Shown here: piece after piece, positions 1 to 64,000 of the stretch
Numbering within the stretch: the first letter of the stretch is position 1
How the letters are laid out: every line of letters begins with the position of its first letter
From: Bactericera cockerelli
Lineage: Eukaryota; Arthropoda; Insecta; Hemiptera; Triozidae
Reading direction: 5' to 3'
DNA: 64,000 bases
Assembly: GCA_024516035.1 (NCBI GenBank)
Contig: CM044957.1
Location: 20,402,676-20,466,675, forward strand
Made by a program: the position numbers and the translations under genes
Notes under the pieces: generated by a model
The model's database searches: none
Seen by the model: the letters and a program-made list of their open reading frames with translations, nothing else
What the model was told of the DNA's origin: nothing

Positions 1-437
1 TTGCCACAGGCAATAACCCCACCCTTTAGGTAGGACATAACTTCAACTTTAGGTAGGACATAACTTCATTCTCTTTTTTTTTCTTGTATATTTGCTTAAT
101 CGTTTTGTTTTTCTTTTTATTTCGTTGTATTCTACTGTATATATTAATTTATTGTTCTACCTAATAAAGCTTTCTATAATAATAATAAAGTCCTTCTGGG
201 AACACTCGAAAAGTTTCATAAAATCACACAAATTATTCATTTTTTTTTTCTTCATCATAAGTCCATTTTTGTCAACCCCAACCAGACCGTTTGTACGAGA
301 AAGGTAGACCATTTGTATTCGTCGAAAAATTTACCTACCCAGTTTTTCACATTTATGGACGAATCATAGCCTCAGGATACCAAAAAAATTGTTTTCAGCA
401 ATTGGTCCGTACGTCTGTGTGTATGGTGTGTGTGTGA
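1..437. other. non-coding, AT-rich and repeat-derived
   Basis: No gene is seen. The opening has a short duplicated phrase (TAGGTAGGACATAACTTCA at about 30-67). The rest is T-rich low-complexity sequence ending in the GT-rich target site of the hAT MITE. Confidence 0.5.
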
Positions 438-1092
438 TAGAGATGTGTAAAGAGTGAGTGAGTCATAAAAAAGAGTTACTCATTTCAGTGAGGTACTCAG
501 CGAAAGAGTCGCATCCTAAAACATGTGACTCACTCATCAGCTCTCTGTGTAGAAGTGGCAGTAACTGAGTAAACTGAGAGACTGAAGGCTATTGAGCGCG
601 CTACCTCTCTTCTCTCTCTCTCTGAGTCAAGAGTTGCAATTTACAATCACTCAGCGAGGCAGAGGCAGAGTACCTCACTATCTCAGATCAGTGCCTCAGT
701 TAGCTTTAGCTAAGCGGAGAGTAGAGGGGAAATTATTCGTATGATTGTGATGCAATTTCATGAATGAGAATGACGATGTTTTTCACGTAATTTTTTACGT
801 GATAAAAAAAAATCATGATCAAATAAATTTGATCTGATATTAATGTGAGGCATGCATTTTCAGAAAATTTTAAAGAAAGGGGGAAAAAATTAAATTATAA
901 ATTAATCAAAATATCGCTCATGCGCATACAACACGGCGGGAATTCAACTCAAACAGCTGTGTTCTGTTCTTCTCCGTGTCGAGACTTTGAGAGTCAAGAG
1001 TTGCTGAGTGAGTTACATAAATTAGTCACTCATTTTAGTGAGTGAGTTGCTTGTGAGTTATTCACCAAGATGAGTCAAAAGTCGCATCTCTA
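438..1092. mobile_element. hAT-type MITE with 8-bp target duplication
   Basis: The element starts TAGAGATG and ends CATCTCTA. It is flanked by a perfect 8-bp direct repeat GTGTGTGA (430-437 and 1093-1100). An 8-bp duplication plus TAGAG-type ends is the hAT hallmark. No transposase ORF is visible, so it is non-autonomous. The interior is rich in degenerate repeats of GTGAGTGAGTCA and its complement (about 445-725 and 990-1080). It is inserted in a GT-rich stretch of an older repeat whose halves are at 400-437 and 1093-1135. Confidence 0.85.
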
Positions 1093-1135
1093 GTGTGTGA
1101 GAGAGAGAGTGGTATGTGTGTGTGTGAACAGGATA

Positions 1136-1600
1136 TCTCAAGAACGGCAAGAGCTAGAAACTTGAAATTAATATTAATTTTAAACACCAGACGGACCACG
1201 AAACTTAGTTGAAATCGGCCGCATCCTGATGCTGCAGAGCCGCAAATATTGGCCGCAAACGCCGCTTCTTTGACTTTGTTAAAGATACAAAAAAAGTTAG
1301 AGAATAACGTTTTCTTAGATAACAGAAAATAAGAGGGGTTTACTCTTATCATTTTTTTTGTTGATATCTTCAACTTTTTGGAACTCGGCCCCAATTTACC
1401 AGTATTTTTGAGGGTCCATATTAGACCAACTTTTTTTTTCGTAGATGGGGGTTGTGACATATCAAATCCAATGATTTTGAGGTGCTGATTACGAATTTGA
1501 CATTAATTTTTAGCTAACTGTTAGCTTTAAGTCACCAGTGGCTTTTGGTCCTGTTCCCATTCCTATTATGATAACGAAAGTCGTGTAATGTTTACACCAG
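1136..1600. repeat. interspersed repeat family A (copy 1)
   Basis: This stretch shares long near-matches with 43500-43960 and 58700-59030: the same order of phrases such as GATATCTTGAACTTTTTGGA, ATCAAATCCAATGATT, GCTGATTACGAATTTGGCAT and AGTCACCAGTGGCGGAAT. A shorter match is at 54335-54400. No ORF or clear terminal repeat marks it as a known class. Confidence 0.7.
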
Positions 1601-1621
1601 ATTTTTATTTCGTAGCTATGA

Positions 1622-1880
1622 AAAAGAAGCTACTGTAGACGCTTGTGGTCTGTGTTGTACCTGCCCATCCCGTAGAATGGATCCCCTCTGGTGGGAGAGA
1701 ACTGACACAATACTTCCCATTTAGAAGCTGGGTCAACACGAGCACACCGGAAGTTATCCCTTACAAACAATTGTAACCAAATTAAGAATACAATCTTTTG
1801 TCTGCACGGGGCGGGGGATCGAACTAGGGACCTTCCGCATGGCAAGAGAGTGCTTAATTACTGAGCTAATCGCGCGCTCG
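1622..1880 (-). mobile_element. tRNA-headed SINE
   Basis: Read on the minus strand it begins with a tRNA-like head (A-box-like TTAGCTCAGTAATTAAGC, B-box GTTCGATCCC) at about 1880-1805 and continues into an unrelated body to about 1622. Pol III box spacing fits a tRNA-derived SINE. The tail is not clear. Confidence 0.6.
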
Positions 1881-2144
1881 CGGAAATAAAATAATAATAT
1901 TTAAACTTTTAATTTTTCAAAACATAGATTGATGTTTGATGTTCATTTGAATGTTTTAATATAATTTAATTAATTTGTAACTTTGACTGACAATAATGCA
2001 TACTTATAGTTCTAGCATTCTCATTTTACTTTTTAGTGTATTATTTGTTTTAAAAAAAAATCATCTTAAATATGTAAACCTTGGACTTCACACACATAAA
2101 TGAGACTTTGATAAGACTGTGATAAATTCTTGGAAAAACTAAAA

Positions 2145-3776
2145 CAAGTGTACCATTATATTGAAGGGGAAACCTTTTCTACTAGGTTTTGATTTTTTTT
2201 TTTTATCATTACCTGGGGTGGCCCCTGGGGGGGTCAATTTGTAATCTTAAATGGAAACACCCTTTTTGTAATACATTTCTGAAAAGTAGTTGACATTGAA
2301 GGTATTTTAAGACAAGTTTGACATTTTTAATCAAAACAGGGCCAGAGATATCGTACATTTCATATGAATGGTAAGAATCAACATGAATCTTTGGTTTTTA
2401 CAATTAATAAGCTGGCAAAAATTTCTTATCATTAGCTCATAAGCATATTTAAGTATAAATTATTTATCTAAGGTGAGTCGCAGATTAAATATTTAAACAA
2501 ACTCTCCTTATGAGAGATCCTAAATAATGTGCAAATAAAAACTTTTAGAGAAAAAATGTTTAGTACAAAAGTTGTTAGGTACTGTATTTACTTTTTAAAA
2601 TTTCACACTCATTTTTTTTTTTTTTTTTGATTGAACATCGTTTTCAACTGCATGTTCATATCACAACAGTTTTACTTCATTTGCTAGAAACTCAAAAACG
2701 TTAAATTTTTAAAAAATTGTTAAACATCATGTCTTTCTATTTGAAAGAATTAAATTTTCATGCTTTTTTGATAGTCGGCTTCCGTGGCGTAACGGTTATG
2801 ACTACTGCCCATAGTCCAGAGGTACCGAGTTCGACTCCGGTTGGGGCAGACTTTTCGAAGAAAATTCTGTCTCCTCCAAACACGTGAGGCTGGCATTTCC
2901 GCCCTACCCAGGCTGGGTGAGGTTAATGTGGATAGCTGGTACGATTCCCAGCGAATGGAGGGTTAAAACCCCCTCCTGACTATCTATATCTCAAATCAGG
3001 ACGTTAAAACCAAATAGAATCAACTGGTCACAATAGATCTAATTAGGTCGCAGTGTTAATTGTAAGGGTTTTACTGAAAACCCTGCAACCAGATCAGATG
3101 ATAATAATAAATGCCTTTTTGATACAATTAGCTTTACCAGGGTAGTTGTCAAGGGGTTATCTTTTTTTTACTTGTGTAAAAACTATTCTTTTTAATTATA
3201 ATCTGTGCTAAATAACTTCACTGAGTGTTGTTGTTTAATCTAAATTTAAGATGCCCTTGAAAACAGGGCCGGAGACTAGACGTGGGTTTTAGAATTTTTA
3301 ACATTATTGTGAAGTAAATCTGGCCCTGTTTAATTTTAAATTAGCACAAATTTTACTCGAAAAAGATGATTTTTCAATATTTAAAAAAGATGACCCTCCA
3401 CTGGTAAAGCTAATGGTATAAAAAATGGCATAAAAATTTCATTATTGCAAATGGAAAAACTTTTTTTTTTTACAAAAATACAATTACTTTCTAATAAAAA
3501 AATTACTGAAACCTGTGAAATGAAATGTACAATATCTCCAGCCCTGTTATGATTAAAAATCTCAAACTTGTCTTAAAATACTTTTAATGTCAACTACTTT
3601 TCAGAAATGTATTACAAATAAGTTGGTTCCACGTTCCATTTAAGATTCCAAAGTTGACCCCCCCCCTGGTAATGGTAAAAAATTAAAACCTCGTAGAAAA
3701 GGTTTCCCCCTTGATCTAATGATACACATGTTCTCTAGATATTTCAAGCAGACCCTGTATAATATAACTGTAGTAG
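2145..3776. mobile_element. inverted-repeat DNA element, family B (nearly full copy)
   Basis: About 200 bp at 2145-2345 (GGGGAAACCTTTTCTAC, ACATTTCTGAAAAGTAGTTG) reappear inverted at 3540-3725, and the right end reads GCAGACCCTGTATAATAT. Other copies begin ATACAGGGTCCGCCAAAA (32434) or end GGCGGACCCTGTAT (28637-28650), so the termini are TA-flanked CAGGGTCCGCC. The left tip is missing here. The element is interrupted by a SINE at 2774-3110. No transposase is seen. Confidence 0.7.
2774..3110 (+). mobile_element. tRNA-headed SINE with 14-bp target duplication
   Basis: The head has A-box-like GTGGCGTAACGGTTATGAC and B-box-like GAGTTCGACTCC, followed by a body (CCCAGGCTGGGTGAGG, GCGAATGGAGGGT, CAGGACGTTAAAACC) and an ATAATAATA tail. 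Flanks at 2760-2773 and 3111-3124 match at 13 of 14 bases (ATGCTTTTTTGATA / ATGCCTTTTTGATA), the mark of LINE-driven insertion. The body is shared with the 5S-headed SINEs at 12044 and 48488. Confidence 0.88.
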
Positions 3777-3925
3777 ATGGACAAAAAAAAATTGTTGTTA
3801 TTTTCTTCAAGATTCAAGTACTTGAACTTTTATTCACAAGTAAAAGAACTGTGATTTATACTCACAAGTACAATTATTTGTACTAGCTAAAAATAGTATT
3901 AGAAGTAAAAGAACTTGTATTTGTA

Positions 3926-4224
3926 CTAGTCACCGTGGCAGAGTGAGTTAGCGCGCTAGGCATTGCACACATGGTGACCTGGGTTCGATTCCCAGCGGGG
4001 TAGGATTTTTTCCGCTCTGTACTTGGATGTTCGGGGTCCACTCATACCTCGTGAGGAAAAATGAGTAGCTGCTTTGATGTGAAGCAGCGACCAGTGGCAG
4101 AATCATAGGCAAAAAAATAATACAAGATATTGTAAATTAAAGTGGTAAAGTCCTATGATTCTGCGCTACCCACTAAAATTGTGACATAATAACACAAAGA
4201 AAAAGCATTATTATTATTATTATT
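3926..4224 (+). mobile_element. second tRNA-headed SINE family, 14-bp target duplication
   Basis: It has A-box-like GTGGCAGAGTGAGTTAGCGC and B-box GGTTCGATTCCC, then a body with TCGTGAGGAAAAATGAGTA, and ends in an ATT repeat. The flanks are a perfect 14-bp direct repeat AACTTGTATTTGTA (3912-3925 and 4225-4238). Fragments of the same family lie at 22150-22260 (-) and 48245-48375 (+). Confidence 0.88.
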
Positions 4225-4529
4225 AACTTGTATTTGTAATCACAAGTAAAAGTACTTGTACTTGCATAGTGTTTTCTATCTAATAAAGGAATTTAAAATA
4301 TTCTTCGCACTCAGGTGAATCGTTTTCTGATGTTTTGAGTCAAAAAGCATTTAGCATAATTTTATTATAGTGGTCAGCAGGTGCAACCAGTTGGAAAATG
4401 GTTTGGGGGTGCTGTCACATAAACTGCACTAAAATAGGATTTATAGAGTCCCTATTTTAGTACTTAACAAGTTTGAATTTGTTTACCAAGTCATTCATTA
4501 TAATTATAAATTATTTATTCTAGAATTGT

Positions 4530-4870
4530 GTGATCAGTCCTCGACTTTGGCCCTGCTTTCAAGATATTTCAAATGAATGAAGAACAAGACTCATTGCATT
4601 TATTTAGCACAAATTATACAAGAAAATGAATACTTTTTATATTTATTTAAAATAAATTGACCATTTGACACCTCCCTTGGTAAAACTAATGGTATTAAAA
4701 AGGCATGAAAATTTAATTGTTATAAATGGCAGAACATGTGTACAATTTTTACAAAAATATAATTAATTTCTAATAAAAAATTGCTAAAACCTCAGAAATT
4801 CAATGTACTATATCTCTGGCCCTATTTTGTCAAACTTGTCTGAAAATAAAAAAAACTAAAATCTTTTAAT
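4530..4870. repeat. internal fragment of family B element
   Basis: Diverged copy of the inner part of the family B element at 2145-3776 and 32436-33080 (shared phrases: CTAATGGTATTAAAAA.GGCAT, AATTTCTAATAAAAAATT, GGCCCTATTTTGTCAAACTTGTC). No termini or ORF. Confidence 0.55.
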
Positions 4871-5193
4871 CTACAAATAAGGATCAAGTGACATGACAAA
4901 AAAAGTGACTCTGATCTTTCAAAAATATTAGGGGGGAGGGGATGATGCAAGTCTACCATAGGAGACAATTTTAATCAGTGTAAGAGATATTTTGATACCT
5001 ATTAAATTTGTTTGTTTTTTTTTTTTATTAGCAAAACAACAAAAGGGTCACACTTCACATTTCATGTTCAAGCAACCATTTGATAAATTAATTTTGGAAT
5101 GAGAGCCTCTTTTCTCCAAGATGTCACAGATTGATTTGTTTTTTAAGGAGCAATTGCAAAACTGTTTTTCACCTGAATTTCTTTCCTATCAAG
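4871..5193. other. 3' flank of DUS3L, no gene seen
   Basis: AT-rich sequence downstream of the DUS3L stop codon. It should contain the DUS3L 3' UTR on the minus strand; I could not place the poly(A) signal with confidence. Confidence 0.4.
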
Positions 5194-7008
5194 TTATTTG
5201 TATGAATTGGCTTTGTGTTTTGGCAAAAATGAGAAACCAGCAGGAATTTTCCCAAGTAACATTTCACTAATCTTGATCCAATCACTACAGTTAGAACTGA
5301 CCATGAGAGTTTCTAGATCATTGCGTCCATGGTAAATAGGGGGTCTTTGGTTCATTTTTTGAGTTGATTCCAAGAGACCAACAGGTATATAGCGGTGTGA
5401 GAAGGACAGCCATTCAAGTAAAAATCGCCTTGTAGTTTCTACACCCCTTGTGTCAGAGCCCCAGTGTTCAAGGCCATAGTTAGTATAGTCTTTCAATATA
5501 TCTAATCTTTCAGTTGATGAGATATCCAACAGCTTTTTTTCTTTGATTTCTTGAAAAATCCAAGGTTTTATTAGAGCCCCTCTACCAATCATAACACCTG
5601 AAATACTAGGACTTTTCTTAAGACATTCCATATAATCTTCATAGCTAAGAATATCACCATTTCCAAACATTGGAATGGGAGAAGAAAGTTGTGCACACAT
5701 TTCAATGTAATCCCAGTCTGCATGTTTAGTGTACCTCTGTTCTCTAGTTCTGCCATGCAATGTTATCAATGATGCACCCCAATTCCCAAACTTGGGCATG
5801 AAATTATGGATGATATTTTTGTCCCTATGAATTCCTGTACGTGTCTTCACTGTTATGGGGAGCTGGGATACATTATTCATACATGTAATCACTGACTGTA
5901 GTACATTGGCTCTTTGCAAAAGTCCACTGCCACTACCTTGCTTGTATATGAACTCTATTGGACAACCCAAATTGACATCAACAAAATCCACCTCAGTCTG
6001 CTCTTCTAGAAGTTGAGTACATTTAGTCATAACATAGGGGTTATTACCACAAATCTGAACACCAAACAAATCCTCACTCTCATGTCTTTTGATAAGTGCC
6101 CATTCTTGTGCTGAAGATTTCAGAAGTTCTGTGGCAACAGCCATTTCACTGCATGTAATATCTGCACCCCACTTCTTGCATAATCTCCTAAATGGTAAAT
6201 TACCTACAGTTGTCAGAGGTGAGAGGTAAAGTTTATTTTGCCAATCAATAATTTTCTTCTCAGAGTTTCGTATTTTAACAATGTCTGTGTCTAGAATTGA
6301 ACCAATATTATTAATACCTGTTACTATTGAAGCATCAGTTTCTATTTTATCAATTCCCTTTGAGTTCAAATTTTCAACAACACTTTCTTCATTGACTTTT
6401 AATTGACTGTCATCAACCAGTTCTTTTTTGTTTACTTTACATTCTTTACAAATTTTCTCAGTTTTATCAAAGTTGTAATTGCGCTTTCTTAGATCTTGTC
6501 TTACAGCCGAAGATAGAAAATTCAATGTTTTGTTTCCACTTGAAGATTTCCATTTATTAAGAATATCTTCATTGATGATATTGTTACCATTATCATCAAG
6601 ATGAGAAGAACCAAATCTGCATGCAATACCCATTGGACAGTATCCTTGATTGGAGAACACATAACACTCATCACCAATATCTTGAAGTTTATTCTTCATA
6701 AATGCAATCTTATCATGTACAAACTTACATTTATCTCCATAGAAGCAAGTTTGTTCTAAAGTAGAATCCTTCAAAGAAGGACAGAAACAATCTTCAGGTT
6801 TGGCAACATAAGTAGGACCCCTTGCTTTATTCTGACCTTTGAGCACTTGCTTGTTCTTTTTAAATTTCTTTTTGGCTGATCCATCTTCAATTTCTAAAGC
6901 TTCAAGCTTGCGTTTGTCATTTTCATTGACACAATCTATTGAAAGAACTTTGACATGGTCATCAATAATGAATTCTTGTTTTATCTGAGCAACACCTGAT
7001 TCTTCCAT
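5194..7008 (-). CDS. DUS3L: tRNA-dihydrouridine(47) synthase 3-like (DUS3L), intronless
   Basis: Flavoenzyme of the Dus family that reduces uridine 47 in the variable loop of tRNAs to dihydrouridine using FMN and NADPH; DUS3L also has mRNA targets in other animals. The 604-aa protein starts at the ATG at 7008; the open frame extends a few codons upstream only through non-ATG codons. Visible parts: a lysine-rich stretch (about 46-62), two CCCH zinc fingers (C76-C88-C94-H98 and C115-C124-C130-H136), a low-complexity linker, then an FMN-binding TIM barrel from about residue 258. Key motifs are SPLTTVGNLPFRR, NLGCP with the expected catalytic Cys349, KTRTG, LHGRTREQRYTKHADW, GNGDI and GRGALIKPW, and a conserved C-terminal stretch (NYGLEHWGSDT, FLPKHKA). 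Length is close to the human protein (about 650). No introns interrupt it and no key residue is lost, so it looks functional. Confidence 0.97.
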   Translation of the reverse strand: MEESGVAQIKQEFIIDDHVKVLSIDCVNENDKRKLEALEIEDGSAKKKFKKNKQVLKGQNKARGPTYVAKPEDCFCPSLKDSTLEQTCFYGDKCKFVHDKIAFMKNKLQDIGDECYVFSNQGYCPMGIACRFGSSHLDDNGNNIINEDILNKWKSSSGNKTLNFLSSAVRQDLRKRNYNFDKTEKICKECKVNKKELVDDSQLKVNEESVVENLNSKGIDKIETDASIVTGINNIGSILDTDIVKIRNSEKKIIDWQNKLYLSPLTTVGNLPFRRLCKKWGADITCSEMAVATELLKSSAQEWALIKRHESEDLFGVQICGNNPYVMTKCTQLLEEQTEVDFVDVNLGCPIEFIYKQGSGSGLLQRANVLQSVITCMNNVSQLPITVKTRTGIHRDKNIIHNFMPKFGNWGASLITLHGRTREQRYTKHADWDYIEMCAQLSSPIPMFGNGDILSYEDYMECLKKSPSISGVMIGRGALIKPWIFQEIKEKKLLDISSTERLDILKDYTNYGLEHWGSDTRGVETTRRFLLEWLSFSHRYIPVGLLESTQKMNQRPPIYHGRNDLETLMVSSNCSDWIKISEMLLGKIPAGFSFLPKHKANSYK

Positions 7009-7029
7009 TGTAATTGATAGGTAAACCAA

Positions 7030-7360
7030 AATCAGAGACTTTTTTTACAAATTTAATTGACTCACCTCAATTGTACAACTAAAGGTAGGAAGAGATATCA
7101 GAGATGCAGGGCGAACAACTTCGAAAGGGATGGTTACCAGGAAATTGAAATGGGTAGGACTGATGACTGAGCACACTATGTTTATCTCAGATGAGATTGA
7201 GATAGAAACGGAAAGAAATATACAAATAGCAATTCGAGAAACTTGTTTAAAAATTTAAGCAGTTAAGATTAGAATATTCACTATTTTTAGAAACTAGAAA
7301 ATTGGAACATTTGGAAGTATAGTAGATAAATAAGCGATTCTCGAAGGGGTCTGGTTCGCG
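7030..7360. other. DUS3L upstream region
   Basis: This is the 5' flank of DUS3L (minus strand), carrying its 5' UTR and promoter. No TATA box or other site could be assigned. It ends at the outer inverted repeat of the next element. Confidence 0.4.
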
Positions 7361-7649
7361 GGAGGTAGAAAGTGTCCACTTTTTGCCCCTTTTTTATTTG
7401 AAGAACCTAAATTTTTCCCTCGGGAATAATCTCTCAACCCATGTTTTTCTTATCTGTTACCCCCGTTCCTACGAAACACCGGGTTTGCAAACCCTGACTC
7501 GAATGTTTAACGGAAAGCGGTTTTCTTTAATTGAACAAAGCGAACCGGAGCTGACTTGGTCACTGAAATTCACCTTTTTTTTCTGACTGGACCGAAAAAT
7601 CCTGACCGGGAGTGAAAAAGAAAGTGGATAATTTCAAATGCAAAATTAA

Positions 7650-7778
7650 GGGCGGAATTAATAGACGTTTTTCTAATACCTTTGTGGCGCTAAGTCACGG
7701 ATTGCGTACTGTGTAAGATAGGGAAAACCGACACTTACCAACGACTTAAGTTATTGATGTTGTCTATTAATTCCGCCC
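7650..7778. mobile_element. 129-bp TTAA-flanked MITE (copy 1 of 3)
   Basis: Termini GGGCGGAATTAATAGAC and its complement, flanked by TTAA at 7646-7649 and 7779-7782. TTAA duplication is typical of piggyBac-like transposition. Two further copies follow at once. Confidence 0.8.
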
Positions 7779-7801
7779 TTAAACAAACACCGATACCTTT
7801 A

Positions 7802-7930
7802 GGGCGGAATTAATAGACAAATTCTATATCACAAGTCATATCTAAGCGTGGGTTTTCCCTATCTTACATAGTACGCAATTCGTGACTTAGCGCCACAGAG
7901 GTATTACAAAAACGTCTATTAATTTCGCCC
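7802..7930. mobile_element. TTAA-family MITE (copy 2, inverted)
   Basis: Inverted relative to copy 1. It shares its interior (TAGTACGCAATTCGTGACTT mirrors AGTCACGGATTGCGTACT in copy 1) and has the same GGGCGGAATTAATAGAC ends. Flanks are TTTA/TAAA, so the duplication is not clean. Confidence 0.75.
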
Positions 7931-7934
7931 TAAA

Positions 7935-8052
7935 AGACGTTTTTGTGATAACTCTGTGGCGCTAAATGACCGATTGGGTACTGTGTAAGATAAGGAAAAC
8001 CGACGCTTAGCAATGACTAGTGATTTCGAATTTGTCTATTAATTTCGCCCTT
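7935..8052. mobile_element. TTAA-family MITE (copy 3, left end truncated)
   Basis: Same interior as copies 1 and 2 (GTGGCGCTAA, GTACTGTGTAAGATA). It keeps the right terminus TAATTTCGCCC followed by TTAA, but starts inside the left terminus at AGACGTTTTT. Confidence 0.7.
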
Positions 8053-8508
8053 AATGTTAATAAACCAGAGTCCCAAAAATCACTTATATTATTCTTCAAA
8101 TTTTGGTTGACCAGAGCTGACCGTTCGTTCATGTTCAGGCTTTTCGTTCAATTAAAAAATTCTGTTCTGGGCTTAAAAGCTGCCCTCATAAGAGTTTATT
8201 ATTATTATTATTAAGAGATTATTCGCGAGGGAAATTTTTAGGTTCTTCAAATAAAAAAGGGGAAAAAGTGGACACTTCCTACCTCAGTGCATAATGTTTT
8301 TTTCCCCCTTAGAAAATTTTGCCAAACCGTTTTTGTAATATTTCTAGATTTTGCTATCTTCTCTGACATGAAATGTTGCACTATTTTTTAAATTTTGTTA
8401 AAAGTAGTTCACAAGTTTCATAATTCCAGTATTTCAGTTTTGAATGTTTTGATGTGATTGTGAATATATTTTTCTAAACTACCAGTTATTTGTTTACTAA
8501 CTTCTTAA

Positions 8509-8825
8509 CACATACACGACCGGCACCTTTTTCAGTGTATGTACGCATGGGACCGCTATATCTGAGCATATCTGACCTCCTGGGACAAAAAACCCACTTG
8601 GAGAGTAAAATTATACAGTGGTATAGAGTATATTTCTATACTAAAACATAGGAATAGGTGTCCCACCAGTGGGACAAGCAGGTTTGAAATCAAGAAGGTC
8701 ACTTGTCCCACCGGTGGGACAACTGGTCCATTGCATACATACTCACTTGTCCCACTGGTGGGACAATTGGTCCATTCAGTACACACACAGTTGTCCCACT
8801 GGTTGGACAACCATTCATGTATGTG
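8509..8825. mobile_element. TTAA-flanked MITE carrying four spaced hairpins
   Basis: Flanked by TTAA at 8505-8508 and 8826-8829, with ends CACATACACGA and TCATGTATGTG. Inside, near-copies of the 20-bp palindrome TTGTCCCACTGGTGGGACAA occur at about 8658, 8703, 8748 and 8791 with small changes in the centre or arms. No protein-coding evidence. Confidence 0.75.
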
Positions 8826-8829
8826 TTAA

Positions 8830-9687
8830 AAATTGAAATACTATTGATTGATTTTATTTATTTGTAGTATTATTCTACAATTTTTGAAGGTTGGGCATTC
8901 ATTCATAATTATAAAAAAAAATCAAAAACAGATTACAGTAGTTAATATTGACCAATATAAAAAGTACAAAAGATACACATGTACACTAAAACATTTTACC
9001 TATATATAAAAAATACAAAACATAATATGGGACCATCTTCAAAACATCTCCCATATGTATAAAAAAATTCATCAAAATCTGTTCAGTAGTTTATGTGATT
9101 TGCGCTATATAAGGAATATTTTAAGAGACTGACAGACAGACCGATACACACACACAAAACCCTCTGGTCATAATCCTCAGGAGGTTATAAAACGTCCAGT
9201 ATTGTGAGAAAAATTGTGAATCCAGAATTGTGAAATTGGAGCAATTTTTTTTATACATTAAAACAAACACAGTCCTTCCAATTTCTAATATTAGAAATTT
9301 CTCCGAAGTTATATAGCCTCAGTGGGAATTGAACCTACAACCTAGTGGTTCAAAAATGAAAATTACTCTAGCATTCTCCTGTATCTAAATCAAACTTCTG
9401 ATTAGGGATATCCCGATATATCAAAAACAAATATGTATTGATATATTTTTGGTCAATGTATTAATATATTTTTTAGTCTAAGTCCAGAACCTTGAGTCCG
9501 ATTGTACTGCTAATTATGCTATGTATAAGATTCCTCATTGGAAAATACTGAAAAAACAACTACCACTTTATTTCCCTAACCAAATAGGAAGATATGCCAG
9601 CCATGTATAAAATATCTCACGTAAAATCCTGTGTAACAACTAGAAAGTAAAAACAATGTATAAAATCCTATTTTATCAGTAAAAACT
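8830..9687. other. intergenic, repeat-derived
   Basis: AT-rich spacer between repeats and NELF-C/D. At about 9120-9185 there is a fragment GAGACTGACAGACAGACCGA plus ACACACACA, the style of sequence seen at 3' tails of RTE-type LINE remnants. A tRNA-like phrase on the minus strand (B-box-like GGTTCAATTCCC) is at about 9325-9345. No gene seen; the NELF-C/D promoter must lie at the right edge. Confidence 0.4.
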
Positions 9688-9714
9688 GTGACGGTTTATG
9701 ACTTAGCTCATAAA

Positions 9715-11467
9715 ATGAAAGAAGACTATGAAGAAGATCAGACCCATCGCTGGGACCATGACAGGGTGGATGTTGACTCAGAGGGGGTTGATGAGACCTT
9801 GGAAAATCCACAAGAAGTACTCAAGGAATGCCTGGATAAGTTTAGTACTCCAGATTATATCATGGAACCTGGTATATTTTCTCAACTCAAACGCTACTTT
9901 CAAGCTGGAGGTAACCCAGAACAGGTAATAGAGCTTCTTTCTCAGAACTATAAGGCTGTTGCTCAAATGGCAAATCTTGTTGCTGAGTGGCTTATCCTTG
10001 GCGGTGTCAAAGTTACAGAAGTGCAAGCTATGGTGGAGAATCATTTAAAAGACATGATACTGAAAACATTTGATCCCAAGAAAGCAGACACAATTTTTAC
10101 TGAAGAAGGAGAAACACCTGCTTGGTTGACAGAAATTATAGAACATCCAACTTGGAGAACTCTGATCTACAGATTGGCAGAGGAGTATCCTGATTGTCTC
10201 ATGCTGAACTTCACTATTAAACTTATTTCTGATGCTGGGTTTCAAAGAGAAATCACAAGCATATCTACAGCAGCCCAACAAATTGAAGTATTCTCTAGAG
10301 TTCTCAAAACATCAATTTCAAATTTCCTGGAATCATCTGATGATTGGCAAAGTGGTGTTGAAGAGTGTGCTAAAATGGTCTGCCATGGCCAACACACCTA
10401 TGTTTACAGTCAAGTTCTATTGCAAGTTCTTTCCTTGGAATCTAAAGGAGGTTCTAAAGTAAAAAGATTGGCCCAAGAAATCACTAAGTGTGCTCAACAA
10501 AGTGGTCATGATGTGACACCTATTACTATGGCCCTTAATGGAGCTGCATTTCATCCTCAAGCTAGTCAGGCTTTGTCCTCCATGATCTCTCGCAATTCTT
10601 TAAATCCTGCTGATATAACAGTTCTCTTCAGATTATATAGTTCAACTGATCCACCTCCCATTGATTTGGTAAGAATTCCTCAGTTTTTAGAGCTATTAAC
10701 TGACTCACTTTTTAAACCAGGAGTAAAATTGAACCCTGAGCCACAAACCCAAGTATATTTATCTTTTAGCACATGCTTCTAGTGTTTTTGAAATTTCTAC
10801 TGGAAAAAAATCCAAACAAAAGGCATTCAACAAAGATGATTTAAAAACAACAATTCAAGCTATTGAAAAAGTGCATTCAATTTGCAACAGTAGTAAAAGC
10901 TCCAATGAACTAATTGCAGAAATAACAACATTGTTTCATTGTATCCGATATCCTGTTGTATCTGTAGGGATTATTCGATGGGTTGAGTGTACTGTTACAG
11001 AACCTAGTTACTTCAAGCTTTGTACTGAACATACACCAACACACCTAGCATTACTTGATGAAGTTGTCACATGCCATACATTCCTTCATCATAAAGTACT
11101 GCAACTGTTCATTGAATTGTTTGAATCCAAGCAAGACGAACTTGAAATTTTAGTTCAGTTAGAAATGAGGAAAATGTTGCTGGACAGAATGGTGAATTTG
11201 TTATGTCGAGGCTGTGTTGTTCCTGTTGTAAAATATGTGAAACAGTGTTGGCAGCGTGGAGATACAGACATTTCTTTGATAAGATATTTTGTCACTGAAG
11301 TTCTGGAAGCAATAACTCCCCCTTACACCTCAGAGTTTGTTCAGTTATTTTTACCCATTGTAGAAAATGATGAGATAACTGGAACAATGAGAGGAGATGG
11401 TGAGAATGATCCTGTGTCAGAATTTATTGTTCATTGCAAAGCTCATTTCGTTGCCCCAAATAATTAA
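9715..11467 (+). CDS. NELFCD: Negative elongation factor C/D (NELF-C/D, TH1), intronless, one frameshift
   Basis: Subunit of the nuclear NELF complex that, with DSIF, holds RNA polymerase II in promoter-proximal pausing. Start chosen at the ATG at 9715, giving an acidic N terminus like other NELF-C/D proteins. Frame 1 runs to 10740 (342 codons) with family landmarks [65 protein letters not shown] and [10 protein letters not shown]. One extra C at 10741/10742 shifts the frame, so the first frame stops at 10782. Homology resumes directly in the other frame ([12 protein letters not shown], then [44 protein letters not shown]) to TAA at 11465-11467. The total is about 583 residues against 590 in human. 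There are no introns, unlike most animal orthologues, and no poly(A) tract or flanking duplication, so a retrocopy is possible but unproven. The single insertion may be an assembly error or a recent inactivation. Confidence 0.93.
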
Positions 11468-11507
11468 TTTTCAGACAAAAAGTTTTTCAATAATCTGTTT
11501 TTTTTTT

Positions 11508-11665
11508 TTAAATTAAGGGTTAGTTAACTTTGCTTTCAACTGCATGGTCTCATATCACAACAAGGATGTTACCCTCCATTTGTAAGAAGTTCTTAAACCT
11601 GCTACCCACAGTAACCTTACCCAGTCTGGGTTGGGCAGGAATGCCAGTATCACAAAGTCTTCACC
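11508..11665 (-). repeat. SINE body fragment (shared-tail family)
   Basis: Read on the minus strand this is the body and tail seen at 12044-12286 and 48488-48712 (CCCAGACTGGGTAAGG-like, ATGGAGGGTAACATCC-like, GCAGTTGAAAGC), starting close after the NELF-C/D stop. The 5' head is lost or unrecognisable. Confidence 0.6.
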
Positions 11666-12040
11666 TTTCGATTATGTAAATATGTAATAATTATAATAAC
11701 TAATTTCGATATTTAATTAAAGAGTTTATTCATTTCCATCTCCATTTCACTTACAGGGGGTTATTGGTCTTAGAAGAAAGCCTATGGTAGTGCTTCATTT
11801 TGAAATGTTTTTAGAACCACTTCCTGTGCAGTGGTAAGAATCCAGAAATTGATCAAGTAAATACTTAATATTTTGTACCTATTTGCATTCAAAACTGAGT
11901 TATGTATTATTTTTTTCGAATCTTCGTTAGACGGCATTTTTCACAAAATGAGCTGAGATTATTTTTGTCCTCAAGTGTTCCTTACAATTGATTCTGAATT
12001 CAAAAAAAAGTTGAGTTTTTAATTTTTTTTTTTAAGTGGG
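11666..12040. other. intergenic, nothing recognised
   Basis: AT-rich sequence between two SINE pieces. No ORF with credible homology and no clear terminal repeat. Confidence 0.35.
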
Positions 12041-12043
12041 GTT

Positions 12044-12286
12044 TAACGTCGCTTTCAACTGCCATGGTCATATAACGACGGGGGTTTTACCCTCCATTCG
12101 CAGGAAACTCATAGACCTGCTACTCACATTGACCTCACCCAGCCTGAGTGGGGCCGGGAAAAGCCAGCGTCACGAGAATTAGAATTTGAATGGTCACCCA
12201 TCCAAGTCTTCACCTCGCTGGATGTCGCTTAACTTCGGTGTTCTGAAGGGAACTGGTGTATTCAACATGCCATCGACGCTGGCTGA
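12044..12286 (-). mobile_element. 5S-rRNA-headed SINE (SINE3 type)
   Basis: On the minus strand the element opens with a 5S rRNA-like head: GCCAGCGTCGATGGCATGTT, GAATACACCAGTTC, CACCGAAGTTAAGCGACATC and CTTGGATGGGTGACCATTC follow the order of real 5S rRNA, including its internal promoter region. Then comes a body with CTCAGGCTGGGTGAGGTCAA and GCGAATGGAGGGTAAAACCC, and an A-rich end. 5S-derived SINEs form the SINE3 class. Confidence 0.85.
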
Positions 12287-12605
12287 GTTTTTAATTGTGT
12301 GACCCAATAAAGTGAGTTATACGACCTGAATTCATCCACTTTTTCAGCTGGTTAATTATAGTATACTTTCGGGATTCTATTATCCGACATCATGAGGAGT
12401 TAACACCACCAAGTCAAAATACTTGCTTGAAAACAAAAAAAGACAATTTAACAACACCCATCTCATGACAGAAAATAGACTTGAAGAAGTAGGTTTGACA
12501 TTTTTCTAGGAGACCTCGGAACTGTACAACAGGGTATAATTTTTTTTGTAATTTGAGCTAATGTTTCATAAACTGCATAATAAAACACATAGGTATTATA
12601 TTATA

Positions 12606-12795
12606 TTATTTTTTGTCCCTACTGACAGTGAAAGTTTTAGAACTTCCTTTGTATCCCTCCATAGCACCCCATAGGTTCTTGGCCGTTCCAAAATGCTGAA
12701 TCCTATACTGTCCATCAGGATAGTTGTCAGTAACTCTCCACTTGATCTCTACTTCTGATGTACCCAAAGTTACTGACTTACGACGCCATATAAAT
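12606..12795 (-). CDS. ASAH2: ceramidase exon 13 (C terminus)
   Basis: 62 codons and a TAA stop. Contains [20 protein letters not shown] and [11 protein letters not shown], the family's closing strands. Confidence 0.95.
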
Positions 12796-15700
12796 CTGAA
12801 ACAGTGAAGAACCAAACTAAAATGAAAACAAGAATTCCAATAATTTGCTACATAATTATACACTTGAGTGACAAATTTAGCGGAACGCATAGGTTTTTTC
12901 TCATATAAGGTGTGTATTTTTTGTTGGACAAAAACATTTTTCATATTTTATCTAATTGAGGAAATCACACAAAAATTTGTTCAGAGATATTAAAAACATG
13001 AAGGCCAATTTTCATACTTGAATAAAGTGCTTGTCATAGTCGACCTTTCCCATACAGGGTGTACAAAAAAACTCTTTTTCAAAGTTCATTATTTTGGATT
13101 AAAAGTCATTTTGTCTTGCTTTATGTATTGATATTCATTCCTTCTTGTCTCAAATTTTTTGAGCTTTGATAGACGACACTTCATTATTCCTCTGAATCCA
13201 AAATAATGAATTTTTAAAAAATCATTGAAAAACAGTTTTTTTTCTACACCCTGTATGGGAAAGGTCGACAATGACAAGAACTTCATTCAATTTTGAATGA
13301 GCTTTGTGCTTTGTAAGGATGTACAGTAGAATCTCGCTCACTCGAAATACCGGTATGTTAAAAATCCGATTAACTCGAAAGAATTCTTCGGCCCTTGTCG
13401 AACTAAGCTCCTTATTCAAAATCCCGATAACTCGAAATGACGCTGTAATAATTTCTTCTCTTACTTACTTTGTTTCCCAGTTGGCATCTGTAGCTAAGAC
13501 TTTCCATGTGTTGTTGTGTAACATTTCTATTGTTAGGTAGGTATCTTCTGAAAACAAATTATTCCTGGGATGTCCTGATATCTAAATAAAACAAAGTGAA
13601 AATATTGTTGTATATAATAAACTAGTTGCATTGTGGCTTAAGTATGGCCGAACTTGGTCCCAGATAGCACATAACCTTGTAGCAAGCCTTGCTACTTTAC
13701 TCGTACATGCTCAAGTAAGCGTGATTAGACGTGAAGTGATACTACTCACTGTAAACGTGAATAGACTTGAATTGTTCTTGCTCAAGTAATCTTCCTGTTA
13801 TTGTGAATTATCGTGTTTGCAAAAGTAAGCATGAATCATACTTACTTCAAGTGTGCTAGAGCAAATGAGCTAGCCACGTAGTTTTTTCAGACCGCTGAAG
13901 TTAAACAACGTCCAACGAAGTAATGATTTGGATGGTTTAGTACAGCATCGTCCAGCGTGGTGAGGTCAGTGACCATTCATCTGGTTAAAAATCCATCCAT
14001 GGTCATTACGGTGATCTACATAATGATGGCTAGGGATATTTTGGGTATAGTCGGAAAAGTGATCATTGGATTGCGAGCTATACAAAGTTAATGTGTTATG
14101 TAAAAATGAGGATTCACTCTTACTAACTACGCTTACTTGAGCGTGTGTAAAAGCAAGGCTTCCCGCAAGGTTATGTGCTTTCTGGGATGTGGTTAAATTC
14201 CTAAGTGTGAGGATAACTTTGTCATGTCCCGACTGGGTTTCGAACCCGCGACCTCTCTATTACCAATTGGACGCCTTGACCACTGAGCTAACGGGATACA
14301 CCTAATGTATTGTCAAAGGTGAAAAAAATATTTAGTTCATTCTTGTGATTTTTTAGGAACTTACAAATTTTGCCGAGACTTTATCGTTGATAAAAACTTT
14401 GGATAGTGGTTGTTTAGTGCAGTCACCAAACCTTCTGTTATGTGGAGCGCTATCATAGAGAACTTTTGGGAGAAGAGAGAGTACCTTACTTCTAATATTA
14501 TCAGGAGTAATGTCGTTTGGTGTGTTGGATCTTGCACCCTGAAAAATATGGGGGAATATTAAATTATTATTATTTTACACATTATTAATAAGGACTGGGG
14601 TACTATAAACAGGAAGTGGACCAGCATTGGCTTGGTTCTGGGGGCCTTTGTCAACTATTAGCCTCCTTGTAAAGACAGTGGTAGAAGTGTTGAGTCATTC
14701 CTCCACTGTCTGGCTACCATCGTTCACGACGACGCCACCCTATGATGATGATCAGGGTGATTCAGAAAAGTAGGTAAATCCATTACCCACATATATTATG
14801 GAGCATTTTAAGGGGGTCAACTTTATGACAAAAGGTGCGAATCAGGTCGACCTATTAAAAAATCGAAAATTGGCACCTTTTATTACTTTTAAACTAGCTT
14901 GTATAATAATAATAAAAAAAAAAAAAATCATGACTGGAAGCGCAAAATTAACTCTTTAGACTGCCAGTGCAAGTATTGACATATTACCTAGCCGGCCAAC
15001 CCAAAAATGTGTGCACTTCCCTAGCGGTCAATTGTAAAAACATATTTGATTCTCATTTCCTTATACTTTGACCTATATTAGATTTAAGAACAGCCGCGGA
15101 ATCCTGACAATTTTGCTACCATAAAAAACTGTACTGGCACAACTCGAGCTATGGCCCCCCAGAAAACTGTGTTGGTACAATTTGAAATGTGCTATGGCAG
15201 GAAAGAGTTAAGACGTATCCTGAGATTTTTTATTTTTCAAAATCTCTGTCGGGGTTCGAGTAATTTGAGGTGTCCAACTTTAGTGGGACACCCTGGATGT
15301 ATAGCATACAATCTGATGTCTCCATAATTTTCTACTCCTCAACATAAAACAACAACTTTAAAAAAATATTCCATGTTTATCTTGCGTTCAGACATGGCTT
15401 CAATCTTACCGTCATTATATGCTGTGCCAGTTTTACATATTGGCTGAGATAAATAGTCAGAGTGTGAGGCCCAAAGATAGTAGAAGCGCCTTCATATCTC
15501 TGTATCTGCAATACACAATAACGCACAAGTCATCCCTTGAAACATTTGCACTTTTCATATACAGTGTAAAAGAAACCGTTTACACCCGTTAATGGTAGGT
15601 TAGTGACGATATTTCCAGCCCGGATCTGCAATCCGTAATCGCACAAAGTAAGATTTTGTACCTAATCAAAAATTCCGATATTGGTTATTGGTCTAGTCTT

Positions 15701-18700
15701 CAGGTTAGTGCTTCGATCCTGTTTCAGATTAGTCGATTACGTACAATTATTTTACGTTTTGGTTTGGCATTTTTTTTGCACCTGAAAAAAAAGATGCACC
15801 TGAAAAAAAAGAGGGCGAGGTCATCTCGAAAAAAATATACTGGCCAAGATCTGACCACTAAAATAAAGATTCGAAGGTGCTTGTCAAAGAAAATGAAAAG
15901 TCCACCAGGTGCCACCCAGTGGACCGGATGAACAGATAAAATGAACAAATTTGGAATCAGTCCATCAAGATATTTCATTTGATATCACTTAACAATGTTT
16001 TTGGGGGGTCCCGAAAATAGGGTTCCCGTTGTCCTAGGAAGTCCAACAAAAAGTCAAATCAATTTCTTTTTTGACGAAGAACTTATTTCAATAAAAATTC
16101 CGATGTTTTAAATTCATGTTGAATTTTTTGCTGGCTGAAAGTACTGAAATGGGAAATATGTTTTCCGTTACCTCACACTCTGCCCCGTATAGGCGTTCTT
16201 CACACTTCGGCCGAGGTGTTTGATCACAGAAGATTGTTTAAAGTGGGGTTTAAACCATACACATTCTCCCCCCCTCCCCGCGCCTGTATATTAAATAACT
16301 GTGATGTGCTTTTAAAATCTAGGAACATTAAAACGCTAAAATTAACAAAAAATGTTTTATTTACCCGATATTCCTCTGGTGTGGCTACATAGTCAGCGTA
16401 GGTGTTGGCCAATCCTGCAATAATCACATCACTCTCCGCAAGAAGTCCCATTTCATCCTGAATAGTTCTTCTTAGTCGTCTCCCGGACATAGTGGTTAAT
16501 TCTCCCGGTACACCAACAAGCACCAGGTGTCCTAGACGCAGCAGATGAGTACTGACAGTGGTGGGTTGCCACTGGTGAGGGAAGTTCATCTAATCCGGAA
16601 ATGCGTAGACATTCAATTTGTATTTAGTACAGACAAAGAAGAAAACAATGTATTTCATTCTAGTGTACAGGGTGTTTCTGAAGTGAGTGCAAATATACTG
16701 GGTGATTGTGTTAACACATTGACTGCCGTGTCACACTGTCACACTATATGTATGACACAATGTTAAACCTATACGCCACGTCACACATATTGTGTGACAG
16801 TCGATGCTACTTTGAATGAGTATCACACTAGGATAAGGAAAGTAAAAATAGAAAGAAAAGAAGTGTCACACTTTTTTGGTGTGACGTGGCATACAGCGTT
16901 AAAAAACCACCTCTGTATGCCACGTCACACAATATGTGTGACTATGTATAGTAACGTGGCGTACGGGTAAAGTGTCCAAAAATGATCATGGTAGTCAACG
17001 TGTTAAGTAACGACAAAAAATATGGTTAATTCCACACATCAAGGCTCGTCAAAAAGTCAGTAACATATTAAACACTAAGCAAACACAGGTGCGTTAAGAT
17101 GACAGCCCACCAGAACGGATTTTGACCAAATAAGGCTCAACGTTTTGTGCTCGTTTTGTGCCAACAAAAGTTTATTTTGTACCCCTACCGTTCTCGAGAT
17201 ATAGACCCCCCCTAGGTGGGCTGCTAGCTTAACGTTAAGCTAGCAGCCCACCAGAACGGATTGAGTTGAGACTAGGTTTATTGGATTCGGCTCGTTTTGT
17301 GCCGTTTTGTGCCAAAAATATTTTTCTCCTGCGACCTTCCGTTCCCGAGATATTGACATTTGAAAAAGTCACTTTTTGGCGGGAAAATTTTTTTTCTTGG
17401 AATTTTCGGGATTTTTTTATACCATCGTTTTGTGCTCGTTTTGTGCTCCAACTTTTGTCATTAAAACTTTTTTTGTACCCCTACCGTTCTCGAGATATAG
17501 ACCCCCCCCAGGTGGGCTGCTAGCTTAACGTTAAGCTAGCAGCCCACCAGAACGGATTGAGTTGAGACTAGGTTTATTGGATTCGGCTCGTTTTGTGCCG
17601 TTTTGTGCCAAAAATATTTTTCTCCTGCGACCTTTCGTTCCCGAGATATTGACATTTGAAAAAGTCACTTTTTGGCGGGAAATTCTTTTTCTTGGAATTT
17701 TCGGGATTTTTTTATACCATCGTTTTGTGCTCGTTTTGTGCTCCAACTTTTGTCATCAAAACTTTTTTTGTACCCCTACCGTTCTCGAGATATAGACCCC
17801 CCCCAGGTGGGCTGCTAGCTTAACGTTAAGCTAGCAGCCCACCAGAACGGATTGAGTTGAGACTAGGTTTATTGGATTCGGCTCGTTTTGTGCCGTTTTG
17901 TGCCAAAAATATTTTTCTCCTGCGACCTTTCGTTCCCGAGATATTGACATTTGAAAAAGTCACTTTTTGGCGGGAAAATTTTTTTTCTTGGAATTTTCGG
18001 AACTTTTTTATACCATCGTTTTTTACTCGTTTTGTGCTCCAACTTTTGTCATCAAAACTTTTTTTGTACCCCTACCGTTCTCGAGATATAGACCCCCCCC
18101 AGGTGGGCTGCTATCTTAACGTTAAGTAAGGAGCCCACCAGAAAGGATTTAGTTAAGACTAGATTCATTCGATCGGGTCGTTTAGTGCCCTTTTGCGCCA
18201 AAAATATTTTCCTACTACGACCTTTCGTTCCCGTCACTTTATGGCGGGAATTGAGGTCACCGTGCGTGCAAGCTAGTGTATAAGCCACAGTGACTACTGT
18301 CAAGATTTTTTTTATCTGAGCTGGTTGTAGGATTTTTTATGGAAACTTTACATTTTACACAAAAATAGATCAATTTTAGATAGTCAGGAAGAAAGTTTTA
18401 TCCTGCTTACTGAGATTCGTAGAATTCTACGAATCGCAGTAAACAGGGCTTAGAATTTTTTATAAGCCATTAAAAATATCCAAAACTGGCCCGAGGAGTG
18501 ATTTCAACATGATATGAAGAAAAAATGTGAATAGCAGAGATAAATCACAAGCCAATATTAGCACTTTCGATTGTTTGGTTTCAATCGTGGGCGCCATCTT
18601 GCATCGGGAAAATGCTCAATACTAAAGTGACAATGTATTTGGAACCTAGAGGTCAATGAGCTATCAGAATCAATTCTAAACTTTTCTCTAGACGCCTATA

Positions 18701-21700
18701 ATCGAAGTTAGCTGAGTGGTCGTTCCCAGTAGCTCAGTGGTCAAGGCGTCTACTGGTATTTCGGAGGTCGCGGTTTCGAAACCCAGCCGGAACGTGACAA
18801 GTTACCCTCTCATTTGTGGATTTGACCACTTACTGCTGCAATAATGGAACTAATTAGTCTTATAAATAAGGCGATATTAAAATTATTCAGTTTTCCTCTT
18901 TAATCCAATTTTCACCCAGACTAATTCCTCATAATATTTCAAGACACGCATGAACCGCCGTTATCTTTTCTCTTCACTCTACATGGGGATTTGACACAAG
19001 GAAGAATTCTGGAGTACTGTCTTTTCCCACAAATACTGTTTTTTCCCACAAATGTCCCCCCCAAAAAAATATCCCCAAGGAAGTGTCAGAAAAAGTATCC
19101 CGCGTGATTTATGGTCTACCTACATAATTATAATTATAATATATACCTCTGATATAGATGTTCAGGCAGATTTGAGTTTGATTGCACCAATATGTAAAAG
19201 ATCAACCAGTGTGACATTCCAATCTGAATAAATACAATTAGGTATATTATATTAATTTAATTTCCATTTGCATATTTTGGGAGTAAATTGAAAATTATTC
19301 AAGTAGGTTACCAATTAATTCGGTTTTTCAGTTGTGCAAGATCATTGGTTGGATGGTAGATATTGCTTAAAGCAATTATCCCACACTTTGCAATAATCTA
19401 TGGAAATAAATTTGAATAGATTTTAATACAACAACAACAACAACAAAAAACACAATTGTCTTCAAGCAGAAATCAAAACTAGAGGGTATATTATAGTTTC
19501 ATGTTCATGATCCAATATTTATGATGTTCTTTTTATCCCCCAAAAAAACACTACGTGTACAAATAGTCGTCAAGTGTTGGAATGATTAAAAAGAACTGAT
19601 ATCAAAAACGTCAATTTTCTATGTTTGAAGGAATTATTTTTCACGTAATTAGTCTCTTGATAATTCAACCAAAATAATAGCCTCACAACAACAATACACC
19701 TTTGAGCAAACTTCGATTCGGTATTTTGAGAATTTAACTAAAAAAATAGCCACTCAACAAGCAATGCTCTTGTAAGAACAAAACAGTGTGCAGTCAAGGA
19801 CGTGGTTCTGTAACTATGCAACATTGTTCTTACAAGAGCATTGTTTTGTTGAGTGGCTATTTTTTTGGTTAAATTCTCAAAATACCGAATCGAAGTTTGC
19901 TCAAAGGTGTATTGTTGTTGTGAGGCTATTATTTTGGTTGAATTATCAAGAGACTAATTACGTGAAAAATAATTCCTTCAAACATAGAAAATTGACGTTT
20001 TTGATATCAGTTCTTTTTAATCATTCCAACACTTGACGACTATTTGTACACGTAGTGTTTTTTTGGGGGATATCACTACTTTTTGATTTAATTGATTTTC
20101 CTTTGATAGATGAAATAAAAACTAATCAACAATTAACAGATAAAAGAAAAAAGACTTTTAATTTAAGGATGTTGCGATACGCAGTAATATTATAAGACTA
20201 TCATATAAAATGTTGGGTAATTTATATTGGAGTACGAGTAGTGAGGTGACACTACCTTGTTTAATGAAAAAAGTTATAATGAGTTGCATGCTCGAAAATT
20301 ATATTGTGACCCAAGTACTGTTCTGTAAATAATTACAATTGCAAGGAGGAAAAAAAAACCTTGAAAAGATGCTGGAAGAATATTTCATAGTACTTGCTAA
20401 ATATTATCCATAGATAATATCGGAATAATTAAGTACCTCTCTCTGCTGGACCCAGTTCTAGAGATGGGTATTTGGGTAGTATTGTAATTTTAATACCGAG
20501 GATTTCATAGATCCGGTACCCGGTATGCTACCCGGCCCCGGTGTGTAATACCAAGTATTTAATAGATACTTCGATACGTCGGTACTCGGTTCCAGTGTGT
20601 AATTCCGAGTATTTCATAAAACCGGTACCCAGTACGGTACGCGGATCCAGTGTGTTATACCGTAGCCAGTGTTGTGCTCGGGTACCTAATTTTATTTTGT
20701 GCCCGGTACGGGTACTTTTGTAACAGTACCCGGTATTTTTTGGGTACTTTTCGGGTACGTTATCCTTATCTATAGTAATAAGATTTGTCTAAATTATTTT
20801 AACGATCAAACTAAATAAAATACCAAATTAATAGTTAGCCTTCAATGAGGTCTTGAACTCCAAGTTGCAGGTTAAAAGTGTAGTAAGCTAGATTTTAGTA
20901 TTATTTAAAATTACTATTAATTTATTATTGTTATCACAATCAGGAAATAAGAAAATACATTTATTAAAAATAAGGCTTACTCCTTTTTAATTTAAGTATG
21001 AATTTGTAAACAAAAAATAACTAGAATGTAGAAAAAATAGTATTCTACCATATATTCGTAAGTAAAACAAATTTGAAGAAAATCGGTTCTGTGGTTTTGG
21101 AGATACAAATGATTTAGTCGAAAAAATCAAAATTGCCACGTGTATACAATGTGAAACAATCACGAGGAAGTATTGTGTCCAAAATTGGCAGTGTTTTTTT
21201 TTTATTTATATTTATATATATGGTACATATTTCTAAATTTTGAATGAGATCTATGTAATTTACGATTCAAAATACAAAAGTATTGATCCAAATCAATGCT
21301 TTATTTGGACTGTCAGTGGCCAGCGTAATGGTTGTATCTACTGCCCGTAGTCCAGACATTTCGAGTTCGATTCCCGGTTGTTGCAGACTTTTCAAATATT
21401 TTTTTTCCCCTCTAAACACGTGAGTCTGGAATCACAGCCCTACCCAGGCTGGGTGAGGTAAATGTAGGTAGCTGGAACGATTCCCAGCGAATGGAGGGTA
21501 AAACCCCTCGTACTGACTAGTTCAAATCAGGACGTTAAAACCAAATACAATCAACTGGTCAAAAATGAACTCGTTAAAAAACGGACAACTCTGTTTCGTG
21601 GTTTTGTTTACAATACAATTTTATTTATATTATGTACCTATGTACATTGTACATGTACATGGTAGGTAGATGGAAATTCGATCTTGGTAAAATAAAGAGG

Positions 21701-24700
21701 GAAATGAAAGTACCGAGTATTATTGTATGTTCCAAAATTGCCTCTTACTATGGCTCTAAGAAATATTGACCCATATATTTGCCTAACTTCGAGTTACTAA
21801 ACATGGTGTCAATTCAGCATAATCAGTAGGTAAATATAAACAGAAGAAGTGAGAAATTATACTAGATATACATTGAATAATTATAAATTAATAAGCAAGC
21901 ATAGATATATCCATGGAATATACCCTGAAATTTTCAATTCGATTGGACAAAAAATGAAACTTATATCATGTTACATACGACTTATATCACGTTAGGTAGA
22001 TGGATAATTAGATTGTGACAAATCAATGTTGATCGAGTTAAACCATACTCACTTCGTTCGAAATTAAACGTTCATAGGAGGTTGACTCAAACTACCAACT
22101 ACTGTTTTTATTTCTCACGAGAAAACCGGACATCCAAAGTACAGACTAAAAAAAAATTCTACCTAGCCGGGATTCGAACCCAGGTCACCTTGCAAACTTT
22201 GTGTTTTACCTACACCAGTGGACGACCACAGAGACTGCTCAATACATAATATTTTATTATAATTTATCATTGTTTTGATCTACATTAATCAATATTTTTC
22301 CTCATACTGGCCAATATTTTGTACATTTCTCATATTATAGACCTAGTTTACCTCTTGATGTAGAAATCTCTGAATGAAGTTATGTAACGTTATTATTCCC
22401 ACACTGATTAAATGGTCTGCTGGCAGCTTGGATGAAGCAAAGACGATTGTTTCCCTCCCATATTTTAAGTTATATGTGAGGCGAAGATTTTTTGTTACTC
22501 TCATAAATCTAAATTCAGTTTTTTTCTTTTTATGTCTTCGCTGATTTTTCTAAAATTTTATTTACATCGTAGTATAATTCTGCGTAATTAGATCTTTAGA
22601 AAGAACCTTCAGTCATCAACTTGGGATAACTAGGCGTGGCTCCAGGGTTCATTATAGATATTACTTTAGAGGGCTTTAAAGACTTTTCTACTTGTTTCAA
22701 CCATCTGAAATTAAGTGATCTTATTCACTTTGACTAGACCTTTCTAAAAACACCAGAAATACATCTCTAGGATAACAATAGACGGCTCTGGGCTCCAAAA
22801 TAAGTATTCTTTTCAAAGGCTCTAACTCAAGTTTGGTACAGTGTAATACTTTGGTTATATTTTTATATTTTTTCCTATGATAAGGCCTTTCGAAAAATAC
22901 CAGAATCGCAGCTCCAAGATAACCAGGGGCGGCTCTGTGCAATTTTCCGGTTTTATTTTAGAAGGCTATATCTCCTATCCTATAAAAAATAAATACTTGA
23001 AACTATAAAAGGTATGCAGAAATAAAAATTCTCTATCCAAAAACGTAGCTCACGTCTTTCCACGACAAGCACACATTGCTGTACCCTTGACAGAAAATTG
23101 GTCTGAAGAAAAAAAAAACCTGTATGAATATTTTAATAAAATTCAAGATTTTCGGCGTGGCCAGAAAACGACTTTAACTGTACGTAGGAACCTCGCGCTT
23201 TCGTGAAACATAATCTATTTTCGCGTCTCATTACGAATTTGAAATAAAAATTGATAAAAGTTAGCGCGAAGTGGGCGAAAACAATAAAACAAAATACATA
23301 TAAACTCTGTTTCGTGTTAATATAGGCCGGTTGGCTGGCGCTACTTGACGAGCGCTCGCCTACCGGCGAGCTTGATGTAAGTGGGAAAACTTGGAAAATC
23401 CCGCGATATTACGGAATCATGGGATTTTCTTCACACAATCACAGCGAGAGAATTATTCCCTGTGTCAGAATCCCTCCACGTGTTTGTTTTTCACAATCCT
23501 TAGACATAATTTTACGTATATAAGACCATTAGGCCATCGTCGCTGACACGTTGAATAATAATAATAATAATATCGCCTTATTTATACTGCCCGATTAAGA
23601 CTACTAGAGTCCTATTATTCCAGCAGTAAGACCAAGACATAATTATTATTATGTAAGTGGTAAATTTCCCAAATAGGAGGATAACTTGTCATGTCCCGAT
23701 TGGATTTCGAACCCACGACCTCTGGATTCACAGAGTGCCGCCTTTACCACTGAGCTACCCGGACAGTAAAGTTGAATGCTCCGGTTCTAGTAAGATCACG
23801 AATTTGGGCAACGTCCAGCGGGGTGAAGAGTTTGAGATGCTAGTATTTTAGCCAAACGCAGGCTGGGTGGGGTATAATAATATTTCCGTGTCCGTAAATA
23901 GGCACAGATACCTATATAACGGTGGTGAAAGGATTAAATGAACGCCCAGATTTAATGTCTAGCCTCTTCCTTCCCAATGTGCATCTGAATGCACATTTTT
24001 TTGGTAATGCTATCATACCAAGACAAAATTGTCCCGCCTATAATAACGCACATAGTTCTCCTTCCTTTGAAAAAACCTCTGTGGTAAGTATCCGTTCACA
24101 TTAAAGATTAAAATCAACATGAGTTCAGAAAAGTGTTTGTGCATTTGAATGCACCTAGGGAAGATACCATTACAAACCCTATATTGCGAATGTGCATTTG
24201 GATGCACATCGGACAGGTACCACTACAAATGATAAAAGCGCTTGGGAAGGAGGAGGCTAGGCTTCTTTCATATTTATTATATCTATTTGGTTTTAACACT
24301 TTTAACGTCCTGATTTGAGATAGTCAGGACGGGGGTTTTACCCTCCATTTGCTGTGGGAATCGTGTGTGTGTTTGTATGTGGCTGTGTGGGTGTGTATAT
24401 GTGTGTGTGCGTTCTTAGGCTAAGAAGGATAAATTTTGTTAGCTGGTACGAATCTCAGTAAACAGGATAAAACTATCTTCCTGACTATATAAAATTAGGA
24501 CTTTAAAAGCAAATGGAATCAATTGTGTTGTTGTGTAAAATGTAAAGTTTCCATTGAAAATCCTACAACCAGGTCAGATAAAAAAATCTTCACAGTGGTC
24601 ATTGTGGCTGATACACTAGCTTACACGCACGGTGATCTTGATTCCCGCCATAAAGTGACTTTTTCAGATGTCAATATCTCGGGAACGAAAGGTCGCAGGA

Positions 24701-27700
24701 GAAAAATATTTTTGGCGCAAAACGGCACTAAACGAGCCGAATCGAATGAATCTAGTCTCAACTCAATCCGTTCTAGTGGGCTGCTAGCTTAACGTTAAGC
24801 TAGCAGCCCACCTGGGGGGGGTCTATATCTCGAGAACGGTAGGGGTACAAAAAAAGTTTTGATGACAAAAGTTGGAGCACAAAACGAGCACAAAACGATG
24901 GTATAAAAAAATCCCGAAAATTCCAAGAAAAAAAAATTTCCCGCCAAAAAGTGACTTTTTCAAATGTCAATATCTCGGGAACGAAAGGTCGCAGGAGAAA
25001 AATATTTTTGGCACAAAACGGCACAAAACGAGCCAAATCCAATAAACCTAGTCTCAACTCAATCCGTTGTAGTGGGCTGCTAGCTTAACGTTAAGCTAGC
25101 AGCCCACCTGGGGAGGGTCTGTATCTCGAGAACGGTAGGGGTACAAAAAAAGTTTTGATGACAAAAGTTGGAGCACAAAACGAGCACAAAACGATGGTAT
25201 AAAAAAATCCCGAAAATTCCAAGAAAAAAAAATTTCCCGCCAAAAAGTGACTTTTTCAAATGTCAATATCTCGGGAACGAAAAGTCGCAGGAGAAAAATA
25301 TTTTTGGCACAAAACGAGCCGAAGAGAATAAACCTAGTCTCAACTCAATCCGTTCTGGTGGGCTGCTAGCTTAACGTTAAGCTAGCAGCCCACCTGGGGA
25401 GGGTCTATATCTCGAGAACGGTAGGGGTACAAAAAAAGTTTTGATGACAAAAGTTGGAGCACAAAACGAGCAAAAAACGATGGTATAAAAAAATCCCGAA
25501 AATTCCAAGAAAAAAAATTTTCCCGCCAAAAAGTGACTTTTTCAAATGTCAATATCTCGGGAGCGAAAGGTCGCAGGAGAAAAATATTTTTGGCACAAAA
25601 CGGCACAAAACGAGCCAAATCCAATAAACCTAGTCTCAACTCAATCCGTTGTAGTGGGCTGCTAGCTTAACGTTAAGCTAGCAGCCCACCTGGGGAGGGT
25701 CTATATCTCGAGAACGGTAGGGGTACAAAAAAAGTTTTGATGACAAAAGTTGGAGCACAAAACGAGCACAAAACGATGGTATAAAAAAAATCCCGAAAAT
25801 TCCAAGAAAAAAAATTTTCCCGCCAAAAAGTGACTTTTTCAAATGTCAATATCTCGGGAACGAAAGGTCACAGGAGAAAAATATTTTTGGCACAAAACGG
25901 CACAAAACGAGCCGAATCCAATAAACCTAGTCTCAACTCAATCCGTTCTGGTGGGCTGCTAGCTTAACGTTAAGCTAGCAGCCCACCTGGGGGGGGTCTA
26001 TATCTCGAGAACGGTAGGGGTACAAAAAAAGTTTTGATGACAAAAGTTGGAGCACAAAACGAGCACAAAACGATGGTATAAAAAAATCCCGAAAATTCAA
26101 AAAAAAAAATTTCCCGCCAAAAAGTGACTTTTTCAAATGTCAATATCTCGGGAACGAAAGGTCGCAGGAGAAAAATATTTTTGGCACAAAACGGCACAAA
26201 ACGAGCCGAATCCAATAAACTTAGTCTCAACTCAATCCGTTCTGGTGGGCTGCTAGCTTAACGTTAAGCTAGCAGCCCACCTGGGGGGGGTCTATATCTC
26301 GAGAACGGTAGGGGTACAAAAAAAGTTTTGATGACAAAAGTTGGAGCACAAAACGAGCACAAAACGATGGTATAAAAAAAATCCCGAAAATTCCAAGAAA
26401 AAAAAATTTCCCGCCAAAAAGTGACTTTTTCAAATGTCAATATCTCGGGAACGAAAGGTCGCAGGAGAAAAATATTTTTGGCACAAAACGGCACAAAACG
26501 AGCCGAATCCAATAAACCTAGTCTCAACTCAATCCGTTCTGGTGGGCTGCTAGCTTAACGTTAAGCTAGCAGCCCACCTGGGGGGGGTCTATATCTCGAG
26601 AACGGTAGGGGTACAAAAAAAGTTTTAATGACAAAAGTTGGAGCACAAAACGAGCACAAAACGATGGTATAAAAAAATCCCGAAAATTCCAAGAAAAAAA
26701 ATTTTCCCGCCAAAAAGTGACTTTTTCAAATGTCAATATCTCGGGAACGGAAGGTCGCAGGAGAAAAATATTTTTGGCACAAAACGGCACAAAACGAGCC
26801 GAATCCAATAAACCTAGTCTCAACTCAATCCGTTCTGGTGGGCTGCTAGCTTAACGTTAAGCTAGCAGCCCACCTAGGGGGGGTCTATATCTCGAGAACG
26901 GTAGGGGTACAAAATAAACTTTTGTTGGCACAAAACGGCACAAAACGAGCACAAAACGTTGAGCCTTATTTGGTCAAAATCCGTTCTGGTGGGCTGTCAG
27001 CTTAACGCACCTAGCAAACACTATTGTTCAAACCCAAATGGCAAGCAAAAATTAAGGTCAATCAGATAAGAGTTAAATTTTTAGGTATGGGTAGGACCAA
27101 CACCTTTGGTCCTAGTTCTGTTAGGGTCCATTCCTATACCCATTTTTATAGAAAAAAGTGACCTTTATTTTAGCTCTAGTATACATGGACAAATAATGTT
27201 CGCTATGTTTTCAGGAACACCTTGTATAAAAAATCCATTTACATTCAGTCATTAATAATCAACAGAACTCCGAACCGGTTTAACTAAACGACTCCCAATT
27301 TAGCATAGATTTCTGCTTTTCTAGAGTCTCAGTTTGATACTATAGCACTTGACAGACACTCGATTGTGTTTCGTTAACTTACTTCTCCAGTATTAAGTAG
27401 TATAGGTTTAGGCTTATGACAGGCGACCTGGTCAGCTGAAGGTTTTGCTAGAATATTGGTCACCAAATTCCACAGTGGATTTTCATTACTTGTTGTGCCT
27501 TGCTTGAATGTGAAAGCTCCTGGCCCATCGGTAGTACCCGCTGCAAAACTGTGGCCCATTGCAGGCAAACATCCTCGTACCTAGAAGTTAAAACAATGAT
27601 CGTGACACTAAACAGGCTGTTTAGTTTTTTTTGAGGAGGGGAAAGCTCATACCGAAAAGCGTGAGACTCAGACATGGACCACGCGGTATCCATGGCTGTC

Positions 27701-30700
27701 TACCCTAACTAAAACCCGCGGCTCCTCATCAATACTAAAAAATACCGTTGTGGGACTGTTAAATATTACTTCAACAACGTTATGGTCCTATGTAACTAGT
27801 CCTCGGACAAACTGCTCCTATAGTGAAACATATTGAGTATAATAACTTGTCGTATAATTCTATATCCTTACTAGTTCAGAGTGTCTGTCTTCGTGTCAGC
27901 ACATTTCTTTAGTTTACATTGATTGGAGGTCACCTTCAAATGTCCCCTTTAAAGCTTTGAATGCGATGTGGTCTTAAACAGATTTTTCCTATCGTTAGTA
28001 GTTCTCGAGATATTTGAATGTCTCGTTTATACCTTAAATGGGCGTATACCTTAAATTGTGTGTGGTTTGTGTGTGTGTGTGTGATGGATTGGCGAAGCGG
28101 GTGCAGCCAGCTTTTTATAATTGATAATAAAAAAATGAACTTGACCCCCCACTGGCCCCAACAAAGGGGTAAGTTTTGGGCTCCCGGCCCAAACACTTAT
28201 GCTTACTTGAAAAGATGGTTTCATTATCCCGGTTTACCGTGTAAAATTTTAATCTTTCTTAGATAATAAATTCATAAGATTTTCTGGGTTTCCAGAAAAT
28301 CTTATGATTATACTAACCTGAGTTATATTACCAGTATTAGGATCTCTATATTCAGCAGTTTCATCCGGAACTTTCAAATATCTGTGTACGTAGTCTAGTG
28401 CCCCCGTAACCTCTTCTTGATGACTTTGAAACAGCTCCTAGGACACAAGAGAATCCAATTTGTATGAGTGAAAATCTTAAAGGCTAGATTAATAAATAAA
28501 TACGATTGATATGGTAATTAGAAACTTTTTTTTTCAATCGAAAAAAAAAGTTAAACTGATGACTGAATAGAAAAAGTTAACGAAAAATGATTAAAAATTT
28601 CCGTCTCTAGATATTTCAAGAGGCTCCTTTTTTTTTGGCGGACCCTGTATCGTAGAATATCATTTTTCCTACATTCTAGATTCTACAAAAAATTCTATAG
28701 CGGCAGTTCGCAGACCTCATTTTTGCTCTTTTTTGTCCGAAATTTTGGATTCAGATCAAAATCATATGTAATTAAAAAATAATACATATATGTATAAATG
28801 AGAAATATGGACGGACTTTGTATGTATTTTTATGTATAAATGAGAAATATGAGTGAAAATTGAGGGTACATACGAAGGCTTTGTTAAACATTCGCTCTGC
28901 TATGATTCGTGTACTCTCCATCATGTCTCTGCCCGGACCAGACGCTACGCATGCATCTCCTTGAGAAGGACAAGAGCTGGTGTCCTTATGACAGTCCAAC
29001 CCGGTCTTGAGGCACTTAGGACCTTTGATATTAGGAGATACGTCACCTAGATTGGACGAGGCAAACGCTGCTACAAATTTTCCCTGCGAATAGAAAGTAC
29101 CTAACTATCAGAATATACTTCCGATTTCTAATATTAGATTTTTTTAAAATTAGGAATTTACTTAGGAGACCGACAGACACAAAACCAAAGTTACTCAGGA
29201 AGTTGTGAAAGGTCCAGAAAAAAATTAAATCAGAGCAAAAAAATCATTTTTTTAAACAAATTTTTCCAATATTAGAATTTTTTATATTAATTTTTTATAT
29301 TTTATCGAAAGTAATAAATATCCTCTATTTCAATGGATACCTTTTTTCACTGTCCTAATTGGCGAGATATGCTAGTATTTGAAAAATCTCATTTAATAGC
29401 TCAACTTTTTGAAAATGAACGTTTTACCATGCAAAATTTTAGCTCAATCTGACTTGCGTTTCCAGAGTTATAGCGTTTTAAACATACACACTTACACACA
29501 CACAAACGAATCATTTTATAAATCTTATAAAATGTAATTGGTTTACATGTCACCTTGCCAATAAGTTCATCTGGATTATATTTCTGCTCCATCAAAATAG
29601 ATGCTAGTCCGACATTATCACTGGATATGAGACGGTTTGTATTATTCATAGAAGTGGGATGGACTGCAAACCAGTTGATCATGCCCATGGGTTCATTGAT
29701 ATCAGATATAAACTGAAGCTGGACCATAGTCTTGTCTACGTCGTATTCGTATCTGTAAGGACAATTTTTTTTGATATTATTTTTCTAGGAAGCTCCTCAA
29801 ATTTTAAAATGAGAACCTAAAGTTTTAAAACTGTGGAAAAATTTACAGAATTTTCAACTGAAATTAGTTCAATTTTATTTCATTTTGTTTCTAATGTTGA
29901 CTTATAGTTAACCAATTAAAAAAAAAAATAAAAAAAAAAATGAATAATCCAGCCTCTTCGCAAGATTATACCAAATATCCTCATCGTCTTGGTCTTTATA
30001 AAACAACAAGGTTTAGCTATGTGGATATATCCACATAAGATCTGCACATCGTGATCTACAACAGACGAATACCTATTAAAATTGAAAATGCTCTGATTGA
30101 TGAACAAAGTATTGAGATTTGTCAGAATAATCCCTCAATTTTTACAAGACCTGTTCATACGTGGACTTGGGGCACCCCTAGTAAATACCGCTGGTGGTGA
30201 TGAAGACAATGTTTGGCATGTTCGATGGCGTCGTGGTACTCTATTACATGGGAGACAGTACATCCTACCACAAGGTGCTGTGGGAAGTCAATTTGTAGAT
30301 CTCCTAACCAAGGAAGTTCAAGATATGTCTCAAACGGAAACTCTCCCTCTGAACGTATTTTCTTCATGTGTGTCACAATTTTACAAAAGGAAAAAATAAT
30401 TACATCTGGTACTGACATAAGGTGCCTCCTAAAAAAACGTATGGATATGTAGAATGAAACCCAATTTGACGAACTACTTCAAGAAGCCACTCGTTGTGAT
30501 AGACAAACGAAAACATCACTTCAGATATTTACAGATGAACACAAAGTGCGGATTTTTACGCGCCTAGTTTTACAAGGAAAACTTCGAGACTTAACGAGAT
30601 GGATAAATGATTATTCTGGTGAGGGCGTTTTGTTACCTGATTCTTTGATGCTAGATGGAAGATTGGAAACAAAACATCCTGAACAAAGATGTCCCAATGA

Positions 30701-33700
30701 GGAAATGTTCATGAAATGTGATACTCTTCCAGTCATGGTAGATGTTGATGTTACTGCTGGTCATGTTGAGAAGGTGACAAGATCCATGAGAGGAGGTGCT
30801 GGTCCAAGCTGCACAGATGCTGACCAATGGAGTGTGATGCTGAGATAGTCAACATCTGCGGAAAGCTGTTGCGTCATTGATACGAAAATTAGCAAACGGA
30901 ATCGTTGAATGGAATTCTCAGTTCGTGCTTTGCTTGCGAGACGTGGATTAGCATTGGATGAATGTCCAGGTGTAAAGCCAATTGGCAATGGAGAAGTATG
31001 ACAGCGAATCTGTGCTAAAACCATGGCCCACATCACAGGAGAAGATGTCAGAAAAGAATGTGATGCGGATCAGCTCTGTGCTGGCACCAAAGCTGGTATT
31101 GAAGGTGGAATACACACAATGTCTGACTTGTTTGATGAAGACGATGATACATCCATTCTCCTAGTTGATGCATCAATGCCTTCAATGCATCAAAGTTCTA
31201 TAAATAGACCTTTGACACTTTGGAATATACCAAATCTTCCAACACTATGTGATGGATGTGGCACAGACTTCATCATCACCCATGCACTCAACTGGAAGAA
31301 AGGTGGTCTTATAAAACACGGACACGATCAACACAGGGACTTTTGTGCTGCAACGGTAAATTTAGCCTTCAATAGTGTTGAAATAGAACCTCTGATGCGA
31401 GAGCGGACAAATAATGTTCCAGCACTTTATGCAGACTTCAAGGCAGTTGGTGTTTGGGAGGCAAGGAGAGTAGCGACAACCGCATTGTAAATGCCGACGC
31501 TCCCTCTTATGCTTCTCAAAGCTGGAATACAACAGCCAGTCATCATGCAGCAGAAAAACAGGAAATATGATGCTGCAGCAGAAGAGGCTAGAGGTTCATT
31601 CACACCACTAGTCTGTACCATAGAAGGTGTGCTCCACAAAGAATATGACACATATGTGAGGAGATTGTCATTCAACCTTTCAACAAAGTGGAACAAACCC
31701 TATTCCCAATTACCTACTATCTCAATTACACAAGGACAAATGTCAATAATAAGAGCAGTTGGGTTGAGATAAGAGGAGCAAGGAGGCTCATAAGAAGCTT
31801 ACCCTACAAAGATGGAGCGGGGATGCCTTATTTTTATATACAGGTAATTACTATTTTATGATGAATGAGTGTGTTTATATTAATAAAAAAAGTGAAGTGG
31901 ATGATCACAGTGCATCACAGCAAAAAAAACTTTGGTTTTACCAACAACACCAAAGTTAGGCTAACTTACTATTCTACCCACAAGGATTGAACTGAAGATT
32001 ACTTCAAGAAAGTTATGGTTTACGAGTCTAAAATCAACCCATATTCGACTGATGAACACCTTTAAAGCTGGAAGAGGGAAGGAGAATATCTAAAATCACA
32101 GAATTTCGGAAACATACTATATACAGGGTTTCCCATTACAAACGAGTCATTCAAATATCTTGAAAACTACTGACGATAAAAATATTCTGCGCAAGGATTG
32201 AAAAGATGGCCAACTTTTTCAGAAACATACTGTATATGTAAATGTATGTAGGTACATATCTCACCGCATGCGTTCATCCTCAGGATTCTGCAGATAGGCA
32301 GTTGGACTTCTGTTTATATTGGCATCCAGTAGTTCTCCTTTACTCACATATAGCCTCCCATTTTGTAAGTTTTCATGCGCGCGGTATATACTCTGGAACA
32401 AGACAAGAAACATCATGGTGTGATGAAACAATATACAGGGTCCGCCAAAAGAAAAAGGACCCAATCGAAATATCTAGAGCACGGATTAAAATTTTAAAAA
32501 ATGCTATAACACCTGTACCATAATGTCGAGGGGGAAACCTTTTCTACCAGGTTTTGATTTTTTATCATTACCAGGGGCAGCCCCAGGGGGGGAGGGGGGT
32601 CAACTTTGGAATCTTAAATGGAACCACTCTATTTGTAATACATTTCTGAAAAGTAGTTGACATTAGAAGTATTTTCAGACAAGTTTGAGATTTTTAATCA
32701 AAACAGAGGGCCGGAGATATCGTGTATATTTCATTTCACAGGTTTCAGTCATTTTTTTTTTATTCAGGTATAATAAGTACATTTATTGTAAAAATTGTTA
32801 AACACTGTCTTGTCTTTCTATTTGAAATTACTAAATTTTCATCCCTTTTTGATACGATTAGCTTTACCAGGGGAGGTGTCAAGGGGTCAACTTTTTTTAA
32901 ATAATGTAAAAACCATTCTTTTTCGAGTATAATTTGTTCTAAGTAAAATAATACAATGATCCATGTTGTTCAATTTAAAATAAGATCAGGGCCGGATTTA
33001 CTTCAAATTAATGTGAAAAATTCTAAAACCCACATGCAGTCTTATACTCCTGCCCTGTTTTCAAATTAATAATATACAATAGAAAAAAGAAAATGAAACA
33101 GAAAAAATGTATAAATATGTATACATGTCCTAACTAAAGAGCGGGGTTATTTGCCTTTGGCAATCTCTTCCACCCAATCCTTTAACTTGTGGTGGAACTG
33201 ACCGCATAAAATCCTTTGTGAAACCCTGACATATTTACTCTATGTATCGTTCTTCTTTAACTATCTTCACACTGTATGTTTTTGAAATGTTTTGAAAATA
33301 ATATACGGAAGTTTTGCAACTTCTCTCTCGACTCTGATCTTGTCAGAACTTTCCCAGCTAACCAAGAGCTTTTCTTTTTAGCTTTCCCTTTAAATTCCAC
33401 AGTGAATTAGTTTTCTATCTTGGGAGCTCGCGGCTCAAGTAATCGCCACTTGACGCCACATCCCAAATTGGTGACCCCGACGTGATTGGTGCCAAATTGA
33501 TTGGTGACCATTCGCCGTTTTATCCGAACCTACCTTCGTTACCGGTAGTCGACCGCGCCGCGTGTTCGTTTTTCCGTTTCGTTCTCTTTCTCTGCCCACC
33601 GGGGTAGACCGTGCCGTTACCGTGTTTTCGTGGTCTCTAAACCCACGCCGTGTCCGTTTTTCGTGTCTTTCATTACTCCTCTATTTCACCATGAGTGATG

Positions 33701-36700
33701 GAGAAGAGGAAACCAAGAACAAAGGATCCACAGGGAAGGATCTAACCTCAACTTCAGGAAATTTAGGCGCCACGCCTAATGTTCCCATTATCACCATGCC
33801 TCATGTAAGCATCCCTCGCTTTTACAAGCCAGACCCAGCCATGTATTTTATCAATGTGGAATCCCAATTCACTCTGGCTGGCATTGTATCTGATCATGAT
33901 AGATATGTACAGCTTACTGCTAAACTTGAACCCGAAATCTTGGCAGAAGTCAGTGATGTGGTTCGTAACCCAAATACAAGGACATATTCTGCTCTCAAGA
34001 AAGCCATCCTCATGCGCTTTGGCCAATCAGAAGAACAAAGATTGAACAGGCTTCTAGGCACAATGGAAATGGGTGACAAGACTCCCAGCCGAATCCTGAG
34101 AGAAATTCAGCGCCTTGCTGACACAGGGATACCTGAATCCATTGTACGTGGTATTTGGTTAAAAAAACTGCCTACCTACACCCAACAAATATTACATGCA
34201 GTGAGTTTGACCACGCCCCTGGCACAACAGGCAGAAGTGGCAGACAAAGTTATGGCAGTTAGTCATCCTACCTCCACCATATCCACAGTTTCTAACCATG
34301 ACACATCTCTTATTGAGACTCGGTTAGATGAGCTGTCTAAGAAAGTTCAGGAGCTTTCATCATCACTGGAAACATTGCTAAGGAGATCCACATCTGAACA
34401 TTCATCCCGCAGCCACTCAAGGTCCCGCACCCGTTCACCTGCAGTTCAGCACAGGTACTGCTATATACATCACAAATACAAATCAGAAGCTCGTCATTGT
34501 GCTGCCCCTGCTACCTGCAAGTTTGAGGCAGACAAGAAGTCGGAAAACTACTAACCCTCCCTGACAGATTAGCGGCTGTAGGGAAGGGTAACGAAACCTC
34601 CCGCTTGCAAGTAACTGATCACAACACAGGATTGCGTTTCCTAATAGACACAGGAGCTTGCATCAGCCTCTTACCTCCCAGCCCTGCTGACCGTAACAAT
34701 GTACAGTCCTTTGAACTGTTTGCAGCTAATGACTCCCGTATCAAAACATATGGTGAGCGTCTCCTTGTTCTCAACCTGAACCTCAGAAGGAACTTTCCCT
34801 TCATTTTCACCATTGCTGATGTGTCCAGTCCTATTCTAGGTGCTGACTTTCTGCTAAAATATGGTCTCAATGTTGATCTAAAGAACTCATGTTTGATTGA
34901 CCCTCTCACAAACCAGAAGTCTTGTGGTGTATCAATCTCATCAATCCAGTGCAGTATTACTGCTGTACAACCTGGCTTACATGAATCAGTTGAGAAGCTC
35001 ATATTAAAACACAATATTGCTTCCAAGACACTGATCAACTCTCTACCTGGAATCAAAAATTCTGTTGTGTCTCATCACATTGAAACAAAAGGACAACCTT
35101 GTTTTGCTCGAGCTCGCCGTCTTCCTCCTGAGAAATTGAAAGCTGCCAAAGCTGAATTTCAGTTCATGATTCAACAAGGTATTTGTAGACCCTCCAAGAG
35201 TCCTTGGGCCAGCCCATTGCACATGGTGCCCAAAAAGTCAGGAGATTGGAGACCCTGTGGGGATTACAGAAATCTCAATGCCCAGACAGTTGCTGACCGG
35301 TATCCCATACCCAACATTCAAGATTGTGCAACAAGCTTGCATGGTTCTCGCATCTTCTCTACTATTGACATGAAGAAAGCTTTTCTTCAAATACCAGTGC
35401 ATGAAGATGACATTCCCAAAACTGCTGTTGTGACACCTTTTGGACTTTTTGAGTTCATGCGCATGCCTTTTGGCCTATGCGGTGCATCTCAGACTCTTCA
35501 GCGCTTCCTGCATTCAATTACCGCTGACCTTCCCTTTGTCTTTGTCTACATAGATGACTTCCTCATCTCCTCAAGAACTCAGGATGAACATATTGCTCAT
35601 CTTGATCAACTGTTTGCTCGACTAGCTGAGTATGGACTCACAATCAATGTCAGTAAGAGTGTATTCTTACAGGAATCTGTGCATTTCCTGGGCTACAGCA
35701 TCTCTGCTGATGGTATCTCACCTTCTCAAGACAAAGTTTCAGCCATCTTGTCATATCCCAAGCCGGAGACCGTAGGAGAAATGAAGAGGTTTTTGGGTAT
35801 GATAAACTTCTACCACCGCTTTCACAACCACATGGCTGACACTCAAGCACCACTCCATGTCAGTGGTAACCCTCCACCCAAGACCAAGCTCACTTGGACA
35901 CCCACAATGGAGGAAGCATTTGATAAGTGCAAACAGAAGCTTGCCACTCAGGTCACGCTTGCATTCCCTGATCCAGACATGGAAATCAGTATCATGACTG
36001 ATGCTTCCAGTACAGCTATTGGAGGATCCATTCACCAATGTCTCGATGGTAAGGCTCAACCTTTGGCTTTCTTTTCCCGGAAACTGAACACTGCTGAACA
36101 AAAATACTCTACTTATGACCGAGAGCTTCTAGCCATATACGCCACCATACAGAGGTTTTCATATCTTCTAGATGGCAGGAAATTTGCCATTTTCACTGAC
36201 CACCGACCTCTCACATATGCCTTCACCAAAGTGAAAGACAATGGTTCTCCTCGACAGGTACGTCACTTGTCTTACATTAGCCAATTCTCCACAGACATCA
36301 GATTTGTGAAAGGCAAGGACAATGCTCCAGCTGATTTTCTATCCAGGATAGAAATTATCAAGAAAGCTGTAACTGCTACTGAAATGTTACAAGCTCAAAA
36401 CTCTGATCCTGAGCTCAAGGAACTACTGGACAAAGAAGCACACAGCCTCTACCTTTGTCAAATGACTGTTGACAATGTCAAACTGTACTGTGACACTTCA
36501 ACTGGCAGAACACGTCCATATGTCCCCAAGGATCTACGTTATGCGCTCTTCAAGCAGCTGCATAACATGTCTCACCCTGGTGGTCGTGCTACATGCCGTC
36601 TCATCTCAGACAAGTTTGTGTGGCCATCAATGAACAAGTGTATCAAATCATGGGTACGCCAGTGCCATGAGTGCCAGATCTCAAAAGTCAACCGACATGA

Positions 36701-39700
36701 AAAGAGCCCTCTTGTGCAGTACTTAGTTCCAGATGAGAGGTTCTCTCATGTGCATATTGACATTGTCGGGCCACTGCCACCTTCACAAGGTAATATTTAT
36801 TTACTAACTTGCATTGACAGATACACTCGCTGGTTGGAAGCACTCCCAATCTCAGATCAAACTGCAGAAACTGTTGCAAAAGCGTTTTTCAACGGTTGGA
36901 TTGTGCGCTTTGGTTCTCCTGTATACTTAGTGACAGACCAAGGAAGAAATTTCACTTCTCACCTTTTCAAAGAAGTATCTTCACTATTGGGTATAGAGCT
37001 CAAACACACCACAGCCTACCACCCTCAATGCAATGGTCTTATTGAGAGAGCTCATCGCACACTCAAAGCTGCTCTGATGTGCCGTCTTCAAGCTTCCACA
37101 ACTTCTTGGTCCTTGGAACTACCCGTAGTTCTACTTGGACTACGCACAGCCTTCAAGGAAGACCTTGGTGCCAGCCCTGCCAACTTGGTATATGGAACCA
37201 GCCTCCGCCTCCCTGGTGAGTTCTTTGAGCCTCCTCACTCAGAAATGAGCACAAGTGATTATGTGCAAAAACTTCACACAGTGTTTGCTTCTATCCGCCC
37301 CAAGCAAACTTCTTGGCATGTGAATGAGAAGACATACACCAATCCCAGCATTGAAAAGTGTACCCATGTATACTTGCGCGTGGATGGAGTAAAGTCAAGT
37401 TTACAACGTCCCTACACAGGCCCCCACCTAGTCATTGCTAGAACTAGTAAGACCTTCACTATCAAGATTGGAAACCGCCTTGCTGTTGTGTCACGTGACA
37501 GGGTGAAGCCAGCTTTCACCTCAGACCAAGTACTGGTACCTCCTCCAGATCCACCTCCATCAAGCGACTCACTGGTACAACGCTTTGTTGTCCAAAACTC
37601 TGTTCCAGTACCAGCTCAGACACCATCAGTACCTACCACACCGGTGACTGAAGTGCCTATCTCTCCTCAACGCAACCTGGTTGTTCCCTCCACATCTCAT
37701 GATTTTCCCACTCAGATGCCTGTCACTCCACAGCATGTTGTTCCTAGGCCCACTGGTAAGAATGTTTCATTCAGACCCCGTACCAACTTTGATTCTTCCA
37801 AGAGATGTCCCGCCCAGGCCAGGAAGAACTTGGCACATTCACAGAAATCTCAGCATAGACCTCTGTCTACCGCTAGGTCCATCAGTTTACCTAGGATTCC
37901 ACTTGCCAGTCCTGAGACACTGTCTCAGAACAGTAATCATACCTCTACTTCCACTGCCACATTGGCCAATTCGAACTTGAACCCTGCAGCTAAGCCTTTT
38001 TCCCCTGGTTCAAGTCCCAGGTCAAGCGCATCTTGTCCAAGTAGTCCCATAGTTACTAGGTCAGGTCGCCAGGTTCGACCCCCGGCACACCTAGATAATT
38101 ATGTATTGTAATCAATTATCAACAGCTATAATTTGTAAATAACAGTTGTATTATCTTTGTACAGTCATTTTCCAACATGAAAATTATTAAGAATTTTTTT
38201 TTATTGTTTTGGTCTAAATTCAGCTTCCTAAACAATTTAAATTGATCTCAAGTAGGTATACCATCCTATTTGAAAACTCTCTCAAACTCTTGTAGAAAAT
38301 ATTAATTCTACTTTGTTCACTTACAAAATTTGGTTCAATTACATTTTTAGTAAAAAATGCATATTGCCTCACTGTATTCACCTTTGAATACCTTCTTAGT
38401 ACTTATTTTAAGACAATTATCTGATTACCTAAGAATTTCTCTTTTATATGGTTAAAATCTCATATTATCATATATCTGTTAAAATTCTATATCTCATGTA
38501 TCTAGTATCTACCCCTGGATACAATATTAACAATCAAATTTGGTTTTTACCACATTTTTACCACTGTGTAAAATAATTTCTTTAAGCACCTACATTATTT
38601 TTCATTTCTCCTGCTGCATAATATTGTTAAAACTACATATTTCCTCAGCAAGATTTATCTCAGTATTCTCATAATACTAAATTGACAAGGAACTTAAATC
38701 AATTTTATCATTCTGATCATGTATAGCATTATTTTAATTGTACCCATCATGTTCACTTAACCTTAGTCCTTACTTGTAGCAAATTCAAATTTGAGTTTCA
38801 AACCCTCATACTTTGGTTTTCCTAGCTTTTTTGCTTTTCTTCACCAAGAATAATCTTATTATTCCTATCATGGAAACTTGTAAATCTTAAATACCTATGT
38901 AACATTGCAAATAAGAAAATTTGTTAGCATAATCTCTGTATACTACTCAGATATATTTTTGTCAAAAAAAAATAATCAGGTATTGGTACAATATTTCAGC
39001 ATTAATCATATCTATATATTTTGTGTCATTTTCTAGATAAAACCTTTATCTTTCATGTATAATTTGTTCATATCATGTTCTCTCCACAGTTTCCACCACA
39101 GGGAATCAAACCCTTGTCTTCCCTGCCTCATTTTTTTTCTCGAAGGGGGGGAATGATGTGGTGGAACTGACCGCATAAAATCCTTTGTGAAACCCTGACA
39201 TATTTACTCTATGTATCGTTCTTCTTTAACTATCTTCACACTGTATGTTTTTGAAATGTTTTGAAAATAATATACGGAAGTTTTGCAACTTCTCTCTCGA
39301 CTCTGATCTTGTCAGAACTTTCCCAGCTAACCAAGAGCTTTTCTTTTTAGCTTTCCCTTTAAATTCCACAGTGAATTAGTTTTCTATCTTGGGAGCTCGC
39401 GGCTCAAGTAATCGCCACTTGACGCCACATCCCAAAAACTCAACTCGCATTTATCTCGCAAGTTGAAAATCTTTTCGAACAAATCATTTTTTTTTAAAGC
39501 TGAATCCATATCTTATATTATAAAACTAGCGACCTGCGTCCGCTTCGCGAAGCCATCACACACACACCCCAACAAACACCCACACACACACAGACACATG
39601 CACACAAACTCACTCACACACAAATACACATGCACACACACACACCCACACGTATTGTATGTTCTCTCAATTTTTACTCACCAGTGCAATGCCCTTTGCC

Positions 39701-42414
39701 ATTGCATTAAATGTGTCAGGTACAAATCCCAGAGAATTCAAGTCAAATAGGAAATCCATTAGGAAACCTCCGGGCCCAGAGTGTGTGTGGGAACCACTTA
39801 TCAGAACATTATCCTCTTTATACAACGATCCGAGATTATATTCTCCAACTAGTAGTCCAAGTACCTGGATCAAATTCACAGAAAAGAGAACTTTGTTACA
39901 GTGAAAAAAGTATTTTTCAAGATTATCATAACCCCCCCCCCCCCCAAAAAAAACACTTCGTTTAAAAATAGTCGTCAAGTGTTGGAATGATTAAAAAGAA
40001 CTGATATCAAAAACGTCAATTTTCTATGTTTGAAGGAATTATTTTTCACGTAATTAGTCTTTTGATAATTCAACAAAAATAATAGCCTCACAACAACACC
40101 CTTGAGCAAACTTCGATTTGTTATTTTGAGAATTTAACCAAAAAAATAGCCATACAACAAAACAATGCTCTTGAAAGAACAATGTTGTATAATATTACAG
40201 AACCAAGTCCTTAACTACTACACACTGTTTTGTTCTGAAATTTATGTGTAGTAATTTGCAAAGAAAACAATGTGCAGAGTCAAGAACGTGGTTCTGTGAT
40301 TATACAACAATGTTCTTTCAAGAGTATTGTTTTGTCGTTTGGCTATGTCGTTTGGCTATTAAATTATCAAAATACCAAATCGAAGTTTGCTCAAGGGTGT
40401 AGTGTTGTTGTGAGGCTATTATTTTGGTTGAATTATCAAAAGACTAATTATTCCTACAAACATAGAAAATTGACGTTTTTGATATCAGTTCTTTTTAATC
40501 ATTCCAACACTTGACGACTATTTTTACAAGAAGTGTTTTTTTTGGGTGGATATCACTACTTTTTGAGCTAATTGACTTTGTTTGCGGAAATAGTTATAAT
40601 GAGTTGCAAGGAGGAAAAAAAAATGATAGAAAAAAGAAACTTTGATGAAATTTTGTATGTACATATATGCGTATTAGCGTTTTACATAGTGAATTTGTAA
40701 TATTTTTTTATAATATAATATGATTTACCTCTGATATTTAAGAAAAACCAAAATTTTGGACAAAAAAGTGCAAACATTTTTTTTATAGAATCTAGAACGT
40801 AGGAAAAACGGAATTATACCATATGATAAAACAGCGATTAGCGGTGTTGGAGATACAAGTGATTTTATATAAAATCTCAAAATTGCTAGTTGTATACAAT
40901 GTGAACCAATCACAAGGAAGTATTAAATTGTGTCCATAATTGGCAGTGTATTTTTCTTTTACGAGCACGGCCATACATTTGTGAACGCACCGCGCCGAAT
41001 TCCTAGCCACAACCCGGCTGGTTTTACTATATTTCAACAGTACTTGTAACAAAGGACAGTTTTGATTACCATAACTTTTCTGTGGAAATTAAGGGAAAAA
41101 AAAAGATAAAAATAAACATTTATATAAACGCTATAAAAGGTAGGTAAGTTCCGGAATTTTTAGAAATACAAAAACTTTCAGAAGGGACCTAATTTTCTAT
41201 AGTGAATATGGCAATTTTATCGTACTAGTAACCGTTTGCAGAGAACCCCTAAATCCACAAACATACAAATTAGATCATGTTTTATTTACATCAAGAATAT
41301 ACATACAAGGAATATTTACAATTAGATAAACAAAACTTGATCAAGGCTAGTACTAATGCCAACGGCATTCTCTTCAAAATAAGTTGTGCACTGCCGCTAG
41401 TTTCTTTTAGATCGGGCAGTATAGTCGGTACACTTTTGATTACCTCAGATTTGATTCCATAGCCAATCATTCCACAATCAACACTGACGAACACAAATCT
41501 CTTTTTTTCATCAGCTATTATAAAAGCACGGGAAAACAGACGTAAATGGATGCCTGCACCTTTCTGTTCCATTTTAGCATAGCCCATCTGAAAATCAAAA
41601 TGGAGAAAATAAACGTTGTCTGATCATGTAATCTATACACAACTAAGAAAGAAGGAATGAGATGTCACAAAATCATAACTGTAAAGCCAGCCTCCGTGGC
41701 GTAACGGTTGTGACAACTGCCCGTAGTCCAGAAATCCTGAGTTCGATTCCCGGTTGGAGCAGACTTTTCGCACAGAAAATTCTGTTCCCTCCGAACATGT
41801 GAGGCTCAAGGGTGTTGTTCTGAAGCTATTATTTTAATTGAATTCTTTCAAACAAAGAAAATTGACGTTTTTGATATCAGTTCTTTTTAATAATTTCGAC
41901 ACTTAACGACTATTTTTACACGAAGTGTTTTTTTGGGGGATATCACTACTTTTTGATTTAACCTTTTGCACTCGAAAGCATGTGTGAAATGACCAATAAG
42001 AAACGTCCTACAACTCGTCGCAAAAAAAGTTCGACCTCAGATAATATTGATGTCATGTCTCACAGATTTTTCAAAGGCTATAACTCAAGTTTGAGCCAAT
42101 ATAATACTTTGGTTATAATTTTAAATTTGAAATAAAAATTGATAAAAGTAAGCTGGAAGTGGGCTAAAACAAAATACATATAAACTCTGTTTCGTGTTAA
42201 TATAGGCCGGTTGGCTAGCGCTACTTGACGAGCGCTCGCCTCCCGGCGAGCTTGATTACAAAAATTACCAAAACTGAAAACTCACAAAGGGAACTTCAGC
42301 AGAGGGTCCAGTGACATCGGCTCTTCCGACTCCTAGCAGATAACAATTCACTGCTTCAATGAAGAATACCAAACTGATAGCAATAGAAACGAAATTGCAG
42401 ATACTTAACCGCAT
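12606..42414 (-). CDS. ASAH2: Neutral ceramidase, 13 exons, 702 codons, complete
   Basis: Hydrolyses ceramide to sphingosine and fatty acid at neutral pH, at the cell surface or secreted. The assembled coding exons are (minus strand) 42414-42286, 41587-41444, 39864-39682, 32392-32265, 29752-29554, 29083-28874, 28437-28318, 27580-27383, 16589-16365, 15505-15410, 14538-14365, 13581-13469 and 12795-12606. All borders are GT/AG and the phases join without a break into 702 residues, close to the ~700 aa of insect enzymes. Residues 1-24 look like a signal peptide. Expected active-site residues, placed by family comparison, are zinc ligands His119 (in [10 protein letters not shown]), His226 ([11 protein letters not shown]), Glu467 ([12 protein letters not shown]) and Tyr504, with nucleophile Ser277 ([10 protein letters not shown]). 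The C-terminal beta domain is present (GHPRNN, YRIQHFG). Introns 3 and 8 are swollen by large transposons. The gene looks functional; its promoter and any 5' UTR exon lie upstream of 42417. Confidence 0.97.
13030..13278. mobile_element. MITE with ~45-bp inverted ends, in ceramidase intron 12
   Basis: CTTGTCATAGTCGACC, TTTCCCATACAGGGTGTA and a following A-run on the left are mirrored on the right (TACACCCTGTATGGGAAA, GGTCGACAATGACAAG). An internal second symmetry (ATTATTTTGGATT / AATCCAAAATAAT) suggests a long hairpin. No ORF. Confidence 0.75.
13323..13440. repeat. pogo/Tigger-like end fragment
   Basis: ACAGTAGAATCTCGCTCACT, followed by repeated 'taactcgaaa' phrases, resembles the end region of pogo-type elements. 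A related degenerate phrase occurs at 48015-48210. No transposase remains. Confidence 0.45.
13469..13581 (-). CDS. ASAH2: ceramidase exon 12
   Basis: 113 bp, ends in phase 2. Encodes [19 protein letters not shown] and [12 protein letters not shown], typical of the C-terminal domain. The Lys640 codon is split with exon 13. Confidence 0.94.
13659..14186. mobile_element. MITE with ~60-bp inverted ends and a 5S-like core
   Basis: Left end CCCAGATAGCACATAACCTT is mirrored at the right end (GGTTATGTGCTTTCTGGG), with GCAAGCCTTGCT and CTCAAGTAAGCGTG also inverted. The middle (about 13885-14010) resembles the inner part of 5S rRNA (CCGCTGAAGTTAAACAACGT, GATTTGGATGG). Target duplication not clear. Confidence 0.65.
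14200..14300 (-). repeat. tRNA-headed SINE fragment, third family
   Basis: Minus-strand tRNA-like head (TTAGCTCAGTGGTCAAGGCG, GGTTCGAAACCCAG) with the start of the body (TGACAAAGTTATCC). Same family as 18722-18890, 23555-23770 and 44630-44820. Confidence 0.7.
14365..14538 (-). CDS. ASAH2: ceramidase exon 11
   Basis: 58 codons, phase 0. Links the catalytic domain to the C-terminal beta domain ([22 protein letters not shown]). Confidence 0.92.
14952..15207. mobile_element. TTAA-flanked MITE, 256 bp
   Basis: TTAA at 14948-14951 and 15208-15211, ends CTCTTTAGACTGCCAG and TGGCAGGAAAGAG. Fits piggyBac-like mobilisation. It lies in ceramidase intron 10. Confidence 0.75.
15239..15297. repeat. half of a CAGGGTGTCCCAC MITE
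   Basis: GAGTAATTTGAGGTGTCCAA and GTGGGACACCCTG match one end of the complete element at 57988-58338. The other half is missing. Confidence 0.7.
15410..15505 (-). CDS. ASAH2: ceramidase exon 10
   Basis: 32 codons, phase 0. Contains [20 protein letters not shown], the conserved Q.YEGAST.yGPhtL motif. Confidence 0.95.
15560..16040. repeat. interspersed repeat family C (copy 1)
   Basis: Shares ordered phrases with 56130-56480: GTTTACACCCGT, ATGGTAG.TTA, TTTCCAGCCCGGATCTGCAA, TTCAGGT.AGTGCTT and TACGTTTTGGTTTGGCAT. The copy at 56130 begins CAGGGTGGACCAAAAAAATG, so this is probably a TA-type DNA element. Confidence 0.65.
16365..16589 (-). CDS. ASAH2: ceramidase exon 9 (Glu467, Tyr504)
   Basis: 75 codons, phase 0. 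Contains [20 protein letters not shown] and [20 protein letters not shown], with the remaining two zinc-site residues. Exons 8 and 9 are separated by 10.8 kb of mostly transposon DNA. Confidence 0.96.
16715..17002. mobile_element. piggyBac-like MITE, 288 bp, TTAA-flanked
   Basis: TTAA at 16711-16714 and 17003-17006. Ends are CACATTGACTGCC and GGTAGTCAACGTG. The inside has inverted GCCACGTCACAC motifs. It sits 71 bases to the left of the foldback element's target duplication, in ceramidase intron 8. Confidence 0.82.
17087..18430. repeat. left arm of foldback element (4 palindrome junctions)
   Basis: Palindrome centres (AACGTT) lie at 17231, 17527, 17822 and 18118, a spacing of 295-296. Each unit runs from AGAACGGATTGAGTTGAGAC through repeated GTTTTGTGC phrases, CGTTCCCGAGATATTGAC and CGTTCTCGAGATATAGAC. 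The innermost unit is degenerate, and its palindrome is imperfect (18118). Past 18240 the arm continues as sequence mirrored near 24440-24640. Confidence 0.92.
18722..18890 (+). mobile_element. tRNA-headed SINE, third family
   Basis: Head AGTAGCTCAGTGGTCAAGGC and GCGGTTTCGAAACCCAGCC, then GACAAGTTACCCTCTCATTT and the tail phrase ATAAATAAGGCGATATT. Nested in the core of the foldback element. Confidence 0.75.
19536..20070. mobile_element. Long-hairpin MITE, 535 bp, TA-flanked
   Basis: The two halves are near-perfect inverted copies about 230 bp long (TCCCCCAAAAAAACACTACG on the left, the mirror on the right to 20070), so a single strand could fold along nearly its full length. TA at 19534-19535 and 20071-20072. 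Related copies lie at 39931-40550 and in part at 41808-41940. The sequence just right of the element (TATCACTACTTTTTGA) is shared by all three copies, so the mobile unit may be longer than the hairpin. Confidence 0.8.
20460..20760. repeat. degenerate CCGGTACCCGGTA-type tandem repeat
   Basis: About 300 bases built from drifting copies of GGTACCCGGTA, GTGTGTAATACC and GAGTATTT(CA)ATA. Unit length is irregular (about 60 bases). No gene. Confidence 0.6.
21060..21210. repeat. fragment shared with 40840-40960 and 42865-43090
   Basis: Phrases GTTTTGGAGATACAA.TGAT, GTATACAATGTGAAACAATC and AATTGGCAGTG recur at about 40840-40960 (same strand) and inverted at 42870-42990, marking a dispersed repeat. 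Confidence 0.6.
21305..21570 (+). mobile_element. tRNA-headed SINE, family of 2774
   Basis: Head (CAGCGTAATGGTTGT, GAGTTCGATTCCCGG) and body (CCCAGGCTGGGTGAGG, GCGAATGGAGGGTAAAA, CAGGACGTTAAAACC) match the SINE at 2774-3110. Confidence 0.78.
22150..22260 (-). repeat. tRNA-headed SINE fragment, family of 3926
   Basis: Minus-strand GACCTGGGTTCGAATCCCGG and the following TCTGTACTTTGGATGTCC match the head and early body of the SINE at 3926. Confidence 0.6.
22980..23354. repeat. repeat ending in a GC-rich hairpin (copy 1)
   Basis: Shared with 42120-42255: TATAAACTCTGTTTCGTGTT, AATATAGGCCGGTTGGCT, then the hairpin GCTCGCC-TACC-GGCGAGC and TTGAT, where similarity stops. A common end just after a short GC hairpin recalls Helitron 3' ends, but the usual CTRR terminus is absent. 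Confidence 0.55.
23555..23770 (-). mobile_element. tRNA-headed SINE, third family
   Basis: Minus-strand head GGTAGCTCAGTGGTAAAGGC with GGGTTCGAAATCCAATC, GGACATGACAAGTTATCCTC and tail ATAAATAAGGCGATATTATT. Nested in the foldback core. Confidence 0.78.
23958..24262. mobile_element. MITE with three TGCAT(C/T)TG(A/G)ATGCA palindromes
   Basis: Ends CTAGCCTCTTCCTTCCCAA and TTGGGAAGGAGGAGGCTAG are inverted. Inside, GTGCATCTGAATGCAC, GTGCATTTGAATGCAC and GTGCATTTGGATGCAC occur at about 23979, 24139 and 24192. No ORF with support. Confidence 0.6.
24298..24365 (-). repeat. SINE tail fragment
   Basis: Complement of the tail of the 2774 SINE (AACGTCCTGATTTGAGATAG, TACCCTCCATTTGCTG), followed by a GT-rich microsatellite to about 24415. 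Confidence 0.6.
24430..27012. repeat. right arm of foldback element (8 palindrome junctions)
   Basis: Palindrome centres lie at 24791, 25087, 25373, 25669, 25966, 26260, 26557 and 26853. Spacing is 294-297 except one 286-bp unit (25087-25373) lacking about 10 bases in the GGCACAAAACG motif. Units are the reverse complement of those in the left arm and differ from each other by a few bases only. Confidence 0.93.
27383..27580 (-). CDS. ASAH2: ceramidase exon 8
   Basis: 66 codons, phase 0. Contains [20 protein letters not shown] and the KPILLNTGE segment. It lies 371 bases from the right end of the foldback transposon in intron 8. Confidence 0.96.
28318..28437 (-). CDS. ASAH2: ceramidase exon 7
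   Basis: 40 codons, phase 0. Encodes [19 protein letters not shown], matching the family's v.G.l...hryvdmp segment. The acceptor is CCTAG and the donor GTTAGT. Confidence 0.93.
28600..28760. repeat. family B end plus dispersed-repeat fragment
   Basis: CTAGATATTTCAAG and GGCGGACCCTGTATCG mark the end of a family B element in ceramidase intron 6. Next comes a fragment (TTTTTCCTACATTCTAGATT, CAGACCTCATTTTTGC) also found at 43025-43090. Confidence 0.6.
28874..29083 (-). CDS. ASAH2: ceramidase exon 6 (nucleophile Ser277)
   Basis: 70 codons, phase 0. Contains [20 protein letters not shown], with the catalytic serine, and a cysteine-rich loop ([18 protein letters not shown]) before [12 protein letters not shown]. 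Confidence 0.96.
29554..29752 (-). CDS. ASAH2: ceramidase exon 5 (zinc ligand His226)
   Basis: 66 codons plus the split Arg. Contains [19 protein letters not shown] and SDNVGLAS, matching the family's WFAiHptSMNN..l.SDNvG block. Confidence 0.95.
30130..31850 (+). pseudogene. Degenerate reverse-transcriptase retroelement, core deleted
   Basis: The pieces, in shifting frames, follow the order of a widespread RT-bearing retroelement family of aquatic and other invertebrates: [20 protein letters not shown] (30220), [20 protein letters not shown] (30370-30440), [19 protein letters not shown] (30549), [20 protein letters not shown] (30720), [20 protein letters not shown] (31070), [11 protein letters not shown] (31195), then [18 protein letters not shown] (31235) and ARGSFTPLV. 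Several stops and frameshifts break it. The jump from INRPLTLWN straight to the CDGCG zinc-like module means the middle of the RT, including the catalytic aspartates, is gone. Element class beyond RT-bearing is uncertain. It lies antisense to the host gene in ceramidase intron 4. Confidence 0.75.
32265..32392 (-). CDS. ASAH2: ceramidase exon 4
   Basis: 128 bp ending in phase 2. It encodes [20 protein letters not shown] and [18 protein letters not shown], the conserved INRSP.aYlnNPe.ER block. The Arg195 codon is split with exon 5. Confidence 0.95.
32436..33080. mobile_element. family B element (left part)
   Basis: Starts at a TA-flanked CAGGGTCCGCCAAAA and matches 2145-3776 and 43180-43500 (GAAATATCTAGAG.ACGGATT, TCATTACCAGGG, ACATTTCTGAAAAGTAGTTG). 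It ends without a clear right terminus before the LTR element. Confidence 0.65.
33188..33465 (+). repeat. 5' LTR
   Basis: 278 bp, begins TGTGGTGGAACTG and ends CACATCCCA. Identical to the 3' LTR by eye. Confidence 0.95.
33469..33485 (+). promoter_or_regulatory. primer-binding site
   Basis: TGGTGACCCCGACGTGA begins 3 bases after the LTR. TGG pairs with a tRNA CCA end; this form is described as complementary to tRNA-Trp in CsRn1-type elements. Confidence 0.75.
33691..34554 (+). CDS. gag: Gag polyprotein of the Gypsy element
   Basis: 287 aa from the ATG at 33691; the frame is open upstream to 33562 but only with non-ATG starts. Structural protein that packages the element's RNA. Visible are a central gag core ([41 protein letters not shown]), an SR-rich stretch near residues 240-260, and a C-terminal Cys/His box of unusual spacing ([16 protein letters not shown]) instead of the usual CCHC knuckle. 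The atypical box is the CsRn1-clade trait. Intact. Confidence 0.9.
34527..38111 (+). CDS. pol: Pol polyprotein: protease, RT, RNase H, integrase
   Basis: Open frame from 34527, overlapping the end of gag by 28 bases in the -1 frame; up to about 1194 residues, no stops. Domains in order: aspartic protease (DTG at 34647-34655), reverse transcriptase ([12 protein letters not shown] codons at 35547-35558), RNase H ([27 protein letters not shown]), integrase with HHCC zinc finger (about 36555-36680) and DDE core (HIDIVGPLP near 36755, TDQGRNF near 36932, GLIERAHR near 37035), then a chromodomain-less tail rich in Pro, Ser and Thr ending with [10 protein letters not shown]. Probably expressed by -1 frameshifting from gag; no ATG is needed at its start. 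Confidence 0.95.
38112..39140. other. untranslated region between pol and the 3' LTR
   Basis: About 1 kb of AT-rich sequence without a credible ORF. There is no env-like protein. It may contain packaging or transcription signals that I cannot identify. Confidence 0.6.
39141..39156 (+). promoter_or_regulatory. polypurine tract
   Basis: CGAAGGGGGGGAATGA lies directly before the 3' LTR, the expected plus-strand primer of reverse transcription. Confidence 0.85.
39157..39434 (+). repeat. 3' LTR
   Basis: Identical to the 5' LTR; followed by AAAACT. Confidence 0.95.
39555..39650. repeat. CA-rich microsatellite
   Basis: Degenerate ACACAC / CACACACAAA tract at the exon-3 end of ceramidase intron 3. 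Confidence 0.8.
39682..39864 (-). CDS. ASAH2: ceramidase exon 3 (zinc-site [10 protein letters not shown])
   Basis: 61 codons. It includes [12 protein letters not shown], with His119 as the expected zinc ligand, and the SLGFVPDTF segment. The upstream intron contains a hairpin MITE beginning only 67 bases beyond the acceptor. Confidence 0.95.
39931..40550. mobile_element. Long-hairpin MITE, second copy
   Basis: Same family as 19536-20070 (GTCAAGTGTTGGAATGATTA, AAAACGTCAATTTTCTATGT on the left, mirrored on the right). It has a poly-C run at the left tip and TA at 39929-39930 and 40551-40552. The centre is longer than in copy 1. It starts 67 bases from ceramidase exon 3, in intron 2. Confidence 0.78.
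41444..41587 (-). CDS. ASAH2: ceramidase exon 2
   Basis: 48 codons, phase 0 at both ends. It carries the conserved [20 protein letters not shown] and [10 protein letters not shown] segments of the catalytic domain. Donor GTAATC is weaker than the others. Confidence 0.95.
41690..41810 (+). repeat. tRNA-headed SINE, 5' part
   Basis: Head matches the SINE at 2774 (GTGGCGTAACGGTTGTGACA, GAGTTCGATTCCCGG, CAGACTTTTCG). It is broken off after GTGAGGCT, where a piece of the hairpin MITE family follows (41808-41940). Confidence 0.75.
42120..42255. repeat. repeat ending in a GC-rich hairpin (copy 2)
   Basis: Matches 22980-23354 up to GCTCGCC-TCCC-GGCGAGC and TTGAT, then diverges 30 bases before the end of ceramidase exon 1. 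Confidence 0.55.
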
Positions 42415-42417
42415 GAC
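42286..42417 (-). CDS. ASAH2: ceramidase exon 1 (signal peptide and N terminus)
   Basis: The ATG is at 42414-42412. It encodes 43 residues: a hydrophobic signal segment then [19 protein letters not shown], the conserved start of the mature enzyme. The ATG lies 3 bases after a possible acceptor (TTTTCAG), so a non-coding exon may precede it. Donor GTGAGT. Confidence 0.93.
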
Positions 42418-42864
42418 CTGAAAATCATTTTGTAAAAGGTAGTAAATGTCTTTGAACTTGGTTAATACAGTGTGATTCAGCATATTTAGGACGAACGAAT
42501 ATGGTCGTTCGATGAGACCACTTGAGACAAGATTTATGAAATATAATATTGCCGTAAATGCACTAGGTATATGCGAGATACAGGGTGTAATATGTGCATT
42601 TTTGTCGAAATTGTAGCTCGTGCTACTAGTTCGGAATAACCGATTAAAAAAAATTGCGAGGGTGGATTCTATTTTTTAGAGACGATTATTTAAACTATGG
42701 CGTGAAATTATGAACAATAAACTTTGGAGAGTGGGTAAACCTGAATTTTTTAAATGTTTTATTTCAAAACGTGGTTCTCTGTTTTTTTTTTCCACAAAAC
42801 GTGCCTCATATTTCAAGACTTAAAACAATGCCAATTTTTTTAGCCCAACTCTTTGTTCGGTTAA

Positions 42865-43500
42865 TAAAAAAAAACTGCCAATTATGGACACAATACTTAC
42901 TTGTGATTGTTTCACATTGTATACACGTGGCAATTTTGAGATTTTATACTAAATCACTTGTATCTCCCAACTCCCAAACCGCTTTACCGATTTTCTTCAA
43001 ATTTATTTTAAATGGTAGAATACTATTTTTCCTATATTCTAGATTTTACAAGAAATTCAGAATCGGCAAGTCAAAGACCTCATTTTTTCACTTTTTTCTT
43101 AAATATCAGAGCTAAATCATATCTAATTTAAAAAAAAAATTATAAACGGCCTATGTAAAACGATAATATGCATTTACATGTCCGCCAAAAAAAGGAGCTA
43201 CACGAAATATCTAGAGAACGGATTAATTAAAAAAAAAATGATAAAACATGTGTACCATTATTTCAAGGAGGGAACCGCGGAATCTTTTCAATTGGGTTTT
43301 GATTTGTTATCATTACCAGGGACGGTCAAACGGTTTCAGGGGGTTTGGAATCTCAAATAAAACCACTCTGTCTGTAATACATTTCTGAAAATCAGTTAAC
43401 ATTAAAAGTATATTAAGACAAATTTGAGATTTTTAAATATAACAGGGCCGTAGATATTGTACATTTCATTTCACAGGTATTAATATTTTTGTTAAACACA
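42865..43500. repeat. dispersed repeats upstream of ceramidase
   Basis: 42865-43130 is an inverted copy of the repeat at 40720-40960. 43180-43500 is a diverged family B element (TCCGCCAAAAAAAGGAG, GAAATATCTAGAGAACGGAT). The ceramidase promoter should lie to the left of these, between 42418 and about 42860, but no core element was identified. Confidence 0.55.
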
Positions 43501-43960
43501 TGTTTTCTATTTATGTAGACCTCATTTATGGAGAGGACGCGTCACGAAAATTTTCGATATAAACGGTGCCGCCACCTGGCGGCGTTTGGTGGTTCTGGCT
43601 AAACGATAAGAGATACGAAAAAATTATAAAACAACTTTTTCTTAAAATAAAAATAATAGGGATCAACTCTGATCATTTTTTTGATATCTTGAACTTTTTG
43701 GAACTCGGCCTCAATTTACCGGTATTTTGGGGGGATCCGCTTTGACTAATCTTTTTTACTATTCATCCTAAATGGGGGTTGTTACATATCAAATCCAATG
43801 ATTATGAGGGGCTGATTACGAATTTGGCATTACTTTTTTGCCATCTGTTACCCTTGAGTCACCAGTGGCGGAATTCGATTTATTTTCGGGGGATAAGGAA
43901 AGTCGTGTGGTATCACATTTTTAGGTGCTTATTATAAATTTTATTTACCTTTTATCAAAC
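43500..43960. repeat. interspersed repeat family A (copy 2)
   Basis: Matches 1136-1600 and 58700-59030 (GTAGACCTCATTTATGGAGA, GGACGCG, TGATATCTTGAACTTTTTGG, AGTCACCAGTGGCGGAAT). Confidence 0.72.
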
Positions 43961-44079
43961 TCTTACCGTGGCGGAATTGGACTTCTTTTCAAGTGATAAG
44001 GAAAGTTGTTTGGTGTCACAAAAGATTTATGCCGTAAATTTCACTTTTAGATCAAAGGTATCTATTTTACACAAAACCC

Positions 44080-44335
44080 AAACTATTTATCGCTCACCAA
44101 AACAAAATGGTGGCTGCTAGAACTTTGAATTTTCAGGTCGTTTTGCTCATCTCTAAGGTTGTATCACATAATATGATCACCACTGCTATGTAATAATAAA
44201 AGGTTTCATCAATTAAGAACTTAACCCTTCATTATGGCCAGGGCCGATACTGGTACTAAATGTAGCGTGAAAGAACATTATTACCTATTATTTACTTGTT
44301 ATCGCCGTTTTGTTTTGGTGAGCGAAATTTTTTTG
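44080..44335. repeat. possible MITE with CGCTCACCAAAACAAAA ends
   Basis: CGCTCACCAAAACAAAATGG at 44091 is mirrored by GTTTTGTTTTGGTGAGCG at about 44310-44328. No clear target duplication. Confidence 0.4.
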
Positions 44336-45950
44336 GGGCTTTGGTTAAAATAATTTTAAAGGTAGAACCAACGGCGTAGAAAAACTGGGTACTCTGGGTA
44401 GTCTCATTTAAGATTTTGAAGTGACCCCCCTGGGTCTTCCGTTGAGTCTGTTACTGAAATTTCAAATAAAGTAAAAACGCAGTACCTAGGTACTTTAACA
44501 AAGGTCTAAATTTGGAATTTCAATTTTCCAGCTTTCACCGTTCTAAAGTTAATCCCTTTTCCTAGACTTTATGAACACACTGTACGTACTTATGTATCAC
44601 AAATATTGAAATCTTGTGCAAAATATTAGAGAGTAATAATAATATCGCTTTATTTATGCTGCTAGATTAGGACTGATGAGTCCCATTAATTCAGTAGTAA
44701 ACCCAAGACGTATTATTATGTGGTCACAATCCAAATTGGAGGATAACTTGTCATGTCCTCCTTGGATTTTGAATCCGCGACCTCTGGATTACGTCAGATG
44801 CCTTGACTACCCGGACAGGGCGGACAGTGGCAGAACGATAAAATACAAGAAAATTTGGATATGGCCGCTATTTAGGGGTCCTTGTTAAAACGGTCAAAAT
44901 AGGAAATTTTTAATGAGAATATAAGGTTTGGAATTTAAAAAAAATCTTATACACTTTTTGGTAAAACCCTTAACGAAATTTTCTGGCTTTTCGGCGCCAG
45001 ATTTTTTTTTAAAAAAATGTCTGGTTTAAATTTCACCCCTAGAGGTTCCGCCAATGTGATTTTTAATGGAGCTTTTATACATAAATTAGGGGATTTGATT
45101 CCCGTGAATTTTTGAATAACTCAAAATTTATGCCGAAGTCCGCCTGCCGGCATTCCAAATTTCGCAACACGATTTCCCTTAGCCCTCGAAAATAAGTCAA
45201 ATTAGCATTGGTTATATAAAAAAATATATATATTATAATTTAAGGAAGGTTATATTTTTTTGTTTTTTTCTTGTTCAGTATCATATTTTTTCGTTAGAGC
45301 TTACGGTTTAGCCAGAGCCAACAAATGAACCAAAAAGTTGTCGATTTAATTAATAGAATCTATTAATCGAAAAATGAAATTTAAATACTATCCTTATTTC
45401 AGGAATAGTAAACATGCGTTTTTGATGAAAATTTTGTGACTTAAATTTGGGCTTCATAGTTTTAAAATGTGGCCTAATAAGATTTACTATTATTATTACC
45501 TATATAATTATGTAGGTAATATTCCGAATGGAAATATCGAAACATTCAAATACGTTAATCGATATCACCAAAAAATTCCTCAATGGTCAAAGACAAGGAA
45601 TCTTTAAAAAATTACCTTACACTATATGACTGTTTGATAGGTAGATACTAATTATATAGATAAATTAAAACTTTGTTAAATATTGGTAGGAAACTAAAGC
45701 AAAAATGTTTGATTGGCTACACTTGAGTATGAATTTTTTGTCACAATATTATTTGAAAACTGATTCCTAAATAACTCTTTCGATCCAAATTATGGTGAGA
45801 AATGAGACCCGAGTGTCCGACACATGAAGGTCTTGCTCAAAACTAAATGACTAATCAATGAAGAAAAAATATAAATAGAACCTGAACGATAATGAAGTAG
45901 TTTTGAGGATTGAACCTCACACCCCCCTACTATGTTCTACTATCATGTTT
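44336..45950. other. intergenic; one SINE, otherwise nothing recognised
   Basis: A third-family tRNA SINE lies on the minus strand at about 44630-44820 (ATAATATCGCTTTATTTATG, GACAAGTTATCC in complement). The remainder is AT-rich with no ORF showing recognisable motifs. Confidence 0.45.
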
Positions 45951-45953
45951 ATA

Positions 45954-46671
45954 CAGGGCTTAGATAAAGTATCACCCAGTCTTGGTTTCTCGGAAATGAC
46001 TGAAAATATAAAAAAGCGCAGAACCCGTATTTCCTTATTTTTTGAGGGATTAAATTATAGCAAAAAAATCCCTACATGGACCCCGTCTGGGTGGGCATGG
46101 ACCAACTTTAATAGAATGGTATTTCATGTGGCATTATGTTTTAAAGGGCTCATTGAGATGAGTTTATTGCAACCACCTTCAGTACTACGACATACCGTTC
46201 TTAAGATACAGGGTCGGCCGTCCTGGCTAATATCCATATATGTGACCTTGTGACCTATAACTGGTTAAACATACCTTTCGGACATGTTATATACTTCGAC
46301 CTATTCTATTGATATTAGTTTTTGGTCGGTTTTGTCAGCCAGCCGTACGAACAGCCAAAAAAGTCTTAAAGAAAAAATAAATCGAGTTATATCTTGTTCG
46401 AAAGGTCTCGCAAAAAAGAGTTAAAATGTCGAACTCACTGAAATTTCTTGCAATGAACTCTTCTCAATAAGGCCTTTAAAACAATATGCCACATAACATA
46501 CCATTTCTTTTAATATTTTAAAGTTGGTCCATGATGTCCAACCTGACTTTTGCCGCTTTTTTTTAAATTTAATACTCCAAAAAATAAAGAAATACGGGTA
46601 ATTGCGTTTTTTTGATATTTTGAATCGTTTCCGAGAAAGCCATTACTGGGTGAGACTTTATGGAAGCCCTG
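45954..46671. mobile_element. TA-flanked inverted-repeat element, 718 bp
   Basis: Begins CAGGGCTTAGATAAAGTATC and ends TTTATGGAAGCCCTG, flanked by TA. Diverged arms extend about 130-200 bp each (CACCCAGTCTTGGTTTCTCG on the left; the mirror on the right). No transposase. Confidence 0.72.
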
Positions 46672-46679
46672 TATGAATG

Positions 46680-46985
46680 TGTGAGTAGTAGTAGCAGAGG
46701 AATGCTGCAGTCTCGATGTCAGAATTGTTTTCTTCGATTTGCAGGTCTATCGTACTGACTCGAAGAGCTTGCCGAGGCAGTTGAGCAGACACAAGGGGCG
46801 GTACATCTTTGGAGCGTTGCTGTCAGTCGATTTTTTTCTCCATCAGGATCAACTTTGCCGTCTTCCCCATTTCAGGGATTTCGCTAGCTCTGAAGACGCC
46901 GTTGAAAACCTCAGTAACTACATCCGGGAACTTGGAAGCGACTGTCGCAAATTCAGAATGATTTTTCCGGGCGGACGAAAAAGCG
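46680..46985 (-). pseudogene. non-LTR retrotransposon RT fragment
   Basis: Minus-strand translation shows SEIPEMGKTAKLILMEKKI then SKMYRPLCLLNCLGKLFESV, the segment before and at the start of the RT domain in Jockey/I/R1-type LINEs. There is a stop inside and nothing upstream or downstream continues it. Confidence 0.6.
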
Positions 46986-47330
46986 GTAACTCCTTTCAGA
47001 ATTTTATTAAGTTTTCTGTACTCTTGAGGTCATGGAGAGTCCATTCATGTGTGTAAATTCTATAGTCCGTACTGATTTTTCCCTGGTTCCGCAAATTCAA
47101 AATATTTTTTCCGGGCGGACGGAAAAGCGGTAACTCCCATCAGAATTTCATGAAGTTTTTTTGCATTTCTGAGGTCAAGGGGCGTTCATACATGTGCAAT
47201 ACATGTGTGTAAATTCTATAACAAGCGAATCCATAGTGACTTATTCGTGGTTTCGCAAATTCAAAATGATTTATCCGGGTGGACGGAAAACAGGTAACAC
47301 CTATAAGAATTTTAATAAGTTTTCTAAAAC
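46945..47330. repeat. short tandem repeat, 3 units of ~142-164 bp
   Basis: CGCAAATTCAGAATGATTTT plus TCCGGGCGGACG recurs at about 46950, 47092 and 47257, each followed by GGTAAC.C and 'cagaattt.at.aagtttt'. Unit length differs by about 20 bases. Confidence 0.7.
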
Positions 47331-47764
47331 TAATTAGGGACAACCGTCGAACTTTGAAAATTTCCTGGCCAATTAAGTATCCAAATTGTGACTTATGAAT
47401 CCCTCGATTCAGTTTCAGCACAGGTGCAATATTGGGCCGTATTCAAAAGAAGGAAACGCTTTTGCCTTCGAAATCCAAAGGAGTTGCTTCGATCTATAAT
47501 AAAAAAAATTGAGGGTAATAAAGAGTGTTTTCTTTCATCAAAAATCAAAAGCTTTTCGGGAAGTAAAAGGTATATGTACATCATAAAGCTAAAAATAAAG
47601 CTTGCAAACATTTGCTTTGCTCACGAGCAAAGACTTTTTTTCTATGAATACGGCCCATTGATGTCGAACCCGTTATTATCAACTTTGTGTGAAGGTCATA
47701 TGGCTTTTGTGTTATCTTTTCAAAAATATTTTTTTTTTTCTGGCGATTCTTGTTGTTTAATATT

Positions 47765-48240
47765 CAGGTAGCGTAAGGATCCGTTGGTTCGAATCCCACC
47801 CAGTGCATGAATTCTTCCTCATTAATTTGAGTTTGTGACCACATAATAATAGGACTCTAGGGTTAGGTGGTAGTAAATGTTTTAAGCATTAACCTCGCCT
47901 CGTGGTTACCTTCCACTAAAGAGTGTTATTATTATTATCTAAATTAGACCGGTCACTCATCTAGGTACTCCTTGACAGAGTTCTCTAAACTAAACTTGTT
48001 TTCTGTTTTACCATACAGCGTAAAAATGAATTTTGTATAGAAAGAAGCCACGGGACTTGAAAATTTGTTCGCTAAAGCCGATATTGTTCCTTATAGCCGA
48101 TGTTTGTCATAAACGATACCAATGTTAATTTTCCATAAGAGTCCAAGGGACCGGAGATTTTGTTTGCTAGAGCCGATTGTTCGTTATAAACGATTTCTAC
48201 TGTATACAATGTTCTACTTATAAAGTGTTTCTTAATAATA
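47765..48240. other. SINE fragments and pogo-like remnant
   Basis: A tRNA-like phrase (GTTCGAATCCCACC) at 47790 with a tail ATTATTATTAT (47930) is a SINE remnant. 48015-48210 holds a degenerate TTGTTCGCTAAAGCCGATAT repeat of the kind found at pogo-type element ends. No gene. Confidence 0.45.
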
Positions 48241-48244
48241 ATAC

Positions 48245-48375
48245 TGCACCAGACTTACATTGAAGTGAGCTGGGTTCGAATTCCGGCGGAATTAGACTTT
48301 TTATTTCTGTATTTTGGATGTTACGTGGTTCACTAATATCTTGTGAGGAAAAATGAGTATTGGTAGATACGACTA
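48245..48375 (+). repeat. tRNA-SINE fragment, family of 3926
   Basis: GCTGGGTTCGAATTCCGGCG and TTGTGAGGAAAAATGAGTAT match the SINE at 3926-4224; head start and tail are lost. Confidence 0.6.
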
Positions 48376-48487
48376 CTAGTGGAATAACGAAAATAAATGA
48401 ATATGTTACTTGGAAAAAGATAATGTGATCAGGTATTTCGTCAACCTATCGATTTAAGTTGTGATGTAACATCACAAATAAATCAGA

Positions 48488-48712
48488 TAGAGCCAGCGTC
48501 GATGGCGCGTTGAATTCATGTTCTCGTGGGATCACCGAAGTTAAGGAACGTCCAGCGAGGTGAAGACTTCGTGATGCTGACATTCCGGCCCAACCGAGGC
48601 TGGCTGAGGTTAAAGTGGGTAGCAGGTTTGTGAGTTTCCTATGAATGGAGGGTAACACCCCCGTCGTAATATGACCCTGCAGTTGAAAGCGACGTTCAAC
48701 CCAAATTAAAAA
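48488..48712 (+). mobile_element. 5S-rRNA-headed SINE (SINE3 type)
   Basis: Head GCCAGCGTCGATGGCGCGTT, GAATTCATGTTCTCGTGGGA, TCACCGAAGTTAAGGAACGT then body GAGGCTGGCTGAGGTTAAAG, GAATGGAGGGTAACACCCCC and GCAGTTGAAAGCGACGTTCA. Same family as 12044-12286. Confidence 0.85.
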
Positions 48713-48968
48713 GAAAACGAGATAGGTAAATGCTACCTTTGTCCTAAAATAAGGAGGGTACAGTAAAAATATTTTTTTTTCAGATACTTGATTAAAAGAT
48801 ACAAATAATATTTTTTATTATTATTTAGGATACCTATTAAAAATGACAAAATATTATTATTTTTTTCAACATAATTTCTACACTATATTTATAATTCTAA
48901 TTAATTATAATATAGCAAAGAAATGTTATAAAAGATATCAGGTTTTGTATCTAATTTATGAAAGTGAT

Positions 48969-49241
48969 TCATTGGTGCATAAATGGGTGATTTATAGGAT
49001 AATTATTGTTTCGAGAATTTGGCAGAGCAAAGAAAGTGGATGAATTGGGATGCAGTCCTGGGATGGGTACTTTAATGTTAATATTAGACACAAGATATGG
49101 GTTGTCTATGTCATTATTTAGTATTTTTTTAATAAGATTTATCAGGGTCTCGTTAAATCTTGTGTTTACTGAGTCAATGGGAAGATTTTCTCTGAGTGTC
49201 TCATAATTGATGTCAACTACATCACAAACGGTAAAGACCAT
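48969..49241 (-). CDS. 90-codon ORF, unrecognised
   Basis: Begins with a true ATG (49241) directly after an in-frame stop and ends TGA. The composition is protein-like, with few low-complexity runs: an N-terminal half with a helical look (TLRENLPIDSVNTRFNETL, NLIKKILNN) and a Pro/Asn-rich C-terminal half (KVPIPGLHPNSSTF). No signal peptide or membrane segment. I do not recognise the family. It could be a short gene, a terminal exon, or chance; it lies about 1 kb beyond the 3' end of the BRCT gene on the same strand. Confidence 0.3.
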   Translation of the reverse strand: MVFTVCDVVDINYETLRENLPIDSVNTRFNETLINLIKKILNNDIDNPYLVSNINIKVPIPGLHPNSSTFFALPNSRNNNYPINHPFMHQ

Positions 49242-49244
49242 TTA

Positions 49245-50200
49245 ATTTATGAAACAGGTATCTCACGAATTTCTTATGGATTCTATTTAACTTTCAATAA
49301 ATAAATGTCTATTGTAAATTAGTTTGCCCAAAAATTTTTCTTCGTCAGATGTCTTGCTTGTCCTTCAGGTTCTATTAGACCATTCAAAATTAAGGTTATC
49401 TCTTGAAAGATGTTCGTCTTCCCAAAGTAAATACGTAGATACGTAGATATATATAAAAAGGTTTTTTTCTTTCTTTCTTGGCGTTGCAAAATTAGCGTTT
49501 TGTTTGATTCTCGAATATTGCCAGCACAATTTATAAATCACAAATTCGTTAAAAAGGCTATCTATTTGCTAAATAAATAAAATACAGAAGTAAAATCACT
49601 TTCAAGAAATATTATGTGTCTTCACAAATAACAAAAATACCGATGAGAAATCACCGGCAGTCGTAAAGTGACCGATTTCTGACACTTCAAACTTTCAACA
49701 AATTTCATTCACTTTTAGGGACAGCTGATTGTAAATGCAAAGAAAAACGTTATTGACTTATATTTATATATTCATCTTTGTGGCTGAAATGGGAAATTGT
49801 TGTGATCGACTGCCTTCTGCTCATGCGCTGAGCAGCGCTCAAGACTTGTGAGAAGCGTTCAAGACTTAAGTTCAAAATAAATTCTGTCTCTGTGGCTGAT
49901 TCACTGGGCATGCGTATCCGGACAACCGTCACTAAATTCGTTCAAGGGTCGTTCAAAATTACGGGCTCAAGTGTATAGATAAATAGTAGCACTGTAAGAT
50001 GGATAACTAGGACTATAAGTATTTATGAGATACTTGTTTAATACAAGGTATGGAATGAGCTGATTTCATTCATTTCTTCTTTTCGTTACTTTGGGGATTT
50101 TAAGGACCCCAAAAACCAAAAAGATTATTTAGATTGAATTACCTTCGCGCACGAGTGCATGTCATTAGTAGGTTTTTAAACACACTTTTTAAGAGTATGT
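49245..50200. other. intergenic, nothing recognised
   Basis: AT-rich stretch between the orphan ORF and the BRCT gene's stop codon. It should hold the BRCT gene's 3' UTR. No repeat family matched within the window. Confidence 0.4.
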
Positions 50201-50209
50201 AATAATATT

Positions 50210-50586
50210 TCACAAATCAATTCCCAGTTCTGCCGTATCATATGAAGCTACACAGTTAAACAAGTTCTTATAGTTGATACTTCGACACTTGAACACCGTG
50301 TATAGCTTCTGCTTGTATGCTGGCGTAATTAAAGGCTCCTCATTTTCACCGTACATAAAGATCTTTGTATAATGAACTTGACCTTTAGAAGTTATTTCAG
50401 AGGTATCTGTATTAGGGGCAACGTAAGAATTGAATAATTTGATGTCTGGTAACATAATGCCTCCGTTTTGAATAACGAGGAACTCCAAGAGGGATGACAG
50501 ATAGGGATCTTTCTCAATTGAAAAGAAGACAAAATTTTCCAAGAGGCTGCCCTGATGAAGATAGCTTCGGCTAGGACCATTTGAAC
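50210..50586 (-). CDS. BRCT gene exon 3 (second BRCT and stop)
   Basis: Acceptor ATGTTATAG/GTTCA, 125 codons including the TAA. GPSRSYLHQGSLLENFVFFS to ELGIDL forms the second BRCT. Confidence 0.75.
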
Positions 50587-53500
50587 CTATAACATGAAGA
50601 AACAAATAGTTTTACTTTTGATATTCTTTAAAAGGCGACAGCACTTAAGAGTATGACATGGTTTCGGTGAAATCATTAGCAGTACACTGTTGCTTCTGTT
50701 TAGACACTGTCGCACGCGACGCTGTAACAGGAGAATAATTTCTACAAAAAGTGTTTCAATTCTAATTACTTTCAATAAAATTAGGTTTCTTCCTTTGTGA
50801 TTAGGAATAAAGGAGGTAAAAAATCTGGAGTCGAAGAAAATGGACAGAGCACAAATTTGGATCTAGGCGCTATTGCATTCTGACGTCTATTAGATGTCTG
50901 AAGTGATTTATGGAAGATACAGAGTAGGTCAAATTTGGTACAGAAACTATAATAAAAAAGCTCCAGTACAGTGAAAACAGAAACTAAATCAAAAGTATCC
51001 TATGAACTTTAATACAATTGGTTAGTAATAAAAAGTATAAATTCTGATGTGTGAATGTAATTCCTGATCTGCGACTTTTGTGAATGATCTACCTATTTCC
51101 TTGTGTAAAATGTCCCAGGCCAGTATATTTATACCACAGTTCATGGGCCACTTCTGTTAAAATTCAGCCAAATTTGAATTTTCGGTCGTGATTCAGGAGC
51201 GTTTTTTTGAGGTTTTTGTATCTTGCGTTACATGATCTTTAAACCATAGCGTGTAGATTTAAGAAGTGTGGAAACCACCCCCCGCCGGCCTACATCGTGG
51301 CGTCCTCAGCGCTAGTATCGCAAAGGAGTCTCCTCACCCGTATCAATTGTAAACATAAATATATCAAATGTAAACATAAACATAAATAGACCGCGAGAAA
51401 AATTCTACTCATTTGCCCATGCAACTGGGGTTCGTTTCCTCACTTCTTAATTCTACACGCTATGTTTAAACTAATATGACTGAGCTTTCACTTCTAACAG
51501 TTTATAAAATAACAGAATAAGTTATTTTATAAACTAGTGCTACGCAAACTTGCTATCGTAAAAGTACTCACAATTTTGATCCAACCAACTGAATTTGAAG
51601 GGAAATATTTTTGACATACATACATGAAGTCACAACTTACCTACTTACCATGATTTCTTGAAGCAAAAAGCCCCACTGCAAATTCAGCTTGTATCATAGT
51701 CCATCGCTGAATCTACCCTTATAATATTTGCATCTAGTCGTGGGACACCCTGTATATAAAATGTATAGTGAACAAAATCCTTTGTTTTTTAAAGCGCTTT
51801 TAGCTATTTTTTAAAAATAAAAAATGTAATGAGAAAAAAGTTACCTGAGCTGTCAAGTGGCATGAATTTCTTCTCTATGTTCACGATATCCTTTTGTTCA
51901 CAGCATTGCTTCAGAAAATCTGTGTTTACAATGCACACATGAAGGGATATAGCTTTTAGAAACTTGGGTGTTCTCTTGAGAACTTTCTTTTCTTCGTCCA
52001 CTCCCACAATGAGGAAGTCAGTTTGCTGATTTACATCAGAATCAATAACAGGATTGTACAACTCAATGAACTCATCAAGATGTTGATTCTCATCACCTTC
52101 TAAACTTGAAATAACAATTTTCAAATTATGCTTATCTATCTTTTGACATTTTTGTGTTATAAGTGGTTCTTCAGTAATTTCTAGTTCTTTTGATTTGAGA
52201 TTTTGCGTATTAATTATAATATTTTTACAAGTGGTTTCAAAATTCATATTGCTTTCATTTTTATCTAGGTATTCAGATATTGACTTCTCATCTACTTCCA
52301 TTGGTTCTACATCTCTCTTAATCAGCAGGCTTTCTTTAAATTCACAATTTTTATATTGATTTTTACAATTTGCATTTTTTACTTGTACTCCTTGAACACT
52401 ATTTGATTTCTCTTCTTTCTGCAAGTTACACGTACTTTGCATTTTTTTTGGTGGAGTTGCACCAACAAAATCATCTGGGTCACTGTATTCCTCACTTGGG
52501 TCTCCCATTTCAGCATTTTCTTTATTTTCTTGTGAAAACAGCAATGGTGATGAGTTTATTTTTCTTGGGAGGAGAAAATCATCAACAGAAGATTCTATAA
52601 ATTCAGTATCTGTATCTATAACCTTATTTTGGCATTTGAGAAGAATTTCGCCAAAATTTTCACTTTCTTGAATAAAACTATTTTTGGATTGAGAAATCAA
52701 ATCAAATGGAAAAGTGTTACAGTCATCTGAAGCTTTAATATTTTTCTTGGTCTTTATGTCTCCTTCTTTACCATTTCTTTCTTCAAAACATTCAGGTATT
52801 ACATATTTGTCACATGTTTTATCCTTCTCCTTGTTAATTACAAATGATACATCATTAAATGGACTGAAACTTAAATCAGTTTGAACACTTTGATTGATGT
52901 TTTTGGCTCTATTATTTAAATATTGATCTTTTTTCATGCAAACTTTAGTAGATTTTGTAGTTACATCTCGAAGGACTTTGCTTTCCCCATTTTCAATGTT
53001 GATTTGGAAATTCTTCACTAACGATGTAAACTTGTTGATAACTTGATCAACACTTACATTAACATTACAACAGCTTTGACATAATGTTCCTAAAAAAGAT
53101 TAAACCAAAATATCATTAAATTGATTCCCGAATGAAGCTTAAAATATTCAGTCCTCTATTAGGACCTAGTGTCACAATAATTCTACAAGTTACATCTCAA
53201 TTTACAATTTAGACAGGTGAAACTGAAAATTAGCAAAAACTAACTGCTAATATGTATAGTGTAGTATCTTTGGCTTTTAAAAATGCAAGTTTTGGTGAAG
53301 TTTTGATTTTTGGTATGCTACTTTCTTTTCCTCGTCCTCCTAATCTGGTCAACCAAATTTGTTTTTTTTTTTTTCACGCACTTACTTGTCATGCAGTCTA
53401 CTTTCCTGCTTCATAAGAGGTTTCAGATTCCTTCATTTTCAGAGCAGTAGTGTTCAATCAAAACTACTAACTTTTCACATTGTACCATAGAACCCGGGTT

Positions 53501-54575
53501 CTGACATTTGCAAATTAGTTTTAGAAGAAGAGCTTATGGAGCAAGTTGCGTACAGCGCGTATCCTACCAACGGATCAAAAAAGAAATCAAGCCAATCAAA
53601 TGAACACAACCGGAAGACGGAGAACATGAAGTGCAAAAAACAAGGTTAGATGTAGGTGCTCCACCTCGCCCTCGCTCACGTTGACGCGACTTTTGAACCA
53701 CTTCCCGATTTCTTATTTGTAAAAAATATACACCGTTGAGTTCAGAATTTATTATAGTTTCATTTCATGAGTTAGATGAAAAACCTGTTATGGGTCAATT
53801 TTTGGTCCAGTAATCTTAAAGTTTTCAATTTACTGGCCAAAAATCGTTTAGAACATTATTTTACAGGCAAACTGCGGTTGCATGATGATACAGTTTCTAA
53901 AACATACTGTAACTTGTCAAATTTTCTATACAAAGGAACAACAAGTAAAGAATCAGTAAAAACTTAAATTTCAATAAATGTGAATCAAAATTTCTTTAAA
54001 CTTAAGGAAAATACAAATTTTCTAGGTATTTCTAAGAATTAATGCAATGCATAAATTTTAGGAGAAACTAGAGTTTCCTAGGAACTTTGCAATGTTTCTA
54101 GAGCACTCAGGAACTTCTGAGAAATTCTAGAACTTCCTGAAATTGGGAAGTTTTTGCAACATATACAACAATGTGAAACATTCACAAGGAACAATAAAGT
54201 AGATTGTAGTGGTTTGTTGAGGCTCATTCCTTTTGATTGCTACAGGAGTGAAGTCCAAAACTTCATATGTGACATCATATAGACCACTTTTTAGCAGAAA
54301 CACTTTTACATTTTTTTTTTTTGCAAATATAGTCACCAGTGGTGGAATTTCAATTATTTTCGAGGGATAAGGAAAATTGTCTGATATTCACACCAGTTTA
54401 ATATCTTTGTATTATAATATTTACCTGTGAGCTGATCAACATTTTTATTTCTCAACCTGCTACAGTATTGACAAACAAATCGAGGGTCCTTGCTAACAAC
54501 TTCTCTGCTGTGACATAAAATCATGTCATGATATTTGAATCTGTCAATGACAGATTTTGACTGCTTTTGAGACAT
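50210..54575 (-). CDS. BRCA1/BARD1-like protein: RING-like N terminus, tandem BRCT C terminus
   Basis: Three coding exons, 54575-54425, 53089-51845 and 50586-50210, join in phase (both introns phase 1, GT/AG) into about 590 aa. The N terminus has two Cys pairs, CQYCSRL and CQSCCNVNV, then a helix (VINKFTSLVKNF), which resembles the second half of the BRCA1 RING; the first-half CPIC/CxH residues are not evident, so the RING is degenerate or a simpler zinc fold. The middle is acidic and disordered-looking. From about residue 390 lies a tandem BRCT: VISSLEGDE, LKRTPKFLKAISLHVCIV (compare R-T-x-K in BRCA1), NGPSRSYL, then the second repeat with LVIQNGGIMLPD and a final NLFNCVASYDTAELGIDL. No ankyrin repeats, so BRCA1-like rather than BARD1-like. 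Such proteins bind phosphopeptides in DNA-damage signalling; function here is inferred. A 5' UTR intron is likely (acceptor just before 54602). Confidence 0.65.
51243..51465. mobile_element. TTAA-flanked MITE in BRCT gene intron 2
   Basis: TTAA at 51239-51242 and 51466-51469; ends ACCATAGCGTGTAGATTTAA and TTAATTCTACACGCTATGT, with GAAGTG continuing the arms to about 30 bp. Confidence 0.72.
51845..53089 (-). CDS. BRCT gene exon 2 (linker and first BRCT)
   Basis: 1245 bp, acceptor TTTTTTAG/GAACA, donor AGCTCAG/GTAAC. Opens with TLCQSCCNVNVSVDQVINKF and ends in the first BRCT repeat. Confidence 0.75.
54335..54400. repeat. interspersed repeat family A, short fragment
   Basis: AGTCACCAGTGGTGGAAT and GAGGGATAAGGAAAATTGT match the right end of family A. 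It lies just inside intron 1 of the BRCT gene. Confidence 0.6.
54425..54575 (-). CDS. BRCT gene exon 1 (zinc-binding segment)
   Basis: ATG at 54575, 50 codons plus one base, donor CTCACAG/GTAAAT. Carries FVCQYCSRL. Upstream a CCAG/GT junction at 54603/54602 suggests a spliced 5' UTR. Confidence 0.65.
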
Positions 54576-54601
54576 GATTAATTAAAGGTTAAACCAATGT
54601 A

Positions 54602-55090
54602 CCTGGAAATAAAAAGCATTAAATTAGAGATTAATTAGGTAATATATAATTCATCAGTGATAAAAATAAAGTTAAGGAATGATTTGCATGCACTGTATGT
54701 CTAAAGCATTAGAAAAAAATAGGTATAATAACAACCAAACCCTTTTTATGACTTAATTATATTATTATTAAGTACTTTTCATGTAAGATGTTCTCCATGT
54801 AGTGTTGTTTTTTTTACTTGATCAACTAATTTTCAACATTATCGGTACCTAACAGAAAGAGAAAAAATTAAAAGACTTGGTAGGCCAACTCCAGATATAA
54901 ATCCAAATCTAAAAGTGTTATTCAAAGGAGAGAAAATTACAAGGAAGTTCTACAAGAACATTTATGACTGATACCATTGAATCTGTGGATGTGAGTCTAA
55001 AAATTTATTATTCTGTTCCACTTCTCTTCAGAAGCTTGGTCCAGATGAAGCATGGACTAAAAATAGTGTTGGAGACCTTGGCCACCTCTC
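54602..55090. other. upstream region of the BRCT gene
   Basis: AT-rich; probably contains its promoter and 5' UTR exon, neither of which could be placed. Nothing else recognised. Confidence 0.35.
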
Positions 55091-55094
55091 TCTC

Positions 55095-55095
55095 T

Positions 55096-55128
<33 letters not shown>

Positions 55129-55600
55129 ATGGATTGACAGTTGAGACTACTGCCAGTAGTCTAGAGATCCTGAGTTCAATCCCCAGTTGGGGCAGACTTT
55201 TTGAAAAAAATCTGTTCAGGTTAATGTGGGTAGCTGGTACAATTCCCAGCAAATGGAGGGTGAAATCCCCGTCCTGACTATCTGTCATGGTAGCTCAAAG
55301 GTCAAGGCAGCATTCTGTGAATCCAGGGGTTGTGTGTTCTGAATATAACTGTGGCATGACATGTTATCCTCCCATTAGAGATTTTTACCACATAATAATG
55401 CGTCTTGGCCTTACTGCTTGAATAATGGGACTTGATAGTCCTAATTGGGCAGTATAAATAAGGCAATATTATTATTATGTCGCAATCAGGACATTAAACC
55501 CAAATAGAATCAAATAGTCACAATAGATCTAATGTGGTTGCAGTGTTGTTTACAAGAGTTTCACTGAAAACCCTACAACCAGATAATAATCTCAAAAATT
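55095..55600 (+). mobile_element. SINE within SINE
   Basis: A poly(A) run is at 55099-55126. A family-2774 SINE follows (55128-55282: TGAGTTCAATCCCCAGTTGG, TTCCCAGCAAATGGAGGGT). It is interrupted after 'ctgactatctgtc' by a third-family SINE (55283-55480: GGTAGCTCAAAGGTCAAGGC to ATAAATAAGGCAATATTATT). The first SINE then resumes (55488-55600: CAGGACATTAAACCC, CACAATAGATCTAATGTGG, AAAACCCTACAACCAGATAA). Confidence 0.8.
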
Positions 55601-56129
55601 GCTTATGAAATATCTATCATGAGTTCTGACTGAAAAGTGAACTTCTGAAACCCACAAACCGGATCTGGTCAAGACTCACCTGCTGGGACACAGCTCATGT
55701 ACTAATGTGATCAATTTCCACCAATCTCAGAGCTCCAAATTGATCAAGTGACGCTAAATCTACATCAGCTAGGAACCATCAGTCAAGTCTCGACTCGGCC
55801 ACAAGTCTTTGGTTTCTACTAGTAAATTAGATATTATGTTGATAATTTACACTACTTGAGTCAATTTTCAAGTTAATATAGTTGAACTTAACTTCAGGTT
55901 CAAAATTATCAGTTAGCTAGCATAGTAATCATTATAATATGGGAATAGTCGATGTCGATTTCACATTTGAAAATGCAAATTCAAAAATTTCCGCCATGTA
56001 TTAAGCCGCATTTCTCTTTTGGATTAAAAAAAAAAAAATAGTTCGGTTTTTTCCAATTTAAAATACGTTTGAAAGAAAAATACGTTTCTTCCAATTTTTA
56101 GTACCAAGTGTTAAAACACGTTGTTCTAC
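55601..56129. other. intergenic, nothing recognised
   Basis: AT-rich; no ORF, repeat or RNA gene supported. Confidence 0.4.
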
Positions 56130-56480
56130 AGGGTGGACCAAAAAAATGTTTACACCCGTAAATGGTAGATTACCTACGGACTATATTTCCAGCCCGGATC
56201 TGCAATCCGTTTTTTCGGATTCGCCTTCGTAACTGCACAAAGTATTTTTTGCATCTTTCCGAAAAAGTCCGACTTTGGCTTATTCTTCAGGTCAGTGCTT
56301 TGTTCATGTTTGAAATGAGTTGATTCTGAACAATTCTGTAGAAAGCCAACAAAATTTCGATATTTCTAGCTACACTACTTTGTTTTTTACGGTTTGGTTT
56401 GGCATGTTTTTTTACAGCTGAATATAAAAAAACTCACATGTAAGTTTTTTTCACTTTGAAACACTCAACTTTTTCCCGAA
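56130..56480. repeat. interspersed repeat family C (copy 2)
   Basis: Begins TACAGGGTGGACCAAAAAAA and matches 15560-16040 in order (TTTCCAGCCCGGATCTGCAA, ACGGTTTGGTTTGGCATG). Confidence 0.65.
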
Positions 56481-57089
56481 TAAATTTTGACACGGACACT
56501 AGCAAGTTTGATAAAATTTGGCGGCCACCCCGAGGATTCTAAAAATTATTTTTACGAATTTTTATCGCGTGATCTTCTGGAAAAAAATAATCAGATGTTT
56601 GCCAAAATTTCTTCAAAAATCTTAAGAGTTTTTTTTTTTATCTGTAGACTGTGTAAGGGCGTCTTGTATTGTTTACAAGTTTGTTTACATTGCTTTTATT
56701 TGAATACCGCTATCTCACATGCCTTCATCAGTCAGTTTAGGAAAAATCAAATAATAATTTTCGTGCTGTTCAGATTGTCATCAGTGGTGTTAGCTCGATG
56801 TGGTAGTGCTAAGAGTGTTAGTCGTAAGACCGCGGTTCAGTTCTCGGCAATCCACATAATATAAACTATCAAAAAAATCACATGTTTGTGAATATTTTAT
56901 TCATACCTGCATCTGTCCTGTAGTAACATCAACAGCTTATGATATTTTTGGGGATAATACCATCTGTAAATTGAGTTAATATATCAGATACTATTGGTAG
57001 CATAATACACATAATTATTATTCATGTAAGTCCCTGAGGGACTGCCTTGATAATGTAAGGATGGTTTTTCTTATGCTCCATATATACAG

Positions 57090-57580
57090 TATACAGGGTG
57101 GTCCATAAACATGGTGACAACGGCCTACTGATGATTCATTGGACCATTTCCAACAAAAAATATACCTATGCAAAAAGGTCGATCTCTCTTGGTTTCGAAG
57201 ATAACCGCCATTTTGTAGTTCTTTTGAAGAAAACAGACTTGCCCTCAGTTCTAGTGCAATAACTTTTATTTCACTACATCTTGGAAAGAAATCGATTTTA
57301 TTTTTATAATCTGCCCAATATTTTCCATCTAAAATCATCATCGCAATATGCTAGAAATAAACCCTTACCTGTTTCTAAGAGACAAACTGATCCAGAGTTT
57401 GGTGGTTGTAGTTTTTCCGCCACACTTTGTAGTTGATTTACTAGAATTTTTTCCCGGGTGGAAATCTGGCAATATTTTGTAAAAACATGTCTGTTTTGTT
57501 TCCTAACATTAGACACCACGATCATTGAAATCGGACTTGTGAAACCGGAGAAAAAACATTGAAATGTTCAGAAAACGTCA
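57090..57580. repeat. TA-type element remnant
   Basis: Starts TATACAGGGTGGTCCATAAA, a typical end of TA-inserting DNA elements. Sequence to 57580 has no ORF with motifs but adjoins the transposase remnant, so it may be that transposon's 3' part. Confidence 0.4.
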
Positions 57581-57586
57581 TGAGCC

Positions 57587-57880
57587 CTACAGAACCACTT
57601 TCATCCAACTGTTCCAATTCTCAGAAATTGTTGATACTGGCGTCCTCCGTGCTCGATGCACAGGTTGCATCTTCGTCACATACTTTCTGATATTTCTGAA
57701 TATGTTTCTAATCTCTTTGAACCGTTCGAAAGCTACAGTAATTCTGGCAACAAGGTCTTCGTGGCTGTCCACAGGGGTTTCATAAACCAAGTCTTTAATG
57801 AAGCCCCATACACAAAAATCTACTGGATTTTGTTCGGGGGACCTGGCTAGCCATGGGTTGGGCCCTCCGAGACATACACA
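57587..57880 (-). pseudogene. Tc1/mariner-type transposase, C-terminal remnant
   Basis: LARSPEQNPVDFCVWGFIKD and LVYETPVDSHEDLVARI match the end of the DDE catalytic domain of mariner-like transposases (motif SPdl.PlDf.lWG.lK). The upstream part has been replaced by a CT microsatellite and a MITE. Confidence 0.72.
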
Positions 57881-57885
57881 CACAC

Positions 57886-57887
<2 letters not shown>

Positions 57888-57942
<55 letters not shown>

Positions 57943-57947
57943 GTCTC

Positions 57948-57980
<33 letters not shown>
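57888..57980. repeat. (CT)n microsatellite
   Basis: About 90 bases of CTCTCT with rare T or G interruptions, between the transposase remnant and a MITE. Confidence 0.95.
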
Positions 57981-57987
<7 letters not shown>

Positions 57988-58338
57988 CAGGGTGTCCCAC
58001 CAAACTTGGACACCTCAAATTACTCGGCCCCTGAAAGAGTGTTATTCAAGATTTAGAAAAAAAATTGGTCGAAAAAAAACCACCCTGTATGTAATATTTT
58101 TGTTTAAAAAAGTACTCAAGAATCATTTAGAAGTAAAATTATCAAATAAAATTCAGGTCGATCCATTTAAAAATCGAAAGTTGACACCTCAATTTCTGAC
58201 TTTTGAACCACCCTGTATAAAAAAAATTTCATAACTGAAACCGCATAATTAGCACATGTACTCTAGATTTTTTTATTTCTCAAAAACTCTTTCAGGGGCC
58301 GAGTAATTTGAGGTGTCCAAGTTTGGTGGGACACCCTG
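57988..58338. mobile_element. TA-flanked MITE, 351 bp
   Basis: Ends CAGGGTGTCCCACCAAACTT and its complement; inverted arms of about 60 bp extend through GGACACCTCAAATTACTCGG and CCCCTGAAAGAG. TA duplication at 57986-57987 and 58339-58340. A half copy is at 15239-15297 and a trace of the end (GTGGGACACCCTGTATATA) is at 51739. Confidence 0.88.
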
Positions 58339-58344
58339 TATATA

Positions 58345-58447
58345 TCAAACCTGTGTGTGTGTGTGTGATGTGGTGTGTGTGGGTGTGGGTATGTGGATCA
58401 GTGGGTGATGTGTGGGTGGGTGATTTGTGTAGGTGTGGGTGATGTGG

Positions 58448-58478
<31 letters not shown>

Positions 58479-58490
58479 TGGGTGTGTGTG
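58345..58490. repeat. GT/GGGTGTG microsatellite
   Basis: Alternating GTGTGTGT and GGGTGTGGGT tracts. A (CA)n tract is at about 58638-58682. Confidence 0.9.
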
Positions 58491-58639
58491 TAATTGATGG
58501 CCTGGCGGAGCGGCGGTTGTAACCCTCTAGTCATTTTATTGCAGTACAAAGCATGTCGTTGGTCAACTCTGGGATTTTTTTAAAATTGAATTTGGGTGTT
58601 TTTATTTTATTTTACACTAGCGGGTTACACCGGTTGCTT

Positions 58640-58683
<44 letters not shown>

Positions 58684-58699
58684 CACACTTTTTGTCACC

Positions 58700-59030
58700 T
58701 ATAGGTAGACCTCATTTATGGAGAGGACGCGACGCGAAACTTTTCGATAAAATAACGATAAAAGATACGAAAAATTTACAAGAAAAAAAAAACTTTTTCT
58801 TACAAAAAAAAAAAAAAAAAAAAAAGGGGTCTTATATAGGTACCTACTCTGATCATTTTTTTTTGATATCTTGAACTTTTTGAACCTCGGCAACAATTTA
58901 CCTGTAATATTTGGATGTGCTGATTACGAATTTGGCATTCATTTTTTGCTATCAGTTACTGTTGAGTCACCAGTGGCGGAATCCGACTTATTTTCGGGGG
59001 ATAGAGAAAGTCGTGTGGTTTCACACCAGA
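58700..59030. repeat. interspersed repeat family A (copy 3)
   Basis: GTAGACCTCATTTATGGAGA through AGTCACCAGTGGCGGAATCC, as in 43500-43960, with a poly(A) run at 58806-58824. Confidence 0.72.
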
Positions 59031-59031
59031 T

Positions 59032-59168
59032 TTTTTTTTTAACGTTGCATTCAACTGATTGTTCATTATTACAAGTCACAAATCAGCTCCTCAAATTAAT
59101 CTCACCTAGCCATCACGAAGTCTTTACCTCGCTGGACGTTGCTTAACTTCGGTGATCCTAAGAGAACC
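59032..59168 (-). repeat. 5S-headed SINE fragment
   Basis: Minus strand: CACCGGTTCTCTTAGGATCA, CCGAAGTTAAGCAACGTCCA, GCGAGGTAAAGACTTCGTGA; then a shortened body ending GCAACGTTAAAAAAAA. Confidence 0.75.
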
Positions 59169-59169
59169 G

Positions 59170-61010
59170 GTGCGATATAAAAAGATACTTAAAACTTATT
59201 GCCAGCAACGGTCATAATTAGTATTATTTACGTCGTTATTATTGTTGTAATCACTATCAGTAATCAGCATTCACTATCATAATTATTATCATTAAATTTT
59301 GCTCTCGGTAAGCAATTAAATTCTTCACATTCCGATCACAGATACCTATGTAACAATTAGAAATTCGTAAATTTCTCTGATAAAAATTACAATAATATTT
59401 AGAGTATAAACTTGTAATCTAAGGGGGTTGAACAAGATGTATATTTAATTTGAAATAATAAATTTGTCTTTTTTTAAATGTTTCAATTACCGTGGATGTA
59501 CTTTGACTTCTGTCATCATCTCATTGGAATGTGGCACTCAGTTGTAAAATGGCGGCCACTAGCTTGCCAAATGAATTTCTTTTAAATTCTTTGTTTCATG
59601 ACTTTATTATTAGTTTAGTTTCATGAATTTTACATTAATGTTTAATTAAATAATGAGTAATATTGTTACACTTTTAAATAATTTTACTGTTAATTATTAC
59701 TTAATCTCCTTCTCTGTGTGATGTAAATTATCGAAACTGTATTCATAAAGCAGTTGACATAGACAAGGTGGTCCTTTTTTCCATCTCTAGAAACTAAATA
59801 GGTATTTTATTATTTTAAATAATCAGTACTCAGTTCAAGTTCAGTTTACAGTGTTAAAAAAGGTTTAGTGAAAACTGTGTTTTTACTTGGGATATAAATT
59901 GGATTAATTGGATACTACTACTAACTTGAGGTATGCAAATGTCATTATCATGTGATAAGGGATAAGTGTATATTAGTCTGTTATTATGATAAGTCAAATC
60001 CTCAAGTACCTACCTACGTAAATCCTCAGGTAGGTACCACAATATTAAAAGACTTCTCTTTTAGTCAAATTACCTATGATTCTACATGTCATGAAGTTTG
60101 GCTTAATTCTGAAGATATTCAATCAATCACAGATGTGTTCATACCTAGCAAATCCTGAATGAAGGTTACATGTAGAACTATAGGAGGGTAAGTTTTAGTC
60201 TGATTAATAAATGACTTAATAAACAATGTAGAGTGTGTGAGGTGCAAAACAGCCAATTCCTTTTGATAAAAGTTCAGAAAGGTGAGATAGTAATTATAAT
60301 AAAATTCCTGACATTAAAATGGGAGGAAATGGAGTTGAGGTAGTTCATAGGAAGTGAGGTCCCATTTTTAGAATTTTGCTTATATTAAGAACTAGCTGCT
60401 AGTTAATTTGATACACTACTTTTTATCACTTCATAACAAAGACCATAAAATACAAATGTATGTATGACAATTATGTAAACATCTCTATGTTGCAATACAA
60501 TATGTTGAATTGAAGATAATCACAAAGTAGTAATAGGTGATCTACTTTCTACACTTATCTAATGACATCTTTCTATATAAAACATATTCTTTTCATAATA
60601 CATATTTAAACATTTCTAGTATATTTTGGAAAAAATGTTGCCTATGGTGCTATAAAAGTGGTTTTGGATACTATTATGGATCAGTGTTCAGGACATTTGG
60701 CTTTGATTTTAAGGTTCTAAAAGTAGTATTTTAGAATAAACTCAGTAGAATTTTGGAATGAAATGCCAAAGGCCCCCACAGCCATAATTAGACACTGATA
60801 AGAGCATCCTTTCCTTATCAAAACCTTTTATATAGGTAACATTCTTTATACTCAAGGGACTCGACTCCACCACTGGTTATTATCATAGAAGTATTCCACC
60901 CAAAATACCTTTCATAAATTAAAATACTTATTGGATCCTATTCATCCATCTCTCTCTACTTGTGCTTTCTTGGAAAAAGGCTCTTCCTACTAAGAATATA
61001 TTTATTTTAC
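59170..61010. other. AT-rich, no gene recognised
   Basis: No ORF with recognisable motifs and no repeat shared within the window. It could be intergenic or intronic to a gene that continues past the right edge. Confidence 0.4.
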
Positions 61011-61017
61011 TGCTTAA

Positions 61018-61249
61018 CCCTCAAAGGACAAGTGTAACTTATACGTCACACACCCCTGTAGCCACCCGGAGCGTGGAAAAAATAAAGTAATAATATTTGT
61101 AGCATTAGATAGACTCCCTGTAACAATGTATAAAAAAGAAGAGAAAAAATAAAGTAAACATATTTTTTTAGATGGACTCCCTGTAACAATATAAAAAGAA
61201 AAAAATCTAGTTTTTCAGAAGAAAAAAAAAAGTTATCGTCCCTCAAGGG
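61018..61249. mobile_element. TTAA-flanked MITE, 232 bp
   Basis: TTAA at 61014-61017 and 61250-61253; ends CCCTCAAAGGAC and GTCCCTCAAGGG. Inside, AGATGGACTCCCTGTAACAA and a near-copy form a partial direct repeat. Confidence 0.7.
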
Positions 61250-62094
61250 TTAATCTAATTTGGCAATTTTCAATTAATTTTATTTACAAGATTTTTTCAA
61301 AAAAAATAATCAATCAAATTTCTTCAATATGCTCTAAACTCTAATGGGTTAATCTTTGGATACATAGGTAATGATTGAAAATTCAAGGACAGTAAAATAT
61401 TTTTATAGTCAATATGATTTAATACAAAGGCTAATGCTAAGGAAACAGTTAACTCATAAAAAATACTAAGGAAACAGTTAATTCATAATAGCTAGAATTG
61501 AGGACAAGTGTAAAATCATTGTAATTTTTTATTGGTTATAGTAATATTTATTATAGTAATTGGTAATATTTAAATAGTTTTAAATAAATAAAAAACAAAT
61601 TGGTCTATAACTTCTTTTCTATAAACTTTGCTGTCAGACAAATAATTTCAAAGTCCTGGAACAATTTTTCCTGTTTGTTGCTAGAGAATGGATGGGGTCC
61701 CTAAATGAATTCTTTTTCTCAACTCTGTATCTCCAAAAGGGTTAAAAATTAGGAAAAATATATTGAACCAAAGTTGTTCTTTATTAAATTGTCTGTAATT
61801 TTTAATGGCATTATTCAAAATATAAAAAAGGACCATAAAAGGAACGGTTTTTAAGCACCTCCCTCCATTAGCTCATCTGGGATTCATTGAGACTTTTTGC
61901 AGGACCCCTAACAAGTTTTTTTAGGTTATAGTTCATTTATATATTACTGGCAATATTTTTTGTCAATTTACATATAGTGTATTAAGATACAAAAGTATAC
62001 AGTAAAACTAAAATATAAATGAAAAAAAGGTTCAAATTTAAATTGAAGAGGAGAGGGGAAAATGTAAGAATAATAAATATACTCGTACGAGGGA

Positions 62095-62760
62095 CTTCCA
62101 GAAAGTAAGTATACTGGTGCTCTAGCAGCAAAAAGGAATATTTTTTCAATATGTAAGCACCTTTTCCGTTTAGCCTGATTTCTCTTCTTTAAAATAAGGC
62201 CAATTTGAGGTCAGTACGTTAAAAACTCTTGACGTAAGAGCATTTTTAGCAAAACATGTTGATTCAATCTCCTGCCAAGTGTGGAATGACCAAATTTGAG
62301 CCGTTACCTTTTTATTTTGGGAAAATTCCAGTTGAGGTGTTCAATTAGGTTAAATCTCTTCATGGTGATAAAGTGGTTTCCTGAGTTTCATAGCAACCAA
62401 GAAAAATACCAAAAAAATTCAGAACCCCAATTTTGGCAAAAAAAAACATGGAATTTGTGTTTTGGGATCATGAAGGCATACTTTTGATTGAATAATTGGC
62501 TCAGAGGGTGACCATCATCACAATAAGATATTGGGGGGCCCCAAGAAAATCAATTCAGAATAAAAAGATCACCTTGCTGACACAGGAAATCTGTCTTCTG
62601 CACAACAATGCCAGACCTCACTTGGCAAGAATTGGTTTGGGGAGTACATTTGGTCAAAATATAGCAAAGTAAGAAAGATAAAGAATGAATTCTTTGTGTT
62701 GAAGCCCAAGGTCTCTTCACATTTTTTATGGTTAGTTCAGACAATTGAAACTCCACTTGG
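62095..62760 (+). pseudogene. mariner-like transposase remnant
   Basis: Begins near CGAGGGACTTCCAGAAAGTA. In broken frames: FWDHEGILLIE (stop) LAQRVTI, ITLLTQEICLLHNNARPHLA and FVLKPKVSSHFLWLVQ. These match the mariner wDheGiil.e, LLHDNARPH blocks; the second catalytic Asp reads as Asn and stops interrupt the frame. Confidence 0.75.
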
Positions 62761-62962
62761 GATTTTGACCACATAATAATAACACTCTAAAGTCTAAGGT
62801 TTAGGTTAGGTGGTAGAAAATTCTTGCCTATAGAAAATTCTTCAACTAAAGGTTCTTTATTATTATGTATGTACATTAAACAGGAACATGTCCATTAAAT
62901 AGAATTAACAAAATGAGAAAAAAATTCTTGTCCCCCATTCAACATTTTTATTTTTCTTCCAG

Positions 62963-63138
62963 AGTTTAGACCTGCCTTGGATGTTTACTATTGAATTATC
63001 CCAGGCCTCGGATGGTGTGGATGTGGCTTGGGTGTTGGTAGTATGGGCCATCAGCCCTTGTGTATCATGAACCCCCCTCCAGGCGCGGGCAAGTCTACAG
63101 CCTCCTCTAATAACCGCTCATCAGGCTATCGTCAGAAG
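62963..63138 (+). CDS. candidate first coding exon, gene unknown
   Basis: A T-rich acceptor (TTTTTCTTCCAG at 62951-62962) and a strong donor (CAGAAG/GTAAGAGT at 63138/63139) bound a GC-richer stretch. The likely start is ATG at 63067 (or 63043 in the same frame), encoding MNPPPGAGKSTASSNNRSSG then YRQK, open into the donor. The upstream in-frame TGA at 62992 means the left part is 5' UTR. I do not recognise the protein; the rest would lie beyond the window. Confidence 0.42.
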
Positions 63139-64000
63139 GTAAGAGTGTTTTAAATTTTATATGACCCTAGTGGGTTACACCCGCCACTTTGCCAGCCCAT
63201 CAAACACACACATCACACCATACACACACCCACAGACACTCACACCCACAGACACTCACACCCACAGACACCAGTGGCGGCTCCTGACTTCAAGACTAGG
63301 TGAAGACAAATTATACCCAGAAGTATTGAAAAAATAAAATTATTAATTTATCAGATCTTAGTTCTTATGGTCTCATAAACACAGCCCATTGTAAGTTATG
63401 GCTGTTTCCCTGCAGAGCATGATTTTCTCTCATACCAGTTTTGCATCATATAAGTTTTTATAGGTACTTTTTTTGGAGAACACTTGGTACCTAATAAATA
63501 AACAAGGCCAGCAGAACAATTTATCAACACTTGAGCTGGTACACAGCCATTCATTTTTCATAAACCATTCAGGCTTGAACTGTATGGCTGTGGGGCAGGC
63601 ATTTGCTTTACTTTTTTAGTGGTGGTTATAGTAATTGGAGAAATTGGACATCCAGTAATCATAATATTTTCTTATCCTCATTACTTCTTAATCTGAATGG
63701 GGTTACTTTCAATGTTTGAACCCCATGATTTTGTGGGAATCTCATTGTTTCTTTGAAATATTGTTATTAATTATTCATCTTAATAAAAAATATTTATTCA
63801 TCTTAATAAAAAATATTAACTAAAAGTTGGTAAAAAGGAATTAAAATAAAAATATTAGGATTATACCTCAGTAGATAGGTAGGTACAACATTTTAAAGAG
63901 GGGTTAGAACTGGGAAGGAAAGAAAGTTAGTTGAAGACTAAAAATTACAATCCAAAACTGGAAGAAAATCCACCACCAGATTACAAAATAAATCTAAGAA
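63139..64000. other. possible intron, AT-rich
   Basis: Contains a short (CACACCCACAGACACT)n repeat at about 63215-63272 and otherwise no recognised feature. Confidence 0.4.

Follow-up and report, generated by a model that had tools for sequence, protein, structure and literature searches.

The window, a 64,000-nucleotide stretch of the Bactericera cockerelli genome, holds an element of 9926 bp with inverted ends (positions 17087-27012), which raises the question of what kind of element this is, how much of it moved, and what its long repetitive arms do. The first-pass annotation had described it as a complete foldback transposon in intron 8 of a ceramidase gene. Both inverted ends (AGGTGCGTTAAG...) and the perfect 9-bp duplication around them are correct to the base, and the arms are, as claimed, arrays of ~296-bp units that run in opposite orientations on the two sides (Table 1). 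The gene location stands insofar as the element lies between exons of one neutral-ceramidase gene.

Table 1. Features of the foldback element and its flanks, in window positions.
Feature	Position	Strand	Remarks
Left 9-bp target site duplication AGCAAACAC	17078-17086	+	perfect
Left terminal segment, 147 bp	17087-17233	+	end motif AGGTGCGTTAAG.TGACAGCCCACCAGAACGG, 10-bp repeats CGTTTTGTGC, reverse half of first palindrome
Left arm, three whole ~296-bp units (295-296 bp)	17234-17529, 17530-17824, 17825-18120	+	
Left arm, partial innermost unit	18121-18233	+	preceded by decayed GT/GA-type palindrome
Canonical core, left part	18234-19536	+	outer portion is inner inverted domain matching right side
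Nested insertion, about 3.84 kb	19537-23371	+	outside the family; empty site CTTTTTATGTAAG in nine sister copies
Canonical core, right part	23372-24639	+	
Right arm, partial innermost unit	24640-24793	-	
Right arm, seven whole units of 286-297 bp	24794-26855	-	
Right terminal segment, 157 bp	26856-27012	-	end motif AGGTGCGTTAAGCTGACAGCCCACC on minus strand
Right 9-bp target site duplication AGCAAACAC	27013-27021	+	
Example joint palindrome GGTGGGCTGCTAGCTTAAC/GTTAAGCTAGCAGCCCACC	17215-17252	.	single-strand DNA fold of 17180-17290, z -7.7
Other joint centers	17529.5, 17824.5, 18120.5, 24793.5, 25089.5, 25375.5, 25671.5, 25968.5, 26262.5, 26559.5, 26855.5		

The element contains 12 joint centers (CTTAACGTTAAG), of which eight are perfect 38-nt palindromes, three are palindromes of 36 nt, and one has decayed to 12 nt. 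The 20-mer that forms half of the palindrome has 26 sites in the window (at most 3 mismatches), all of them within the element, against an expectation of 0 from shuffled sequences. The 10-bp repeat CGTTTTGTGC occurs 42 times on the two strands of the element and 0 times in the remaining window. Over its outer 1147 bp, the left arm aligns to the right end with 96.4% identity, and the outermost right unit (26560-26855) is identical to its left counterpart. The two terminal segments are one substitution and one 10-bp repeat apart; at most other ends in the genome this segment measures 156-158 bp, compared with 147 bp at the left end of the window copy.

The proposal that the whole 9.9-kb block moved as one transposition unit is not supported, because 3.84 kb of it constitute a nested insertion that is missing from nine sister copies, which are all those readable across its site. 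The window copy without this insertion comprises about 6.1 kb, and its combined core parts are 97.5-99.1% identical across the nine sister copies. By eye, the nested insertion displays a Helitron-like 3' hairpin; no target duplication was seen around it.

The host genome (565 Mb) was searched for family ends at up to 3 mismatches, with the reversed pattern as a control. Other copies with the same ends, on which the first-pass reading depended, do exist: the search revealed 306 ends, compared with 0 for the control, and the unit has at least 407 matches elsewhere in the genome. Perfect 9-bp duplications, which the first-pass annotation had proposed to look for at each insertion site, flank 30 of the 34 complete copies examined and are missing in the other four. 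Their composition (n = 30) shows G or C at position 1 in 22 and at position 9 in 18, with an A/T-rich middle. These ends and duplications therefore identify a real, recently active and apparently non-autonomous foldback family, probably of the Mutator type, that combines long inverted tandem-repeat arms of variable length with mobility accompanied by target duplication. The reading of the tandem units as a satellite-like array or an assembly artefact, for which three copies (C414, C709 and C422) might speak because they lie on short contigs and have no matching duplications, has next to no probability: it is ruled out by the perfect duplications at different sites, while the nested insert is missing from the nine sister copies and even short copies carry perfect duplications.

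The shortest copy measures 106 bp and the longest, which holds retrotransposon insertions, 13.7 kb; the number of joints per arm is 1 to 10 (16 copies). Perfect duplications flank short copies of 106, 114, 216, 551 and 610 bp, and one of 282 bp has a duplication that matches at 6 of 9 bases; each is a single insertion, and deletion after insertion may be an alternative origin of these short forms. The 25 C-type ends of exactly 157 bp differ on average by 0.77 bases, a low divergence that is consistent with recent activity and to which homogenization could also contribute. A search with the joined flanks of the window insertion gave no paralogous empty site. Such a site does exist for copy C6b, at positions 46106-46268 of the window; it is diverged (78%), and an indel of 7 bp lies nearby.

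Stop-to-stop frames of at least 130 aa are absent from 9 of 16 copies, including the window copy. The longer frames in the other seven are repeat-derived or retrotransposon-like by eye, save three in C6b and C1a (134-180 aa) that could not be assigned. The large copies C945, C1a, C13 and C176 were rejected as coding members, since their long frames are retrotransposon-like by eye and are therefore taken as insertions. The first-pass suggestion of a new family apparently holds, as a 20-mer taken from the unit gave no exact hit in viral_contigs or genome_contigs (viral and prokaryotic contigs) and no comparable family was found in the literature searched.

The terminal segment aligns to the two halves of the unit with scores of 64 and 134, where the maxima of 500 shuffles are 28 and 30. 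The unit is not a plain dimer: the half-to-half score of 39 is barely above the null maximum of 36, and both halves resemble the terminal segment, from which, on this sequence evidence, the 296-bp units are derived. The joints consist of two end motifs placed head to head, each without its last 6 bp. The observed anatomy suggests that the arms arose by tandem duplication of the terminal segment, although the order of events is conjectural; such a duplication would account for the fact that each 296-bp unit opens with the end motif and closes with an inverted one. An improbable alternative is that a miniature element gave rise to end-joined excision circles, that rolling-circle amplification multiplied these, and that the terminus took up the product; each joint would then be a circle junction with a loss of 6 bp per end. 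Such an origin would explain why joints correspond to two head-to-head termini minus 12 bp, and is consistent with six joints elsewhere that have a terminal-type motif on both halves (at most one mismatch each, by coordinates), two of them 141 bp apart, and with the single-strand fold of the window joint, which runs past 38 bp into CCGTTCT/AGAACGG. Intact circle junctions, however, would keep AGGTGC on both sides within 30 bp, for which the assembly has 0 exact instances, and no circles are needed to explain the arrays, for which tandem duplication of the terminus plus unequal exchange suffices.

Three end types occur in the genome, and the units follow them. After 9 ends without a joint were left out of the 73 collected, the unit-start dinucleotide is the copy's own end dinucleotide in 62 of the 64 ends whose first joint can be read (GC 36/36, CC 16/16, GT 10/11, mutated GA 0/1), with two exceptions, although these counts are not independent because the copies are related. 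In the CC and GT types, no such agreement with the end is seen for the joint's reverse half. The covarying bases directly adjoin TGA in ends or TAG in units. TGA is found in 99/99 ends of the fetched DNA, a count in which overlapping loci appear twice and for which GT and CC loci were chosen by TGA-containing patterns. No exact end with the unit-type TAG exists genome-wide, and eight places match with one mismatch. A strict separation of the two motifs is weakened by joints elsewhere that have the terminal TGA in place of TAG (12 exact and 22 with one mismatch), so the difference between ends and units is not universal.

In three subfamilies the unit-start motifs have shifted in step with the true end, and for this reason they most likely represent extra binding sites for the transposase. 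The covariation could alternatively be homogenization only, in which gene conversion or unequal exchange carries end changes from the terminal segment into an arm whose units have no binding function, a serious possibility although we consider it unlikely. It would account for the likeness of units across elements, for core-nearest joints that differ in type from the outer ones, and for the resemblance between the arms of one element; exchange among copies has also been inferred for Galileo, according to the available part of PMC3573991. Against it, every conversion tract would need to end within a single base, given that the covarying bases abut TGA or TAG and that exact TAG ends are missing; the TGA-bearing joints soften this argument.

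Of 32 C-type arms, 23 have an innermost joint of the GT type, compared with 3 of the 105 other joints in such arms. Divergence between C1 and C2 copies amounts to 1.0% at the end and 1.5% in the first unit, against 7.5-9.5% in four core segments, with a C2 set that is itself heterogeneous in its core (0.6-8.0%). The values between C1 and CC copies are 4.3% at the end, 3.5% in the first unit and 2.3-4.8% in the core, the last from two CC copies only. The first units of the two arms differ by 3.07 substitutions within and 4.13 between elements (14 C-type copies, permutation p 0.00005); this test omits C945, which has an insert in its left unit and with which the values are 2.87 and 3.82. Since innermost joints frequently retain a different type and the divergence of arms does not parallel that of cores, turnover of the arms appears to proceed from the tip, and different element lineages appear to share them; the discordance suggests a module that is traded between elements. 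On the strength of the same two observations, recombination or gap repair presumably renews tip-proximal units and swaps arms between elements whose cores differ.

The relation to Mutator elements that had been proposed is probable: the duplication length and the subterminal repeats fit, but no transposase was found between family ends. Target duplications of MULEs are 8-10 bp according to the accessible part of PMC5225508, a range that includes the 9 bp of this family, and long terminal inverted repeats (TIRs) with short subterminal tandem repeats, as found here, are common but not obligatory. The genome has 39 MULE (PF10551) matches, and no family end is present in the DNA read beside six of them (downstream 0.35-1.1 kb at three and 0.33 kb at one; one downstream only and one upstream only). 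The nearest MULE match, at C1:1928994, is 11.5 kb from a family end among the 163 of 306 end positions listed, and was rejected as a partner with no family end in 2.55 kb downstream. The Phantom-type candidate C1:6038921, in which FLYWCH and MULE matches share one 466-aa frame (by coordinates), was also rejected, with no family end in 1.9 kb upstream. Duplications of the P superfamily, including Galileo, are 7-8 bp long (8 bp in the P element), those of hAT elements are 8 bp, and Helitrons produce none; the 9-bp duplications of this family agree with none of these.

A Merlin/IS1595-type transposase in place of a MULE appears decidedly improbable. The 9-bp duplication falls within the 8-9 bp given for Merlin in the available part of PMC8101967, and two of three PF12762 (IS1595/Merlin) matches sit 5.4 and 7.2 kb outside a family copy, but Merlin ends begin with 5'-GG according to the same part, whereas the family ends begin with 5'-AGG at a boundary fixed by the duplications. 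Moreover, the neighboring copy has its own perfect duplication, and the IS1595 matches therefore lie outside that copy.

Foldback elements of this kind are already known (Tetris, Tm1 and Muta1), and the family and its variant of the structure are apparently new. Drosophila FB elements share foldback arms of tandem repeats and 9-bp duplications with it; their units are short compared with 296 bp here, and the likeness is one of structure. The available part of PMC4079207 describes Tetris, a foldback element of Drosophila virilis, as non-autonomous, with no conserved open frames and no transposase found, and with long TIRs, an inner domain, ~220-bp tandem repeats in variable number, 8-10-bp duplications and a MITE-like relative (DAIBAM), all as in the present family; a further likeness is a 37-bp stretch (~80%) that the Tetris repeats have in common with their outer domain. 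By that description, the 296-bp units, the palindromic joints made of end motifs and the three end types that covary with units are unlike Tetris, for which 3 structurally complete copies are given, compared with >300 ends here. Tm1, a Mutator/Foldback element of Meloidogyne, resembles the family in its variable-number composite TIRs, 9-bp duplications and MITE-like members, but has ~14-bp repeats and asymmetric termini (A1/A2), whereas the ends here are symmetric and very uniform; it also has a known member with a Phantom-type MULE transposase and is described as inactive and senescent (PMC3169594, in part). Muta1, a MULE of Aedes aegypti and a type-2 foldback, shares the terminal motif with short subterminal tandem repeats (12 bp, compared with the 10-bp CGTTTTGTGC), 8-9-bp duplications and hundreds of non-autonomous derivatives. 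By contrast, its TIRs measure 145 bp, it has a transposase of 504 aa and is mobile in yeast, and the accessible sections of PMC5225508 describe no long unit arrays for it. Galileo, of the P superfamily, has long TIRs and, in some groups, ~210-bp tandem repeats; the portions of PMC3688188 and PMC3573991 consulted report EMSA support for extra transposase binding sites in the repeats, and chimeric copies whose TIRs and interior come from different subfamilies. Unlike the present family with its 9 bp, Galileo has 7-bp duplications (PMC3573991, in part) and a P-type transposase.

The best explanation overall, to which we assign a probability of roughly 70%, is an apparently non-autonomous foldback element, probably mobilized by a MULE, with arms derived from the terminus, unit starts that most likely act as extra sites, and presumed renewal of tips and exchange of arms. 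A transposase made elsewhere, probably of the Mutator type, would cut at AGGTGCGTTAA and move the element by cut and paste, with a 9-bp staggered cut in the target that is consistent with the dispersed copies and their duplications. Since perfect duplications also flank the short copies of 106-610 bp, the core is probably dispensable in cis, and some 53 bp from either end may be all that is needed.

A more speculative reading, which we regard as rather unlikely, is that the arms are a running record of coevolution between transposase and ends, in which unit starts are read as auxiliary ends and the array is a genuine cis-acting module, made of fused termini, whose evolution is independent of the element that it mobilizes. 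If this is true, the arms would have had to take up each shift in end specificity, starting at the tip, and outer arms would be passed between elements with diverged cores. Why unrelated transposons repeatedly gain long, internally repetitive arms is an open question. In this family, the end and unit motifs changed together, and in many arms a probable order of these changes can still be traced. Three subfamilies, >300 ends and a broad span of copy sizes in one genome make the role of the arm units testable by comparison.

The foldback family to which the window copy belongs is real. The inverted-ended block in the window is flanked on either side by AGCAAACAC, so that the inverted ends and the perfect 9-bp duplication proposed in the first-pass annotation stand. 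By chance alone, nine bases would agree at two fixed places with a probability of about 4 to the minus 9, and the agreement recurs across copies. The arms consist of inverted tandem units of ~296 bp; the left arm has three whole units and the right arm seven, each with additional pieces. The element sits in a neutral/alkaline ceramidase gene, which is encoded on the minus strand, between exons recognized by PF04734 matches. An LTR retrotransposon, probably a young insertion, likewise lies between ceramidase exons.

Features of the window bearing on the foldback copy and its surroundings
Feature	Position	Strand	Basis or remark
5S rRNA match	12162-12283	minus	full model, 59.8 bits against a cut-off of 38; gene, pseudogene or 5S-derived SINE
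Ceramidase exon match, PF04734 positions 411-490	16227-16589	minus	PF04734 match
Foldback element, window copy	17087-27012		AGCAAACAC on either flank
tRNA-like stretches flanking the core, inverted	18716-18880 and 23560-23770		box A/B-like by eye; ~77-78% alike
Inverted repeat, one end of nested insertion	19534-20072		227 bp, reported 100% complementary; 85-bp loop
Nested insertion in core	19537-23371		Helitron-like by eye
Ceramidase exon match, PF04734 positions 238-309	28775-29104	minus	PF04734 match
LTR retrotransposon	33188-39436		two 280-bp repeats reported 100% identical; long open frames of 348 and 1194 aa that by eye resemble Gag/Pol
Ceramidase exon matches	39670-39990 and 41294-41623		overlap or border the shorter Helitron-like copy
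Second, shorter copy of the nested insertion	near 39940-42256		
Paralogous empty site for copy C6b	46106-46268		78% alike to C6b's repeat; 7-bp indel close by

The host genome (G000, 565 Mb), in which the window occupies C3:20402676-20466675, is probably that of a hemipteran: the NELF-D gene of the window has a best match of 92%, and among named proteins it comes nearest to Graphocephala (84%), followed by cockroach, leafhopper and planthopper proteins (82%). This genome contains at least 407 unit matches. Allowing up to three mismatches, 153 forward and 153 reverse ends were found and none with a reversed-pattern control, which bears out the expectation of other copies with the same ends; exact matching of a single end type yielded 40 + 37. 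We compared 34 complete copies, comprising 16 C-type copies (the set that includes the window copy), another five, four short copies and nine found by both ends. This sample is non-random: copies entered it through the best unit matches or through listed ends that could be paired. A perfect 9-bp duplication flanks 30 of the 34; the exceptions are C414 and C422 (3/9 bases each), C709 (5/9) and the 282-bp L051 (6/9). Within the duplications, G or C occupies position 1 in 22/30 and position 9 in 18/30, and the middle is A/T-rich. A fifth short locus, L061, was excluded, since its sequence and flanks are the reverse complement of those of L060. These two loci (G000:C4:8336825 and 8346735) present one 114-bp copy and its 9-bp duplication twice, inverted and 10 kb apart, probably as an inverted segmental duplication.

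The proposal that the whole 9.9 kb moved as one unit is not supported, since the core is interrupted by a nested insertion and nine sister copies are continuous across the exact empty site. Copy C3b is also continuous there. The insert looks Helitron-like, because no target duplication is visible and a GC-rich hairpin lies near one end. Between the window core and the nine copies, identity is 97.5–99.1%. The tRNA-like stretches at the core flanks may be SINEs or may belong to an inner inverted domain.

Perfect duplications flank copies of 106, 114, 216, 551 and 610 bp, which suggests that the core is dispensable and that ~53 bp per end may do; these are single insertions, possibly shortened after insertion. 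Stop-to-stop frames of at least 130 aa are absent from 9 of 16 copies. Those in C709, C8, C2 and C4b derive from repeat units, and those in C945 and C1a look like retrotransposon genes; frames assigned to neither class are found in C6b (180 and 134 aa) and C1a (136 aa). In five more cores (of the copies on C13, C11, C8, C10 and C176), frames of at least 140 aa are retrotransposon-like, repeat-derived or lacking, except for one unassigned 170-aa frame in C176, which was read in part.

The terminal segment measures 157 bp at most C-type ends; the left one of the window copy has 147 bp. The segment starts with AGGTGCGTTAAG.TGACAGCCCACCAGAACGG, contains CGTTTTGTGC two or three times, and is closed by the inverted end motif GGTGGGCTGCTAGCTTAAC. 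Alignment to the two unit halves scores 64 and 134, where the maxima of 500 shuffles are 28 and 30. Because the segment closes with the inverted motif and both unit halves resemble it, the palindromic joints between units are two end motifs placed head to head, minus the outer AGGTGC on each side. As single-stranded DNA, the joint gives a hairpin (z −7.7) reaching into CCGTTCT/AGAACGG.

Three end types are distinguished by the dinucleotide (GC, GT or CC) that follows GTTAA and precedes TGACAG. Among 73 ends collected, the first joint was readable in 64, and the unit-start dinucleotide equals that of the end in 62 (GC 36/36, CC 16/16, GT 10/11 and, for the window copy's mutated left end, GA 0/1). 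The reverse half departs from the end type, reading GTTACTC in 14/16 of the CC type and GTTAAGA in 10/11 of the GT type. In the bases right next to the covarying ones, ends differ from units. TGA occurs at 99/99 ends in fetched DNA, a count in which overlaps enter twice and GT and CC loci were chosen by TGA-holding patterns, and the internal starts picked out with a fixed pattern number 283 and read TAG (272) or AAG (11), both arms being counted on both strands and reverse halves thus included. Genome-wide, exact ends with TAG number zero, with one-mismatch matches at eight places. TGA-bearing joints occur elsewhere in the genome (12 exact and 22 with one mismatch), which speaks against a strict rule of TGA ends and TAG units. 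By their coordinates, six of the TGA joints form palindromes whose two halves both carry the terminal motif (at most one mismatch each), and one pair among them is separated by 141 bp. These six may represent an older stage whose joint was made of true termini.

The C-type joint nearest the core is of the GT type in 23/32 arms, against 3/105 other joints (Fisher p 7.5e-16, descriptive only since the copies are related), and GT would be the older joint state. The two arms of the window copy have identical outermost units, which share two private variants; one substitution and two gap columns separate the second pair, and seven or eight substitutions the third. Across 14 C-type copies, first units are closer within an element (3.07 substitutions) than between elements (4.13; permutation p 0.00005; 2.87 versus 3.82 with C945 included). 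Among the C-type copies, one core lineage is tight (C1, 0.3–0.6% between copies), and five copies have diverged cores (C2, 0.6–8.0% among themselves). Counting substitutions only, C1 and C2 differ by 1.0% at the end, 1.5% in the first unit and 7.5–9.5% in four core segments, and blastn identity of their aligned core parts is 81.8–84.5%. The order reverses in comparisons with CC-type copies, where the end differs by 4.3%, the first unit by 3.5% and the core by 2.3–4.8% (two CC copies for the core). From these sequence comparisons we infer that arms and cores have different histories.

The putative transposase partner is favoured to be a MULE, given the 9-bp length of the duplication and the 10-bp subterminal repeats; such repeats are common in Aedes MULEs according to passages of the Muta1 paper (PMC5225508). 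Matches listed in the host genome number 39 MULE, 54 FLYWCH and 3 IS1595/Merlin. No family ends occur beside six MULE matches in the DNA read, which covered 1.8–2.8 kb upstream and only 0.35–1.1 kb downstream of the open frame for L056, L058 and L059, downstream only for L057 and L089, and upstream only for L090. Among the 163 of the 306 end positions that were listed, none is nearer than 11.5 kb to a MULE match; for IS1595 matches the shortest distance is 5.4 kb. At G000:C2:38782706-38784744, two of the genome's only three IS1595/Merlin-type matches are found at distances of 5.4 and 7.2 kb from one family copy. This proximity may be due to chance; the IS1595 match lies outside the adjoining copy, because that copy has its own perfect duplication.

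Extra binding sites within repeats and chimeric TIR/interior copies are already recorded for Galileo in the sections consulted of PMC3688188 and PMC3573991. Terminus-derived palindromic joints and end/unit covariation are not described in the retrieved portions of the open-licence literature on such elements, which included work on Tetris, Tm1 (PMC3169594), Galileo (also in D. mojavensis), Muta1 and Merlin (PMC8101967) and an arthropod MULE survey (PMC13359780). The closest known system in form is Tetris, as presented in excerpts of PMC4079207. The family, apparently new, is a variant within the known foldback kind, and its proposed link to Mutator and FB elements is plausible.
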